DNA of 64,000 bases, from NCBI GenBank assembly GCA_963930775.1, contig OZ005689.1, positions 11,563,079 through 11,627,078 of the forward strand, given 5' to 3'. Below the pieces are notes generated by a model, which saw only the letters and a program-made list of their open reading frames with translations, made no database searches and was not told where the DNA came from. A program made the position numbers and the translations under genes. The first letter of the stretch is position 1. Each line of letters begins with the position of its first letter. Source of the stretch: Cliona cf. orientalis (taxonomy: Eukaryota; Porifera; Demospongiae; Clionaida; Clionaidae). This document shows positions 1 through 64,000 of the stretch, one piece after another.

Positions 1-339
1 ATGGCTGATAAGTTTGCGTGTACATTCAAATCTGCCCGCTGAGGCTCGCTCTGCTGGGTGTTTGACTTTCTAGGCATCGTGTAGGCTCTCGATCCTATAC
101 TTATCAGTTTTCTTACTCTTTAGCCGTCCATAACCGAAGATTGCAGGCTTCTCAACTCGACCGTCGCGAATGTCTTCTGCGCTGCACGTGTTCGATCTCC
201 GCGTACTTCCGTGGACTATACCGTGATATTGAGCGCGCCCGTACTTCCTGTGCCCACTTTAATTGAATTTTTGAACTAATGAGCTCATTAAGAAGCAATT
301 AGGCCTTATGTATGGACACAATGCCTTTAACGGCTGGTT

Positions 340-518
340 GGCTTTACTTTTTACTAGATCTGCTGATCTGGTATGCACGTGGTACTATTACGTAATACTG
401 TGCAATCTGCATTCTTGTGGCTACTCTACAACTACACTGCATAGTACCACTGTTGCTTGTAGCTTGCAAATTTGCAATATGCAGACTAGCTATTGCTATT
501 GCGCCCAGGGTTTTGCAC
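340..518 (+). repeat. Dispersed repeat, copy 1 (second copy at 8252-8471)
   Basis: Both copies start with GGCTTTACTTTxTACTAGATC and share CTGTGCAATC, GCATTCTTGTGG and a closing GGGTTTxGCAC in the same order and orientation, with small indels. One copy lies upstream of the gene and the other in intron 7. The family is unknown. Confidence 0.6.
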
Positions 519-974
519 TATAGTGCTTCAGTGTTAGCAGGGTTGTCCTGGGGGACCATATCTGGCGCAGTGGACAGTCATGGGCCATAAGGGTGATTGG
601 ATGTTGCTACCACCAAAAGTGCTAAATTAACAGTATCACAAGATTCATGAATTCAAGCATGTACCAGTGTTTAATCACAAATGCCCATGAATGACAGGGA
701 CGTAGCCAGGGGGGAGCACAGGGGACATTTGCCCCCACTTTTTTCCCAGAGTCATGCAATATTTATCAATTCTTACTGTATAAATACCAGCACCAAGTTG
801 TTATAGTAGTCTCAGAGTCAAAAATTATCACAGAAAGGCTGACAATAAAGCTATCTATAAACAATGCTTTGATCGAGCAGTGTCTGAACTCGAATATCAA
901 GCGTTTAATGAGTTCAAAGGGCACCAAACGGGAATACGCCAGATCGCGTGATTTAATTAGTGGGTGTGGCTTCC

Positions 975-1154
975 GGTCTAAAAATTATTACAACCGCCAA
1001 ATTAAAATCCGCCAAAATTTCCTACTCGCATATATACGTATGGCGATCCCGTACCGAACCGCCAAATTTAAATCCGCCAATATTCTTTTAATAGCGATTT
1101 TGGGCTCAACCGCCAATTTTAATACCCGTCAATATTTCCGGCTATACGGTATTA
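975..1154 (+). mobile_element. MITE, left end missing; same family as 53816-54037
   Basis: The segment matches most of the complete copy near position 53.9 kb, including the internal GCGATCCCGTACCGAACCGC and the right terminus TTCCGGCTATACGGTA. The left terminal repeat is absent, so this copy is 5' truncated. Confidence 0.8.
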
Positions 1155-2003
1155 TAAAACTTAGACTATGAATATAATATCTATTTAATGCTATGTCATT
1201 TGGATTGTCAAATTATCCAATTACATACATTTTTCAGACTATCATTAACAATAATAATCTGTATCCTTACCTGGGGGTACAAAAGGTGAGCTCTGCCACA
1301 GGGCTCACTATTGGTCAGAATTGTAGTTTTGTGTGCACAAATGACGGTGACCATACAGATGCATTCTTGAACGACTCGGAACGGTGCAAAGCACCACATG
1401 TTTCGAGGGGCCTGCTGAGCAGGCAAAAGATCCTCAAGCAAAGCAAGAGGCGAGATCTGTTCTTTGTCATACCTGTCGGTTGTAGGTTTGACGTTTGAGC
1501 AGAGAGCACGTATATCGCCATCACACACTTGTTATTGGTGTGTTCGAGCAACTGCTATTGGGCAGGAACACAGTCACATTAAGAGAGCCTGGAGCGATGC
1601 TGCCATAGTATTGCCCATACTTCATCTTGCCATGGCAATCAGTGCTTGATCGCTCAATTCTTCTAATGAAGCTTACTTGATCGCCTTTCTATAGACTTAT
1701 AAATGGACTTGTATATGACTTAATCAGATACATTCCATTGTTGTAGTGAGAAACTTCAGCGAGGTTTTAATTTGGCGTTTTAACAATATTATTTTGGTAT
1801 ACCCGGCAAAAATATGTACATGTAGGTTGCCAAGCAAAAAAATTCAGTATTTAACTTCAAATACGCACACCTATGACAATAAGCATCTTTATTAAACATT
1901 TGGGATACTATTAATTCTTTTGTCATTCAGTAAAGGGTGTCGAAGGTCGTACCATTCATTGTCTGACAAATACTACACGAGTTCTTATCTGCTATAGAAT
2001 GCC

Positions 2004-2064
2004 ATGATCTACATCCACACAACTATACTACTGGTCTTAACCATACCACATCAAACAATTGCAG
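2004..2064 (+). CDS. Receptor exon 1: signal peptide
   Basis: The ATG opens a 20-codon hydrophobic leader (MIYIHTTILLVLTIP...) ending in a small-residue cleavage context. The donor is GTACGT and the exon ends in phase 1. Confidence 0.75.
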
Positions 2065-5000
2065 GTACGTGATTGTGCATTTCATTGTTACCATTTGTTA
2101 AATTTTTTATGTAATCGGTATGCCTTTCATGTACTGATGTAGCTTTCACCATATCTCCATCTGCTCAAGTTGTTGGAGTTGGGCTGCAGGCTGTCTTTGG
2201 ATGTCAGAATCTAAATGCTGATTTTATTGCCTGGATGGTTAATGAAACACGAGTGACTCTCAATATGCCTCACCCAGATCCTAATATCACAGCTGACACT
2301 ACCAGGGATGAAAATAACAATGTAATAAATCTTTTGATCATAGCTGCTCAGTCCAAGTACAATGAAACAGTGATTGTCTGTGTGGCAGGCTCTATAGGTA
2401 GTGGTTCAACTGACACAGCACCAGTAAAACTATTAATACAAGGTGAGCCAGCTACTGCATGTACCTAGCCAGAAATGTTGATGTAGAATATCATTTTTGG
2501 GTAAATTGGCAGTCTGCCAAAGTATCTCATCTGTCAGAATGTCTTATTATCATCATCATGATTATTATGTGAAGTGCAAACGGGTGAAATTGATATTTAT
2601 CAACGTACCAAACTGCCAAAGTTTGCCTAAGAGTAGGTACACACTAGTTATACAGTGGAACCCCTCCAAAATACAATCATGATAAGGCAAGATTGTGGAC
2701 AATGAAAAAGTTACTGCAAAGATAGAGACTTGTCGATTTCCAGCTCTTAGGTAACAATTGGAGACATAATTAATGGTGGGTGTGGCCTGTCCATTATGCA
2801 AGATCTTGGCTTTTGTGCAGGCTTATTTGGGCGAGGGGTTTAAAGGCTCTGGAGTTACAATCAGGACAATTTAAACTGTCCATTACATTGCAGGTGTCCA
2901 CCATTGAGGAGCACCTGAGGGGTTCCAAGCATATATATGCAGCAGTCATCGTGAACTGTTACAGAGTAGAATATCACATGTCATGCATACATAATATAGG
3001 TCCATTGAATATGGTGACTGAAAATAAAAGAAGCTCATCCACTATCACTTGGATGCCTCCGTTTTCTCTGGACCTGACTGGTGTTGATCCAGACATTATC
3101 TACTGTGTGGAGGTTTACAACATCACTTGTGGAGTGGATGATCTGGTGGTTGGTAACTGTGGTGTGACTCTGCCACGCTTTGTTAACAACAGACTACAGC
3201 AAGGATACATTTATCGCATCACGATCACTCCAAGGAGTAATGGACAGGATGCACAAAATGGAACAAGTAACACTATAGAAGGTATACTTGCTTACTACGT
3301 TGAAGCGTTAAATCACCATTCTAACTGTGTCTGTTGTGCATGTCCAAGAGCTATCCATATAAGCCAGCAACACTGTTGCTATTTGCAGTTTTGTACAGAG
3401 TAACCACAATGACTAGTGTGGAGTCTGTCGAGTTATAAGAAATATTGCTAGACCTACATACTGCTCTTGAAATGAAGCAGTCGCTGTCTCTTACATTGAT
3501 CGAAAGTTTGTCAAGAAGCAGTGGTCAGCAAATGTCATTGGGACTTTGAATAATGAAATCCACACTATTCATATCCTATAACTACTAATAAAAAGCCTAA
3601 TGGAACCTTGTATAAAACAGGTATGTAGTAGCTAGCGTGGTACACACACATAGAACGATTACTGTACCTGTGGTGAGGGTTAATGATTAAGGCTAGGCAT
3701 GTCACCTTCTGAGAGCTACATGTGTATGCAACTATAGCTTTTATCACCATGAAACTCACAGTTCTGTTACCGTTACTATACTTACTCAATACAGTCTATG
3801 GCAGTAGTTATTATTTGAGGGTGGAGAATGCTTTCGAAAGTGAGGAGGTGGTAAAAGGCTTTTACGTCAAATGAGATTGGATAGCCATCTTCTAGTGCAA
3901 GGCATGTTCTGACGGAGTTTGCTTAGCTAGCCTACCTTTTAATGCTGTAGGTGCTGATTATTAAGTGGAATTACTTGATTAAGTGCATAATTATTTTAAA
4001 ATATGTGCAATACTTTCCTCCTGATTTAACTACTAGGAAATACATGCATCTAGACAACAGAGAGCTATTATGCATTGAGTGGCTTATCTGTATCAAGCAG
4101 CTCTTGTCTTTTTTTCTTAATGCCGCTTTTTTATCTTTTTTCTCATTATTGCTTAGATTTCTTGAGTTTGATCTCATGTGTACGTGAACTCTGCATGTTG
4201 TCGACGACCTCTACCCACCTGTATAATTATGTGGAGTATGGCCAATTTAGTATCGATGTTTAAGTGCATAGCTTTTTGCTGATTCTGCAATAGGTGCATG
4301 TGCACGTCTATGGTGTGTAAGGTATACAGATAAAGTAAATAAGCTTGAAAATGAGAGGCTTTTTGTAGCCCCTTCACCCATTTCACTAGCTATTAATTGA
4401 ATGTTTATATGGATTAAAATTATGTTTTTTCCAGAAATGTTTACAGGATTGAACGATTCAAGGATAATTATCATGTTCATAAATAGCTCGATGGTTACTG
4501 CTTCATTCCAATTCAGAAATAAAGTGAGTTGCAGCCAAACCAGGCTGTAATAATTATACATGTGTAGTAGCTACATGTATGCATCACTGGATGATTTTTT
4601 ATAGAGTACTGGTGTTGAACCTGATTTTTATTCTATTACTATAACTGCTATTGATGAAATTGAAGAACTTAGTAGTGATATACTTGCAACAAGTTTTGTA
4701 CGAGACACAAGCAGTATAAATGTGAGTGTTATTCAGCCTCTACCTCGTAGAAGGCTCTGGAACTATCAAGTCTTAGCTCTGAATTGCAGCGAACGTTCAG
4801 TCACAAGTTTATTGGAATTTAGTGAGTCCTCCTAGCTGTACCAAGACTATTATTATAATTATTTTTTCAAAGGTACTCATGATATTCAGAGTGTCACTGT
4901 GAGTTCTCCCAGTCCTGGACTAATCCATGTGACTGGTGACTTCATTAATGGTTCATCAGTCAGTTCTGTACTTGTTGTCATCTACTCGACTGATAATCGT

Positions 5001-8000
5001 AATGATGTTTATTACACCACTAGTTTCCCATCCACTATAGTTGAGGGACTAATGACTAATATCAGCCGTCTTCCTTCTGGTTCGTATAATGTCTCTGTCT
5101 TTGTGTTAGAAGAAAATGGTCTACCGTTCAACAGGAGTGCCAGCACACCAAGAAGTGTGTTAGTCAGAGAACATCAAGAAGAGGAGAATGGTGAGCTATT
5201 TACGTGTGAACATTAAAGCCCTGAATTGGTAGATAGCACTAGCAAGGCTCACCATTCCTTAGCATTAATAGCCACCCATTTTGAAAGTTCCTGGATCACC
5301 CCCTGTTTTGTGCTTGACATTTTATATGAATAGAAATTGGAGGAGGGGGGTGGGGTAAGTGGAGGAAGAGGGAATTAACCTTTCTTAGAGTGTTAAGCCA
5401 CTGCAGATTAGATAAGTGAGTTACATGATTGTAGTCGGTGATGTGCAGTATTATTGTGGCTTTCACTGCTGTAGCTGGTTGTGCTAGCAAAATATAAACA
5501 TGTGTATCATTCATTAGATTTTTCACAATTTAATTCAGCACTTTGGGTACTGTACATGCATCATAGAGTCGGTAGACTCTATAAGTAGGGAGGGCCCGGA
5601 TATGCCATATAATACATTACAACTACCCAAATATCTCAAAATAGGTAATTTTATGAAATTTCTAAGTATGAAAATCAGAATCTCCAGCAAACTGTGCATC
5701 TAACAAGACCAAGATCATTCATCAAAACAATTGTACACGTCAGAACCAGATGTTCAAAAAATAGGCCATTTGTCAATCTTTCTTTCTTCTTTCTTTCTTT
5801 CTTTCTTTCTCATTTCCAGGGCTAACTAAAGACTGCCTCCACCGCTCATCTTACTTTGAGTATAAATCCATTCTATTTCGTAGCGCGCAGTGCAGTGGCA
5901 CGCTAGTTTGGCGTTACCTCGACAGTTACGTAATAGTTAGTCTCGTGCCCAGACCCCACCCTCGAGGAGGAAAAGGGTCTGGTGACTTTGGGCAAAAAGC
6001 TTGGTCCAGTTGACGACCCGCGGAGGAATTTGCGCGTCCCAATCAGATCGCAGCTTTAGCCCAGTCATATGACTCGCTAGCCGCAGGAATGTAGCAGGGC
6101 CATTGCCCGCTATATAAATTTGAATCGCCTACGCAGCCTTACTGGCCAATCAGATCCGAGCTTTATTCAAGCGCACCCGTATAGGCGCGCGCGACCAGAG
6201 CCGGCCAAACCAAGAAAACTGCCCGAAGTCACCAGACCCTTTCCCTCCTTTTGAGGGTAGGGTCTGGGGACGAGACTACGTAATAGTGGGTGTACGGCGC
6301 ATTATTGAATGGGTGTGTCTAATACGCCATTTTGTGATATAATGCGCATGCTCGGACTTTGTTGCCATGGTGAAGTCATGTGACAGCGCCTGGCCCTAGG
6401 CGCAGGCGCCGGCATCGCTAGCGCGTGCAACGGCGCGCTCGACCGATCATGGATATAAAGGTTCAAGGCTCGAGGAGCGGTAAGGTGCTAGGCATAGGCG
6501 AGCTACTCGCTAGCGCTTGCAGCGCTAGTGCTTCGCTGGATCGGTCATAGATATGATCCATCATACGGAGGAACAAGGCTCGATATTATGCCGGGTAGCT
6601 AGCTGCTGCCAACAGTAAAGACATAGAAGGCTTGGTTTTCTCCCTAAATGGAAAGTCTCATCACTACTTGGGCCGCCTAAAGCAGCCTTCTCTGTCATCC
6701 TGTTCATCCATTATGAACGCAAGTCAATGAGGGGTGTGGCAAAGAATTTTGCGCACCTCCCATCTTCCACTAGAAGTTGTGAGCATACCATGTAAGATGG
6801 CATTGATAATTACACTAAGTGCAATAAAAAAGAACAGAAACAAGTATAAAAACAATTGAATAAAATTGAAGAATGAATTAGGGATAGCAGGATCAAAAAG
6901 TACACAAACATCGCATCTACTATACATCCCTACGCTTGCTTTTTGATGGGTGCAAAATTACCAGTAATAATGCAATTGAATCAAACCTAATAAACCCGAA
7001 CCATCGTGACAACTAGGGAACAACCTGCACGAATGTCTCCCACACATACTGCACTCAACAAACATGTCAACTATGATTAATAGGTGCACAATAGTCGAGA
7101 AAAGCAAGCGTAGGGATGTATAGTAGATGCGATTATCTCTTGTTTGTGTACTTTTTGATCCTACCATCCTTACTTCATTCTTCAATTATTTTTATACTTG
7201 TATAATTAGAAGTGGCATGAATGGTGGCATTGTGGAAAATGCCGAACTCCTTTTCATGGGCTTACATGTACTGTTACTGTTTTGTAGGTAACTTTTTGAT
7301 AGAGTATGAAGTCCAATCCACATCCACTGGTGTTTGCATCACCTGTACCTTCCTGGATAGCTCTATCACTGACTGTGTAGCACTGGTACATCAGCGAATC
7401 TCTCAGCTCAGCTCTAGTGGACTGATGAACATTGAGTCAAGTCACAAATTCAACAGATCTGGTGATACCAGCACTGCACAAGGATGTATCCAAATAGTTG
7501 ATCTGGAACAGCACCAGATCGGAGTGGTGGGAGGAAGGCTGAATATCAGAATGCAACCAATTCAAGGTATATGCTCCCTACCCATGCAGTAATATGTAAT
7601 AATACATGTATGTGATCATCTATGAGAAAAGAGACCATCTGGAAGTTTTTGTTTGTAGTATGGTGCTTGTTGTATGCATGTATGAAGTAGTGCTTCTAAT
7701 ATATATATTATCTGCTTGATATTTGTATCTACACCACTAATACAGTATTATTTCATAGGTGCAGGTATACAATATCATGATAACTGATTGATCTTGTTTA
7801 TTACTACTATCTTCCCCAAAATTTTTGTCACTTTTCTCTTAACAGGTCACATAACATAATTATTATAATAGTGGGTTGTTAGCAGATTCTCTATGTGTAT
7901 TTAGAATTTACTTTCCACTATAACATAGATGAATAAGTATACATGATTGTAGGGTTATGAGGGTGTGTGTATCTGTTACCACGCTAGTTGCTACATACCA

Positions 8001-11000
8001 TTGAAAACTAGGCTTTTTGTGGTAGTTTCAAAGATCTGAATTATGTGAATTTCGTTGAAAACACTTTGTTTAAAAGTTCTGACAACATTTGATGACCACC
8101 GCTGCCTTCTCCGCTTCTTACCACGCTCTCGATCAATGAAAGTGACAGCAACTGTTTCATTTCAAGAAGATGTGTGTAGGTCTAGCGATAGTTCTTATAA
8201 TTCGATCGACTCATCACTATATAGTCATAGTAGGCTATCAACTACGCTTCTTGGCTTTACTTTGTACTAGATCTGCTGCATGATCTGGCACACACTTGGT
8301 ACTATTATAATATAATGCTGTGCAATCAGTATTAGTGCATTCTTGTGGTTACTCTCTATAATACCAACAGTATTGCTGGCATACAAATTTGCAACATGTA
8401 GACGAGCTATACTCTGTCACTACTATTCCTTTAATAGTGTAATAAATCTCATAGCGCCGAGGGTTTAGCACCAGTGGTGTTCATTGTGGCTGAAACAAGC
8501 TGTAATTGGCTGCTGCTAAGCTGGCTTTCATGTACTGTAATAATGTGTGACCAAATACAGCCAAGGCTACACAAACAGGACTGCTACTATGAGCACTGCG
8601 CTCTATATAGGTACTTCGAGCCATAACTCGGTGAGTATGGGATAGCGTTCTAGAACCTACAAAGCAGATTTTTATGTAAAGGAATGACTCATCTATTGAT
8701 CTAAGTCAAAAGTGAAAATTGAAAGTTATCACTTAGCCAACTATTTTGGCCTAGCTGTATCTCAGATTGATCTGCAGTGCATTATACATAGTTTCTCATG
8801 GACAATCACATTTATGCAAATATATTATCAGTTCTAAATGTGACCAGATTTGAGAAAAGCCGGCATATATTATTGTCAAAACACGCATATGGCGCAATGC
8901 GCGTTTTTAGTATCAACAATCAAATATCAAAGTCCAGTTTTTGTCGTATTCATGTCCAAGAACCCTTCTACTAACTGTTGCCACCGCCTATGGAGGGTAA
9001 ACGTAAGATACCAATGCGAAATAAGCCTTTTATTTTTTGTGACCTACCTAGTCACTACAGCTGCCATACAGAGAGCCCATTGCTATGGGCATTAACTAGA
9101 ATTCTCTATCTAGATACAGCTAGATTCCTTGAACTACTCACGTTCGCTCACTCTTTTAGCTTCTTCGAAGAACAATCGGTGACCATTGTCAACATCGAAA
9201 TGCGACCCTTGCTTGATCTTGACATTCATTCTGAACGGCTCCGCCCAGGTCAATTTAATCTATTTCCGGTTCACACATAGTATATGGCAATGCCATACAC
9301 ATGCATAGCAACACCTTTAGACCGTAATTTCTTGATTATTGAGGGTGTGCTGCGATCGCAAACAAAGCGCTCTAGCTCCACAGCCAAGCGTGCCATGTGT
9401 CTCAGACTTGGATGCAGGTTAGCCCTATGATACAGCTATTCAAATATACAGCTACGTAACTAAATTTTCACGGATTGACCAATATGGCGGGTTTTCTCAG
9501 ATCCGGTCACAAATATCGAGCAGGACCATGTCCGGCCAACTATAAGAATTATTTGACATGCTATCAGTGTATTATGTGACCATCTATGAGAAAACGCGGC
9601 ATATGGAATTTTTTTGTGAAAGTTGAGTTTGGTTTTGTCAGATCTGGTCACATATATTAATTTTGTGTATCATGTTGACTGGTAAAAGCGAGTGGATTTT
9701 ATCAAAAGTAAGGCTACCTATATGTAGCTAGCAATTGTAGGAATACATGACATGTGTATGTATATGCATACTCTTGTGGAAGGAAGGAATATTTTATCAC
9801 AAAAATCTATTATTCAGATACATCACCAACAGGACTGATTGCTGGGATTATAGGTAATTAAGATGTCTATGTATAATATTATGTTTTTAATTTGTATAAT
9901 TTATATGTATGACGCATATTACGTATTTGCTTGCATAACAGCTAGTGTTGTGTTTGGCATTGCTGTGGTTATGGTCGTGATATTACTTATCATGTTGAAA
10001 AAGATAAATAAAAGGTGAATACGTTTCTTATATCGTTGATAATTGAGTATTTGTCACTCTTTTTGTCCCATACACATTGTTGTATACTATTATTCAAGGA
10101 AAAAGGCACAAGTGCGTGTAAGTTACAAATTTTGAGCATGTACAATTAGCCTCGTGCCCATCCCTATTCCCACCTTTTCAATGTTGCACGCAGAAAAGGG
10201 GGAAGGTTTAGTCGATTCACTCATGTCCAGTGTTGCCTTCAACTGTCTAGGATGGTCTCAAGAAAGTCCTCAGTACCCTGTATCAGGATCTGTCTGGGAT
10301 ATTCTTTATGCCACTAATTACTTCCTTTGTACATCCTAAGACTGTCCTGGGATGATCATATTATACTCTGGCTGCTGATCTGAAGTTCCAGGACACTCCT
10401 GGGATGACTGTCCCAGGACGGTCCTAGGATGTCCTTACATTCCAGTTACATGTACATGTACCTGTGTTCCGGAGGATTCCCTGCATGTAGACATTCCAGG
10501 ACGGTCCTGGGACATCCTGTTACCTATTGTCTGCAGGATTCCCTATATACATCCCCGGATAGTCCTGGGATGTCCTTGCTATCTGTATTCCAGAGGATTC
10601 CCTGTAGACATCCCAGAATGGTCCTGGGATGTCCTAGCTTATACATTCCAGTTACCTGTGGTCCGGAGAATTCCCTGTATACATCCCAGGACCGTCCTGG
10701 GATGTCCTTACGTTCCAGCTATCTGTATTCCGGAGGATTCCCTGTAGACGTCCCAGGACGGTCCTGGGATGTCCTTACGTTCCAGCTATCTGTATTCCGG
10801 AGGATTCCCTATAGACATCCCTGGACCGTCCTGGGATGTCCCTACGTTCCAGCTATCTGTATTCCGGAGGATTCCCTGTAGACGTCCCAGGACAGTCCTG
10901 GGATGTCCTTACGTTCCAGCTATCTGTATTCCGGAGGATTCCCTATAGACATCGCAGGACAGTCCTGGGATGTCCTTACGTTCCAGCTATCTGTATTCCA

Positions 11001-14000
11001 GAGGATTCCCTGTAGACGTCCCAGGACAGTCCTGGGATGTCCTTACGTTCCAGCTATCTGTATTCCGGAGGATTCCCTATAGACATCCCTGGACCGTCCT
11101 GGGATGTCCCTACGTTCCAGCTATCTGTATTCCGGAGGATTCCCTATAGACGTCCCTGGACGGTCCTGGGATGTCCTATAAAATACATTTATTTATTATA
11201 GTATCTGTATGTTTCCAAGAATTTCTGACATAATATAATTTGTGGTATACAGTAATCTTATCATACATAATATAATATAATAATATTATGTTTAAATAAT
11301 TAATGAAGCTTTTTCTCTAGCCGTCTATTGTGTAGGTCACATAAGTAGATAATAAAAAAGAGGAAGTGCTCTTGTTTCATGTGCCTGGTGATTTTGGCAT
11401 ACCTTGACAGCCACGAAAAGGTTTGCTCGCAAACTTGCGTATCAACCTAATAATAATAATAATTATAATATTAGATTATGTTTACATATGATAATTATTA
11501 TGCTTGACTGATTAGTATACCTGTTCTAGAGCTTTGAACTTCCGGGAATCACATGTCTTTAAGCACCATGGGTCAACATGCCCCTTAATGTGCATTTTAT
11601 CAACCACTATTTCTAGTGATGACAACAAAGTAGCTGTTGGTGTTAAGCCTTAATTGTCGTAATGGATTTCTTGCATATTTCCTGAGATGGCATCCATCAT
11701 CATAACAAATAAACTCTATAATGGAAATATAAAATGAAATAAAAACATGACCATCCACTTTATGCAGCTAGTTACCGCAGATCATGAACTTTTCATTATT
11801 AAATATTTTCCGTGTTAGCTTGAGCCACCAAGATTAAGAATACTGATTACTTTGAATAATTATTAGTATGTAGTCAAGTTGGTCATGAATATGAAACTTC
11901 CCAAACAAAATATTTTTGCACGAAGTATTCCACAATCTGCGGTACCTACATTTATTTACCTAGTTTTGATGCTACTTGCTTGTTCCTTGCACAAAAATCA
12001 TGCAGGGTACCATACACTTGTGGTAGTGACTCTGAGATGAATAACTCGGACACTATTACCACAATGCCACATGGCCATATGCCCGCAAGTATTCCTACAT
12101 GTAACAATATCGTTAAAGTTATAGGGTAGATGCACTCTGAAAGTTAACAAAGACAGAAAAGTACAAGGCTAACCTGCACTTCGTTCATTTTGTTTGACAA
12201 GTCAGTGATTGTTCATCATCATATGTTAGTCTTAGTGGGCTGTGCAAGCACAGGACAAAATGAAGTGACAGTAGTGAAGATGTTTTGATTATCATACCCA
12301 GTTGTTTGTCCCTTGTTGGTTGTAGCCACTTTTTGTCTTTTTTCTGGTGGGAGTGATGAAGTTTGTGGTGTTACATGTGTCTGTATTGTGATCGTCTTTT
12401 TACCACCAAGCTGTAGTGCTGATTCTACTGTATCAATTTGCATCTGATTATCATATTCCTTAATCAATGCTAGGGGCACATCCTTTGCAGCACACCAAGT
12501 AGTGTCCGCCTCTGACATACCAAGAATTACAACCTGCATGGTAAAAATTAAAATTGTGGCAGGAATTAGAATAATATATTTCTCAAAAATAAAGTGCACT
12601 ATGTCTGGAATTAAGTTACCTTGTAGTACGTATTGGTTCTTGTCACTTTTTTCTCAAGTATCATGGAAACGACAGCTTCCTCCCTATTGTGGCCACCTAT
12701 ACTACCTTCTTCCAAATCAGGTGAAGAAAGCGTACAAACACGAGGACTATGAATCGAGCAAAACCTGGACTTAAAGGATGGGGTTCTTTGACATCCAGTT
12801 GTCACGTGCCCAGGAAGACCTTCATATTGAACAAATCCCGCTGCAGTTGCTTTACAAACCTCTCTGTTATTCTTCATGTTTCCATCAATAACTAAAGCAG
12901 AGCAACAGCCGGGTACCTTGCATGTGTGTCCTGTTTATAGCAGTGATATTAAATTTGATAATCATTCGCAGCCAAGTACCAGTCGCAAATTTAAATTGCA
13001 TTCTTTGAGAGGCCCACTTATAATATTATGTGTATGCCAGATTTGCATGATTCCTCATAATAATATGCTATATTATTATAGTGGGAAGGTTTTTAATTTG
13101 GTGAGTTTGGTACAGATCACCAAATTAAAAACTCGCCAAATGAACTTAATGCATGCCCGCCTATGGCAGTAAGCATTCAGATTGCCAAACTAAACTTTGC
13201 CAATACCGAGAGCCATTTCGCAAAATTAAATCCTTGCCAAAAATTTAATTATCACAATACAGTAACCAAATAAAAGATGTAGGAAAATGTTTTTGCTGAG
13301 CCCAGATACCACCATACCACCATACCCTGTAATGCAAAGGTAGCTATACTTGGTAGTAATTTTATCCAGTATCCATCCGTAAATTTTCAGCTACATGAAG
13401 TGTACGTGTATTATGGCAAGCTGTATTATCAAACATTGTAACACTGGCTTAGAGCACCATGCAGGGTTTCATTTAGGGGGTGCAGGGAGGGTCACTCGCC
13501 CCCCCCCCTTAAGAGTAACCACCATCCATACATGCAATACATGCACAAGTAAATATTTAAACGGTGAAAGTGTCCAAAGCGGCAGTTTTGCTCATTTTTA
13601 AGCCATAAATTAGCTGAAGCTTCACGCTACCCACAGTAGGAGACACATCCCACATCCTTGCAACATTTGACTTGAAATAGAGGGGAACCAGTGGATATTA
13701 CTGACAGACTTTCCCCATCCGAGTGTTCAGAAGCCACCAGAAACAGTTTCAGAGGTTGAAACATTAAAACATTTTCCTGGGGGAGCATACCCACAGACCC
13801 CCCTAATATAATAAAGTTAATGAGCACAACGTCATTCTTCATGGATGGAAAACATACAATAGTCTTTGCCCTCCCCCTTAACTCTGGAATTGTCGCGTTT
13901 GCCCCAACCCCTTGACAAAAATCCTAAATGAAACCCTGCCATGCTTTCAAGCAACAACCCAAACGTAATACAACTCACGTGCATATTTCTCACTGAATGC

Positions 14001-17000
14001 TCTGTGATATGGACAAACCAACTGTATCATTTTGGCATCCAAATCATCGTCTAAACAGATTGATGATATAGTATCTGGATACCACGATGACACCGTGAGT
14101 ACAGCATAGAGTAAATGAGCAGTTTCGAGCCTTCGCCGGTCCATTTTTAACCTCCTTGTCAAAATGTCTTTTCCAGGTGCAACACTGTCAAGGAGTAATT
14201 ATGATATTAATATTTGCCCATCATGCATTAATACAGAACAAAAAATTAGCATGACAAAATTAGCTAGAGACAAGCACAATATTTTAGCATTGCTTTGGAT
14301 GTGATAGGTGGTTTTGTTACGCCAGGATAATTCTGGTGCCGGCATAATAAAGTTCAAATATAAGGCAGTGGTTGACAGAGTATACATGCACTATCATAGA
14401 GTATTAGTGAGTAGTGCAGTATATGGCTTATCTTCGCTGATCATAGAATGTGAGTACCGTATTGTCTCTAATTTAACGGACAACTCTAATTATCCGGACA
14501 CCATTTCGAATTATTTTTTTACCTCTAATTACACCGGACAGTCAATGAAGTTTGAGTTTTTGTTGTTCTAATTATCCGGACATCGTTGGACAGCTCACGC
14601 TAGCGTGGTACTGATCGAGCAAAATTTGCAATGGACAGCTGCTTCTTTGGTGGTAATGAAGGAGGCGAGCTGTTCTCTTTCCCATCATGAACAGGGAGCT
14701 CCAGGTACCGTCTCATTTTCTCAACTCTGCAGCTACTCGATCGTACGTCCATTTGACCGAATGCGCATGCGTCAAAGCGTGTTCTAATTCATCGGACACT
14801 TCGAACGCCGGCTATTTTCGTGTGCTCTAATTATAGCGGACATTGGCCAAAATAATTATTTTTCTGGTGTCTGTTAAATTAGAGATAATACGGTAGTTGA
14901 AATAAAGCTATCAAAAAATACAAGTTTTTATCAGAACTAAGAACACAACGGGTAAATAATGAGCATAATTAGCTTAGTGTTGCGAATTAGAGAATAGTAT
15001 GCAACTGAGTTCCTGTCTATGTGTAATGTTAATGCGAATTGGTACTGCAACTACCGTAGTGTCCCAGGTAAGTGGCCATGGGTGCTTAAACATACATTGC
15101 GATTATGGCCCAGCGGGTGCTTACCCAGGACATAATTTCCATATTATGTTTGTACAGTATTGACCTCTTGAAATGAGGTACATGGGCATTCACCCAGGAG
15201 TGGGCACTTGCCCGGGATACTATGGTATTGAATTAATTTTCATGCCCATCCACTATCTATGGTGCAATTAAATTTGCCATGATAATATTATTATAGCAAA
15301 AATATCTTGAGATAGTACATGTGCATCTGTGGTGATATCTAATTATGACCACATGTGAACTTACCTGCTAGATGCAGCCTCATCTGAGTCAGGTGATTCT
15401 TGTTCATCATACTCAAAGACATAGTTGTAAATATCTGCACGCTGTTTGTAGCTCACCTGCCCTATCAAGATTTCAGCATCAAGCTTTTTTAGTAGCTCCA
15501 TCTGAAAACCAGTTTCTCGTGTAGACATGAAGTACGGTAGAGTATGCCAGTTATCATTGTATTGAATAGTATCGCCTAGTTATAGCATAATATATTATAG
15601 AGCAATTATGGTTTCATCTCAAAACAATTATAATCATCACCACCCACCCCCCCTCCCCCCCCCCAATTTTTATAGCAACTATGCAAAATGATAGTTCCAT
15701 ATAGAGGGAAATTTCGAGGGAGAAAACTTTCACAGAATTCGCGATTGGAGAACCACCCATTTAATTTAAAGATTTCTCCACAAAAGTTTAGGCATGTCAC
15801 ACCTGATTTAGTATTCCTCAAAAATTTTTTTTGCAAAATAATTATTAATGCTAACTTCCAACTCTGTGAGAGCTTTCTCCCTTGAAAGTTTACGCTGTAT
15901 GGTACTAACCGTTAGTTACCACCACTGGCAAAAATTGGATAGACTATAGTGTCAGTAGTGAATAAATAAAATGCCGCTTCCCACCCCATTTTTAGAGAAG
16001 GTGAATGAGAATCAAGTATGTTAATAATTAGTTTGTGGCCTTATTAATTTTGGAATAAAATATCTATAGCTATTCTTCACATCTGTGCATTGAGTTAGAT
16101 AAATGAAATCTGGCCTACCCTTGAGCTTTAAAGTTGTGAGTACACTGACCTTGAGAATAAAAGTTATAATATTGGACAAAACCACAACCAGATCTGTATT
16201 TTGAACAATATTTTCTGTAGTGTGTGGCTGGTAGTGTACCATCTGAATCGGTATAAATTATCACACGACTGGGTCTATCCTTTCTTATGCACAGACTTGC
16301 TCCACAGGTAAGGCAGGCACAGTTGGGAGAGAGGAGAACAATGCCCATGGGCTCCTTCTTTGTTGTAGCAGGAGTGTCGTAGAGCTCTTTCAGTAGGGAT
16401 TTATCACTGACAAATGCAGCTTCATTAAGAAAACGAAGATTCTGCATTAAGAGTTGCACATCACCTTTGGAAAACTGCAGCCTTGTACTTGATGCAAACT
16501 GTGCAATCACTTCCCAATAGTTGGGCATATCAGTAGGCAACTGAGCAGTTGCAAACAACATTTTCCTCACTTCGGATAAATATGACGCACTCTTTAAAAT
16601 CTCTGCTACTTTGCTCATCCTAGTTGCTATCTATAACTGCCTTATTCTATAATGAGTGCACCTACATGTACTAATCCCACATATCACATGCAGCTTTCAT
16701 AGCATCACATGGCACTTCCAATCATCTTGCTAAGGTCACATGATCTTTATGCTCATAAATAATTAATAAAAAATTAATTAAACATCTATGATCACATGAT
16801 CTTCATGAGCACATGTGCAGTACTAGTGTCTTGTACCATCTGTTTATGTTGCAAGAATGGCTAGTTCCACAGCTGAAACTAAAGCTCGATTGTCTACTTG
16901 CTGGGAAAGTGATCTTAACTGGACTTTATATCCCACCAAAGTGAAGGAGGTATAACTTTGTGACTTGACTATAGGAGGTAAATGCTGTAGTATAATATTA

Positions 17001-20000
17001 TGCTTGCTTAATAGATATGCAATGCAATTGGAAGTGCAATGAGCATGCCAGCTACAGCTGTATTGAGTGGTCTCCTTGTGATTGTCAGTTACTTTCTCGC
17101 ACACTCTACTGTTGAAGTAGATGGCACACAATGGGTAGAACCTGTCATTGTGTGGATAGCAATTGGGATGCCCACAGGAAGCGGAAAATCGAGTTTATTC
17201 AACTACTTCCTCACACTAATTCGTCATCAGTGTAGTCGGAAAGATATTCATTCACCATGGACAGTGGAAGAGTCGAGCTTTGAAAAAATGGGAGCCCTAA
17301 TGGCTAGCAATGACGCAAAACTGTTGGGCCTTTTTGACGAATTGAGTTCTTTCCTAACACAAATCAACTTGTATGGAAGTAAAGGTATCAGTGATTCTCA
17401 TGATATGGCCACCTTTCTCATGCTCTACAATGGTCACCCCTGGACACGTCGGACAGGTAAGTGTCATTGAATGTTATGGAAGATTTATACTACTTTTGCC
17501 ACCTGCTCTCATTTGGTGTAAATTCCATCATTAGTGCAAATATTTATGATTACAACAGAATATGGAGTAAAAGTAAAAAAATACCCTCAAATAGCTAACT
17601 TTAAATTTTAGTATCAACAAGAACTTTATTATGGTGGAATATGGTATCTAAGTTCTGGTATCTATAAAGGATCAATAAAATTTTTAACCCTGCATGAGGA
17701 TCATTTAGATGTGAATACCCGTTATGGTAGAGGGGCATGCATTTCATGGTCATTAGGAGCGGATGAAATTCTCCGTCTTGTGTAGCTACAGTTAGGAGTT
17801 GAAGGGTGATAGTGTGTTCAACCTCAGATTGTCTGGTACAAACCATTACTCATGCAGAGTCCTGGTCCAAGTGTAAACCACTAAACCACATGCAGTGGGT
17901 ATCATACCAGATAACTCATGCAGAGTTATGGTCCAAGTGTAAACCACTAAACCACATGCAGTGTGGGTATTACCAGTTAGTTCACAGAATAACAGTGTAC
18001 GCTACAACTAACTAGAGCTCTGTAGAGCACATACCCCGCGCGCTCTGTAGCCACTGTAGCGTAGTATTGCAACACTCCAAGGCATATACCTGTATGTAGC
18101 TGTTTCATGACGTGACGACCCTTTCCAACACAGTGTTTGAGCATGCGCAGTCGTATCCGCATACTATTATGCTAAAACAGTGGGTGTGGTCGATAAACCA
18201 CAGGTATGTTGAACAGAAAATGTACGATTTGTAGCACTAGCAAGCCTTTTTGAGAAATTCGAAGCGCGTACACACTAGTTTTTCACCGATACCTACCGAT
18301 TGGCTGTGCTTACAGCACGCACAGGTGCCTAGAACTCGAGATCTGGCGATTTTCATGCGACAACAACAACAACGACGACTACGACAGACGGACAAACCGA
18401 TTGCTTTATCCCTTGCGCATGCGTGCGGGGTAATAATACTAGTGGGAAATGAATCCTACTGATCCATTGTAGGTTACTGAGTAACACAATCAATTTTTGC
18501 TCATTGTATAGTTACTGGTCATGCAAACTTCCAAATGGAGCGTACCGCACTGACCGTTGGGGGTTTTACGCAGCCTAGTGTTGCAAGGACCATCATTGAG
18601 CAAGTTGCTGGTGCTGAACGTGGCTTCAGTCAGAGATTCCTGTGGTTATTCCCAAAGCCCATGTTTGCCAAGTTTCATAGCCTGAAGCCAGTACTACCAG
18701 ATTACAGCGAAGCTATAGGTATGTAAGCGCACTGAACTAGATAATGTGCACATGTACTACTATTTACGTATGCATACAGTAACACTGCTTGTGACTTTGT
18801 GGAAGGATGGTGGTGGAGATAAGCCCACACAGAGAAATTGGATTTTGGGTAGAGACAACTCGCACTTCCATAAAAATTTTGATAAAATTCAGGAGGAGCT
18901 TGAAGAGCTTTGTGGATTAGATGATCTCTTGACTGGAGTGCTGAGTAAATCAAAGGGCCAGATATTGCGATTAGCAGCTTGTATGAATGCCCTCTTTAGC
19001 TTGGATCCATTGCACCCACTCAAAGCTGAACTCTCCCCCATGAGCATTGACGCTTCAATTGATTATGTCGAGATCTGTAATGAACACACAAGTGTGATGG
19101 GTGGACGAAAAAATACTACGTCACCACTGTCGCGTAAGTTGATAATCCTAACTACATGTATGTTTACTTTCGTATGCCGCCACAGAGGTGACAAATTTTA
19201 TTATTGTTAGGCATCCCAATGCATGCTTTAATTTCCTCCCTCTTAGAAATATGTGTAAGTTAATCAGCCGCAATGAAGTTGGTCAAGTCTTGGTAATAAG
19301 TATAATCTATTAGTCTGTGCTTGGTATTTCCAGTCATATTATAAAGCTAGAGTGAAATCATAGTAGCTACTGTAAATTGTGAATATTTCGTTGTTAAAAT
19401 ATTTTCAGAAATTGAATGCACAGCAATAATAGTATGTGCAATATTAACGATAATGTGATACAGGGTCATTTACATGTCTGAAAATTATTTAACACGAAAA
19501 ACTATCGCACAAAATATTTGACACGAAATATTCACAATTTATAGTATAATATTATTATGGCCATCAACATTATGGTTGCACTCGACCTTCACTTGACTTA
19601 AACGCAAGTCGTATATGCTTTGTCTCCCACATTTTTCTACTATGATGGCTTCTAGCTAAACTATCGTCCTGCTTTATTGCTACCTTAACCTGAACTTTCA
19701 ATAGCTGGAGTCGGTCAATCACTTGCACATTCTGAGTCTAGATTTATTTAAGCAATGAACTTATTAACCAGACTTTTTGAAGTATTTTATAAAACCATTG
19801 GTAATGAAACACTATATAGGTGAATATTGTGACCTGTACTCCTTCAGTTAGATTTTGAATGCATTTCCATACCAACAGCACAATGCTCAAGTATGGATGG
19901 AAAGTCTCCTGAACAAATTGCTGCTCATTGCCTACTCCTACCTGGCAATCATTTGGATATGAGTACACTTCTGGATAAGAAGAAGTTCAGAGGCTACAAA

Positions 20001-23000
20001 AACAGAGAAGGTGCTCTGGCTGGGTTTAGTGTTCTACAAAAGGATAGCCTTGGCACTTTGGAGAATGCTAGCAAGCGAGGAGTCCAAAAGGTAGATGCAC
20101 TAGCAGCGGAAATAATTGACTTCGAGACACACACTGTGGTAAACAAGTTTGCTAGAAAGCGATATCAGAAGCCTTGAATTTTGTGCATTTTCACAGCTAG
20201 TATTGTGTACATGTACTATATGTGTGAAATTTTCGAAATTTCACCAAGCCCAGCTACCTTTATATTGCACGAAAACTTGGTGGAAAATTTTCACCAAGGT
20301 GGTAAGGGTCGCCATATCCTCTCTGCAATCTATAACACAGGACAAACACTTAACGTGTTAAAATTTTTGCCAATAAGAGCAGGCGGCGAAATTGGTGAAA
20401 ATTTTCTCCTGGTGAAATAGTGTATACAGTACTATGCTAAGCACTCCTTATTCGTCTCATGCCTTGACAGTATTCCTTCAGGAAGCGACCACTGCCTGCA
20501 GATGATGATGACAATGGTAAGACCGAGTTGGCCCAAAAGCTGGCTAAATATAGTGTGCCATACCCAGAATACGTAGCTGCATTTGAAGACGGCAACCATC
20601 CATGGTAATGGTGTAATAGTATACTAGCACTGTGATGTTAAAGTAATACACTGCAGGCAACTACGAAGATCACCCAGGAAAAACCAGCAACAATGAGTCA
20701 ACATTTATCATAATTAGAATTTGCTACATCACAGATGATCACCTATTTAACCATTTTTCCCAATCAACAACTACTCAAGCAGCCGGCAAGATCATATATT
20801 TATTAACCCCCTATGACTGAATTAACTATAGCTGTAGTTACAATATTATTTATCCTGGCAATATACTTAATGACCATCGAGTGATGATTATCTTGGTATG
20901 ATCCCAACACTTCACTCCAGCACTGGGTAGTAGCTATTTGAGCGAGATGGGGCTGTCACATAGAGGTTGTATGTGAGAGTATTACCGGTACGTGGAATTC
21001 TTTTGATATCAGTCCTGGGTTGTATGCGACGAAGTCTTGCTATCCAGAGCCTTCATACCATGATCACACATAGATAGTATGTGAGGTATCCCCTGGGACT
21101 TCTTAGTCGGATCCTCCAGACGTGTGCTATAGGTGTAGTATGTGGGGTGTCCCAGGAGGATCCTGGGACTTCTTAGTCGGATCCTCCGGACGTGTGCTAT
21201 AGGCGTAGTATGTGGGGTGTCCCAGGAGGATCCTGGGACTTCCTAGTGGGATCCTCCGGACGTGTGCTATATGTGGGGTGTCCCAGGAGGATCCTGGGAC
21301 TTCCTAGTGGGATCCTCCGGACGTGTGCTATAGATGTAATAATATGTGGGGTGTCCCAGGATGATCCTGGGACTTCCTAGTGGGATCCTCCGGATGTGTG
21401 CTGTAGATGTAATATGTGGGGTGTCCCAGGAGGATCCTGGGACTTCCTAGTGGGATCCTCCGGACACGTGGTGTAATATGTGGGGTATCCCAGGAGGATC
21501 CTCTGGACGTGTGCTATAGATGTAATATGTAGGGTGTCCCGGGAGGATCCTGGGATTTCCTAGTGGGATCCTCCAGACGCGTGCTATGGGTGTAATATGT
21601 GGGGTGTCCCAGGAGGATCCTGGGACTTCCTAGTGGGATCCTCCGGACGTGTGCTATAGATGTAATAATATGTGGGGTGTCCCAGGATGATCCTGGGACT
21701 TCCTAGTGGGATCCTCCGGATGTGTGCTATAGATGTAATATGTGGGGTGTCCCAGGAGGATCCTGGGACTTCCTAGTGGGATCCTCCGGACACGTGGTGT
21801 AATATGTGGGGTATCCCAGGAGGATCCTCTGGACGTGTGCTATAGATGTAATATGTAGGGTGTCCCGGGAGGATCCTGGGATTTCCTAGTGGGATCCTCC
21901 AGACGCGTGCTATGGGTGTAATATGTGGGGTGTCCCAGGAGGATCCTGGGACTTCCTAGTGGGATCCTCCGGACGCGTGCTATGGGTATAATATGTGGGG
22001 TGTCCCAGGAGGATCCTGGGACTTCCTAGTGGGATCCTCCGGACATGAGGTATAGGTAATTACGTGGGGTGTCCTAGGAAGATCCTGGGACTTCCTAGTG
22101 GGATCCTCCGGACACGTGCTATGGGTATAATATGTGGGGTGTCCCAGGAGGATCCTGGGACTTCCTAGTGGGATCCTCCGGACGTGAGGTATAGGTAATT
22201 ACGTGGGGTGTCCTAGGAAGATCCTGGGACTTCCTAGTGGGATCCTCCGGACGCGTGCTATGGGTGTAATATGTGGGGTGTCCCAGGAGGATTCTGGGAC
22301 TTCCTAGTGGGATCCTCCGGACGTGAGGTATAGGTGCATGTATTATGTGGTGTGTCCCAGGACAATCCTGGGACTTGCTATTGGGGTCCTTCCGCGGATG
22401 TGAGCTAAGATGATCCTGGGACTATCTATGGGGATCCTCCAGGCAATGTATAGGTATATTCTCCCTAGTAGGATCCTCTAACTTTAGGGTGAATACATGC
22501 ATATGAAGGAGGCCCAGGATTAGCCTAGTACTTCCTATGAATCTTGGGTCTATAGGCTCTGTGAATTATCCCGGACATCCTAAGTCTATCCTAGACAGTT
22601 GAAGGCAACACTGGACATCACTCGGTCGATTTGGTGATGTCAGGATGCTTATACTTGTGCACGCGCTCGCGCTGAAGCGCTAGCGCACGCACGCGTGCAT
22701 GCGTGGGCAGCAAGCGCAAGGTAACCAGGAAGTCCAGACCACGACCAGGTCAGTTCAAACCACGTCCATGTGACATCACCCTGACATCACCAAATCGACC
22801 AGACCTTCCCCCTTTTCTGCGTGCAACATTGAAAAGGTGGGAATAAGGATGGGCACGAGGCTATGTACAATAATATCAGTGTTTGTCATAGGCACAAGAG
22901 CAGCAGCAGCAGCCTGGTGATAGCTTGAAACCACTCACTACTCCTCCCGGCAAAGTACAAGTAAGAGAATACCTAAATAATTATAAGTTATTACTGGTTA

Positions 23001-26000
23001 GCATAATGTCAAATAATAATATTAAATGTGTGATTGTGTGAGGTCATATGTAGTGTGAAAGCAGCCATTTGAAACTGTGTGTACATTTTTATTAACTTGG
23101 CCTCATGTCTGGACCCTCTTGGTCATGAGAGGAGGAGAAGAGCCTGATATACCAGTAGCGGATCCAGGATTTTCCTTAAAGGGTTTTTTTGTTATATGGT
23201 TGCGCACAAAGCGCGTACAAAATTTTAGAAACCACGCCCATTTTTAGTGAACCTTGCCCATTTTGATTGTTTTCAGAAAAACTACCAGCCCAATCGAGCT
23301 GCTTTCGAACAACTTCTCTGCTAAGGTGAGCCATAGCAGCAGTTTGCTTAGATCTGTAGCCAGAGAGGGAGTTCCATTTCCTGAAAATCACAGCCACTCC
23401 ATAAAGTGCTTGTATTTCAAGTCTGCCAAGAGGGGTTTTCACGGAAACTATGGAAACCTGTTTGGATCCGCTACTGTATTGTTTGGACATGCTCCATTCT
23501 CATACGGTAGGATTTTGAAACTCATAGCTACATGCATATATATGTTAGTGAATTTGAGAAAAGGGGTAACTTCGCACAAAATACGATTTTTTGTCACTTT
23601 TCAACCTACCACCATTTCAGCCCAAGGCTCCAGACTTGGTTTATTTGCAGTTTGTGCCTTCTAGCCTCCAGTGAGCTACCAAAGAGGGGTATCAAACGCG
23701 ATCGACGTGCACACTCGCCCTACCCATACCGAAAATGGGTGCAGCTCGCAGGTTGCAGGGAGTACGTGTAGCAGGATCATTAAAGAATATTCATGCAAGG
23801 TTTGAAGTTCGGAGCTGCTATGGTTCCAGAGATATAAGCGTTTTAATACAAGAATTCGGAAAATGTGCGAAGTTATCCCTTTTCTCAAATGGATCATATT
23901 CATTATTATTTTTCTACACCACCGCCAGGGATACTGCTGTTCAAGGAGCTATTGCGCGATTTTTTGTATGACATGCACAGTTTTTGACAAGCGAAGGCAT
24001 CCACAAGGCAGAAAAAAGAGCTATACTTCAGTATTTTTTTGGAAGAGCAACACTAGTAAGTCAACTCACCTATTTACAACTGTCTTGGCACTTTCCACAC
24101 TTCATGGGCAGCCTTTTAGCAAGGGTACTACAGGAAGCCATGTATTTTGAGTAGCTGGAATGTTCTGGAGCCTGGTTGGTCCCAACGCTAGTGAAACTTC
24201 AAGCCACTATGATCAGAAACGCTTCTCCTGCTTGCAGCTGTTTACTTGCATAGGGCAGGGCTAATTTGACTTCACAGGAAGGGTGGAAACCACAGGCATA
24301 ATAAAGGCAAACCCAATAATTTACTCCGTGGTTCAATGCTAGCTACAAGTAGTATACTCAAGTGGGACAAGTTGGAGGACACAGTCACATCACAATCCCA
24401 GAAGTTGATGCATATTGATGATTACTTTATCATAGAAATGAATGTTTGATGATGACATGCCAGCTAGCTAAAGATTACAAGGATTTAAATTTCCATTCTT
24501 ACCCATTGTTTAAACCCGGCCATATCTAGTCTGTTATCATAGCCATGCACAATAAAAAAAAGTGTGCATATCTCCCAGAAATAAAGGAGGATATCATATT
24601 TAGGATCAGGTTGTCAATGAAAAGTAACTGAAGGGACAGATTAATTGAGACGGCCACATGTGAATGCCTGGCTGGTGTTGTTCCCATTGGTCGGTGAAAA
24701 AGGGTTTGGGTTAAATTTTGTGCACAATATTATGCACTGGAGGTAGTTTGCTGAATAAAGCAAAAATATTATGCTTACCAATTAAGGTCGTGTACATCTG
24801 AACTGTAAAAGTGGAATCAGCCACCAAAACAAAAAATTAATTAGACACATGTCATTTGCTGTTGATAGTATAGATTAAGAATCTATGAATACTTTAGGCA
24901 TAAACTCATCAAAATAGTGATCCATGTGTAAAATTCTACATACGGTAGGCTATGAAATACCAAAGCGGAAAGCAAGGTCATTCTTCATTATGGAACATCT
25001 CAGTCAACACAAGGCAAGAAAGAATTCATTGAGTAGAATTAAAGCTCTAGGAGCACCTCCATTTTCAGTAGCTATACGTGTAGTGGATTTCTTAATGCTA
25101 GCATTCCTATACTGCAAGTGATTTACCAAGAAACTGAAAGCATTGTTAAAAGTTTATAGCTCTCAAATCCAGTATAGAAATGAACAGCATTGTCATTGTT
25201 AATGAAGAGCTCTATGCTAAAATTTAATGGTGTTTGCAAATGGATATATAGCTCAATCTGTAATAGTTGGTGCATTAGTAGTAGATACGGGTAGATCTAA
25301 TGTAAAATATCACTAGTAGCAATAGGAGTTAAATATGATGATTCATTACTAGCAATATAGATGGTGATTGATAATCATGTGTAAGCTAATGGTTGTTAAC
25401 AATCTGAGATGGGGGGTAATTATGCAGTGTATATACCTCTACCAAGGAAATATTATTCGAGGGAGATCCTTGTTTTTAAAATGTGTACTGCATACTCTGC
25501 TCTGTATTGTACCTTCTTCTCATCGTCTGCACACTACAATGTTAGCCATGTCCAGCGGCAACAATTATCTTTAAAGGAAGGGTGTAAGCGGTTGGTACAG
25601 CCAGGTACAATATTATTAATGCATGCATGAGTCCATCATTGTATGCAGGTTTACCCTTAGACATGCAAATACCCACAGGAATTCAGAGCGGTTGGTTCTC
25701 CATCCTGTTAGCCATACCCTTATCGTGCCTGTGGTTTCCACCCTTCCTGTGAAGCCAAATTAGCCCCTCCTATACAAGTAAACAGCTGAAAGCAAGCAGG
25801 AGGTGCCAGGAGAAGTGTTTCTGACAAGGGGGGGTGGGGTCACTACCATAGGCACCGTATCCAGAGCTGCGACTGGGGTCAAAACAGTCAAGGCACTTTT
25901 TAGGGATCGGTCAAACGGTCAAGCAACCGGTGTTCTGGGCCCTATCTCCAGCATAGCTAGGCGGCCAAGATTAATTGCCGAGATTTTGTGCATGCGCGGT

Positions 26001-29000
26001 TAGTCAATGGTCAACGGATCAAGGGCAAAAATTCGTCATGGTCAAGTGGTCAAGGCCATTTTTAGACGGTCAAATATCTTGACCCCGGTTGTAGCTCTGG
26101 ACACAGCGCCTATGGGAGTGACCCCCCCCCCCCCCTTGCATAGTGGCTCGAAGCTTTACTAGCGTGGGGACCAACCATGCAGACTCCAGAACACTCCAGC
26201 TACTCAAAATACATGGCTTCCCTAGTACCCTTGCTAAAAGGCTGCCCATGAAGTGTGGAAATAAGTGCCAAGACAGTTGTAAATAGGTCAGTTGACTTAT
26301 TTTAGCGTTGCTCTTTCAAAAAAATTCTGAAGTATAGCTCTTTTTTCCGCTTTGTGGATGCCTTCGCTTGTCAAAAACTGTGCATATCATGTAAAAAATC
26401 GCGCAATAGCTCCTTGAACAGCACTACCCGTGGCGGTGGTGTGGGTTATATAGACCCATTGCACGTACAAGAAAAATCCGTAAAATTCCATAAATTCTCC
26501 TCCAACGGCCGCCATGTTGGAGTACAAGCGTCTATGTAAACTTGTACTAGCAAGCGCTAAATGGTGCTGTTGCTCTATCGATGTGCATGGACGCCAAACA
26601 ACTAACTGATATTTCAAAGCACGCTGTGGTTAGTCTAATATACTGCAACCATGAGAAAACGGATGCTTACCTTCTTTGCAAACGAGCAGCAAAGGCAGCC
26701 TCTGTACATTTTTGCCATAGAAAACGGCTCCAGTTGTCCTCCAGGGCGGCCCACTGCGCGCGTCCCGTGACGTCACATGCAATGGGTCTATAGAACAATA
26801 ATAACGAATATAGTCCATTTGCTCACATGTACTTGACAGTTCACAAGCCACATATTTATGTCTGTATTTTAATACCTTGTTGCTGGATACTTGCCCTTAG
26901 TGATGTTATTATTGGCCTATGACCTAATCAGCTTGTCAAACATCGTCACCAATGTGGTGTTTGAATTGAAAGATGCTGATGTTGAAAGGACTAGTAAAGA
27001 ATCTGATTAGTTCCCCCTTTGTTATAGAATTTGTTTAAAAGTCCAATGATATAGTATAGGAGAGTGAAGATTTCTTGACTCTTTCATATTATACTTCTGA
27101 AACTGAGCCTTCATAGCTTGATTAATGTTCAAGACTGTTCATTTCCACCCCCCCCCCCCAAACATAAACTTGTCCATGTATCCAGTAAGTTGTATGGCAA
27201 ATTTCACGGAGAGCATGTGCATATGCATTTAGTGTTTGAAACAAACGAAGAGTCTTGGCGGCCAAGAATCTTCGTTTGTTTCATGCAGATAGCAACTGAG
27301 AACGATGTAACTTCATTTATCTATCTGACCCTTTCTCCTCCCCTCAAAGAGCATGAAGACGAAGTTAAGCTTACAGCAGCTCAACCTCTTTTGATTTTGA
27401 GAGAGGCGCAGGGGGATCCCCTGTCCCACCAGTCAGGAGTACAAGCCCTTGTACCCATTAATTTAACTTTATGGCCATGGGCGGAACACTATCCTATAAC
27501 CATAATGTGATTATACACTATAATGATTTGTTCCTGATCTTTTTTCATCCACTAGAGCTGACAACGATAAACCTATAGTTGGACATCGACTGCTGTTTCT
27601 TCGTCGCTATAATAGTACTTTCTCCATTTGCACCGGATCCGTTCTATTTACACTCGAACAAACCATTGCCCGAATTTATTTACTTTCTATTTAACACCGA
27701 ACGGCGATATTAATAATTACTTTTGGCCGTTCGGATAATTAGAGCGAGTATGGTAGCTTCTTGAAGCGAGATAGGCCGATATTCGAGATACTACTGTCAC
27801 TGTTGTACGTGAAAGAGCGCTCAGGAAAATACATATATGTATGCAATCTAATTAGAATAGTAGGTGCAGCTCGGCTACTATTGATTTTTAACTAGAGCTA
27901 CTGAAGTATGGTTACCAATTGAGATCAAGGGCGGGTGGCTATCAGACTGATACTTAGTGGGTCCTCTTTCGTGAGGATATGGTAATTAGCATGCCTGCTT
28001 CCTGTACTTGTGTAAACAATGGCTTCCCTAACCACTCTCTATACTAGTACTGTACATATCTATGTAAATTGGTGGTCTCGTTGCTATGTGATATTGCACT
28101 CTTTCATTAGTCACATATTCTTACAAAACAAAGGATTTTAACTGACAGAGTGAGTGATTTATCACTTATAAACTACCCCTAGGATACAAGGGTGAAGTAG
28201 GATATAGAGCTTATTATCCTGATCCTCATGCTGTATAACCCCTCAATTATCCCCCTCTCCCTTTCTTTCTGCATGATAGCATTGATTGGAGGGGGATCAT
28301 GGCATTCAAGGATGTCGACTATTGCCATCTGATGAATACCACTTGGGCCCATGATCTCTGCACTTCCCTGGCTATTTGACGTAACTAGAAAAAAAACCGG
28401 CCAAATATGACACAAATACATGGGTACTATAGCTAGTGTATAGTTTCTATACTTTAATTGGCTTATGAAGTTCAGTACCATATACATGTACGTGAAAATA
28501 AAAAATTTCGCCAAGCACAGCTACCTTTGTATTGCAGAAGAATTTGGTGGAAAAACTTTCCGCCAGTAATGGTTGCCATGCATATCCTCTGGCATGCAAT
28601 TTTGAATACATGCAGGACAAGAATTTAAATTTTTGCTAATGAGAGCTGAGAGTAGGTGACAAAATCGATGAAACGTCTCTCCAGGCAAAACAATTGTGTA
28701 TACGGTGTCCATTTTGTAATCAAAGAAACAAGGGTGAGACAGAACAACTTACGTTACTGTAGGAACCTGAGCTAATAGTGCAGGGGGCATAATTGCAGGA
28801 TTCTACATTAATATTAATATTATTAGCATTTGTTACAATGAATTCATATGAATGCTATACCCTAAGAGGGTGCAACTGCCAAGGGAGGAGATTCTTGCTG
28901 TACAAATACGATTTCATGTATGTATGTTGTACTGTAACAGTGCTACCTTGATTATACAGATCTTGTCTATAAAGAATCTTTAGATTAGGCCATATAAAAT

Positions 29001-32000
29001 AACTTACTTGATTCTCATCCCCGCCCGTCCCAATTTTTAGAGGCCGCCTCTACGAATTTTATTGCTATCGCGCGTGCGCAGTAGCGACCCTTTACCAAAT
29101 ATCTCGAAAATATGCTCCAGATACTGCTCTTTCTAGTGTCCTGATGAGTAAAAAATAAAAATAAAATGCCTCCTCCCGCCCCTATTTTTTGGAAAAAGGT
29201 GGATGAGAATCAAGTAAGTTATTTTATATGGCCTTATCCTGACTTTCTTGTGACCAGCAAAATTCATACACTAGTTTACGTGCACAAGTATCGTAGTGAC
29301 AGCTGAGGAATGAGCTTGACAGTTTTACAGACTTGTCTTGGCCAGATTATCTCAATATCATTTAAGAGCTATATCGTAGTCATGATGAATCAGGTGAGGA
29401 AGGGAACTTTAGTTATCTTGACTATTAAATCTTCATTTTGATATTCCAACTTGTAAAAGCTAACGTTCACTGTCCCCCTCCCCCTCCAGAGTTAGTATAC
29501 CATGATTAAAATGGAAGGTCTGATTTGTGCAAGAGAATTGGCATTCTAGGAGTTTTCATAATGCATCGTGTAAACACTTTTACTAGGAATCATTTCAATG
29601 CACTTATTAACCCTCGCCGCAAAGCGTAGGCGGAGGGTTACTGCAATCGTTTGGCGATTTTTGTCCGTCCGTCCGTATGGTAAGGGTCGTCTGAGAGAAA
29701 GTACGCATCTGAGGATTACCAGGCATCAAGGAAGAGTGGTCACGTTAAGTCCTGCCCAGTGGTATAATAGTGTGCAGCTGTGGTTGCCATTCTGTGCCTT
29801 GCTGGTCATTTGTCAGTGCAGTGACAGTGTAAACAGGCAGTGGCTCTCAAGTGCATAATTGAGTTTAAGTAGTCACGGAAGGGGCCTTCCCCCTAGCCTA
29901 TATCATGCACTGACTCTGAAGAAAACTGGAGTACCTCAGGTGCAGGGTATGTATATAGTATTGAACTAGATACATACTACCATATTATGGTAGTATGTAT
30001 CTAGTTCAATACTCCTTATATTGAGCAGGCATACACTCTGAAATAATGCTAGCTACTATAGATCTCTATATGTGCATGAGTCATGCATGCGTGTAGCGGT
30101 GAGGGTTTTGCACTCCTGTGCATTCATTTAGGTTGCATTCTGTTAGCATAATGACTTCTGAATATATACAATTTGGGCAGTAATATATAAGTACTCTTAG
30201 TAAACGCGTATGTGTACAAGTACAGTCAGTAATGGCATGAGTGAAAGTAAGTGCTACGAGTACACGTGCTATATAATTGTACAATGATTAAAGTGTGTGA
30301 TTAATTGATAATAGTATAGAATTTTCCCTAGGCTATAGCAGGAGTACCGATTTCAGAGTAAGAGTATACACTTACATCAGTAATCTGTACTATGTGAATA
30401 ATGTATAATTGTAACTAATCATTACCGTACCCTCGCAAAAGAGGGCACATGGCGGTGCACCTTACATTGGGCCAAACCATGGGGGATGAGCCGATATTCG
30501 AGGTAACATGCAAAAATGGATACGATCTCAAGGTTTTTGGCCAAATATATAATTGTGGGATAAGATAGTTTCTGACTATCTTCTAAGCCATTCTTTGTTG
30601 TAGATGACAGCTGGTTTGGAGTAGCTAAGGGGGTACTGAGTAAAGATACATGTTCCGTAGAAGGGGGTGCTCAAGTCCCTGAGCTCACCCTACAATTTGG
30701 GCTCAATTACCTGCTAAGACCTAAGGTGTAATCAAATATGCACTGCTCTGGAACGTGCATGCACAATCGCTATTAAATAGGCATGGTTACTATTGTAAAA
30801 CATGCATGATTTTATGCTGAAATGTGGCATGAGATGATTCTGTAGGTGCTCAACAGGATCTTACATCAAGTACAGTCCTCATAGACCAGCCATTTTGTTA
30901 CGGCTGCTGTCAACAGCACTGTGAAATACTGACCCGATAGCCAGCCACCTTTGCTAACCGTGCTTGAACAAGGCTAAAGTCAATACCATACTTAGTCAAA
31001 TATATACAATGCACGATCCAATGTAAGATAAGAAATTTGATTTTTGGAATTTTTATGAACGGAAGATAGCAAAGTAAAATTTATTTTATGTGAATCCAAT
31101 CTAATGCAAGTGTGTAGTACAGGCAGCTATACAGAGGCATTTTGTCCTAGTATGTGCTAGTGGCCTTGCCTGGAAGCACTATAAATATACCCAAAGTGAC
31201 ATTCTTAAATTAATCTTTGTACTATCAGCTACAAGAAGACAAAGCGACAGGGGAAGTGGTACACTGTTCTTGGAAGTGTATCTGTATCTTTTAATTAAAT
31301 TCATTTCCTGGAATTTTAATGAATCCAGTCTAACATGGTCGTTGTTGAAATTGTTTAATTTGCATAATAATATTGGAATAAGTGCACTTAAAGTAATAAG
31401 GTGGCGTGGGTAGCATTCTTTCATATCTATCTACTTCGAATATTAGCCCATCCCCCAGTCTAGGTCCAATGTAACATACACCACCCATGGGCCTTTCCAC
31501 AAAAGTACTGTATACACGGCACATACCAATAATGTAATAATCTCTTATGATAGCTATGCTGTATGAAATATCTTAGGATCCTGGCTCAATTGAACATGAA
31601 GGGCAATGGCTCAGAGCCAGAGTGGCCTAACCCACAAATGTTGAGTTAGCTTCCCTAATCTTAAAAACATGTTTAAAATGCATTTCATTAACAACAGAAA
31701 ATTAACATTATTTTTTTGAAAATTTGAGTGAATTGGTAGAGTAGGGTGTTTGGTTTTTAGTCCATTTTAAATTTGAGCTTTTTAGACAATTTCCCACATT
31801 CAATTTGGGGTTAGGCCACTCTGGTTCTCGACCCTTCATTTAATTATTGCTATGCATATGCATTGATGGGCACTGTCGATAGGCGTGGCTACAGTGGCCT
31901 ATGAAAAGGCACTATTTGTGACGCCCGTGGACCGTATCCCTCGATTTGACGCACACTGAAGCCAGTTTTTTCGCCGAATTCGATTGATTCGTTGTGATTA

Positions 32001-35000
32001 CGAGTCGCTTAGACGAGATATGGCGATTTTTGTGCTAACGACAACGACAACAACAACGACAACGACGATAGGACCGTTTACTTCACCCCCTTGCGCATGC
32101 ACGCGGGGTAATAATAAGGTGGCATGGGTAACATTCTTTCACATCTATCTACTTCGAATATTAGCCCATCCCCCAGTCTAGGTCCAATGTAACATACACC
32201 ACCCATGGGCCTTTCCACAAAAGTACTGTATACATGCACATACCAATAATATTATAATAATCTCTTGTGATAGCTATGTTTTATGAAATATCTCAGGATC
32301 CTGGCTCAATTGAACATGAGCAAGCCCCGACAGGAGATTTCTATGCCATGCCTCAACAAAAAAGGAAGAAGGGAAAAAATCCGGTGTCTTCTACTGATTC
32401 AGCAATGGCAGCTATGTACTCAACTGTTGATACATCCAAAAATGAGAATCAAGTAAGTATACACAGGAGTACATAAAGGTAGGAGTATTGAACTATTATT
32501 CGGAAACTTACGTCACTAGTGTACTACTTGGAGCAATTATTGGTATCATTATCATAACAAGTACATTGTGCTAGACAAGTGCTATAATTGAGTTTCCAGT
32601 CACCGCACTGTCTGAAGCAGTTAGCTACTATATTACACATGCTAGCATGGTCAGCCCACATCATCCATGGGTAGTACAAACTTATGATAAGGCTATAGCA
32701 ATCAATAGTTTACAGACACAACTTGTGACATCAAGTTTCTGAAACATCATACCATATATGTGCGCAATTTTTTCGGTTCTAATTAAAGGCGCCTTTTCGG
32801 ACATCAATTATTTTTAGGTGGCGCCTATTTAATTGGAATGTATTGCCATGTGCAATATCACAGTACCACTGTATTGTTGATCTATTGAGCTAGCAGTTTG
32901 GATGTCAAACTAAGCTGTCTCTTAAATTTTTATGGGCACTTACCTACTGCTTTGATGTCTTTCTGGAGTCAGAGACAACTGTTGTGATGGCTACGGTACC
33001 AACAACTCAGCATATCAGAGTGAAAATTCCAAAAAGAACATAAACTAGAGCCATATTTTTGTTGCTTTCGCTACTGTCATATTCACCGCCACTAAAAATA
33101 ATACCTTAGTTAATCGAATACAACATATGATCCAATCTAACCTAACATAAGAAATTAGCTTTTACGAATTCTCATAACTTATACCGTAGAATCCCGCGAT
33201 TACGCCCCCCCCCTCGCACATAAGCCCCCACCCCCTGCATTTTTAGCTCAAGTTCCTGCATAGGTAGTTTTGTCTCGCGTATAAGCCCCCCTCTCTCCTT
33301 GACTGTAAAATGGAGACCATAAATCAATAAAAACAGTAACTATACAGCTAGCAAACGAGCTATTTGTGTCAAATTATGCCTTTGTTGTTTTTCTCGAGTT
33401 TTGCCCACCAAACAGCCAGAGTAAATACAGAGATCACACAGCCACATGGCATTCGATAGTCGGTAATGGTCGTCACACAGAAATGTAAGGATCCCGCGTA
33501 TAAGCCCCCTCCCCACTTTTGCCCAACCCTAGCATGCACAAAGGAGGGGCGTAATCGCAGGATTCTACGGTATATCTGGAGCAATTGACAACCTTTACCA
33601 GAAAAGCGCACATTTTTCAGAATTGATATTATTTTTTTCCATCGGTAGTATTAGATTAAGTACGGCAGTACTACGTAGTGATAGTGCTTGAGCTCTGGCA
33701 AACTTCCAGAACCACTCTAATTGCAGTGCTTACTCGCCTCCCTAATTTATGCGCCCTTTGACCTGGTTGTCAATTTTTCGATTCTAATTGGAGACGCCTA
33801 TGCGATCTGTAATTGTTTTTTAGGGGCAACTAAATTAGAAAGTATACGGTACTTAGTATATGGTTCAACACTCCTACCCCCTTATCTACTCCTAGTGTAC
33901 GAAATTAGGATTGTGCCTCATTGAATATCACCAAATCTGTGATTCTAGCTCATAATATAGTGTTCTAGTCAACTCAGATTTAACTAGATACTCAATTCTT
34001 TTCACATGGTATGGCAGATCATAGGATATGTACACAATCATTACACCATATTACATAATCATTATAAACCATATAATATATCACAGTATTTACCACAGCC
34101 ACATAACAGAGCACACATGCACGGTACATACAATACACCTATACAATGTCATACACTATGAACACTACATCCCCCCCTCCTCTGAATTAAAGAGGGATAC
34201 ACACACATTCATGTTTATGAGTTAGTGTTTGTATAATATTATATACATTGTTCCAAAACGTCTCAACTTTCAACTGCATACTGGATATATCATCTTGGAG
34301 GATTTTAATCTGGTGCCTTGATCTGAGGTGCATTTACTGGCAGTGTTACGCTATCTTCTACCTCCTCCACTACATTCATCTGTACCATCCATGGGGACAT
34401 AACTACCTTGAAATCTGAGGCATTCCTTGTTATGTACTTGTCCTTCCTGCGAGCCGTTACCATTGTTCCTTTGATGCATGCGACAAAGTGGATATGGATT
34501 ATACAGCTTGTTTTATTTGTGTTGATGAACAGTACTAAATCAACTGCCGTACTCGCTCTAATTGGCCAAACAGCCGAAAATAATTATTAATGTTGTCGTT
34601 CGGCATTAAATAAAATTCGACCAATAGCTTGTTTGGGTGTAAATAAAACGGATCTGGTGAAAGAAAGTACTCGCAATGAAGAAACAGCAGTCGATGTCCA
34701 ACTATAGGTTTATTGTCATCAGCTCTAGAGCTCCGGTATCGCTGAGCAATCGCAAATGTTTGCTGTCTATGTAAGTAAGTGTCACCTTGGATGCTGTCCA
34801 AGATGTTGTAGCCACACTGTCCCACACTCTTCAATGAACGTGGAAGAGTTGTGTCAAGCTCCTGCCATGCCATACTGTGTGTCCGTTTAGTTGATTAGAG
34901 CGGGTCAGAAAACTTAAAATTCAAGATGTTCCAGGAATTAGGAAGGAAATAAATTGCTTAAACCTGCCATTTGGACTATAAGAATGTTCGAATAACTAGA

Positions 35001-38000
35001 GTAAGTACGGTACTTGGATTTGGACACCTGTGTTCTTTTTTCAGTATGTGCTTTCATTTTCGCTTTTGCTTTAGAATTACTATAGCACTCATGTCAGACG
35101 CTCCTAATTTCGTACACTAGGAGTAGATAAGGGGATAGGAGTGTTGAACCACATACTAACTACCGTATACTTTCTAATTTAGGTGCCCCTAAAAAACAAT
35201 TACAGATCGCACAGGCGTCTCCAATTAGAATCGAAAAATTGACAACCAGGTCAAAGGGCGCAAAAATTAGGGAGGCGAGTAAGAACTGCAATTAGAATGG
35301 TTCTGGAAGTTTGGCCAGAGCTCAAGCACTATCACTACGTAGTACTACCGTACTTAATCTAATACTACGTATGGAAAAAGAATAATAATTTCAATTCTGA
35401 AAAACGTGCGCTTTTCTGGTAAAGGTTGTCAATTGCTCCAGATATACCTTGGTGTCTGTACATGGGGAGGATTTAAACACTACTTGTTGTGAAAGTTTCT
35501 ATGCATACGCTTGGAAATCCTTGGTCCTTTGTTATAATATACATGGGAGTGAATCACGTCAAATTCACCTAATTACAAGGGCACTTCACGGCGTAAATCT
35601 TTCCTAAATAATTGGTTAGATGTGTGTCTATACATGGGGAGGATTTACGCATTTCTCGTTAAATACCAGTCAGATGGGGTTTTACTCTATAATGAAAAGT
35701 ACATAAATTATTCCCACATATATAAACTTCAAAAGATTAACTGTCAGGGAATTTACGCCATTAAAGAGAGACATGCATCCTTCCCATGAGTGACTCATGG
35801 GAAAAAAGACGTAAATTAATCCCATGAGTCACTCATGGGTTTGGTGATGTAAATCGTCATGAGTCACCCATGGGATTTTCTTCTATTTTACGCAATTTTC
35901 TATCTGATCTAGCTTTTGCAGAAGTGGAATGAACCACCACCTCCAGAAATCAGGAATACGCATCAATGATCACAAATAAATATTCACCAGTGGGAAGAGG
36001 ACCACAGAAATCTATATTCAGTGTGTACCATGATTTAGATGGTAAAAGTGACATGAAGAGGATCTGAACGACTTTCAGGCCCATTGGCTTGGCATGCTAG
36101 ACATTTCTCAATCTTTAGTTTTACCATGTTGTCGATTCCAGGGAAACACACTTTCTCACATATTATTACCTCCTTGGTAGCCTTGGTGACCTTTTAATTA
36201 TGTGCGATAGCTACTGTTTGTTCACGGAGTACCGTAGGTATCACCGTGAATTCTGCTGCCATATAGGAATACCGTATTTCCCCCACTATTAAGCGCATGC
36301 GCTTATATCTCTACAGGAAGAAAACCTGGCTTAATAGCAAAGTGCGCCTAACTAACTAAAAAATAAAGGACGCATGCGCGTTCGCGATATCATTGAGGAG
36401 GCATAGCCAATCGATCGATCGCGTGATCATTCTCGTTGCTGCATTCCCCCCAGCTCGAAATGGCGCTTGTTGCTTGAAGAACCTGAGAATCAACAGTAGC
36501 CATCGTTATTTCGACTAACTTGAAAAGGCTGGAACCCTGGGCAAGCAAGCAAGCATGCAGATATCGAGTACAAGGGTCACTTACAACATGCGAAATGCGC
36601 CTATTAGCGAGTGCTTAGGTCAACAAAATAGCATGCGCTTAATAAGGAATATGCGCTTATAAGCGAAATGCGCCTAATAATGAGAAAATACAGTATCTTG
36701 GAATCATTGCTGATCGTTAGTTCACCTTGGACTCTGTTGAATAGTCTCAAATCTTTGTTGACAATGACTCGAAGCAACATGTCTCAAAGCAAGTCTACGA
36801 ACAAGTCAAAGGCTAAGGCAAGGTCCCAGCCCAACCTAAGCAAGCAGGACACCATTTGCGACGGTTGTTGTAGTGCGATCATCGACAATGAGCAAGAGGC
36901 GATCCAATGTGAGGGATGCTGCCAAAAATGGTACCACAGGCTCTGTGCAGGGGTCTCAAAATTCCATTATGACATGCTCGCTGACAGTCCCGATCCTTTC
37001 ATCTGCTGGCTGTGTGCAGATTCCCTGCGCAAGGCTGCAACCCGGGAACTCCAACAGGAGTTAGCCGAGTTAAAGATAGATTTCGCAACTGAACTTGAAA
37101 CTAATCGTTCCGAAATAGCCACGTTAAAAGAAGAGAATGCCACTTTGCGAGCTGCTCTAAGTCAGTTGAAACAGCAACAGCTACAGAAGTCCTCTGAGGG
37201 AAGCAGTGAGTCCTTGAACTCTACTGCAACTGCGTCTGCAGGGAGCAGTTGGTCTAAGGTACAGCAATCGCGCTCAAGGATGCCGCGAAGACCTCAGCGA
37301 GAGCAGAATCAATCTGAAACCACTTCACGTGGATCCTCCGCTGGTGAGAGCCAACGTCGGATTAATCACCCCCCGACCAAGAATCGTGTCCAAGTTCCTG
37401 GTGCGAGAAAGATCTGGGGCACCCACCCAAATGCCACCACGCAAGCTGTCTCCAAAACAATCGCTGCACTAACAGAAATGTCCATTGCAAGTATTTCCAT
37501 TAAGAGGAAGTACAAAATGAGCCCCCAAAGCTCTGGAGGAGGCAAGTTGTCAAGGTGGTGGTTTGTTATAAGGGGTGATGAAGAAGCTATGAGACAGCTA
37601 GAGGGAAAATGGAATGCAGTCGTAATGCAAGTTGGCTGGAAGCTGGAGCCTCTCTACACTTTCTCAGATGTTGTGGTGACCCATCAATCGTCTGATGACA
37701 CTGTGCACAATTAGCCTGCTACCCTCCTTCCCCAACTCCCCCTGCCCTATCGAATCCCAATCCTCCCAACTCCCCTAATCCATCTGACTCGGCCAATAAC
37801 GTTTCTTTTTTAGAGCCTGTAATCAGCCCTGCTCCTCAATTGGAGCATGTACAGTGAGCATATCTCATTATTCAGTTAAGTTAAATTTTTTATCAGTTTT
37901 GTATTTCAATGCACGCGTTTATTGCCTAAGATTGACGAGCTCAGGGCCCTTACCTTAGTTTACAAGCCCCACCTGATCTGTATTGTTGAAACCTGGCTGG

Positions 38001-41000
38001 ATAATCAAATTCTAAGTAGTGAAATTTGTATTGATGGTTATGATATTGTTAGATTAGATAGAAACAGACAGGGTGGTGGTGTTTTGATTTTGTATCAAAA
38101 GCTTTCTCATATAATCTTGTTTATTCATGGTTTCCTGAGCTCGAACTCATTGTTCTTTCTATACAGTCATCACAATCACCAATTACTATAGGTCTTTTTT
38201 ACCGTCCCCCTAATGCACCCATTTCTATTTTTGATACCCTACTTAATTCTCTGTGTTTGCATGTAGATGTGTCACTGTTATCTAATTTTATGTTCTTGGG
38301 AGACTTCAATGTTAATTTTCTAAACTCACAGCATCCTTCATATCATAAACTTCAGTTTTTCGCTTCTAGTTTGTGTCTTGCACAGATTGTCACTGAGCCT
38401 ACTCACTCATCACCCACATCTGACACTCTCATTGACTTAATTTTTCTGTCAGCCCCTAATAACCTAGTGAGTTGTACTACCATACCTGCATTGGCCAACT
38501 CAGATCATCTCGGCCTTCTTACCTCCATCTCTACTAATTCCGCCAGAGCCTGTCCGAAGAAGAGCCAACATAAAGTTTGGAGGTATTCCCATGCCAACTT
38601 TGAAAGTGCCTGTGAGTACCTTGCTGCAGTAGACTGGGACTCCTTGTTCTTGTCAGGTGACGTTAATATCTCCTGGTCTAATCGGAAAGCCAAATTTTGC
38701 AGATCATGCTTGAATGCATCCCCCAGTCCTCACTGAAGTCTCGCCGAAATCTACCATGGCTTACTAAACCAATTGTTCAGGCAATTAGCAGTTAGGCGCA
38801 CAATACCCTATTCAAGGCACACAAGCGAACCAAGAGCTATGCAGCATACCAAGAATATCGAGCTGCTAGGAACAAGGTTACAGCCATGCTACGATTGAGT
38901 AAAGCTAAATTCTTCCAAAAACTCAAGTCACAATCTTCAAAGGAGTTCTGGAAAATAATTAAGCTGTTTAACAAACAGGAGTCCTCAATCCCCACCCTTC
39001 GCTCAGTGGATGGCGTCGAAGTTACTGATGCTCAAGATAAGGCTACACCTCTTAACTCTTTTTTTTCTACACCTGTTTCAATAACTCTTCTCCACTCACG
39101 AATCAATCTCCTCACCTGCTCTCTTGTGAGTGTCCCCTAGACCTACTCTGTACTGAAGACAAAGTCTATGACCTGATTGTCCAGCTCGACCTATCAAAGT
39201 CGACTGGCCCAGATGGGATCTCTGCCAGGATATTGAGAGGTACAGTCGATGTAATTGTACCAAGTTTAACTAAGCTCTTCAATTTGTCGCTATCTTCTGG
39301 TATTTTCCCTGAAGCTTGGAAATTAGCCCGTATCATCCCAGTCCCAAAGGCAGGTGACTTGTCCTATCCATCTAATTATTGGCCTATATCTATCCTCTCA
39401 GTTGTCAGTGAACTTCTCGAGCGCCATGTCCATCATCTATTGCTTCAACATCTTAATGCCTATCCTTGCTACTCTATATCAAGTCGGCAATGCGGCTTTC
39501 TTCCAGGTAGGAGCACTGCGTCTGTCTTGCTATCTGTCACCCATGATTGGTTGCAACAGCTTGAGCAAGGGAACAAAGTCTGCTCTGTCTTCTTTGACCT
39601 AAAGAAGGCTTTTGATAGTGTCCCACACTATCTTCTGCTGCAGAGACTACTCCAGATCAATACTAATCCATTCATTGTTCAAAGGATCCGTAGCTATCTT
39701 ACATGCAGATCTCAATTAGTGGTTGTTAGCGGTGAACATTCATCTGCCCTTTCTGTTCTTTCAGGGGTGCCGCAAGACTCTGTACTTGGCCCTTTATTAT
39801 TTTTAATATTCATCAATGAAGTTACCTACCAGATCTCCCCTGGAAGTACAATGTCTCTATTTGCAGACGACATTGCTCTATGTAGACCTGTCTCTTCTAT
39901 AGAGGACTACATCATCCTACAAAGCAATGTCACTGCAATAGTGAATTGGGTTGCGAATTCTCTTCTTTCTCTACAACCAGCTAAATGTTGCTACATGGTC
40001 ATATCGAGGAAACGCAGTCTGAGTCTTCACCCCCCCTCCCATCTTAGTCAATGATTCTCCTTTGATGCTTGTCAACAATGTAAAGTACCTGGGCTTTCAG
40101 ATTAATTCTGACCTGTCCTGGTCTGCACATGTTACCAGTCTCTGCAACAAGGCAAGGCGTCTAGTAGGGTTACTATACCAACGCTTCTATAAGCATGCTG
40201 CATCGTCCACCCTGTTGCAACTTTATAAATCATTTATTCGACCTCATCAAGAAAACTGTTCTGTTGTATGGAACCCCTATCTAGTCTGTGATATTGAGTC
40301 ATTGGAAAAGGTTCAAAGATTTGCTTTAAGAGTTTGTTTAAAGAACTGGTCGGCTAGCCACGAACAACTCTACAATCAAAGTAATGTTCCCCTTCTTCGG
40401 CCAGGCATACTAATGCAAGTCTCTGCCACCTGTTTAAGCTGGTCAACAATATGACTGTCTACCCGGATCCTCCTCTCCATTTTAGGGTCATTCAGTACAA
40501 CAGCAGGCATTCTCACGTCCAATAACTGCGAGACATTCACTGCAGGACAGCTCAATTCCAGCATTCTTTCTTTCCTGGGACTATTGCTCAGTGGAATTCC
40601 CTACCACATCATGTTCTATCTTCACCTTCCCTCCCCTGTTTTAAATCTCGGTTACCATAACCTCATTAGTCTTATTATACCTGTTTACCTACTTTATATC
40701 ATATCTGGTTGCATGCATGCCTGTATTAGCTATAATTCTAGCTACTCACGTTAACCTCTGTCATATATTGTACAGAAAATTAATTGTTATAAATAAATAA
40801 AGACATGTTCAGGTGAGTTGTCAGTTTGGTGCCATTTTCCAATCTAGTCTCATGCCCAGCCCCTCCTATGCAAAAAGGTTTGATGAAAAAGGTCGCACCA
40901 CCGTGTCCCCACGTTGAAAATCGTACGTGGCCAATCAGATTGCAGTAGCGTAGAATAACATGTACTTCATAGTGAACTTGTATTTATAAGTAAAATGCGC

Positions 41001-42607
41001 CTAATAATGAGAAATTAAATAAATATGGTAGTATGAAAGATTCTGCCCCTAACTTCTCAATCCATTGATCACATGATCTGTACCGTAACATCCAGAGACA
41101 GCCACCAAAATTATAGATGATAGTGGTGGTTGCTAGATATCTTTATTGCAGTGCAGTTGCCCACAGATATTCATCTTGCACTATGGCATAATAATAATAA
41201 TATTATTATTACGTCCAGAGTCCCAATTCACAGATTGATTCAGCCAACCGATGAGGTAATTATGATGAAATGATGATGAAACCTATGATGAAATTGGGTG
41301 AAGACTGCTTCAAAATGTTTAGCTCACATGACAGGGTGTTGGGACCCAGAATTCGAACCTAGCATAGAAGAGATCGTGGACTATTTGATGATATATGGCG
41401 ATTCTCTCAGTTCGCTTTCTTTAGTGAGCTCGCTTTCAGGGGGGATTTCCCTATTCAATCGAGCACATGGCAGGTGAAGGTCGACCGGCTCAAGCTGCGT
41501 GCCCCAATATTACACGCATATACAGAGCATGCGTAGTTTGTCAATATATCCTAGTTTGCATTATGGCGGCGTATTCACGATGGACTCTGGACGTAGTCTA
41601 AGTTTTTCATTATGCACTCAGTAACAATTTACTTTTTTGCGGTTATTAGGTAATTATGATGAAACCTATGGTGTAATCTCTTAGGTAATCTATGAGGTAA
41701 TTATAAGAAAATTCAGGGCCTCGATGGAGCCCTTCTGGGACTTGAAATTCAGTGAAATATATAGAGTATCTTGCGCGTGTATCCAGCGAATACCTTACAA
41801 GCAGCGTGTTGCCTTCTCTGACGAGCAGCGACGGCCGAACTTCACGCGTTCTCTAGGCTGACGTAATCACGTGGATATATATAGATAGCCCTGCGCTATA
41901 TATAGCACGCACAATGAGCAGCGTGCCGCCGGACCAGTCTAGCTGTACTGCGCTGTTGAGTTCTTCTTAGCTTGCGTTGAAAATTTTCACTATCGAGGTC
42001 CAGAGACACTCTCAGATTCGAGATGATTCGAGGCTAGTCTACGACTGAGGCGCCGGCATCGTACTGTACAGTGAAGTGAACCCACTATATTGACGACCTT
42101 TACCACATACACCATTTCGACTATATAATATTATGCAGCTACTGAGTGCATGGTCAAGTTTTCATTATTATTACCAGGAGCATATGAGCTGCCGAAGGCA
42201 GCGAAGGAGCGTGTAACTAGCGTGCCATCGAAATACAAATTCAAACGCGGAACTGGGCGTGGCTATCCGTGTATGTATATGGCAATAGCCAGTTCCAATA
42301 GACGCGCACTTTCCATATTTGGAAGGTTTTGCGCTTGAATTTGTATTTTGATGGCACCCGGGCGTACGTGGTAGTTGCACGCTCCTTCGCCGCCTTCGGC
42401 GGCTCATATGCTCCTGTTATTACAAATAGCTTTAACCTACTCTAATAGAATGTGGAATATAATAGTTGCTGGTATGTAATGATAATGAAAATATTGCATT
42501 AATTTTATGCTTACACACAGCCGACGTACGCTCAACTTGATGTCGGATCTGGTAGTGGTGGTATACCAGCACCACAGTCGACTTCCTATGCCACTGTCGT
42601 CAGTTAG
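2004..42607 (+). CDS. Ig/FN3-like type I membrane receptor with ITIM/ITSM-like tail (13 exons)
   Basis: Exons: 2004-2064, 2143-2442, 3000-3281, 4435-4523, 4605-4821, 4873-5190, 7288-7566, 9818-9853, 9942-10014, 10099-10117, 22892-22960, 32297-32452 and 42521-42607. Every junction has GT/AG and keeps one frame, giving 661 residues. Order: signal peptide (1-21), Ig-like domain with C/W/C core (about 22-121), FN3-like segments (about 122-424), a Cys-containing membrane-proximal domain (about 425-516), a transmembrane helix (about 521-547) followed by the basic KKINKRKK, and a tail of about 110 residues. The tail has Y622 (YSTV), Y636 (YAQL) and Y656 (TSYATV). In known receptors such motifs recruit SH2 proteins when phosphorylated. 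Most ectodomain exons are phase 1-1, which suits domain shuffling. An immune or adhesion role is inferred. Introns 10-12 are enlarged by transposons. Exons come from reading alone, without transcript data. Confidence 0.8.
2143..2442 (+). CDS. Receptor exon 2: Ig-like domain
   Basis: This 300-bp phase 1-1 exon encodes one Ig-like module: FGCQNL (first Cys), AWMV (core Trp) and VIVCVAG (second Cys), with several N-x-S/T sites. The acceptor is TGATGTAG and the donor GTGAGC. Confidence 0.8.
3000..3281 (+). CDS. Receptor exon 3: fibronectin-III-like domain
   Basis: This 282-bp phase 1-1 exon has the FN3-like pattern STITWMPP ... YCVEVYN ... YIYRITITP. The start after ATAATATAG is the only acceptor that keeps the frame of exon 2; the open frame upstream of it is intronic. 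Confidence 0.78.
3749..3874 (+). other. Short ORF with a signal-peptide-like start in intron 3
   Basis: A good-context ATG opens MKLTVLLPLLYLLNTVYGS, a convincing secretion signal, but the frame stops after 41 codons. A weak GTAGTT donor just after the leader would end in phase 1, as exon 1 does, and could join exon 4. This could be an alternative first exon or chance. Confidence 0.3.
4435..4523 (+). CDS. Receptor exon 4: first half of second FN3-like module
   Basis: An 89-bp exon, phase 1 to phase 0, encoding EMFTGLNDSRIIIMF... The acceptor has a T-rich tract (TTTTTTCCAG) and the donor is GTGAGT. Confidence 0.7.
4605..4821 (+). CDS. Receptor exon 5: second half of second FN3-like module
   Basis: A 217-bp exon, phase 0 to phase 1. 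Beta-strand-like FYSITITA and LWNYQVLALN fit the C-terminal half of an FN3-like fold. Confidence 0.72.
4873..5190 (+). CDS. Receptor exon 6: third FN3-like module
   Basis: A 318-bp phase 1-1 exon with VSSPSPGLIHVTGDF, YNVSVFVLEENG and multiple N-glycosylation sequons. It ends in the charged HQEEENG. Confidence 0.75.
5777..5811. repeat. (CTTT)n microsatellite
   Basis: About nine imperfect CTTT/TTCT units in intron 6. Confidence 0.9.
5938..6278. mobile_element. MITE with TAGTCTCGT termini and 9-bp target duplication
   Basis: The inverted termini TAGTCTCGTGCCCAGACCC and TAGTCTCGTCCCCAGACCC (on the other strand) extend about 50 bp. The flanks are CGTAATAGT on both sides. It resembles the ends of the 12.7-kb element and the MITE at 62041. 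Confidence 0.9.
6841..7200. mobile_element. Fold-back MITE in intron 6
   Basis: The arms 6841-6945 and 7100-7200 are near-perfect reverse complements (CAAGTATAAAAACAATTGAA at one end, TTATTTTTATACTTG at the other) around a 155-bp loop. Confidence 0.85.
7288..7566 (+). CDS. Receptor exon 7: membrane-proximal Cys domain
   Basis: A 279-bp phase 1-1 exon starting GNFLIEYEVQSTSTGVCITC and containing CITCTF, TDCVALVHQR, NRSGDTS and EQHQIGVVGG. From memory this resembles a module in several uncharacterised sponge receptors. No standard domain name can be given. Confidence 0.75.
7567..9817. other. Intron 7: no gene seen; dispersed repeats
   Basis: The intron contains the second copy of a dispersed repeat (8252-8471) and two related stretches with TGTGACCA...GAGAAAA...GGCATAT (about 8838-8900 and 9575-9650). 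The open frames have no recognisable domain. Confidence 0.5.
8252..8471 (+). repeat. Dispersed repeat, copy 2 (see 340-518)
   Basis: Direct, slightly longer relative of 340-518, sharing its motifs in the same order. Confidence 0.6.
9818..9853 (+). CDS. Receptor exon 8: start of transmembrane helix
   Basis: A 36-bp phase 1-1 exon encoding DTSPTGLIAGII, the extracellular edge and first turns of the membrane helix. Confidence 0.7.
9942..10014 (+). CDS. Receptor exon 9: transmembrane helix and stop-transfer
   Basis: A 73-bp exon encoding ASVVFGIAVVMVVILLIML and then KKINK. With exon 8 it gives one membrane span followed by a positive cluster, as in a type I receptor. It ends in phase 2. Confidence 0.8.
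10099..10117 (+). CDS. Receptor exon 10: 19-nt microexon
   Basis: TTCAAG|G...CGT|GTAAGT gives six codons plus one base and changes phase 2 to phase 0. It adds KKAQV(R) to the juxtamembrane basic stretch. It is needed to join exons 9 and 11 in frame. Confidence 0.65.
10147..10217 (+). repeat. Left terminal inverted repeat of the 12.7-kb element
   Basis: It pairs with 22793-22863 with mismatches at terminal positions 18, 62 and 64. Homology continues further inside, where both ends carry the word CAGTGTTGCCTTCAACTGTC at different distances. Confidence 0.9.
10330..11180. repeat. Left subterminal tandem array, about 67-bp palindromic units
   Basis: Units repeat every 67 bp between 10747 and 11149. 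Each has CCCAGGACxGTCCTGGGATG, a near-perfect inverted repeat, then TATTCCGGAGGATTCCCT. The outer units (10330-10740) are more diverged. Open frames across the array are a by-product of its period and not genes. Confidence 0.9.
11181..12218. other. Element interior between left array and CxC gene
   Basis: AT-rich sequence without a recognisable exon or TIR pair. It probably includes the 3' untranslated region of the minus-strand gene. Confidence 0.4.
12219..16618 (-). CDS. CxC5/CxC6-like cysteine-cluster protein (KDZ-transposase-associated type), 5 exons
   Basis: Exons in order of transcription: 16618-16150, 15575-15365, 14184-13979, 12891-12620 and 12533-12219. All junctions are GT/AG and in frame, giving 490 aa. 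An in-frame stop lies four codons before the ATG. Exon 1 holds a zinc-binding-like cluster: C100xC102xxC105xxxxC110, H133, C138 and C145 around VIIYTDSDGTLPATHYRKYC. Exon 2 carries STRETGFQMELL and ADIYNYVFEY, as in CxC5-type proteins. Exon 4 has IDGNMKNNREVC, then further Cys and His residues (TTGCQRT, SRFCSIH, RVC), like the CxC6 module. The tail (387-490) is Q/T-rich with KRQK. The likely role is DNA or chromatin binding for the element, inferred from the family. No KDZ catalytic domain follows. The family name rests on remembered patterns. Confidence 0.72.
13083..13255. repeat. GCCAAATTAAA-type repeat fragment in intron 3 of the CxC gene
   Basis: It shows repeated words such as TCACCAAATTAAAAACTCGCC and TTGCCAATACCGAG, in the style of the MITE at 53816-54037, but no clean termini. 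Confidence 0.4.
14455..14895. mobile_element. MITE with TACCGTATTGTCTCTAATTT termini
   Basis: The right end is the inverse, TTAAATTAGAGATAATACGGTA. Inside, 'CTAATTATCCGGACA' words recur. It lies in intron 2 of the CxC gene and so is nested in the 12.7-kb element. Confidence 0.85.
15052..15227. mobile_element. MITE with TACCGTAGTGTCCCAGGTAA termini
   Basis: The other end, read inverted, is TACCATAGTATCCCGGGCAA. It is 176 bp long and nested in intron 2 of the CxC gene. Confidence 0.85.
15961..16045. mobile_element. Half copy of the MITE found at 28985-29236
   Basis: It shares AAATGCC(T/G)C(C/T)TCCC..., GAATGAGAATCAAGTA and the terminal GTGGCCTTA with the right half of the complete copy. It lies in intron 1 of the CxC gene. 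Confidence 0.6.
16619..16856. promoter_or_regulatory. Shared divergent promoter region of the two element genes
   Basis: Only 238 bp separate the two start codons. The region contains two direct copies of TCACATGATCTT (16736-16747 and 16792-16803), other CACATG E-box-like words and an AT-rich centre (about 16756-16785). A shared regulatory region is inferred from the head-to-head arrangement. Confidence 0.6.
16857..20608 (+). CDS. DUF3987-like P-loop ATPase, 5-6 exons
   Basis: Exons: 16857-16949, 17015-17456, 18512-18718, 18780-19133, and 19879 to the stop at 20177 (464 aa). An alternative uses the donor after 20138 and a last exon 20471-20608 (497 aa). Motifs: Walker A GMPTGSGKS (82-90), Walker B LLGLFDELSSF with D139/E140, then VGGFTQPSVARTI and GFSQRFLWLFPKP, and later KGQILRLAACMNALF. 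This order fits the DUF3987 family, which includes helicase-primase-like ATPases of bacterial and phage elements. The length is normal for the family. The protein probably uses ATP to act on DNA for the element; its substrate is unknown. It is transcribed away from the CxC gene from a shared intergenic region. The family call is from motif order; the transposition role is inferred. Confidence 0.72.
17842..17985. repeat. Two-unit tandem duplication, about 75 bp each
   Basis: Both units contain CTCATGCAGAGT, GGTCCAAGTGTAAACCACTA and CCACATGCAGTG. They lie in intron 2 of the ATPase gene. Confidence 0.75.
18032..18432. mobile_element. MITE with TACCCCGCG / CGTGCGGGGTA ends
   Basis: Short inverted ends TACCCCGC and GCGGGGTA, with an (ACAACAACGACGAC)-type internal run and TTGCGCATGC before the right end. 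The same features recur at 31870-32110. Confidence 0.7.
19369..19545. mobile_element. MITE with ACTGTAAATTGTGAATATTT termini
   Basis: The right end CGAAATATTCACAATTTATAGT is the inverse of the left end; the element is about 177 bp long. It lies in intron 4 of the ATPase gene. Confidence 0.85.
20205..20430. repeat. Dispersed repeat, copy 1 (second copy at 28475-28705)
   Basis: Shared words in order: TACATGTAC, TTTCxCCAAGCxCAGCTACC, TTGGTGGAAAA, ATATCCTCT, AGGACAA and GTGTATAC. It lies directly after the earlier stop of the ATPase gene and may have altered its 3' end. Confidence 0.65.
21065..22480. repeat. Right subterminal tandem array, about 66-72-bp palindromic units
   Basis: Roughly 18 units of TGTGGGGTGTCCCAGGAGG then TCCTGGGACTTCCTAGTGGG then ATCCTCCGGACGTGTGCTAT. 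Several adjacent units are duplicated as blocks. The CCCAGGA/TCCTGGG palindrome is shared with the left array, although the rest of the unit differs. Confidence 0.9.
22624..22800. mobile_element. Inverted-repeat insert near the right end of the 12.7-kb element
   Basis: The 21-bp perfect inverted ends start GGTCGATTTGGTGATGTCAG and enclose a GCGCTAGCGC-rich centre. The left end of the big element lacks this block, so it is probably a nested MITE. Confidence 0.6.
22793..22863 (-). repeat. Right terminal inverted repeat of the 12.7-kb element
   Basis: Reverse complement of 10147-10217 with three mismatches. Outside it is the target duplication TGTACAAT (22864-22871). Confidence 0.9.
22892..22960 (+). 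CDS. Receptor exon 11: cytoplasmic Q-rich linker
   Basis: A 69-bp phase 0-0 exon encoding AQEQQQQPGDSLKPLTTPPG... The acceptor TTTGTCATAG lies 28 bp after the end of the big element. The donor is GTAAGA. Confidence 0.7.
22961..23916. other. Intron 11, first part: no gene seen
   Basis: Short frames on both strands have no recognisable domain. A line starting GCCTCATGTCTGGACCC near 23101 resembles a diverged single end of the TAGYCT MITE family. Confidence 0.4.
23917..26443. repeat. Long inverted repeat (fold-back) in intron 11
   Basis: Arms 23917-24312 and 25707-26443 are reverse complements at roughly 90% by eye, for example CTATTGCGCGATTTTTT and CTTCACAGGAAGGGTGGAAA. The right arm is longer because a MITE (25837-26124) sits in it. 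The spacer of about 1.4 kb shows no gene. Confidence 0.85.
25837..26124. mobile_element. MITE nested in the right arm of the fold-back
   Basis: Inverted ends GGGGTCACTACCATAGGC and GGGGTCACTCCCATAGGC. The left arm of the fold-back lacks it, so it inserted after the arms formed. Confidence 0.85.
26449..26792. mobile_element. MITE-like element with TATAGACCCATTGCA ends
   Basis: A perfect 15-bp inverted repeat at both ends (26449-26463 and 26778-26792), adjacent to the fold-back. Confidence 0.7.
27238..27282. repeat. 45-bp palindrome (hairpin)
   Basis: Arms of 22 bases around one central G: GAAACAAACGAAGAxTCTTG with one mismatch. It could form a stable stem in RNA or DNA. Confidence 0.9.
27554..27752. 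repeat. Dispersed repeat, inverted relative of 34541-34728
   Basis: Both contain the sequence reading AACCTATAGTTGGACATCGA and CTAATTAGAGCGAGTA-type ends, in opposite orientation. This may be a fragment of an unidentified DNA element. Confidence 0.65.
28475..28705. repeat. Dispersed repeat, copy 2 (see 20205-20430)
   Basis: Same ordered words as the copy in the 12.7-kb element, and more diverged. Confidence 0.65.
28985..29236. mobile_element. MITE with long termini
   Basis: The inverted ends run more than 30 bp (AGGCCATATAAAATAACTTA onward, including TTGATTCTCATCC). A half copy lies at 15961-16045. Confidence 0.9.
29237..31393. other. Intron 11, middle part: no gene seen
   Basis: No recognisable coding sequence. 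Near 29608-29640 is an imperfect hairpin (TAACCCTCGCCGC ... GGCGGAGGGTTA), and at 29957-30013 a perfect palindrome. The rest is AT-rich. Confidence 0.4.
29957..30013. repeat. 57-bp perfect palindrome
   Basis: Two 28-base arms (beginning AGTATTGAACTAGATACATA) with no mismatch around one central T. The perfection suggests a recent origin or active correction. Confidence 0.97.
31394..31600 (+). pseudogene. Duplicated fragment of intron 11 end plus start of exon 12
   Basis: It repeats 32111-32320 at well over 90% by eye, including the acceptor region and the first 24 bases of exon 12 (GATCCTGGCTCAATTGAACA). The exon copy is cut short and runs into MITE sequence. It could act as a decoy acceptor. 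Confidence 0.85.
31614..31829. mobile_element. MITE with CCAGAGTGGCCTAACCC termini
   Basis: The right end GGGTTAGGCCACTCTGG is the exact inverse. It is about 216 bp long, directly after the duplicated exon fragment. Confidence 0.85.
31870..32110. repeat. Repeat related to the MITE at 18032-18432
   Basis: It shares the ACAACGACAACAACAACGAC run, GATATGGCGATTTT and the end TTGCGCATGCACGCGGGGTA. The left end is unclear. Confidence 0.6.
32297..32452 (+). CDS. Receptor exon 12: cytoplasmic tail with YSTV motif
   Basis: A 156-bp phase 0-0 exon, starting DPGSIEHEQ, with DFYAMP, a basic KRKKGK patch and AAMYSTVD (Y622). The acceptor is AAATATCTCAG and the donor GTAAGT. Confidence 0.8.
32453..33181. 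other. Intron 12, first part: no gene seen
   Basis: It contains a small inverted repeat about 32777-32833 (CTAATTAAAGGCGCC and GGCGCCTATTTAATT) and otherwise AT-rich sequence. Confidence 0.4.
33182..33572. mobile_element. MITE with TACCGTAGAATCCCGCGATT termini
   Basis: The right end CGTAATCGCAGGATTCTACGGTA is the inverse. The words CGCGTATAAGCCCCC recur inside. Confidence 0.9.
33570..35448. repeat. Long inverted repeat in intron 12
   Basis: Arms 33570-33910 and 35102-35448 are reverse complements, for example AGTACTACGTAGTGATAGTG and CGATTCTAATTGGAGACGCC with few differences. The 1.2-kb spacer contains the 3' part of a Ty3/Gypsy fossil and a dispersed repeat (34541-34728). Confidence 0.85.
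34541..34728. repeat. Dispersed repeat, inverted relative of 27554-27752
   Basis: It lies between the arms of the long inverted repeat. The minus-strand open frame through it (ending near 34535) has no recognisable domain. Confidence 0.6.
35783..35874. promoter_or_regulatory. Three clustered palindromes containing AP-1-like TGAGTCA sites
   Basis: CCCATGAGTGACTCATGGG (35783-35801), CCCATGAGTCACTCATGGG (35821-35839) and TCATGAGTCACCCATGGG (about 35858-35874). Each contains TGAGTCA or TGACTCA, the bZIP AP-1 core. Whether bZIP proteins use them is unknown; they may belong to a repeat. Confidence 0.5.
36270..36695. mobile_element. MITE with TACCGTATTTCCCCCACTAT termini
   Basis: The other end, read inverted, is TACTGTATTTTCTCATTATT, followed by AGGCGCAT. 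TA flanks suggest a mariner-type target. A fragment of its right end recurs at 40975-41010. Confidence 0.85.
36764..37714 (+). CDS. LINE ORF1 protein with PHD finger and coiled coil
   Basis: An uninterrupted frame of 316 aa. Residues 32 to about 90 form a PHD-type zinc finger (CDGC ... CEGCCQKWYHRLC ... CWLC). Residues about 98-146 are a heptad-like coiled coil (LQQELAELKIDF, IATLKEENATLRAAL). A Ser/Arg-rich linker and a conserved-looking C-terminal part (ARKIWGTHPN, KLSRWWFVIRGDEEAMRQL) follow. ORF1 proteins of CR1 and L2 elements bind the element RNA and chaperone nucleic acids; the PHD finger is typical of CR1 ORF1. I chose the ATG at 36764 because the frame further upstream runs into MITE sequence. 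Another ATG at 36779 is possible. Confidence 0.85.
   Translation: MTRSNMSQSKSTNKSKAKARSQPNLSKQDTICDGCCSAIIDNEQEAIQCEGCCQKWYHRLCAGVSKFHYDMLADSPDPFICWLCADSLRKAATRELQQELAELKIDFATELETNRSEIATLKEENATLRAALSQLKQQQLQKSSEGSSESLNSTATASAGSSWSKVQQSRSRMPRRPQREQNQSETTSRGSSAGESQRRINHPPTKNRVQVPGARKIWGTHPNATTQAVSKTIAALTEMSIASISIKRKYKMSPQSSGGGKLSRWWFVIRGDEEAMRQLEGKWNAVVMQVGWKLEPLYTFSDVVVTHQSSDDTVHN
37905..40680 (+). pseudogene. LINE ORF2 (endonuclease / reverse transcriptase), frameshifted
   Basis: The endonuclease part begins about 37905 with LLPKIDELRALTLVYKPHLI and CIVETWL. It continues with GDFNVNFL and NSDHLGLL near 38300-38510. The RT part (about 39200-40050) has FDLKKAFDSVPH, SGVPQDSVLGPLLFLIFINE (one expected Gly is Asp) and the catalytic FADDIAL. 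The C-terminal part (40062 onward) has VKYLGFQINSDLSW and a damaged end. The frame changes near 38100-38200, 38700, 39060-39200 and 40040, and there is an in-frame stop near 38794. The coding order and spacing are normal for the CR1/L2 group. Confidence 0.88.
40845..40975. mobile_element. Single end of a TAGTCTCATGCCCAG MITE
   Basis: It starts TAGTCTCATGCCCAGCCCC like the 5938 family, but no matching inverted end was found, so it is probably truncated. Confidence 0.5.
41210..41595. mobile_element. MITE with TACGTCCAGAGTCC termini
   Basis: A perfect 14-bp inverted repeat at 41210-41223 and about 41582-41595. It is about 386 bp long and lies in intron 12. Confidence 0.7.
42175..42416. mobile_element. 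MITE with CAGGAGCATATGAGCCGCC-type termini
   Basis: Inverted ends CAGGAGCATATGAGCxGCCG, followed by AGCGAAGGAGCGTG and an inner pair ATACAAATTCAA / TTGAATTTGTAT. It lies about 100 bp before the last receptor exon. Confidence 0.85.
42521..42607 (+). CDS. Receptor exon 13: terminal YAQL and TSYATV motifs
   Basis: 28 codons and TAG. PTYAQLDV (Y636) and STSYATVVS (Y656) flank a GSGSGG linker. TxYxxV is the ITSM pattern bound by SH2 proteins of the SAP type in vertebrates. The acceptor is TTACACACAG. A possible polyadenylation signal AATAAA lies at 43068-43073. Confidence 0.8.
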   Translation, partial: PTYAQLDVGSGSGGIPAPQSTSYATVVS

Positions 42608-44039
42608 ATCAAGTGAACTTGAGTGACTGTATGTGTGTATGTAACACCTTACATACATGTACATGCACCGAATTATATATAGCATAAATGATAGCATGGT
42701 TTTTATACTTGCATAATTTGTAGATTATATATTATTTTCATATTTTCATTGTACACGTGCATGTTTACACAACATTTTGCTAAACTAATAATGTTGCTTC
42801 TCGACTTCTTTTTTCCATAATATATGGCAACAAACTTGTTGAACTGATTTTTAAGATTGTATGAGCATGATCAAACAACATCAGAGTCCGTATCAAAGTT
42901 AATTGGTAGACTATAAGTAGGGATGGCCCGGATATACCATAATAATATTATATCTCGTTGCTATGTGCTATAGTAGCCATATGCATATTGCACTGGTAAC
43001 TGTGCAATATGAGTAGCCTCATGCAGGTAAATTTACTGTACAATATTAAATATTGCAGGCCTTGAACAATAAACATGTTGGTAGCAACAAAAGTAAAACT
43101 ATCAATGGAGCGTCTCACGAGAATATATTAAAATGGAACGTATGGCGGGAGATCGCCGGTTCGAAGCGATGCCATTGGGCGGAGTAGTAAATCGATCGCG
43201 AGTCAACACTGGCTCTGGCTGTGTACGCATATCCAGGAAAGCTTACTGCGTAGGCCATATGCCGCACTATTTGCGATATTAGAGTTGCGCATGTGTGCAG
43301 ATGTAAGACGATTTTCATTACATCAGAATTTTAAGTTGAAACAACAATTTAGCTATCAATGGCCTATTTGAAATACATGTTCAAGTACTTACCTTAAGGT
43401 ACCATTAAATTGCGTGGGCGTGAGGTGGGGGATATGACACCTAAACCACATCAAAGTCATTAGTGAGGTGCATGTTGTGTAACCACGCCCTTTTAATTGC
43501 ACAGGTCTCAGGGGTGTGGCTGCTAGAGCCGGAAGTGTTCATTTAATATCCTCCATGGACCGGAAGCCGAGCCGGAAGGGAGGGGCCAGGCCACGCCCAA
43601 AACAGCCCCACCCTGTTCCCCAAGGACCACCATTCTCAATCAAGTGCCTATTAACCACCGGATGTCCACCGAAAGCCCACAATCAATCCCAATTAAAACA
43701 CACAGCTTCCTCAAGGCCAAAACACACACAAACACTTGGAGGCCGTTCTGCCACACCGCCCACACAAGAGCTCACCTCATTTCCTGTGTGGGCGGAGTAA
43801 CAACACGTCATCGCAACCACATCCGCTTCAAACCATCGTCAGCTTCCGTCCAGCCGTACGGTCCCCTCCATCGCACCGGCGTACAGTGCCTCATTAACAG
43901 ACATGGCCTCACCTTTGACCTCCTGCCACGCCCCCAAAGCCTCCTCGCGGGGTTCAAAGGTCACCACCGCTTCCGGGACACGCCCACCTATCGCCGAGGC
44001 CAAGTCCCAGGCGCCGATATCCAAGCACTGGCCCGTGAA
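42608..44039. other. 3' flank of receptor gene and GC-rich stretch
   Basis: From about 43430 the sequence becomes GC-rich, with GCCACGCCC words on one strand. The minus-strand frame 43839-44117 is listed separately; I see no other gene candidate. Confidence 0.4.
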
Positions 44040-44117
44040 GCCACGCCCAATCGGAAGCAATAAAACCTGCATTAACGCACACGCACACACTCCACACAGT
44101 GCCAGGAACACGCCCAC
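43839..44117 (-). CDS. Uncertain 92-aa ORF with signal-peptide-like start
   Basis: The frame begins MGVFLALCGVCACALMQVLL, which could be a secretion signal, followed by GRGFTGQCLDIGAWD and an acidic stretch. I do not recognise it. The overlapping plus-strand frames are also open, which is common in GC-rich sequence, so coding status is doubtful. Confidence 0.2.
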   Translation of the reverse strand: MGVFLALCGVCACALMQVLLLPIGRGFTGQCLDIGAWDLASAIGGRVPEAVVTFEPREEALGAWQEVKGEAMSVNEALYAGAMEGTVRLDGS

Positions 44118-44773
44118 ATGCTTAATTAGGCCTAATAAGGCTTTTTTTTTTTTTTTTTTTTTTTAAGTCGTTGCGGTTAATAGTTAAGAAAGAATGCTTT
44201 GATCTTGCTTTGAAGTGGGCAATTACCGGTGTTTTCTTCAGGGGCCACTTCCGGTCGCTAATTACACGCGCATAATCATCCCTGGCCGATTCTAGACACG
44301 CCCACCTTCGACCAAAAGCACTCGTATGGCCTCTTCGGCCACGCCCCTTCACGATTCGCTAATTGAATTAGCCAATCCTGACGCTCACGCCCACGCACTT
44401 TAATGCTACCTTAAGTTAATTAGGGCTACAATTAAGCCACGCCCTATCGGAAGCAATGCCAGAAACGCACACGCACACACTGCACACAGTGCCTGGAACG
44501 CGCCTGCACGCTAAATTAGGCTTAATTAGTTTTTCGTTGCAGTTAAGGAGGAATGCTTTGATCTTGCTTTGATGTGGATAATTACCGGTCTTTTCTTCAT
44601 GCAGAGGCCACTTCCGGCTGCTAATTACACATGCATAATATTATCCCTGGCTCTTTCTGGACACGCCCACCTTTGCCCAAAAACACTCGTATGGCCTCCT
44701 CGCCACGCCCCCTTATGATTCACTAATTGAATTATCCAATCCTCATGCCCACGCTTGCGCACTTTAATGCTAC
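44040..44773. repeat. Tandem duplication of about 360 bp
   Basis: Copy 1 (44040-44424) and copy 2 (44441-44773) share CACACGCACACAC, AATGCTTTGATCTTGCTTTG, GGCCACTTCCGG and CTAATTGAATTA in order. Copy 1 has a pure T run of about 22 bases (44143-44164) that copy 2 lacks. Confidence 0.9.
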
Positions 44774-44816
44774 TAAGTGTTTAATTTTAGCAAATTTCCA
44801 TAGGCTCCAACAGATA

Positions 44817-45761
44817 CCGGTGTAGGAGTGATATGGTACCCCCCGTGAAATGGGCCCCCTGTACCCCCATATCACTAGCGGTATGGGTCCCCCAGGGGCC
44901 CTATATATCTAGAGGTTTGGACCCTCCCAGTGATATGGACCCCCTAGCCCTATGTGTGACGAAGCGCCTTAGGAAGGCGTAGTAACAGCATCCATGGCTG
45001 TCCTCGTACTCGCTTCGTCGCCTACAGCACGAGCGTCGACGTGGCCATAACTTGCACAATTCACTGTAGCAAACCTTCGATCATCTTTGATGTAGTCTGG
45101 TGTACGTCCACTTCGACCGTTCTGCCAGGCCCGATTTGCAAGAATGTAATCGGCTGTACATATAGTGGAACCATAGATAATAGGAAACAATGCCTTTAAT
45201 CGTGAACCAGAACGAGCCAAGTCGATAGTAGTCTACTAAATTAGCTATTTGATGTGCAATTTTATTAATTTATATACGCTGCGCAAAGCAATCGAGGTTA
45301 CAGAGCATTTTTTTAATACGAGACTGTATAGAGTCCAGATACTCGAATAGGGATCTGACTTCATGGGACTAGAAAAAAAAAAACTGAGAAGCTCTACTTC
45401 ACAATGGAAACTGACTTCTCCGAGTTATCGTATGTCGAAGGGGTGTGGCTTGATTCAATCACCGTGCGGCGGAGAGGCGATGACAATCATTGTAACTGAG
45501 TAGCTAACATTACCTGCTAGAGTCATCAGGAACTTGCTGATCCGCAAGCAAGTGACAAGAAGCTGCAATAATATGATTCTGGAGCTGGGGGAAGGGGGGG
45601 GGGGTGCATATCCCTACGCGGGCCCTATATCACTAGTGATATAGTACCTGTTACGGGGTCGCATATCTCTAGCGATATGAGGCCTGGGGGCGTATATCAC
45701 TAGAGATATGGGACCGGGGGGACCCAAAACTACGGGGGGCCCATTTCTCTACTACACCGGG
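44817..45761. mobile_element. TIR element with repeated short palindromes
   Basis: Inverted ends CCGGTGTAGxAG with subterminal ATGGGCCCCCxGTA on both sides. Inside each end, short palindromes recur: TATATCACTAGTGATATA (45626-45643), ATCTCTAGCGATAT and ATATCACTAGAGATAT. The centre holds an 83-codon minus-strand frame (44969-45220; MARSGSRLKALFPIIYG...) that I cannot assign. No clear target duplication was seen. Confidence 0.65.
44969..45220 (-). CDS. Unassigned 83-aa ORF inside the 44817-45761 element
   Basis: The sequence contains TADYILANRAWQNGRSG and TVNCASYGHVDARAVGDEAS. It could be the last exon of a transposase or a captured gene piece. No domain was recognised and no neighbouring exon was found. 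Confidence 0.25.
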   Translation of the reverse strand: MARSGSRLKALFPIIYGSTICTADYILANRAWQNGRSGRTPDYIKDDRRFATVNCASYGHVDARAVGDEASTRTAMDAVTTPS

Positions 45762-45854
45762 ACAGTCCCGGATATTTAGCAATTGTTCTGGTTCCCGAAG
45801 GCTCTATATACTATAGTTGTATTGTTGGTCCCGGATGGGGTCCAGACACTAGCA

Positions 45855-46040
45855 TAGTCACAGGAAAAACGCACCGCACATACGGGAACACGGAATTTCC
45901 GTGTAATTTCGCGGACGGGCATCTAAACGGACCATACACGGGACAAAGTAAATACGGGGACCGTTGGCTACCCGTAGATCAACCGCAATGTTTGTATTAC
46001 ATAATTTTGCACGTTTACGGGATACCGTTTGTAAAATGTT
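45855..46040. repeat. ACGGG-rich repeat, relative of 54728-54985
   Basis: Both have CACAGGxAAAACGC at one end and many ACGGGxxC words (for example AAATACGGGGA and ACGGGACAAAG). The copy is partial. Confidence 0.5.
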
Positions 46041-46148
46041 AACTCCTGTTCGCTATTATCTAATGTGGCACCAATCTGTAATCCGATTGGTTATATTTGG
46101 TAAATGGTGATAGGGCTGGGCTTCGCTGCTGTGGGAGGGTCATGCCCT

Positions 46149-46825
46149 CCCACTTGCTGCTATATGTGCTGCTGCATGTGCCACTACATGTGCTGCTGCT
46201 TGTGCTGCTGCATGCGCCATATGCTGCATGCATGTGCTGCATGTGCTGCTTGTGCCACTGCATATGCTGATGCATGTGCCACTGCATGTGCTGCCTGCTG
46301 CACGCATGTGCTGCTTGTGCCACTGCATATGCTGATGCATGTGCCACTGCATGTGCTGCCTGCTGCACGCATGTGCTGCTTGTGCCACTGCATGTGCTGC
46401 TTGTGCCACTGCATATGCTGATGCATGTGCCACTGCATGTGCTGCCTGCTGCACGCATGTGCTGCTGTGTGTGCTGCATGTGCCACTGCATGCTGCATGC
46501 ATGTCCTGCTGCTGCACGCATGTGCTGCTGTGTGTGCTGCATGTGCCATTGCATGCTGCATGCATGTCCTGCTGCTGCACGCATGTGCTGCTGTGTGTGC
46601 TGCATGTGCCACTGCATGCTGCATGCATGTCCTGCTGCGTGTGCTGCATGTGCTGAGTGTGCTGCTTGTGGCACTGCATGTGCTACTGCATGTGCCACTG
46701 CATGTGCTGCATGCTGCATGCCTGTGCTGTTTGTGCCACTGCATGTGGTGCATGCTGCATGCATGTGGTGCATGTGCTGCATGCTGCATGCATGTGTTGG
46801 ATGTGCTGCATGTGCCACTGCTGCT
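46149..46825. repeat. TGC-rich minisatellite
   Basis: Imperfect units of TGCTGCATGTGCCACTGCA and TGCTGCCTGCTGCACGCATG with higher-order blocks of about 57-70 bp. It leaves several frames open on both strands (Cys-rich one way, Ala/His/Ser-rich the other). These are not taken as genes. Confidence 0.9.
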
Positions 46826-47399
46826 AGGGAGATATATGCCAGTACATTCTCTGTTGCAGGGGGTTTACCCATTTGCAAATTGCTGGTACAATATAATTAT
46901 TGCCATTTTCAATACTCCTGTGATGATGGGGAATACCCCAAGTAAATAAACCCTATCACCGTAGGTGATCTTTCCCCAAATCACAGGATATCCAAATTAT
47001 CTACATAATACAGTAAGTCTGAGAACACACAGCATAATTGAATATCATGCAAGATGTTATGAGCATATGCCAATGCTTGTCTTTATCGCTACCCCCCGAC
47101 TTGAGTAATGTTATTCTTGGATGAGCTGGGATGAAACGCTGGCCCATATGCTGTGAGGTAGCCAAATTTGCCTTCTACACTGGCTGCTCCTAGTGTTTGT
47201 ATTGTTGCTTCCAGAACTCCTAGCTCCGGTAGAGGCGGTTGTGGTTGCCTCTATGCTAAAAGAGCCACCTGAGTGCTATCCCTGCCAAGGTAGTTCAACG
47301 GGATGTGTATGCGTATGCTACAGTCTAGGAGAGGTCCACTGCCAACAGTATCAGCTGCTATTGGCTTGCTGGGAGTGAGTTGAATTGCATAGTGCATGA

Positions 47400-47720
47400 A
47401 CCACAGTTTAGATATCTTGCTTAAGAGCATTTTCTGGAATTAAGGTGGGGGGGGGGGGGCCAGGTTGTTGTTGCTGAGGCTACTAGCAATGTTCGCCTGC
47501 TGCCTGGCCGCCAGCCGGGTTGTTGAGTAAGTCTGTTGTCCCATAGTTGCTTCTGGATTGGAGTGGGCAAGGGGGGGGGGGGGGGCAGCCTCTGGCACCT
47601 GGAAGAAGAGCTTGTGAAAGATTGCGCGGGATAGCCTATCAGCGATGAGGTTCTTGTTACCAGCAATATGTTTGGCCGATATGCCCCACAGCTCCTGCTA
47701 CCTGTAGCATTTGTAGTGAT
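47400..47720 (-). mobile_element. Broken retroelement remnant (RNase H-like end)
   Basis: Minus-strand sequence around 47635-47690 reads KHIAGNKNLIADRLSR, like the end of an RNase H domain in Ty3- or DIRS-type retroelements. Only a fragment is recognisable, with several breaks. The family within these groups cannot be fixed and no terminal repeats were seen. Confidence 0.45.
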
Positions 47721-50700
47721 TGTCGGGCTCCGGGCTGTGCATGTGGGTGTGTCATTACCCACACCATGCATGGATGTGCCGCTTCCAGAGGTGCGCCCCC
47801 TTGCTAGGCTGGACTTGATGTCCAGTGTAAGATGTATCCAGTGGTCTATAGATGCTTGGCTATGTTGGCTGTGCATGCCGATTGTTAGGCGAAGGGAATT
47901 CAGCCCAGGACCACGATCCCGTACAAGTGTTTGCCGGGTGTGATAACCGGGCCTTCACTCCTTAATGGTGAACAAAAGGGGGGGGGGGGGGTGAAGAGGA
48001 ACCGCATGCCTCCGGCGGGTGGAGATGCGCATGGATGCGAAGGGGCTGGAGCATCCTTACTGAATCCGTTTGAAAGGTAGTCACCCCTGCAGTGTGGAGT
48101 TGCACTTGGACTGTAGTGGTGGTGCATACAAGTGAGTGTCACAGCATGCAATGATTCTATTTGCCAATTGAAATGGTGGTGCATGGGTGGGTCCGCAGCT
48201 AGTTCTCCAGGCTTGGCACTGTTCCCGCCAGCATGTATATTTTTATGGCTAGCGACATCTTTGGAGTGCATGTTTTCGCTTTTGCTTGCCAAAATGTGTT
48301 ATTCCTCAAGCTGCCTCCAGGTGGGCTCCTGCCTGGTTTTGTATCATCGCTGCTTGTCCGTGGAAGTAGCTGTCTAGTAGAATTGTGGCATATCCCCTTA
48401 ACCTATGCTCAGGTAGTTAGGTAAGTGGGGAATCTGGAGTATCGCCTTTTGCTGGGCCCCTGCGAAATATGAGTGACCATTAGTATTGCTCTTGTAATGT
48501 AGCCCCAGCGCAGCTTTTCCCAAGCCATAGGGTAAAGATTTGGAACAAATATAGTAATCGATGTCCCTCTGCGCGAATTTAATTTATGCGAGTCCAGCGG
48601 CAGTCGCATCCGCGCAAATATATTCGTGCCATAATGTGTTTGTAATGCACGCAACACTCAAAACGCCTAAATAACAATCGCTTAACCCCTCAAGAGACCC
48701 ATTTTGACCGGATTGCACCACCCCTTCACATGCCGAAAATGTACCTGTAAGGTACGGGCCTACTCTCGTGGGTAAGAGGATACTGTGTGTCCAGCCTGAG
48801 ATTGGCGCGAGCGTACTACCCATGGCACAAATCGGTGGCATATCCCCTTATAATAGCGTATAGTTGATGTGACAATGACAGCGCAATGAGTAAAGAGATC
48901 CGCTGCGCTCTCTGGCTTTCGCATGAGGGTAGTGGTAATGGTTAGCCTGCTGGCTTGGGTATGGAGATCACATAGTTAGCCCATGCGCATGCGTAAAAGG
49001 TTGGGGGGGGGGGCAAGTCGCCGGTCTGCATGCCTGCCGCCACTGTCGGTAAAACTGCCTGGTCCCGTGTTTTCTAGGTCTCCGTGCATGCTGTCCGTGC
49101 GACTAATTGTTAGCTATCAGTGAATCCCGCTTCCATGCTTCGAACTACCAAATGGATATGCTAGCACTACAAATCTTGCGCTTTCCACTCAGCATGCCCG
49201 GCGCCGCAAGCGATCAGGCTGGCCAGCGAGGGGGGTGCAGCTGCTCCATTGGCGCCTATGCGCCATGAACATTCATACCTAAAAATGGTCGTCAGGGTAA
49301 TTGCTTGTGTAACTGAAGCGGCATCGTGTAGTTTGATGTATTCCTTATAGTAGCTACCAAATTTGAGCTGCTTAAAGCATAACCGCGGGTGAAGCATCAG
49401 AAACGCAGCACAGCCCCAGCCATACCGCCCTTGCACGCATGCGTGAGGTGATGCTACTGTGCATGCCCGAGCCCGGCCCCGGAAGGGGAGTATCACGTCA
49501 CAAAACAGCTCTGCGTGCAATAGTATGCTACAGCGCGTGGCATGTGCTCTATTGAAGGGTTGTATGTATGCCTGCTGGGCCCTTTTGGAATATGAACAAG
49601 TGGTAGTAGTTTTTGATGTAGCCACCGCGGTGCTGTTGCTAAGCCATAGGCAGCGGTTCTAGCCGTCCAATTTTTCGGCTCGATATTGCTAAGTGGCGGC
49701 GATAGCAATTCAAACGATTAAGGTGTCGAGAGCTTCCTCTCGACGAGGCCTATTCAGCGCTGGGTGTTTCCTGTTGGAAGAACAAAGCTTGTTCGAGTTA
49801 CGCACTGAAACAGATTTTTGTATGCAAACTTCCCTGGAGCTAAATCAAAATCACAAAGCGTGTGGTTAACCGATTTGCTTGATTCAAGGTTCAGAAGAAA
49901 GGCCATTCAGTCAGCTAACTCTTGGTTTGTGTTTCATGTTCACAGCTAAATCCATTACCAAGTTATGGCTGCTTTTATTGCCCGAGGTCAATCGTCCGGA
50001 ATCGCTGCCATAGGGCCCCATTTGTGGCCCACATGGTATATGGAGCGCAAGCTATAGCGCTATGGGGTAATATAGCTTGACGCGTGGTCGGCACGTGATT
50101 TGCGCGTGCGTAATAATAATGGCGCCAATTGGCGAGCATGTAATTAAATGGCCGGATAATTTTCATGTTGTTTAGCCCTATTAGCAGCTTACCTTGAGCT
50201 TGCCGAGATTGCGCCGTTTGTCCGCCATCGCCTTTCGAGGGAAGGCAGCGCGGCCTGTATTGAGCCCAGTTTTTTTACCATTGTCTGAATCTGGTCCATG
50301 AATAACTCAGCGCTCCTTGGCTGCTCAGCTCTCTCTGTCGGATCGTCATAGCCACGAGGGGTTTCCCTCCGACTTGACCCGCGACATCTTTAGATCTTGG
50401 GTGTCTGCTTGAAGTTGCCAATCCAATGCTGCTTCTGCTTAGGCAATTCAGGCAGCCAACAAACCAGCATGGCAGCTAACGCAGTCACGTGCTACCAGTA
50501 TGCCCCACGAACTGCGCATGCGCCCAGCCCCATCACCGCCTGCATGCTAGCAGGTCGCTCCAGGGTTAACATTGTTTTACCTATAGTAAAACGTCTAATA
50601 AACAGACGGATCACCGTTTTAGTGTACCCGTTCACGATTACCTTCGTGAGCCCCGCTTGACTCCGCCTACCTCGACTTATGCGCATGCTCGCGTTTGAAT

Positions 50701-51214
50701 TTGAAATACCAGCTGCAGACAACAACGAGGGAATAAGGCTAAAGAGGAGTCCTATCTCAAAGAATCGAGGGATATAATCAAAGGAACTCAGTCAAACAGA
50801 GAGGTCTAGGGTATCTACTTGGGAGCAGCCCATCTTCCGATGGTTCTTTCGAATAATCGATTCGTTCTTTGACATTCCAAATTTGGCGCCAAATTGCAAC
50901 CTTCTGATCCTCCATCAAAAAGGTATGTATGACTCAGTAGCTAGCTATTATGATGGCATTGGTAATTATTATAGCTATACTTATCGTAGCCTGGGTAGCT
51001 ACCCACCCCTCTCTTGTGAAGCAGTTCTGGTACATGTATGTTTGTTTAATATGGGATTGTGTTTCTAGCTAGAATCAGACTTGGATGCTAGAAAACTAAC
51101 ACAATAAGTCTTATAAGATGAAAGCGGGTCAATTTTTTTTGATTAAGCAGCACTGCAATTCACTCTTGAAGCCTATCAGCATACAATAGCACTGCGGATA
51201 TTGAGTATTAATTT
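47721..51214. other. No recognisable gene; GC-richer mosaic with G-runs
   Basis: Open frames on both strands (for example 49167-49625 minus) have no domain I can name. Parts may continue the retroelement remnant. There are G-runs near 47970-47990 and 49003-49012, and a palindromic AATTTGGCGCCAAATT (50880-50895) that contains an E2F-like core. Confidence 0.4.
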
Positions 51215-52242
51215 TGTTAGCTAGCGTGCAGTGTGTAGTTGGGTCGTTGTCCATCCTCAGGATGTCCCATCTGATGATGGCAGCCTGTCCAGATGTCTCA
51301 TCTAATGTCAGGTGACCCAGCAAGCCTGTACGTGAGAGGGGAGACTTCTAACTGTGAGCAATGAGCATTTGTTAGCTAGCGTGCAGTGTGTAGTTGGGTC
51401 GTTGTCCATCCTGATGTCCCATCTGATGATGGCAGCCTGTCCAGATGTCTCATCTAATGTCAGGTGACCCAGCAAGCCTGTACGTGAGAGGGGAGACTTC
51501 TAACTGTGAGCAATGAGCATTTATTAGCTAGCGTGCAGTGTGTAGTTGGGTCGTTGTCCATCCTGATGTCCCATCTGATGATGGCAGCCTGTCCAGATGT
51601 CTCATCTAATGTCAGGTGACCCAGCAAGCCTGTATGCGAGAGGGGAGACTTCTAACTGTGAGCAATGAGCATTTGTTAGCTAGCGTACAGTGTGTAGTTG
51701 GGTCGTTGTCCATCCTGATGTCCCATCTGATGATGGCAGCCTGTCCAGATGTCTCATCTAATGTCAGGTGACCCAGCAAGCCTGTACCTGAGAGGGGAGA
51801 CTTCTAACTGTGAGCAATGAGCATTTGTTAGCTAGCGTGCAGTGTGTAGTTGGGTCGTTGTCCATCCTGATGTCCCATCTGATGATGGCAGCCTGTCCAG
51901 ATGTCTCATCTAATGTCAGGTGACTCAGCAAGCCTGTACGTGAGAGGGGAGACTTCTAACTGTGAGCAATGAGCATTTGTTAGCTAGCGTGCAGTGTGTA
52001 GTTGGGTCGTTGTCCATCCTGATGTCCCATCTGATGATGGCAGCCTGTCCAGATGTCTCATCTAATGTCAGGTGACCCAGCAAGCCTGTACGTGAGAGGG
52101 GAGACTTCTAACTGTGAGCAATGAGCATTTGTTAGCTAGCGTGCAGTGTGTAGTTGGGTCGTTGTCCATCCTGATGTCCCATCTGATGATGGCAGCCTGT
52201 CCAGATGTCTCATCTAATGTCAGGTGACCCAGCAAGCCTGTA
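51215..52242. repeat. 152-bp satellite, seven tandem units
   Basis: Units begin at about 51216, 51371, 51523, 51675, 51827, 51979 and 52131. The last five intervals are exactly 152 bp and the first is 155 bp. Each starts GTTAGCTAGCGTGCAGTGTG and contains GTCCAGATGTCTCATCTAAT. Units differ by only a few bases, which suggests recent expansion or homogenisation. Confidence 0.97.
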
Positions 52243-52280
52243 CATGTGAAAGTAAATTTTGAGTACATGTACGTATTATG

Positions 52281-52330
52281 TAGCCTTGTCCCCAGTCTCC
52301 CTGATCTTTATTCGACGCACAAATTTTGCA
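52281..52330. mobile_element. Single end of a TAGCCTTGTCCCCAG MITE
   Basis: It matches the first bases of the MITE at 62041, but no inverted partner was found. It lies directly after the satellite. Confidence 0.4.
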
Positions 52331-52919
52331 ATTCAAACAAGAGGTCATTTTGTACTTGACATGTGCGTGAGATGAGAGATCTTATGTGCTGTAGCCTTTA
52401 CATGTACAGTACATTCACATAAGAATGTTATATTATGCACAGAAAGTTCTTTGTAATTGCAAAATTATCCGTGGATATGTATAATCATTGGCTAAAGATA
52501 GTTTGGATAGTATAATATTGTGATACAGTTTAAACTGAAAGGAGCTCCCCCTCTACCGGAGGGTGTAATGTGGCTTATACATCCATGCACCATCATGCTG
52601 AGCACTTCGTCTTGTATAGTTTATTTTTGAGTCCAGGTATCTTGTTCAGTGACCTAAACATTGTCAATCGTTCTCCACCAGATAAGGTATTCTCATTTCA
52701 TATTAATGCCAACATTTAATGATTCAGGAGGCAGAAGGTATCATTATTACAATAATTAATGTGCTTGTCCTCTTTCTCTAAATCTTTAGAACACTACATT
52801 AATTCCTTATCATTCCTTTCTCTATAATACAGCACTTCAAACTTCTAAGCTTCTCAATCTTGTTCATATCTCAACATGAGGCTTTAACCCATCTCTCTCT
52901 CTCACCCTCCCTCTCTTTC

Positions 52920-53800
52920 TCTCTCAGTCTAACGTTATATCTAATTATTATTTCAAACCGCAGGGAGCTAGGGTATGTAACAGCTCAGTTCATCCAATCT
53001 TTGATATGGCGACACCTTCAGATACAAGGACTACCTTCTGGTAAGTACAGCTAGTTTATCATGTTACTTACATTCATACTGTTTTGTTTCAAGGTATAAT
53101 ATTAATATCATATAATAAATATTAAATAGCCATAGCTAAAATCGTTTATTCTCTCTTTCAGGTGCAAGGCCCTCAACGCATCAGCATGAACTACGGTACC
53201 CAATGCTCTATTATAGGAGGTATTGCTAATCTGATAATGCACTTATCGTCATCATTCTCTCCCTCTCCCCCCCCCCCCCTTCTCTCTCTCTCTCTCTCAG
53301 GTGCAAGGCCCTCAATGCATCAGCATGAACTACGGTACCCAATGCTCTATTTTAGGAGGTATTGCTAATCTGATAATGCACTTATTGTCATCATTCTCTC
53401 CCTCTCTCTCTCTCTTGTGCCATCTATTTATAACTTTATATTCAAAAATGTCAGAAGAGTACGTATAACAGCTCACTTTGTCCAATCTTTGTCATAGTAA
53501 TACAGCTATAATACATTCAGGTAAGTACAGCTAATTTATCATATCCAGTTAACATGACTCACTCGTTTTTTTATTTTTTTTTACCCTGAGGTATGAACTA
53601 CTTTCGAATATTATCATATATACCTCAACAAGTACGACATTGTAGCTTAGAGCTAATTATACTTGTTTATACTGTAACACTCTTCATGCAGGCTCTCATG
53701 ATCATCAATGCATCAGCGTGAACTACGCTACCCAATTCTCTATTTCAGAAGGTATACTATATTGCTAATCTGATATTATGCACACTATCATCATCATATT
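52920..53800. repeat. Tandem duplications with exon-like segments and CT tracts
   Basis: A segment with CATCAGCATGAACTACGGTA occurs at 53161, 53302 and, diverged, near 53694. Each is preceded by a pyrimidine tract ending in CAG. A second segment (AACAGCTCAxTTxxTCCAAT ... GGTAAGTACAGCTA) occurs near 52980-53055 and 53468-53532. They look like duplicated small exons, but I cannot join them into a gene. Confidence 0.6.
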
Positions 53801-53815
53801 TATACACTGTAATAA

Positions 53816-54037
53816 TACCGTATAGCCGGAAAATTTGGCGGGGAATTAAATTTGGCGGTTTGGCGGTCTATTATTACAACCGCCAAATTAAAATCTGCCA
53901 AAATTTCCTACTCGCATATATACGTATGGCGATCCCGTACCGAACCGCCAAACTTAAATCCGCCAATATTCTTTCAATAGCAATTTTGCGCTCAACCGCC
54001 AAATTTAATGCCCGCCAATATTTCCGGCTATACGGTA
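53816..54037. mobile_element. Complete MITE with TACCGTATAGCCGGAAA termini
   Basis: A 222-bp element. The right end TTCCGGCTATACGGTA is the exact inverse of the left. GCCAAATT(T)AAA words repeat inside. A truncated copy lies at 975-1154. Confidence 0.92.
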
Positions 54038-54727
54038 TTATCTCTCTCATCCCTCCCTCCTTTATATAGATTCTTCTGAAACGTGTAATACTTAATGATA
54101 TAAAAAGTCTGACTCTCCTCCCTCATTTTCTGTTTCTCTATAGATCTCTGCATGGTGTTGGATCTCATGTCCATTCTTTATGAAAATTTATATAATTAAA
54201 AGAATTAATTCATGACATGTAAGTTGGCATTACAATAATATTTAATTTAACATGCTCTCATAATAGCACACAATATCACTGCAGATTGCTGATCATTTTG
54301 AGTAGAATTTCTGTTACGGCCTGGCCTCTCTGAACCAAAATTAATGATTCTCCTGGAATATTGTGATCAGTTTTACTCTGAAAAGGAATCAATTCAAACC
54401 AGTAACTCAGACATTATATTATTTGGTAGGATATATAAATCAATGCATTCCCTGGCTCAATATATGACATCTTTTTGTGCCTTAATATATATTATTCAAT
54501 CATTTCTGACAGCTTTCATGTGTCACAGCTATCATTTCATATAGCCATTGTCTTCAATCTTTACTTGTTTTCACATATCTGTATTATCACTTACCAACTT
54601 AAAAAAAAATCTTTTCTCCTAGTAATCTTATACCACGACCGAGCTTGCGCGCAATATGCAATGCGCGATCGCGAATAATATTATAGCTATAATTTTATTC
54701 ATAGCCCACGCTATAGGGTAAATCAAA
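54038..54727. other. No gene seen
   Basis: AT-rich sequence with no recognisable exon or TIR pair. Confidence 0.4.
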
Positions 54728-54985
54728 AGACGGGGCTCGACGAAAGCCCGTCGACCCGTGTAAAAACGGGACATCCACGGGCACACATTCAGCAAATACG
54801 TAACATAGACGGGATAAATACGGATCACGAACGGTTCCCGTAAAATCTGCCCGTCATATTTGGTCCCACTACGTGCTGACACGGTACCCGTCTTTCGATA
54901 GACGGACTCCCGTGAAAGCGCCCGCATGCGCGGCTAATACGGGCGTACGTAATGCCCGTATTTGTATAGCGTTTTCCCTGTGAGT
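54728..54985. repeat. ACGGG-rich repeat element
   Basis: Dense CCCGT/ACGGG words (GACCCGTGTAAAAACGGGAC, AATGCCCGTATTTG) ending in GCGTTTTCCCTGTGAG. The short minus-strand frame through it has no domain. A partial relative lies at 45855-46040. Confidence 0.5.
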
Positions 54986-56140
54986 ACTACAACTAATCAA
55001 CTATTGGTGGTAAAACGATTGAATAAACAGCTTGTGGTAGTGTTTTACAAACTTTGGTTTTGCAGTAGCTAACAACACCATAAGAGGTCTACTCCGCTTG
55101 CAAATTTATGCTTTAGAAATTTATTTTAGGCATTGATAATCTGATGATATTGGGTATGGTATGGATGGAATTTTTAATTTAAATGTTAGGCGGGTCTAGT
55201 GGGTGTGATCTCTGTCCCTGGAATTGTTCAGGAAACGTTGGAGCCTATGAATTTCACTTTTAATAATTTTAGCGGATTATAGTCTCAAGTTTTGACACCT
55301 AGCTATCAGATAGGTTTCAGTGATAACATCTCAGATAGTAGATTTCTAATTATAAATCTAGACTGACTTAGCTACTAGGTAGCCGGGCATGCATGTGCTC
55401 TCAAAGTTGAAAATTTTCTTTTTTAATTAGCTATGCAAAAGGTCTTTCCTCCAACTATAATTTTCACATAACACTATTATTTGTGATTTTTTTGTAATTG
55501 TGTATGGGTAAGTTCACCCCAGTCGTCCTAAACACGCAGATCCAGGAAGTGTATCTGGTGCCACATTCCAATTTTTTGCCGTTTTTTCAGGTCATTCTTT
55601 GGACTCCAAATAAGACAGAGTAGCTAACTCTTCTACTTTCTGCTTGTCGAAGTCCAATATCTCGGAAACATTTATGAGCTCCATGGTAAGCACTTTTGTG
55701 CATGCTACTCGCAAGCACTCACAAAAAGTGCCTCGTGCAAAAAGTGACACAATTTAGTTCCCTTGGATGGATTCCCATAATTTATTCAAACATCATTCAA
55801 TAGCTCTTGTGCTGCTCTACAGTATGAGACTGGAATGATGTTTTTCCATCGAGCGGTTTCAGAGATAGCTACATGACATTGAAAATCACAAAATTCCAGT
55901 ATAATCGCGTGGTGTTTTCAGTAACAACTGACCCAAGCTGATGCTGTTCATGTGAGAATCCGAGCCTGTGTGGGTGTGACTTATCCACTGCATCAGGTTG
56001 GGTGACTTTCACATGTATATAGCCATAACCTACATGTATGCACGGTATGGATGGGAGGGGCTGCCTGTGGTTAGCAGGGTTGGTCTCTAGGGTTTGTCTA
56101 TGAAAGGGGTAAATAACAATTGCCATCAGTGACAATATAC
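54986..56140. other. No gene seen
   Basis: AT-rich; the open frames are short and without recognisable domains. Confidence 0.4.
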
Positions 56141-56141
56141 A

Positions 56142-56233
56142 GCGGTGGTCTAATGGTTGGAGCCCTTGTGTGTGGATCAGTATGTAACGGGTTCAAATCT
56201 CGTTTTACACTTGGAGTGACTTCTTTTTTTTTT
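56142..56233 (+). ncRNA. tRNA-like sequence or tRNA-derived SINE head
   Basis: A-box-like TGGTCTAATGG (56146-56156) and B-box-like GGTTCAAATCT (56190-56200) are spaced as in a tRNA. The T arm ACGGG-TTCAAAT-CTCGT can pair in five positions. A T run (56224-56233) could end Pol III transcription. The acceptor and anticodon stems do not pair well, so a functional tRNA is unlikely. Confidence 0.45.
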
Positions 56234-56574
56234 CTCCTCGAAATTTTTAAGTGCTAGCTAGCTACTTCCGGCATCAGCTTGGATGAACTTATTAAATTTT
56301 AGCCATATCCTTTTATAATTAGCTAATTTCGCTAAATTTAGTACCTGTAAATAAAATTGTAGATAAATGATGGCATAAACTCTGTTTTTAATAATTCATT
56401 GCCTGATTAGGTTTTCATGTTAAGTAGCTAGCTAGCTATTTGGAGTTTCAAATTGTGTCATTACAGAACTTAGTGTTCTAATTAAGGCGCTTCTCTAATG
56501 AACACGCCACTTGCGCCAGAGTCCTAATTTTCACACTCTAATTGTGTGCCAATGCCATCCTAGCTATTTATTTT

Positions 56575-57080
56575 TTCCAGTGTTTGGTCGTAAGGAAATT
56601 TTCCATTTGTAGCTAAGTATTTTCCAAAGAGACAGGGAGGGATATTTGGTTGTAAGGAAATTTTCCATTTGTAAGGATTTTCCAGAGAGACAGGGGAGGG
56701 ATATGTGGAGAGGTATGTTGCATGCACTATCATGTTGTAAGGAAATTTTCCATTTGTAAGGATTTTCCAGAGAGACAGGGGATGGGTACGTGGAGAGGTA
56801 TGGTGCATGCACTATGTTGTAAGGGAATTTTCTATATGTAAGGATTTTCCAGAGAGACAGGGGATGGATACGTGGAGAGGTATGGTGCATGCACTATGTT
56901 GTAAGGGAATTTTCCATTTGTAAGGATTTTCCAGAGAGACAGGGGAGGGAGGTATGTTGCATGCACTATGTTGTAAGGAAATTTTCCATTTGTGAGGATT
57001 TTCCAGAGAGACAGGGGATGGATACATGGAGAGGTATGTTGCATGCACTGTGCCTGTTTGATTGGTAGCTACAGTAAGGA
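56575..57080. repeat. Minisatellite of about 80 bp, about seven imperfect units
   Basis: Units contain GTAAGGAAATTTTCCATTTG, GATTTTCCAGAGAGACAGGG and GGTATGTTGCATGCACTAT. The first units are shortened. The open frames on the minus strand follow from the repeat. Confidence 0.9.
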
Positions 57081-58184
57081 AATTTTCAATTTGTAATGTT
57101 GAATGTAGAAGCACACACTGATCATGCAGTGAGGAGTGGTTAGCTAATATTGCTACCACAGAGTAATCAAATCAGTCACTGTATAGTGTATACCTCAGTG
57201 GAAAGCACGGGTCACACAGTTGTGTCATCGTATCTTTGTATGTTATTGCATAGTATCAAACTTGTATAGATCTAAATAATTGCCATACAGTTAGTCTTAC
57301 AGCAATACATAAAAGGGAATTGCAGGTCGCAAATCATGCACTATATCGCGTAGGCACGTAGCCTTGTTTTTAGGATAGTTAACAGCTCGAGCTTCGTTTC
57401 TTGACTTCTGAGCTCGACGTTGCAGGTCACGCTAACGATGGTAGTTCATCGTCAAGAGTCGGATGGGCTGTAGCAATTAAGCTGTGTGGATTTGACCACA
57501 CCCCTCGATCACGAGACGTTCAGAAGTTCGATTGACGTTCGAGAACTAGACTCAGAGAGCGGCTTTGTGTGTCCGTTTTGAGTAAGATAGCCTTGCCTTT
57601 TCTTTCTTTTTTAGTGTTCTATGTGTATCTATGGTAGCTATGCCCACGGGATATAAACTATAGTTATATCACACGCACTCGGGATGCATGGCATTTATTG
57701 CACTCAACCCTCGGGCGCTTTGCGCCCTCATGCTTTGGTGCAATAAATGCCATACATCCCTCGCGCCCGTGATAACTATTACTTATGTAATACAAAACAA
57801 AACGTTTTTTTTTGTATAATAATAATAATTTGTTTTGCATATACTATGCATGGATACATAATAGCTATAAATAGAGCTAATACAAAATGCATCCAGGAAA
57901 TATTATAACATAGAGTTAGCTAACTGTGAATAAAGTACATACCAGCCACATAAAGTAAGAAACATGTTTTGATAAGTGATACTTAAATGAATCAATTGTG
58001 TTAGCTACACTTGGATAACTCATGATTAACAAGTAAGTGGTTCCATTTAGTAATAGTAGCAGGGAAAAACCAATGCACATTACTCCATGTGCACAACAAG
58101 CTAGCTACATATATACTCTACAAACTACTATGAGAAAAGGGGAAAGATAGTATGAAACAAAACCAACCTGTATTGTATGTGGCA
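57081..58184. other. No gene seen; one large hairpin
   Basis: Only the hairpin at 57640-57775 stands out. The rest is AT-rich, with a GC-richer patch near 57350-57560. Confidence 0.4.
57640..57775. repeat. Inverted repeat hairpin
   Basis: Arms GCATGGCATTTATTGCACxx and GGTGCAATAAATGCCATAC close a loop with CGGGCGCTTTGCGCCC. Outer CCCACGGGATATA and CGTGATAACTATTA parts also pair partly. Confidence 0.8.
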
Positions 58185-58235
58185 ATGTCCAACGGGTGTC
58201 TAGATTCACTGGAACGTGGAACGGTGGAATGGAAT

Positions 58236-58540
58236 CATGGGCGTAGGAAGATGTTGAAGGTTGGGTGGGCCCAATATCCGCGAAATTTTTACGACCACGC
58301 CCACTTTGTGTCAAACCACGCCCATTTTTGCACGATCGACACTGCTATCGCGACTTTCTCGATGAAAAAATAAAATGTAAGTCGAATGGAATAGATTTGG
58401 AAGCAATTGAGGCACATTCACTCATGTTAGTCACTGCAGACTAGCTGGATTGCATCTATTTTGAACTGCAGGTATTAAATGTCAGCTCAGAAAGTGGGGG
58501 GGCCCTGGCCCCTGTGGCCACCCCTGTTCCTACGCCCATG
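58236..58540. mobile_element. MITE with CATGGGCGTAGGAA termini, GGAAT duplication
   Basis: Inverted ends CATGGGCGTAGGAAxA and TTCCTACGCCCATG, flanked by GGAAT on each side. It interrupts the minisatellite at the left end of the 4.96-kb element. Confidence 0.85.
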
Positions 58541-61079
58541 GGAATAGTGGAACGGTGGAATGGTGGAACGGTGGAATACTGGAATGGCGATTAACGACCC
58601 TGTACCGTTTTTACTTGTATAAGTGGACCAATTGGGCATGCGCGCTAGAAATTGACGTTGGATGGTCTGGATGCGAGGCTATATACCCTGCAAGTTGAAA
58701 GAGTGTATCAAAAGGAGCCTGTGCATGTATTGTTAAAATAATATAATATTATTAATATTATTACGCATAGCTATAGCTATCTGACCGACAAATTATTCTC
58801 AGCAGTGGAGTAAGCCATATCAACTCCTGGCACACCTAGCCTGTGATAGCTAGCTACTGAACTCATCAGCCACCATTGGACCCTGGCTGAAGGAGGAAGG
58901 AAAAGGAACACATTCAGGGAGATCAAAGCATGCTATACAGTGGAGAATTATTAAAGGAACTATAAGTATGCACACACATACACATAATCATTATACTGTC
59001 ATACACCCACATAAATTATTAGGACTTGATGGTAGTGAATATCAATGTATTATATCAAATACAATACTCAAGTGGTACTGTAATGAATATTTGATTGACT
59101 ATGGTATCCAGCCGAGTGCTACAGGTGACATGATTGTCATCCAGGGAACTAGCATTCTGATAGCTTCTATTATTTTTGTAATGGGCATCATGACCAACAG
59201 AACTACCCAGACCTTGGTCCCAGACAGTGCCAGGGATATAGCATTCAAGACCATATGCCATGGCAACAGGCTGAGCAACAAATAGGCACTATAATATTAC
59301 GGCAGATATTAATCTATCTGTGCTTGAAGTAGGAGTAGATCTATAGCTAATTATCAGCATGTGCTCTGTGCTTTTGCCTCTCAGAGTCTCTGTCTTTCTG
59401 CGAGTTTACATCCCTTACTATTCTTCTCTGTCACCTTTCTGACTCCGCTCAAGCTGTAGTGTGCACGCTCGATCGAATTAAGTTTGGTGTGGTACAGGGT
59501 CGTTAGTCATAGTTGCCCATTCCACTATTCCACCGTTCCACCATTCAAGCTGAGCTAGCTGCATAGTGTGCACGCTCGATCGAAGTTAAGTTTGGTGTGG
59601 TACAGGGTCGTTAGTCATAGTTGCGCGATTTTTGATTTTGGGCGCAGTTGGAGGGTCAAAGGTCACATTTAACCCCTTCGGTACGGGAATTTTAATGTTG
59701 GAATCCACGATCGATGAATAATTGATGCCTTGTACCTGCTTGTACTGACCTACTGCGTGGAACTCAAACAACTGCTGTACGTGTCACAGAGCTAGCTACA
59801 TGGACTCGCAGGGTGCATATACGTTTGGGCCAAACATTATTAACTTTTATTGCTAAAAAAAATTAATGCATATGCATCCAAAATGTTTGCGGTCAATCAA
59901 TTTTTCATAGTACATTGTATGCCCTAAGCTGTTTGAGTCAAATGAATTGATTGGTAGATTTAATAATGAATAAATTAATGCAATTCCCGCCTGTATCTGA
60001 AAGGATGTAGCTATGTTCTTATTCAGCCCAATGATGCTACAGTGCTTTAATATGAAAATCAAACGCAGGTGACGCTACATCATGCTACATGTATGCACCA
60101 ACTTAAAAGTCGGTACTTCAGCACAATTTGAACTTCCTTCAACATCTGAAACTTCATCTTGTAACAATCATCACTTGATACTTGTGGAAGTATAATAACG
60201 TGTATAACAATAATAAAATTGCAAAGAGGGTTCAAAAATTAATTGTACATATCAGCGGCATGGTGGAGTATGGTTTCCAGTGTGATACCAGTCAATCTCC
60301 ATTCCTGCTTTGCTCACTCTGAAACGGCAATATTGTGCTATGGACCAGAAGAGCAATTTTCAGTCACTGGTATCATTCATGAAGTACCTGAGAGATACAA
60401 AAGAGGAAATTAGTGTCAGTAATCACCTCCCACAAGGATACATATTCCTAAGGCCTTAAGCCTGTTTACTGTGTGTTGTTATAGACCAAGGATCAAGACT
60501 GCAATATTGTTTAGAATCATAATTATCACTATCCAGAGTGGTGAAACGTAGGTATTTAAAGACCAAAATCTATCCAATCAAGTGATGTACATTGAGTATC
60601 ATAAATCATGACCCATACCTACTACAGTAATAATATTAGGTGCAATTTGCCAGTTATGCATATACCGTAATACGTACAGTACATGACACACTACTACAAT
60701 ATGCCATGTGGATACCACAGAACCTCCCAGTTTTGCAATGTATCTGCATGAAATATGGGAGAATGGGAGGGTCTGAGGACAAGGAAAAAAGAAAATTTTG
60801 AATAAACTGGTATAATTCAAATGGCAGCTGATGAGAAATTAATATAAATGACAACGAAACCATGCATATGGGTTACGAAGGCTGACTGTCTAGTGGAGTG
60901 GAGTGATGTCCAGTGCAATTTTTTTGACCACATTCAAAGTATTGTGCTGCATGGGACCCTGTAAGATGTTGGCATGCATGCATGCATGCATCTTTTATGG
61001 ATGATTCTTGTTGCATATTAATTTTAATAAGGATTGCCTGGATCATCCAGACATTCATGTGGCATGCTTGAAGAGGTAT

Positions 61080-62030
61080 CATACTATTATAGGATACTCC
61101 AGATACTCATGACATCATTATCTGCATGCACTTACATGTCACTGTAATGAATGAATAGTGAACATCACTACTGTGGCAAAATGTAGTGACCGTCACTACA
61201 TTTTGCTACAGATGTCATTACCAAGTAGTGATATTCACTTACAGAGCAGAGGTATCCCAGGATACATGGGATACTCTGGATACTTGTGACGTTGTTATCT
61301 ACAGTCATGCACTTAAAGAGGTACATTCCGTACAAGATACATGGGATCCTCCGGATACTCATGACATTGTGGTATATAATATTATTATGCTTAAATATTA
61401 TGTATCCTTGGATGTGTCATGCACTTGAACAATATCATGTATCTGGGATCCTCCGGATACTCGTGACATTGTGGTATATATGCTTAAAATGTATCCTTGG
61501 ATGTGTCATGCACTTGAACAGTGTCATGTATCTGGGATCCTCCGGATACTCATGATATTGTGGTATGTATGCTTAAATATGACATTGTATCCTTGGATGT
61601 GTAGGATCCTCCGGATACTCGTCCATGACATTGTTACTGACAAGTTATAGAATACTCTGGATAATCATAAGCTACATTTTTGCCCAAGAGGTATCGTATA
61701 TGATCCTCTAGAAATGCTCATGCTCATAATAATTATTACTGCTGAAAGGGATCCTCCGGACTATTACTAAGACCCATATACTAAAAGGTATTGCCCGGAC
61801 TTATCCTGACAATTGTTGTAGGCAACATGTACACTATCGAATGGGATCCTCCGGACTTTTATTACTATAAGACACACATACCATGCAAAAGGTATTGTCT
61901 GGACTAATATCCTGACAATTACTGAGGCAACACTATCAAATGGGATCCTCCGGACTTTTACTAAGACATACATTGCAAAAGGTATTGTCCAGACTTATCC
62001 TGACAACTGTAGGCAACACTGGACATGAAT
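61080..62030. repeat. Repeat array resembling the subterminal array of the 12.7-kb element
   Basis: Units with GGGATCCTCCGGATACTC and, further right, AAAGGTATTGTCxxGACTxA then TCCTGACAACTGTAGGCAAC. The words GGATCCTCCGGA and GGCAACACTGGACAT also occur at the right end of the 12.7-kb element. This suggests a related element whose terminus was lost where the MITE at 62041 begins. Confidence 0.7.
61156..61243. repeat. Hairpin with TAGTGA arms
   Basis: GTGAACATCACTACTGTGGC ... GATATTCAC pairs around AAATGTAGTGACCGTCACTACATTT, itself a palindrome. Confidence 0.8.
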
Positions 62031-62040
62031 GGTGGAGTGT

Positions 62041-62374
62041 TAGCCTTGTCCCCAGGCTCTCTTGGGTTAGGGGAAAAGAGAGCCTGATAACAACTGCATG
62101 CACATGCGCCAAAATCTCTGTATACTATCCATTTAATCACGTATACTACTAGCCAAGCTCAAAAGTTGCCCAAGCACTCGAGTAGTATCTTACCATTAGC
62201 TAGTGATGGTGTCTTGGAGATTTAAACACTCAAACATAGATTTTTATCCCCTCTAAAGGCCATTTTGTTGAAGACTCGCTTATCATGTTTTGTTGGTAAG
62301 GGTTTGCGCATGCATATGCAGTTGTTACCAGGCTCTCTTTTCACCTCCCCCAAGAGAGCCTGGGTACAAGGCTA
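62041..62374. mobile_element. MITE with TAGCCTTGT termini and 9-bp target duplication
   Basis: Ends TAGCCTTGTCCCCAGGCTCT and, inverted, TAGCCTTGTACCCAGGCTCT, extending about 60 bp. The flanks are GTGGAGTGT on both sides. Confidence 0.92.
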
Positions 62375-62553
62375 GTGGAGTGTATAACGTACCTACCACT
62401 TGAGTCCACTAGACAACAATAGCAGTTAATGAGCTTGACTACGGATTACGAGTGGGATCCATATGGCTTGGTGAAGTATCATCTACATACATTATAAAAG
62501 TATAAGAATTATTATTAATATTAGAACGGTTTAATCCTGACAGCTCATATTAA

Positions 62554-62829
62554 TGCACCTATCAATGTATTGCCCCAGGTACCACCCCATGCGGAAGGAT
62601 GGGGGATTTGACCATGATTTGACCTACAAAAATCAATTGCCTCTAGCTCCCCTGGAGCGAATACTAGGATCAAATGCCCCCATCATAGGACTGTATATTT
62701 CCCTTATTATCTGTAAAGATTGGTCAAATCCCCCTGATCTGGGGCATGTTTATCCGTCAAATACGATCAAATCCCGGGCCCACCTTTTGCCAGTGGGGTG
62801 GTAGGTGGGGCAATACATTGATAGGTGCA
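62554..62829. mobile_element. MITE with TGCACCTATCAATGTATTGC termini
   Basis: The right end GCAATACATTGATAGGTGCA is the exact inverse. GATTTGACC/GGTCAAATC words fold inside. Confidence 0.9.
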
Positions 62830-63162
62830 TAATTCATATCACTTTAAATGCTGTACATACTTACATTTTGGTGCATGTTGAGTGAAGAGCTCCTCATTCC
62901 TGGCCAGGCTGCAATGAGTTCTCCCTCCAACCAGCAACCAGACATAGCTAGCTCTGCATAGCTAGCGTCAAGCAACATAAATAATTCGTAACCGACGGGT
63001 TAAGATCGACCTTTGACCTCCCAACTGCGCCCAAAATCAAAAATCGCCCTAGTTGCCCATTCCACTATACCACCGTTCCACCATTCCACTATTCCATTCA
63101 ACCGTTCCACTGTTCCATTCCACCGTTCCACGTTCCAGTGAATCTAGACACCCATGTCCAAC

Positions 63163-63499
63163 TTACTTTCTACAAAATTTAATGATAGGCTACAGTACTA
63201 CTTGTTATACATATACAACGAAAAATATTTTTCAGACGGTCATTTTTCTTATATATAGAGTAAATGATCAGATTTCGGACACCAGGTTGATTCGGACACC
63301 TGCGCAGCCGATACGAAAGACTTGGGGGAGTGGTCTTGGCATGATTACGTACCTTGGCCCGTATAAGGATTGTACCCCAGCAATGGCCATCGAAGTCCCG
63401 CTAGTACTGGTATGGCAGGCTCGAATTTATGCTGTCCGAACTCATCAATGGTCGGACGCTTTAATTATTCGTCGGATAGGCCGTACGTCGACGTCCTAG
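63163..63499. other. No gene seen
   Basis: An open frame ending at 63499 has no recognisable domain. TTCGGACACC occurs twice near 63275-63300. Confidence 0.35.
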
Positions 63500-64000
63500 G
63501 TCGACTTTAGTGATCCTATGTGAAGTTCTCCTGCTGCCCGTCACGCGCCGCGTTTGACCTTTGACCCCCGGAGCATGCGAACGGCGTTGCGCCACCAAGC
63601 TCCAACAGGTGGAAATTTTTTAAATGGTATGTAATTGATTTTTACAACCTAAAACTGCTAATTTCGATAGCTTACAACGTATCTGACCGGTAAAAAAGGT
63701 ACAAAATGTATGAAATATATCACCTCCGAGGTGGCTGGATAGGCTGTCCCATGGAGAAGAGTTCATCAATGTCTTTGTTTGTTTTTATAACTCATTAGCT
63801 ACAGTGAACGTAAGAAATATCCTTTATGACCCATGTCAATGCCATCCAAATTACTAAAACCGTCGTTTAGAAGTTTTTGTATTTCAGTCGTCGGAATTAG
63901 CTCCGAGGCTCAGCGCGATACATAAGCCGTGGGGTCAAAGGTCAAATGCGTCGCTTGAAGGGCAGCTGGAGCACTTCACATAGGATCGCTAAAAGTCGAC
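63500..64000. mobile_element. TIR element ending at or beyond the window edge
   Basis: The left end is GTCGACTTTAGTGATCCTAT, continuing GTGAAGTTCTCCTGCTGCCC; the last bases of the window are its inverse. GTTTGACCTTTGACCCC and GGGGTCAAAGGTCAAA pair further inside. The interior shows no gene. Confidence 0.8.

Follow-up and report, generated by a model that had tools for sequence, protein, structure and literature searches.

A probable KDZ-superfamily transposon with a putative DUF3987 helicase gene in a 49-bp intron of the sponge Cliona cf. orientalis

KDZ (Kyakuja-Dileera-Zisupton) elements are large, have been active recently in some hosts and are still poorly understood. According to the parts of the literature consulted, Zisupton and a Dileera element make 8-bp target-site duplications, and Kyakuja makes 7-bp duplications and is without terminal repeats (PMC12730594); the consulted part of a study of Pristionchus Zisupton reports that no duplication was detected (PMC9297572). 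KDZ1 of Cryptococcus neoformans is about 11 kb long, with 241-bp termini and an 8-bp duplication (PMC12810828, in part), and giant KDZ elements are described with extra genes, nested inserts and transposases that are often pseudogenised (PMC12477816, in part). For DUF3987, a domain that becomes relevant below, the consulted part of one paper predicts a helicase function in the replication of mobile elements (PMC5862659), and that of another labels it as part of a primase.

We analysed 64,000 nt of Cliona cf. orientalis (GCA_963930775.1, contig OZ005689.1, 11,563,079-11,627,078, forward strand; hereafter the window). A sequence-only reading had placed a 12.7-kb element with terminal inverted repeats at 10147-22863, with 71-bp inverted termini differing at three positions and the same 8 bases outside both ends, and had interpreted it as one insertion into a 49-bp intron. 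Direct reading and computation bore out the element, with the following boundaries.

10118..22891, plus strand: host intron of 12,774 nt, of which 49 nt remain once the element and one copy of the duplication are subtracted
10139..10146, unstranded: left target-site duplication TGTACAAT (read directly, computed)
10147..10253, plus strand: left terminal inverted repeat, 71 bp (68/71) and 31-bp block
22618..22792, unstranded: fold-back insert interrupting the right terminal repeat, ends approximate; 24-bp arms 22624-22647 and 22777-22800
22793..22863, minus strand: right terminal inverted repeat, 71 bp
22864..22871, unstranded: right target-site duplication TGTACAAT (read directly, computed)

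The 71-bp termini (10147-10217 and 22793-22863; blastn E 2.5e-27) differ at positions 18, 62 and 64, and the two duplication copies are perfect, both in agreement with the earlier description. The inverted similarity is longer than first noted: a 31-bp block at left offsets 77-107 is inverted-identical, and its right copy lies about 169 bp further in because of the fold-back insert in the right terminus. Since the last A of the right end can fall outside the element, giving a 9-bp common flank ATGTACAAT, the register is ambiguous by one base between 8 and 9 bp; the 8-bp register is favoured because the terminus is symmetric. Reconstruction of the empty site gives an intron of exactly 49 nt (GTAAGT...TCATAG) with GT-AG ends, and the flanking exons (10099-10117 and 22892-22960), which follow a transmembrane-like exon, together make one open frame. 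The insertion expanded the intron to 12.8 kb and left the reading frame across these two exons open. The termini, the duplication, the empty-site reconstruction and the matched inverted subterminal arrays described below together support a single insertion well.

The host gene had been called a receptor. Among the tests run, the transmembrane-like segment is the sole support for this label, and no Pfam domain scored above cut-off in the tested frames: five upstream open frames gave one sub-threshold E-set match (0.0034), and three plus-strand frames of 22892-29793 gave no Pfam match at E up to 0.1.

Inside the termini lie two subterminal repeat zones.

10326..11197, plus strand: left subterminal array of 67-bp units with 14 CCCAGGANNNTCCTGGG-type palindrome sites (up to 2 mismatches)
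21092..22412, minus strand: right subterminal array of units of about 70 bp with 19 CCCAGGANNNTCCTGGG sites (up to 2 mismatches), in inverted orientation to the left array

Since both zones are tandem arrays, mutually inverted and with the palindrome CCCAGGANNNTCCTGGG in common, the two ends belong together. All 33 window sites of the palindrome at up to 2 mismatches are inside the arrays, against an expectation of 0.1 per 64 kb under a first-order Markov model (20 simulations), palindromes of a tandem array not being independent events. Aligned in inverted orientation, the array units score 24, whereas 500 dinucleotide shuffles reached no more than 17. The left array contains 8.9 copies at 10578-11177 (TRF), preceded by degenerate units. 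Short MITE-like repeats occur within the element, and its ends might in principle be two unrelated MITE ends flanking ordinary genomic DNA by chance; the 71-bp and 31-bp blocks, the equal duplication at both ends, the inverted arrays with their common palindrome and the transposase gene between the ends make this explanation extremely improbable. A 25-mer of the terminal repeat had no match in genome_contigs, nor did a 32-mer of the array in viral_contigs. The one match of a terminal 17-mer in viral_contigs was taken as chance, its flanks not continuing the repeat.

On the minus strand, the element contains a spliced gene next to its left array.

11300..16618, minus strand: KDZ transposase gene, 9 modelled exons, 8 of 8 introns GT-AG (splice model, Pfam)
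16618-16150, 15515-15365, 14184-13979, 12930-12620, 12533-12298, minus strand: transposase exons 1-5
12239-12174, 12094-11960, 11715-11521, 11446-11300, minus strand: transposase exons 6-9
16150..16618, minus strand: first exon, CxC5-like cysteine cluster (weak, below cut-off)
11300..11715, minus strand: exons 8 and 9, encoding the C-terminal half of the KDZ catalytic core (profile positions 116-217 of 217)

Since this gene encodes a KDZ transposase, the superfamily of the element is recognisable as KDZ. The C-terminal part, with an X at a frame break, matches Pfam KDZ (PF18758) at E 3.4e-9 (37.2 bits, cut-off 26.6), over profile positions 116-217 of 217 only. The match stays above the curated cut-off without crossing the break (E 7.7e-7); the last piece on its own scores 29.5 bits and the complete X-joined model 33.3 bits. 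We take YDDGCH and CEQTFSW, both within the Pfam match, to be the candidate second and third catalytic motifs, and IDGNMKNN presumably holds the candidate first aspartate of the D-D-E triad; the exon with IDGNMKNN, searched alone, gave no Pfam match even at E 10. The CxC5 match remained below cut-off (E 0.0066-0.01, 16-17 bits, cut-off 26.9). One piece scanned with Pfam used an out-of-phase exon 7 start at 12134, replaced by 12094 in the final model, and a search of viral_contigs with one transposase piece (piece A) found no relatives.

Elements of the hAT, P, Merlin and MULE groups also yield 8- or 9-bp duplications. The length of the duplication alone therefore does not discriminate, the more so as a 9-bp register is possible, and the KDZ-like gene could be cargo of such an element. 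The respective domains are absent from the 10 scanned open frames and from the spliced models, and we consider this origin very improbable. We are confident that the element is a cut-and-paste KDZ-superfamily DNA transposon, inserted once into the 49-bp intron with duplication of 8 bp. Its 71-bp terminal inverted repeats (68/71) and 8-bp TGTACAAT duplication are KDZ traits, as in Zisupton and Dileera. The transposase, probably acting as a dimer, would recognise the palindromes of the arrays together with the terminal repeats, bring the element ends together, excise the element and insert it with an 8-bp stagger.

The near-identical termini had been read as the sign of a fairly young copy, which is a weak estimate. 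A perfect duplication and agreement of the termini at 68 of 71 positions stand against at least one break in the transposase frame, MITE-like repeats in introns and the fold-back insert of the right terminus. The broken frame and the insert make youth doubtful and the copy probably non-autonomous. No GT-AG splice model avoiding the break near 11650 was found, and a second break may lie near 12187; this one is model-dependent, and an alternative splice from an internal donor of exon 5 to the 12094 acceptor bypasses it at the loss of a stretch. With its frame apparently broken, the copy would depend on transposase supplied by an intact relative. We lean slightly towards the view that the copy is non-autonomous or dead, decaying and served by enzymes from elsewhere, so that its coding content is no longer relevant. 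The frame break near 11650, the possible second one and the interrupted right terminus speak for this view, whereas the perfect duplication, the well-matched termini and an open second gene speak against it, and assembly errors could account for the frame breaks. Such a reading is compatible with a KDZ transposon inserted once, whose identity it leaves unaffected.

The second gene diverges from the transposase gene within the element boundaries.

16619..16856, unstranded: gap between the two head-to-head start codons, 238 bp
16857..20177, plus strand: putative helicase gene with DUF3987, 5 exons without an internal stop, product of 473 aa, 4 of 4 introns GT-AG
16857-16949, 17015-17456, 18512-18718, 18780-19133, 19852-20177, plus strand: DUF3987 exons

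The gap is a candidate bidirectional promoter. An alternative last exon (20471-20608) gives a product of 506 aa. The two other frames contain 3-14 stops each in the four longer exons, and 1 and 5 in the first exon. The protein matches Pfam DUF3987 (PF13148) at E 1.6e-28 (100.3 bits, cut-off 27) and also the phage family PHROG 2373 'DNA helicase' (E 9e-9); a control search with PF13148 gave a match in 1 of 14 genomes. From these family profiles and the prediction in PMC5862659, the product is a putative helicase. A plasmid search at E 0.1 returned two records, both of which also match PF13148. In alignment with these two homologues, the Cliona protein shows a Walker A (GMPTGSGKS) and a Walker B motif (LLGLFDEL); Walker B, QP and QR are common to both homologues and the Walker A region aligns, although one of them has a degenerate Walker A. 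One of the two adjoins a PriCT-2 gene. Among 76 viral-contig stretches, a search with the three-sequence alignment identified six that are DUF3987 relatives (23-31% identity), and all six have DEL, QP and QR. Single-sequence patterns yielded no confirmed relatives in viral_contigs and genome_contigs, and the protein itself gave no match in phages at E 0.01 or in NCBIfam. Solved structures contained no credible match, and the prediction for exon 2 alone (mean pLDDT 37.5) was too low for use.

The DUF3987 protein may plausibly assist the transposition reaction as an ATP-driven DNA helicase or translocase, an assignment we hold at somewhat below even probability. It might open DNA at the ends or the target, or alternatively serve the repair synthesis that fills the gaps a large element leaves behind. 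The gene could instead be passenger cargo, caught by chance and without a role in transposition. Accessory genes are frequent in KDZ elements (PMC12477816; TET/JBP genes, PMC12730594; both consulted in part), and our analysis is based on one element copy, in which DUF3987 may be a gene of the family or a capture by that copy alone. Against cargo, the gene is open, spliced and head to head with the transposase gene at 238 bp, and this type of predicted replication ATPase occurs in other mobile elements; we regard cargo as possible but rather doubtful. An open DUF3987 gene beside a broken transposase gene is too small a sample for proof of selection. Returning to a DUF3987 protein that aids transposition, a more speculative and unlikely extension is an animal KDZ lineage with a two-protein machine, in which a DDE transposase and a co-transcribed replicative-type helicase from prokaryotic mobile elements would use the inverted, dimer-binding palindrome arrays as loading sites, and transposition would be partly replicative.

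The sequence-only reading did not recognise the element as a described family. The superfamily is known (KDZ, Pfam), whereas the pairing of KDZ with DUF3987 was not found in the literature searched, as far as the consulted parts show; the open DUF3987 gene beside a KDZ transposase is the new part. Among the matches listed, and in the parts consulted, that literature contained no eukaryotic transposon with DUF3987; Repbase and Dfam lay outside this search and may list the family. No literature linking DUF3987 with a sponge, or Zisupton with Amphimedon, was found. If the helicase-like gene were fixed in the element, it would offer a testable clue to the excision or repair of very large cut-and-paste elements, and a predicted prokaryotic mobile-element replication ATPase would be at work in a eukaryotic transposon.

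The comparisons that follow rest on the consulted parts of the cited papers. Like KDZ1-3 (PMC12810828) and Zisupton (PMC12730594, PMC9297572), the Cliona element has a KDZ domain and terminal inverted repeats, which in KDZ1-3 measure 139-241 bp, and it shares 8-bp duplications with KDZ1, Zisupton and a Dileera element. KDZ/Zisupton transposases have a predicted zinc-binding CxC domain and, in Pristionchus Zisupton, a multi-exon gene as in Cliona; sizes are also alike (about 9-11 kb and 12.7 kb). In contrast to KDZ1-3 and Zisupton, the Cliona element has an extra divergent DUF3987 gene and paired inverted palindrome arrays, of which the consulted literature makes no mention for those elements. 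Its continuous termini are 71 bp (about 107 bp discounting the right-side insert), unlike those of KDZ1-3, its cysteine cluster is CxC5-like (sub-threshold) rather than the CxC1 of known KDZ/Zisupton, and its duplication is 8 bp, whereas KDZ2 and KDZ3 make 4-8-bp duplications (PMC12810828). Fungal TET/JBP-carrying KDZ elements (PMC12730594) likewise combine a KDZ transposon with an internal enzymatic accessory gene, but where the Cliona element has a predicted DNA-motor ATPase, their accessory enzyme is a dioxygenase to which a role against silencing is ascribed. KolobokH and Kolobok-1_CCri (PMC9587614) are also DDD/E cut-and-paste transposons with a helicase, on the complementary strand in Kolobok-1_CCri; they differ in superfamily, in their TTAA duplication and in having a RecQ helicase without DUF3987. 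Bacterial mobile elements also carry DUF3987 ATPases (PMC5862659; plasmid loci L002 and L003). These are prokaryotic, are encoded in a single open frame and have PriCT-2, integrase or other neighbours, not a KDZ transposase; they have Walker B, QP and QR in common with the Cliona protein, with the Walker A region aligned, and the two plasmid proteins are 21-23% identical to it over the alignment.

The 12.7-kb element (12,717 bp, window 10147-22863) is a real and well-bounded insertion of a transposon of the Kyakuja-Dileera-Zisupton (KDZ) superfamily. The 71-bp inverted termini with three mismatches described in the sequence-only reading were borne out by direct reading and computation, and the identical 8 bases that it had placed at both borders, TGTACAAT, abut the element on each side. 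Excision of the element with one 8-base copy leaves a 49-nt GT-AG intron, the size claimed for the former intron. Both ends are parts of one element. When the final A of the right end is counted as flank, the duplication is 9 bp, and the symmetry of the terminus favors the 8-bp register. The flanking exons (10099-10117 and 22892-22960) had been called receptor exons; they join in a single open frame downstream of a transmembrane-like exon, but no Pfam domain supported a receptor identity among the frames tested. A second inverted-identical block of 31 bp has its right-hand copy shifted by ~169 bp, and a fold-back insert with 24-bp arms splits the right terminus at the site of this shift. The element carries two genes and two subterminal arrays:

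16618 to 11300, minus strand: transposase gene, nine modelled exons, 8 of 8 introns GT-AG
16857 to 20177, plus strand: DUF3987 gene, five exons, 473-residue protein without internal stop
Inside the left terminus: left tandem array, 67-bp unit
Inside the right terminus: right tandem array, roughly 70-bp unit

The C-terminal part of the transposase matches Pfam KDZ at 3.4e-9 with an X placed at the frame break, and its last piece by itself at 7.7e-7; both matches exceed the curated cut-off, and neither extends beyond profile positions 116-217 of 217. The N-terminal exon shows a sub-threshold match to CxC5, a cysteine cluster that accompanies KDZ transposases, and a chromo-domain-like match is also present below threshold (0.012 to 0.066). 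The element is placed in the KDZ superfamily by its KDZ domain, with which the 8-bp duplication and the size are compatible, and KDZ membership would imply DDE-type cut-and-paste with an 8-bp stagger. No splice model was found to bypass the frame break near 11650, and the preferred model contains an additional break near 12187. Since the frame is broken, the present copy is probably non-autonomous, unless the breaks are assembly errors. Intron 2 of this gene holds a 441-bp MITE-like unit (14455-14895) with 28-bp inverted ends (93% complementary).

The DUF3987 gene lies head to head with the transposase gene, with 238 bp between the start codons. Its protein matches the DUF3987 profile at 1.6e-28 and PHROG 2373 (DNA helicase) at 9e-9. 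Two plasmid DUF3987 proteins show 21-23% identity to it, and all three have a Walker A region in common, together with the motifs Walker B, QP and QR. Walker A is degenerate in one plasmid homologue, which adjoins a PriCT-2 gene; the other belongs to an element whose genes include an integrase and a BT4734/BF3469 family member. All six relatives from viral contigs retain the DEL, QP and QR motifs. One study predicts that DUF3987 domains act as helicases in the replication of mobile elements, since they take the place of known helicases beside primases (PMC5862659), and another labels one DUF3987 protein a primase (PMC10803314). No link between DUF3987 and a eukaryotic transposon was found in titles and abstract openings of the literature searched; Repbase or Dfam may list the family. 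No described family had been recognized at first, and this stands in part: the superfamily is already known, and the novelty appears to be the DUF3987 partner gene, whose role is putative. Intron 2 contains two head-to-tail 66-bp copies (17845-17976, 88%), and intron 4 a 179-bp MITE-like unit (19368-19546) with inverted ends of at least 24 bp.

The left and right array units aligned in inverted orientation with a score of 24 (maximum of 500 shuffles, 17) and directly with a score of 15, which was attained by 3 of 500 shuffles. Both units share the palindrome CCCAGGANNNTCCTGGG. Allowing up to two mismatches, the 64-kb window has 33 such sites, all of them within the arrays (14 left, 19 right), against 0.1 expected per 64 kb under a Markov model; these sites are non-independent because they are tandem copies. 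Sixteen matches are exact (4 left, 12 right).

With the anatomy and gene content directly established, we infer functional roles for these parts. The palindrome arrays are candidate sites at which a protein of the element, most likely the transposase, binds as a dimer. The DUF3987 protein is a putative DNA motor aiding excision, strand opening or gap repair. Since a single copy was examined, passenger cargo stands as an alternative to such a motor.

An unaltered duplication and termini that are 96% identical point to a recent insertion, in keeping with the earlier view of a fairly young copy, although terminal identity is no clock. On the other hand, the broken transposase frame, the insert in the right terminus and the MITE-like repeats in introns argue against a fresh, active copy, although nested inserts can travel with a transposon family.

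Three stretches of the element (15964-16023, 18337-18438 and 20236-20287) resemble right-flank sequences at 78-89% identity, and dispersed repeats are therefore also present inside the element. Elsewhere in the window, open frames at 695-1168 and 53722-54066 (plus strand) contain a stretch similar by eye (YYNRQIKI...IRMAIPYRTAK...), hence a dispersed repeat at both sites. A probable non-LTR retrotransposon (36632-40451, plus strand) has domains in successive frames: a PHD-like finger (0.046, sub-threshold), an Exo_endo_phos_2 endonuclease (1e-7) and an RVT_1 reverse transcriptase (3e-26). The repetitive region 46063-46946, with several open frames on both strands and His/Met/Gln-rich and Cys/Ala-rich readings, is probably a minisatellite.

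Among known KDZ elements, Zisupton and a Dileera element have 8-bp duplications, and Kyakuja has a 7-bp duplication without terminal repeats (PMC12730594); no duplication was detected for Pristionchus Zisupton (PMC9297572). Cryptococcus KDZ1 to KDZ3 measure about 9-11 kb and have termini of 139-241 bp; their duplications are 8 bp in KDZ1 and 4-8 bp in KDZ2 and KDZ3 (PMC12810828). Giant DNA transposons of Ectocarpus, including KDZ, are described as having extra genes in many families, nested inserts in most and a transposase gene often predicted to be a pseudogene (PMC12477816), and are much like the present element in these features. A further parallel is provided by KolobokH and Kolobok-1_CCri, DDD/E transposons with an accessory helicase, which in their case is RecQ (PMC9587614).
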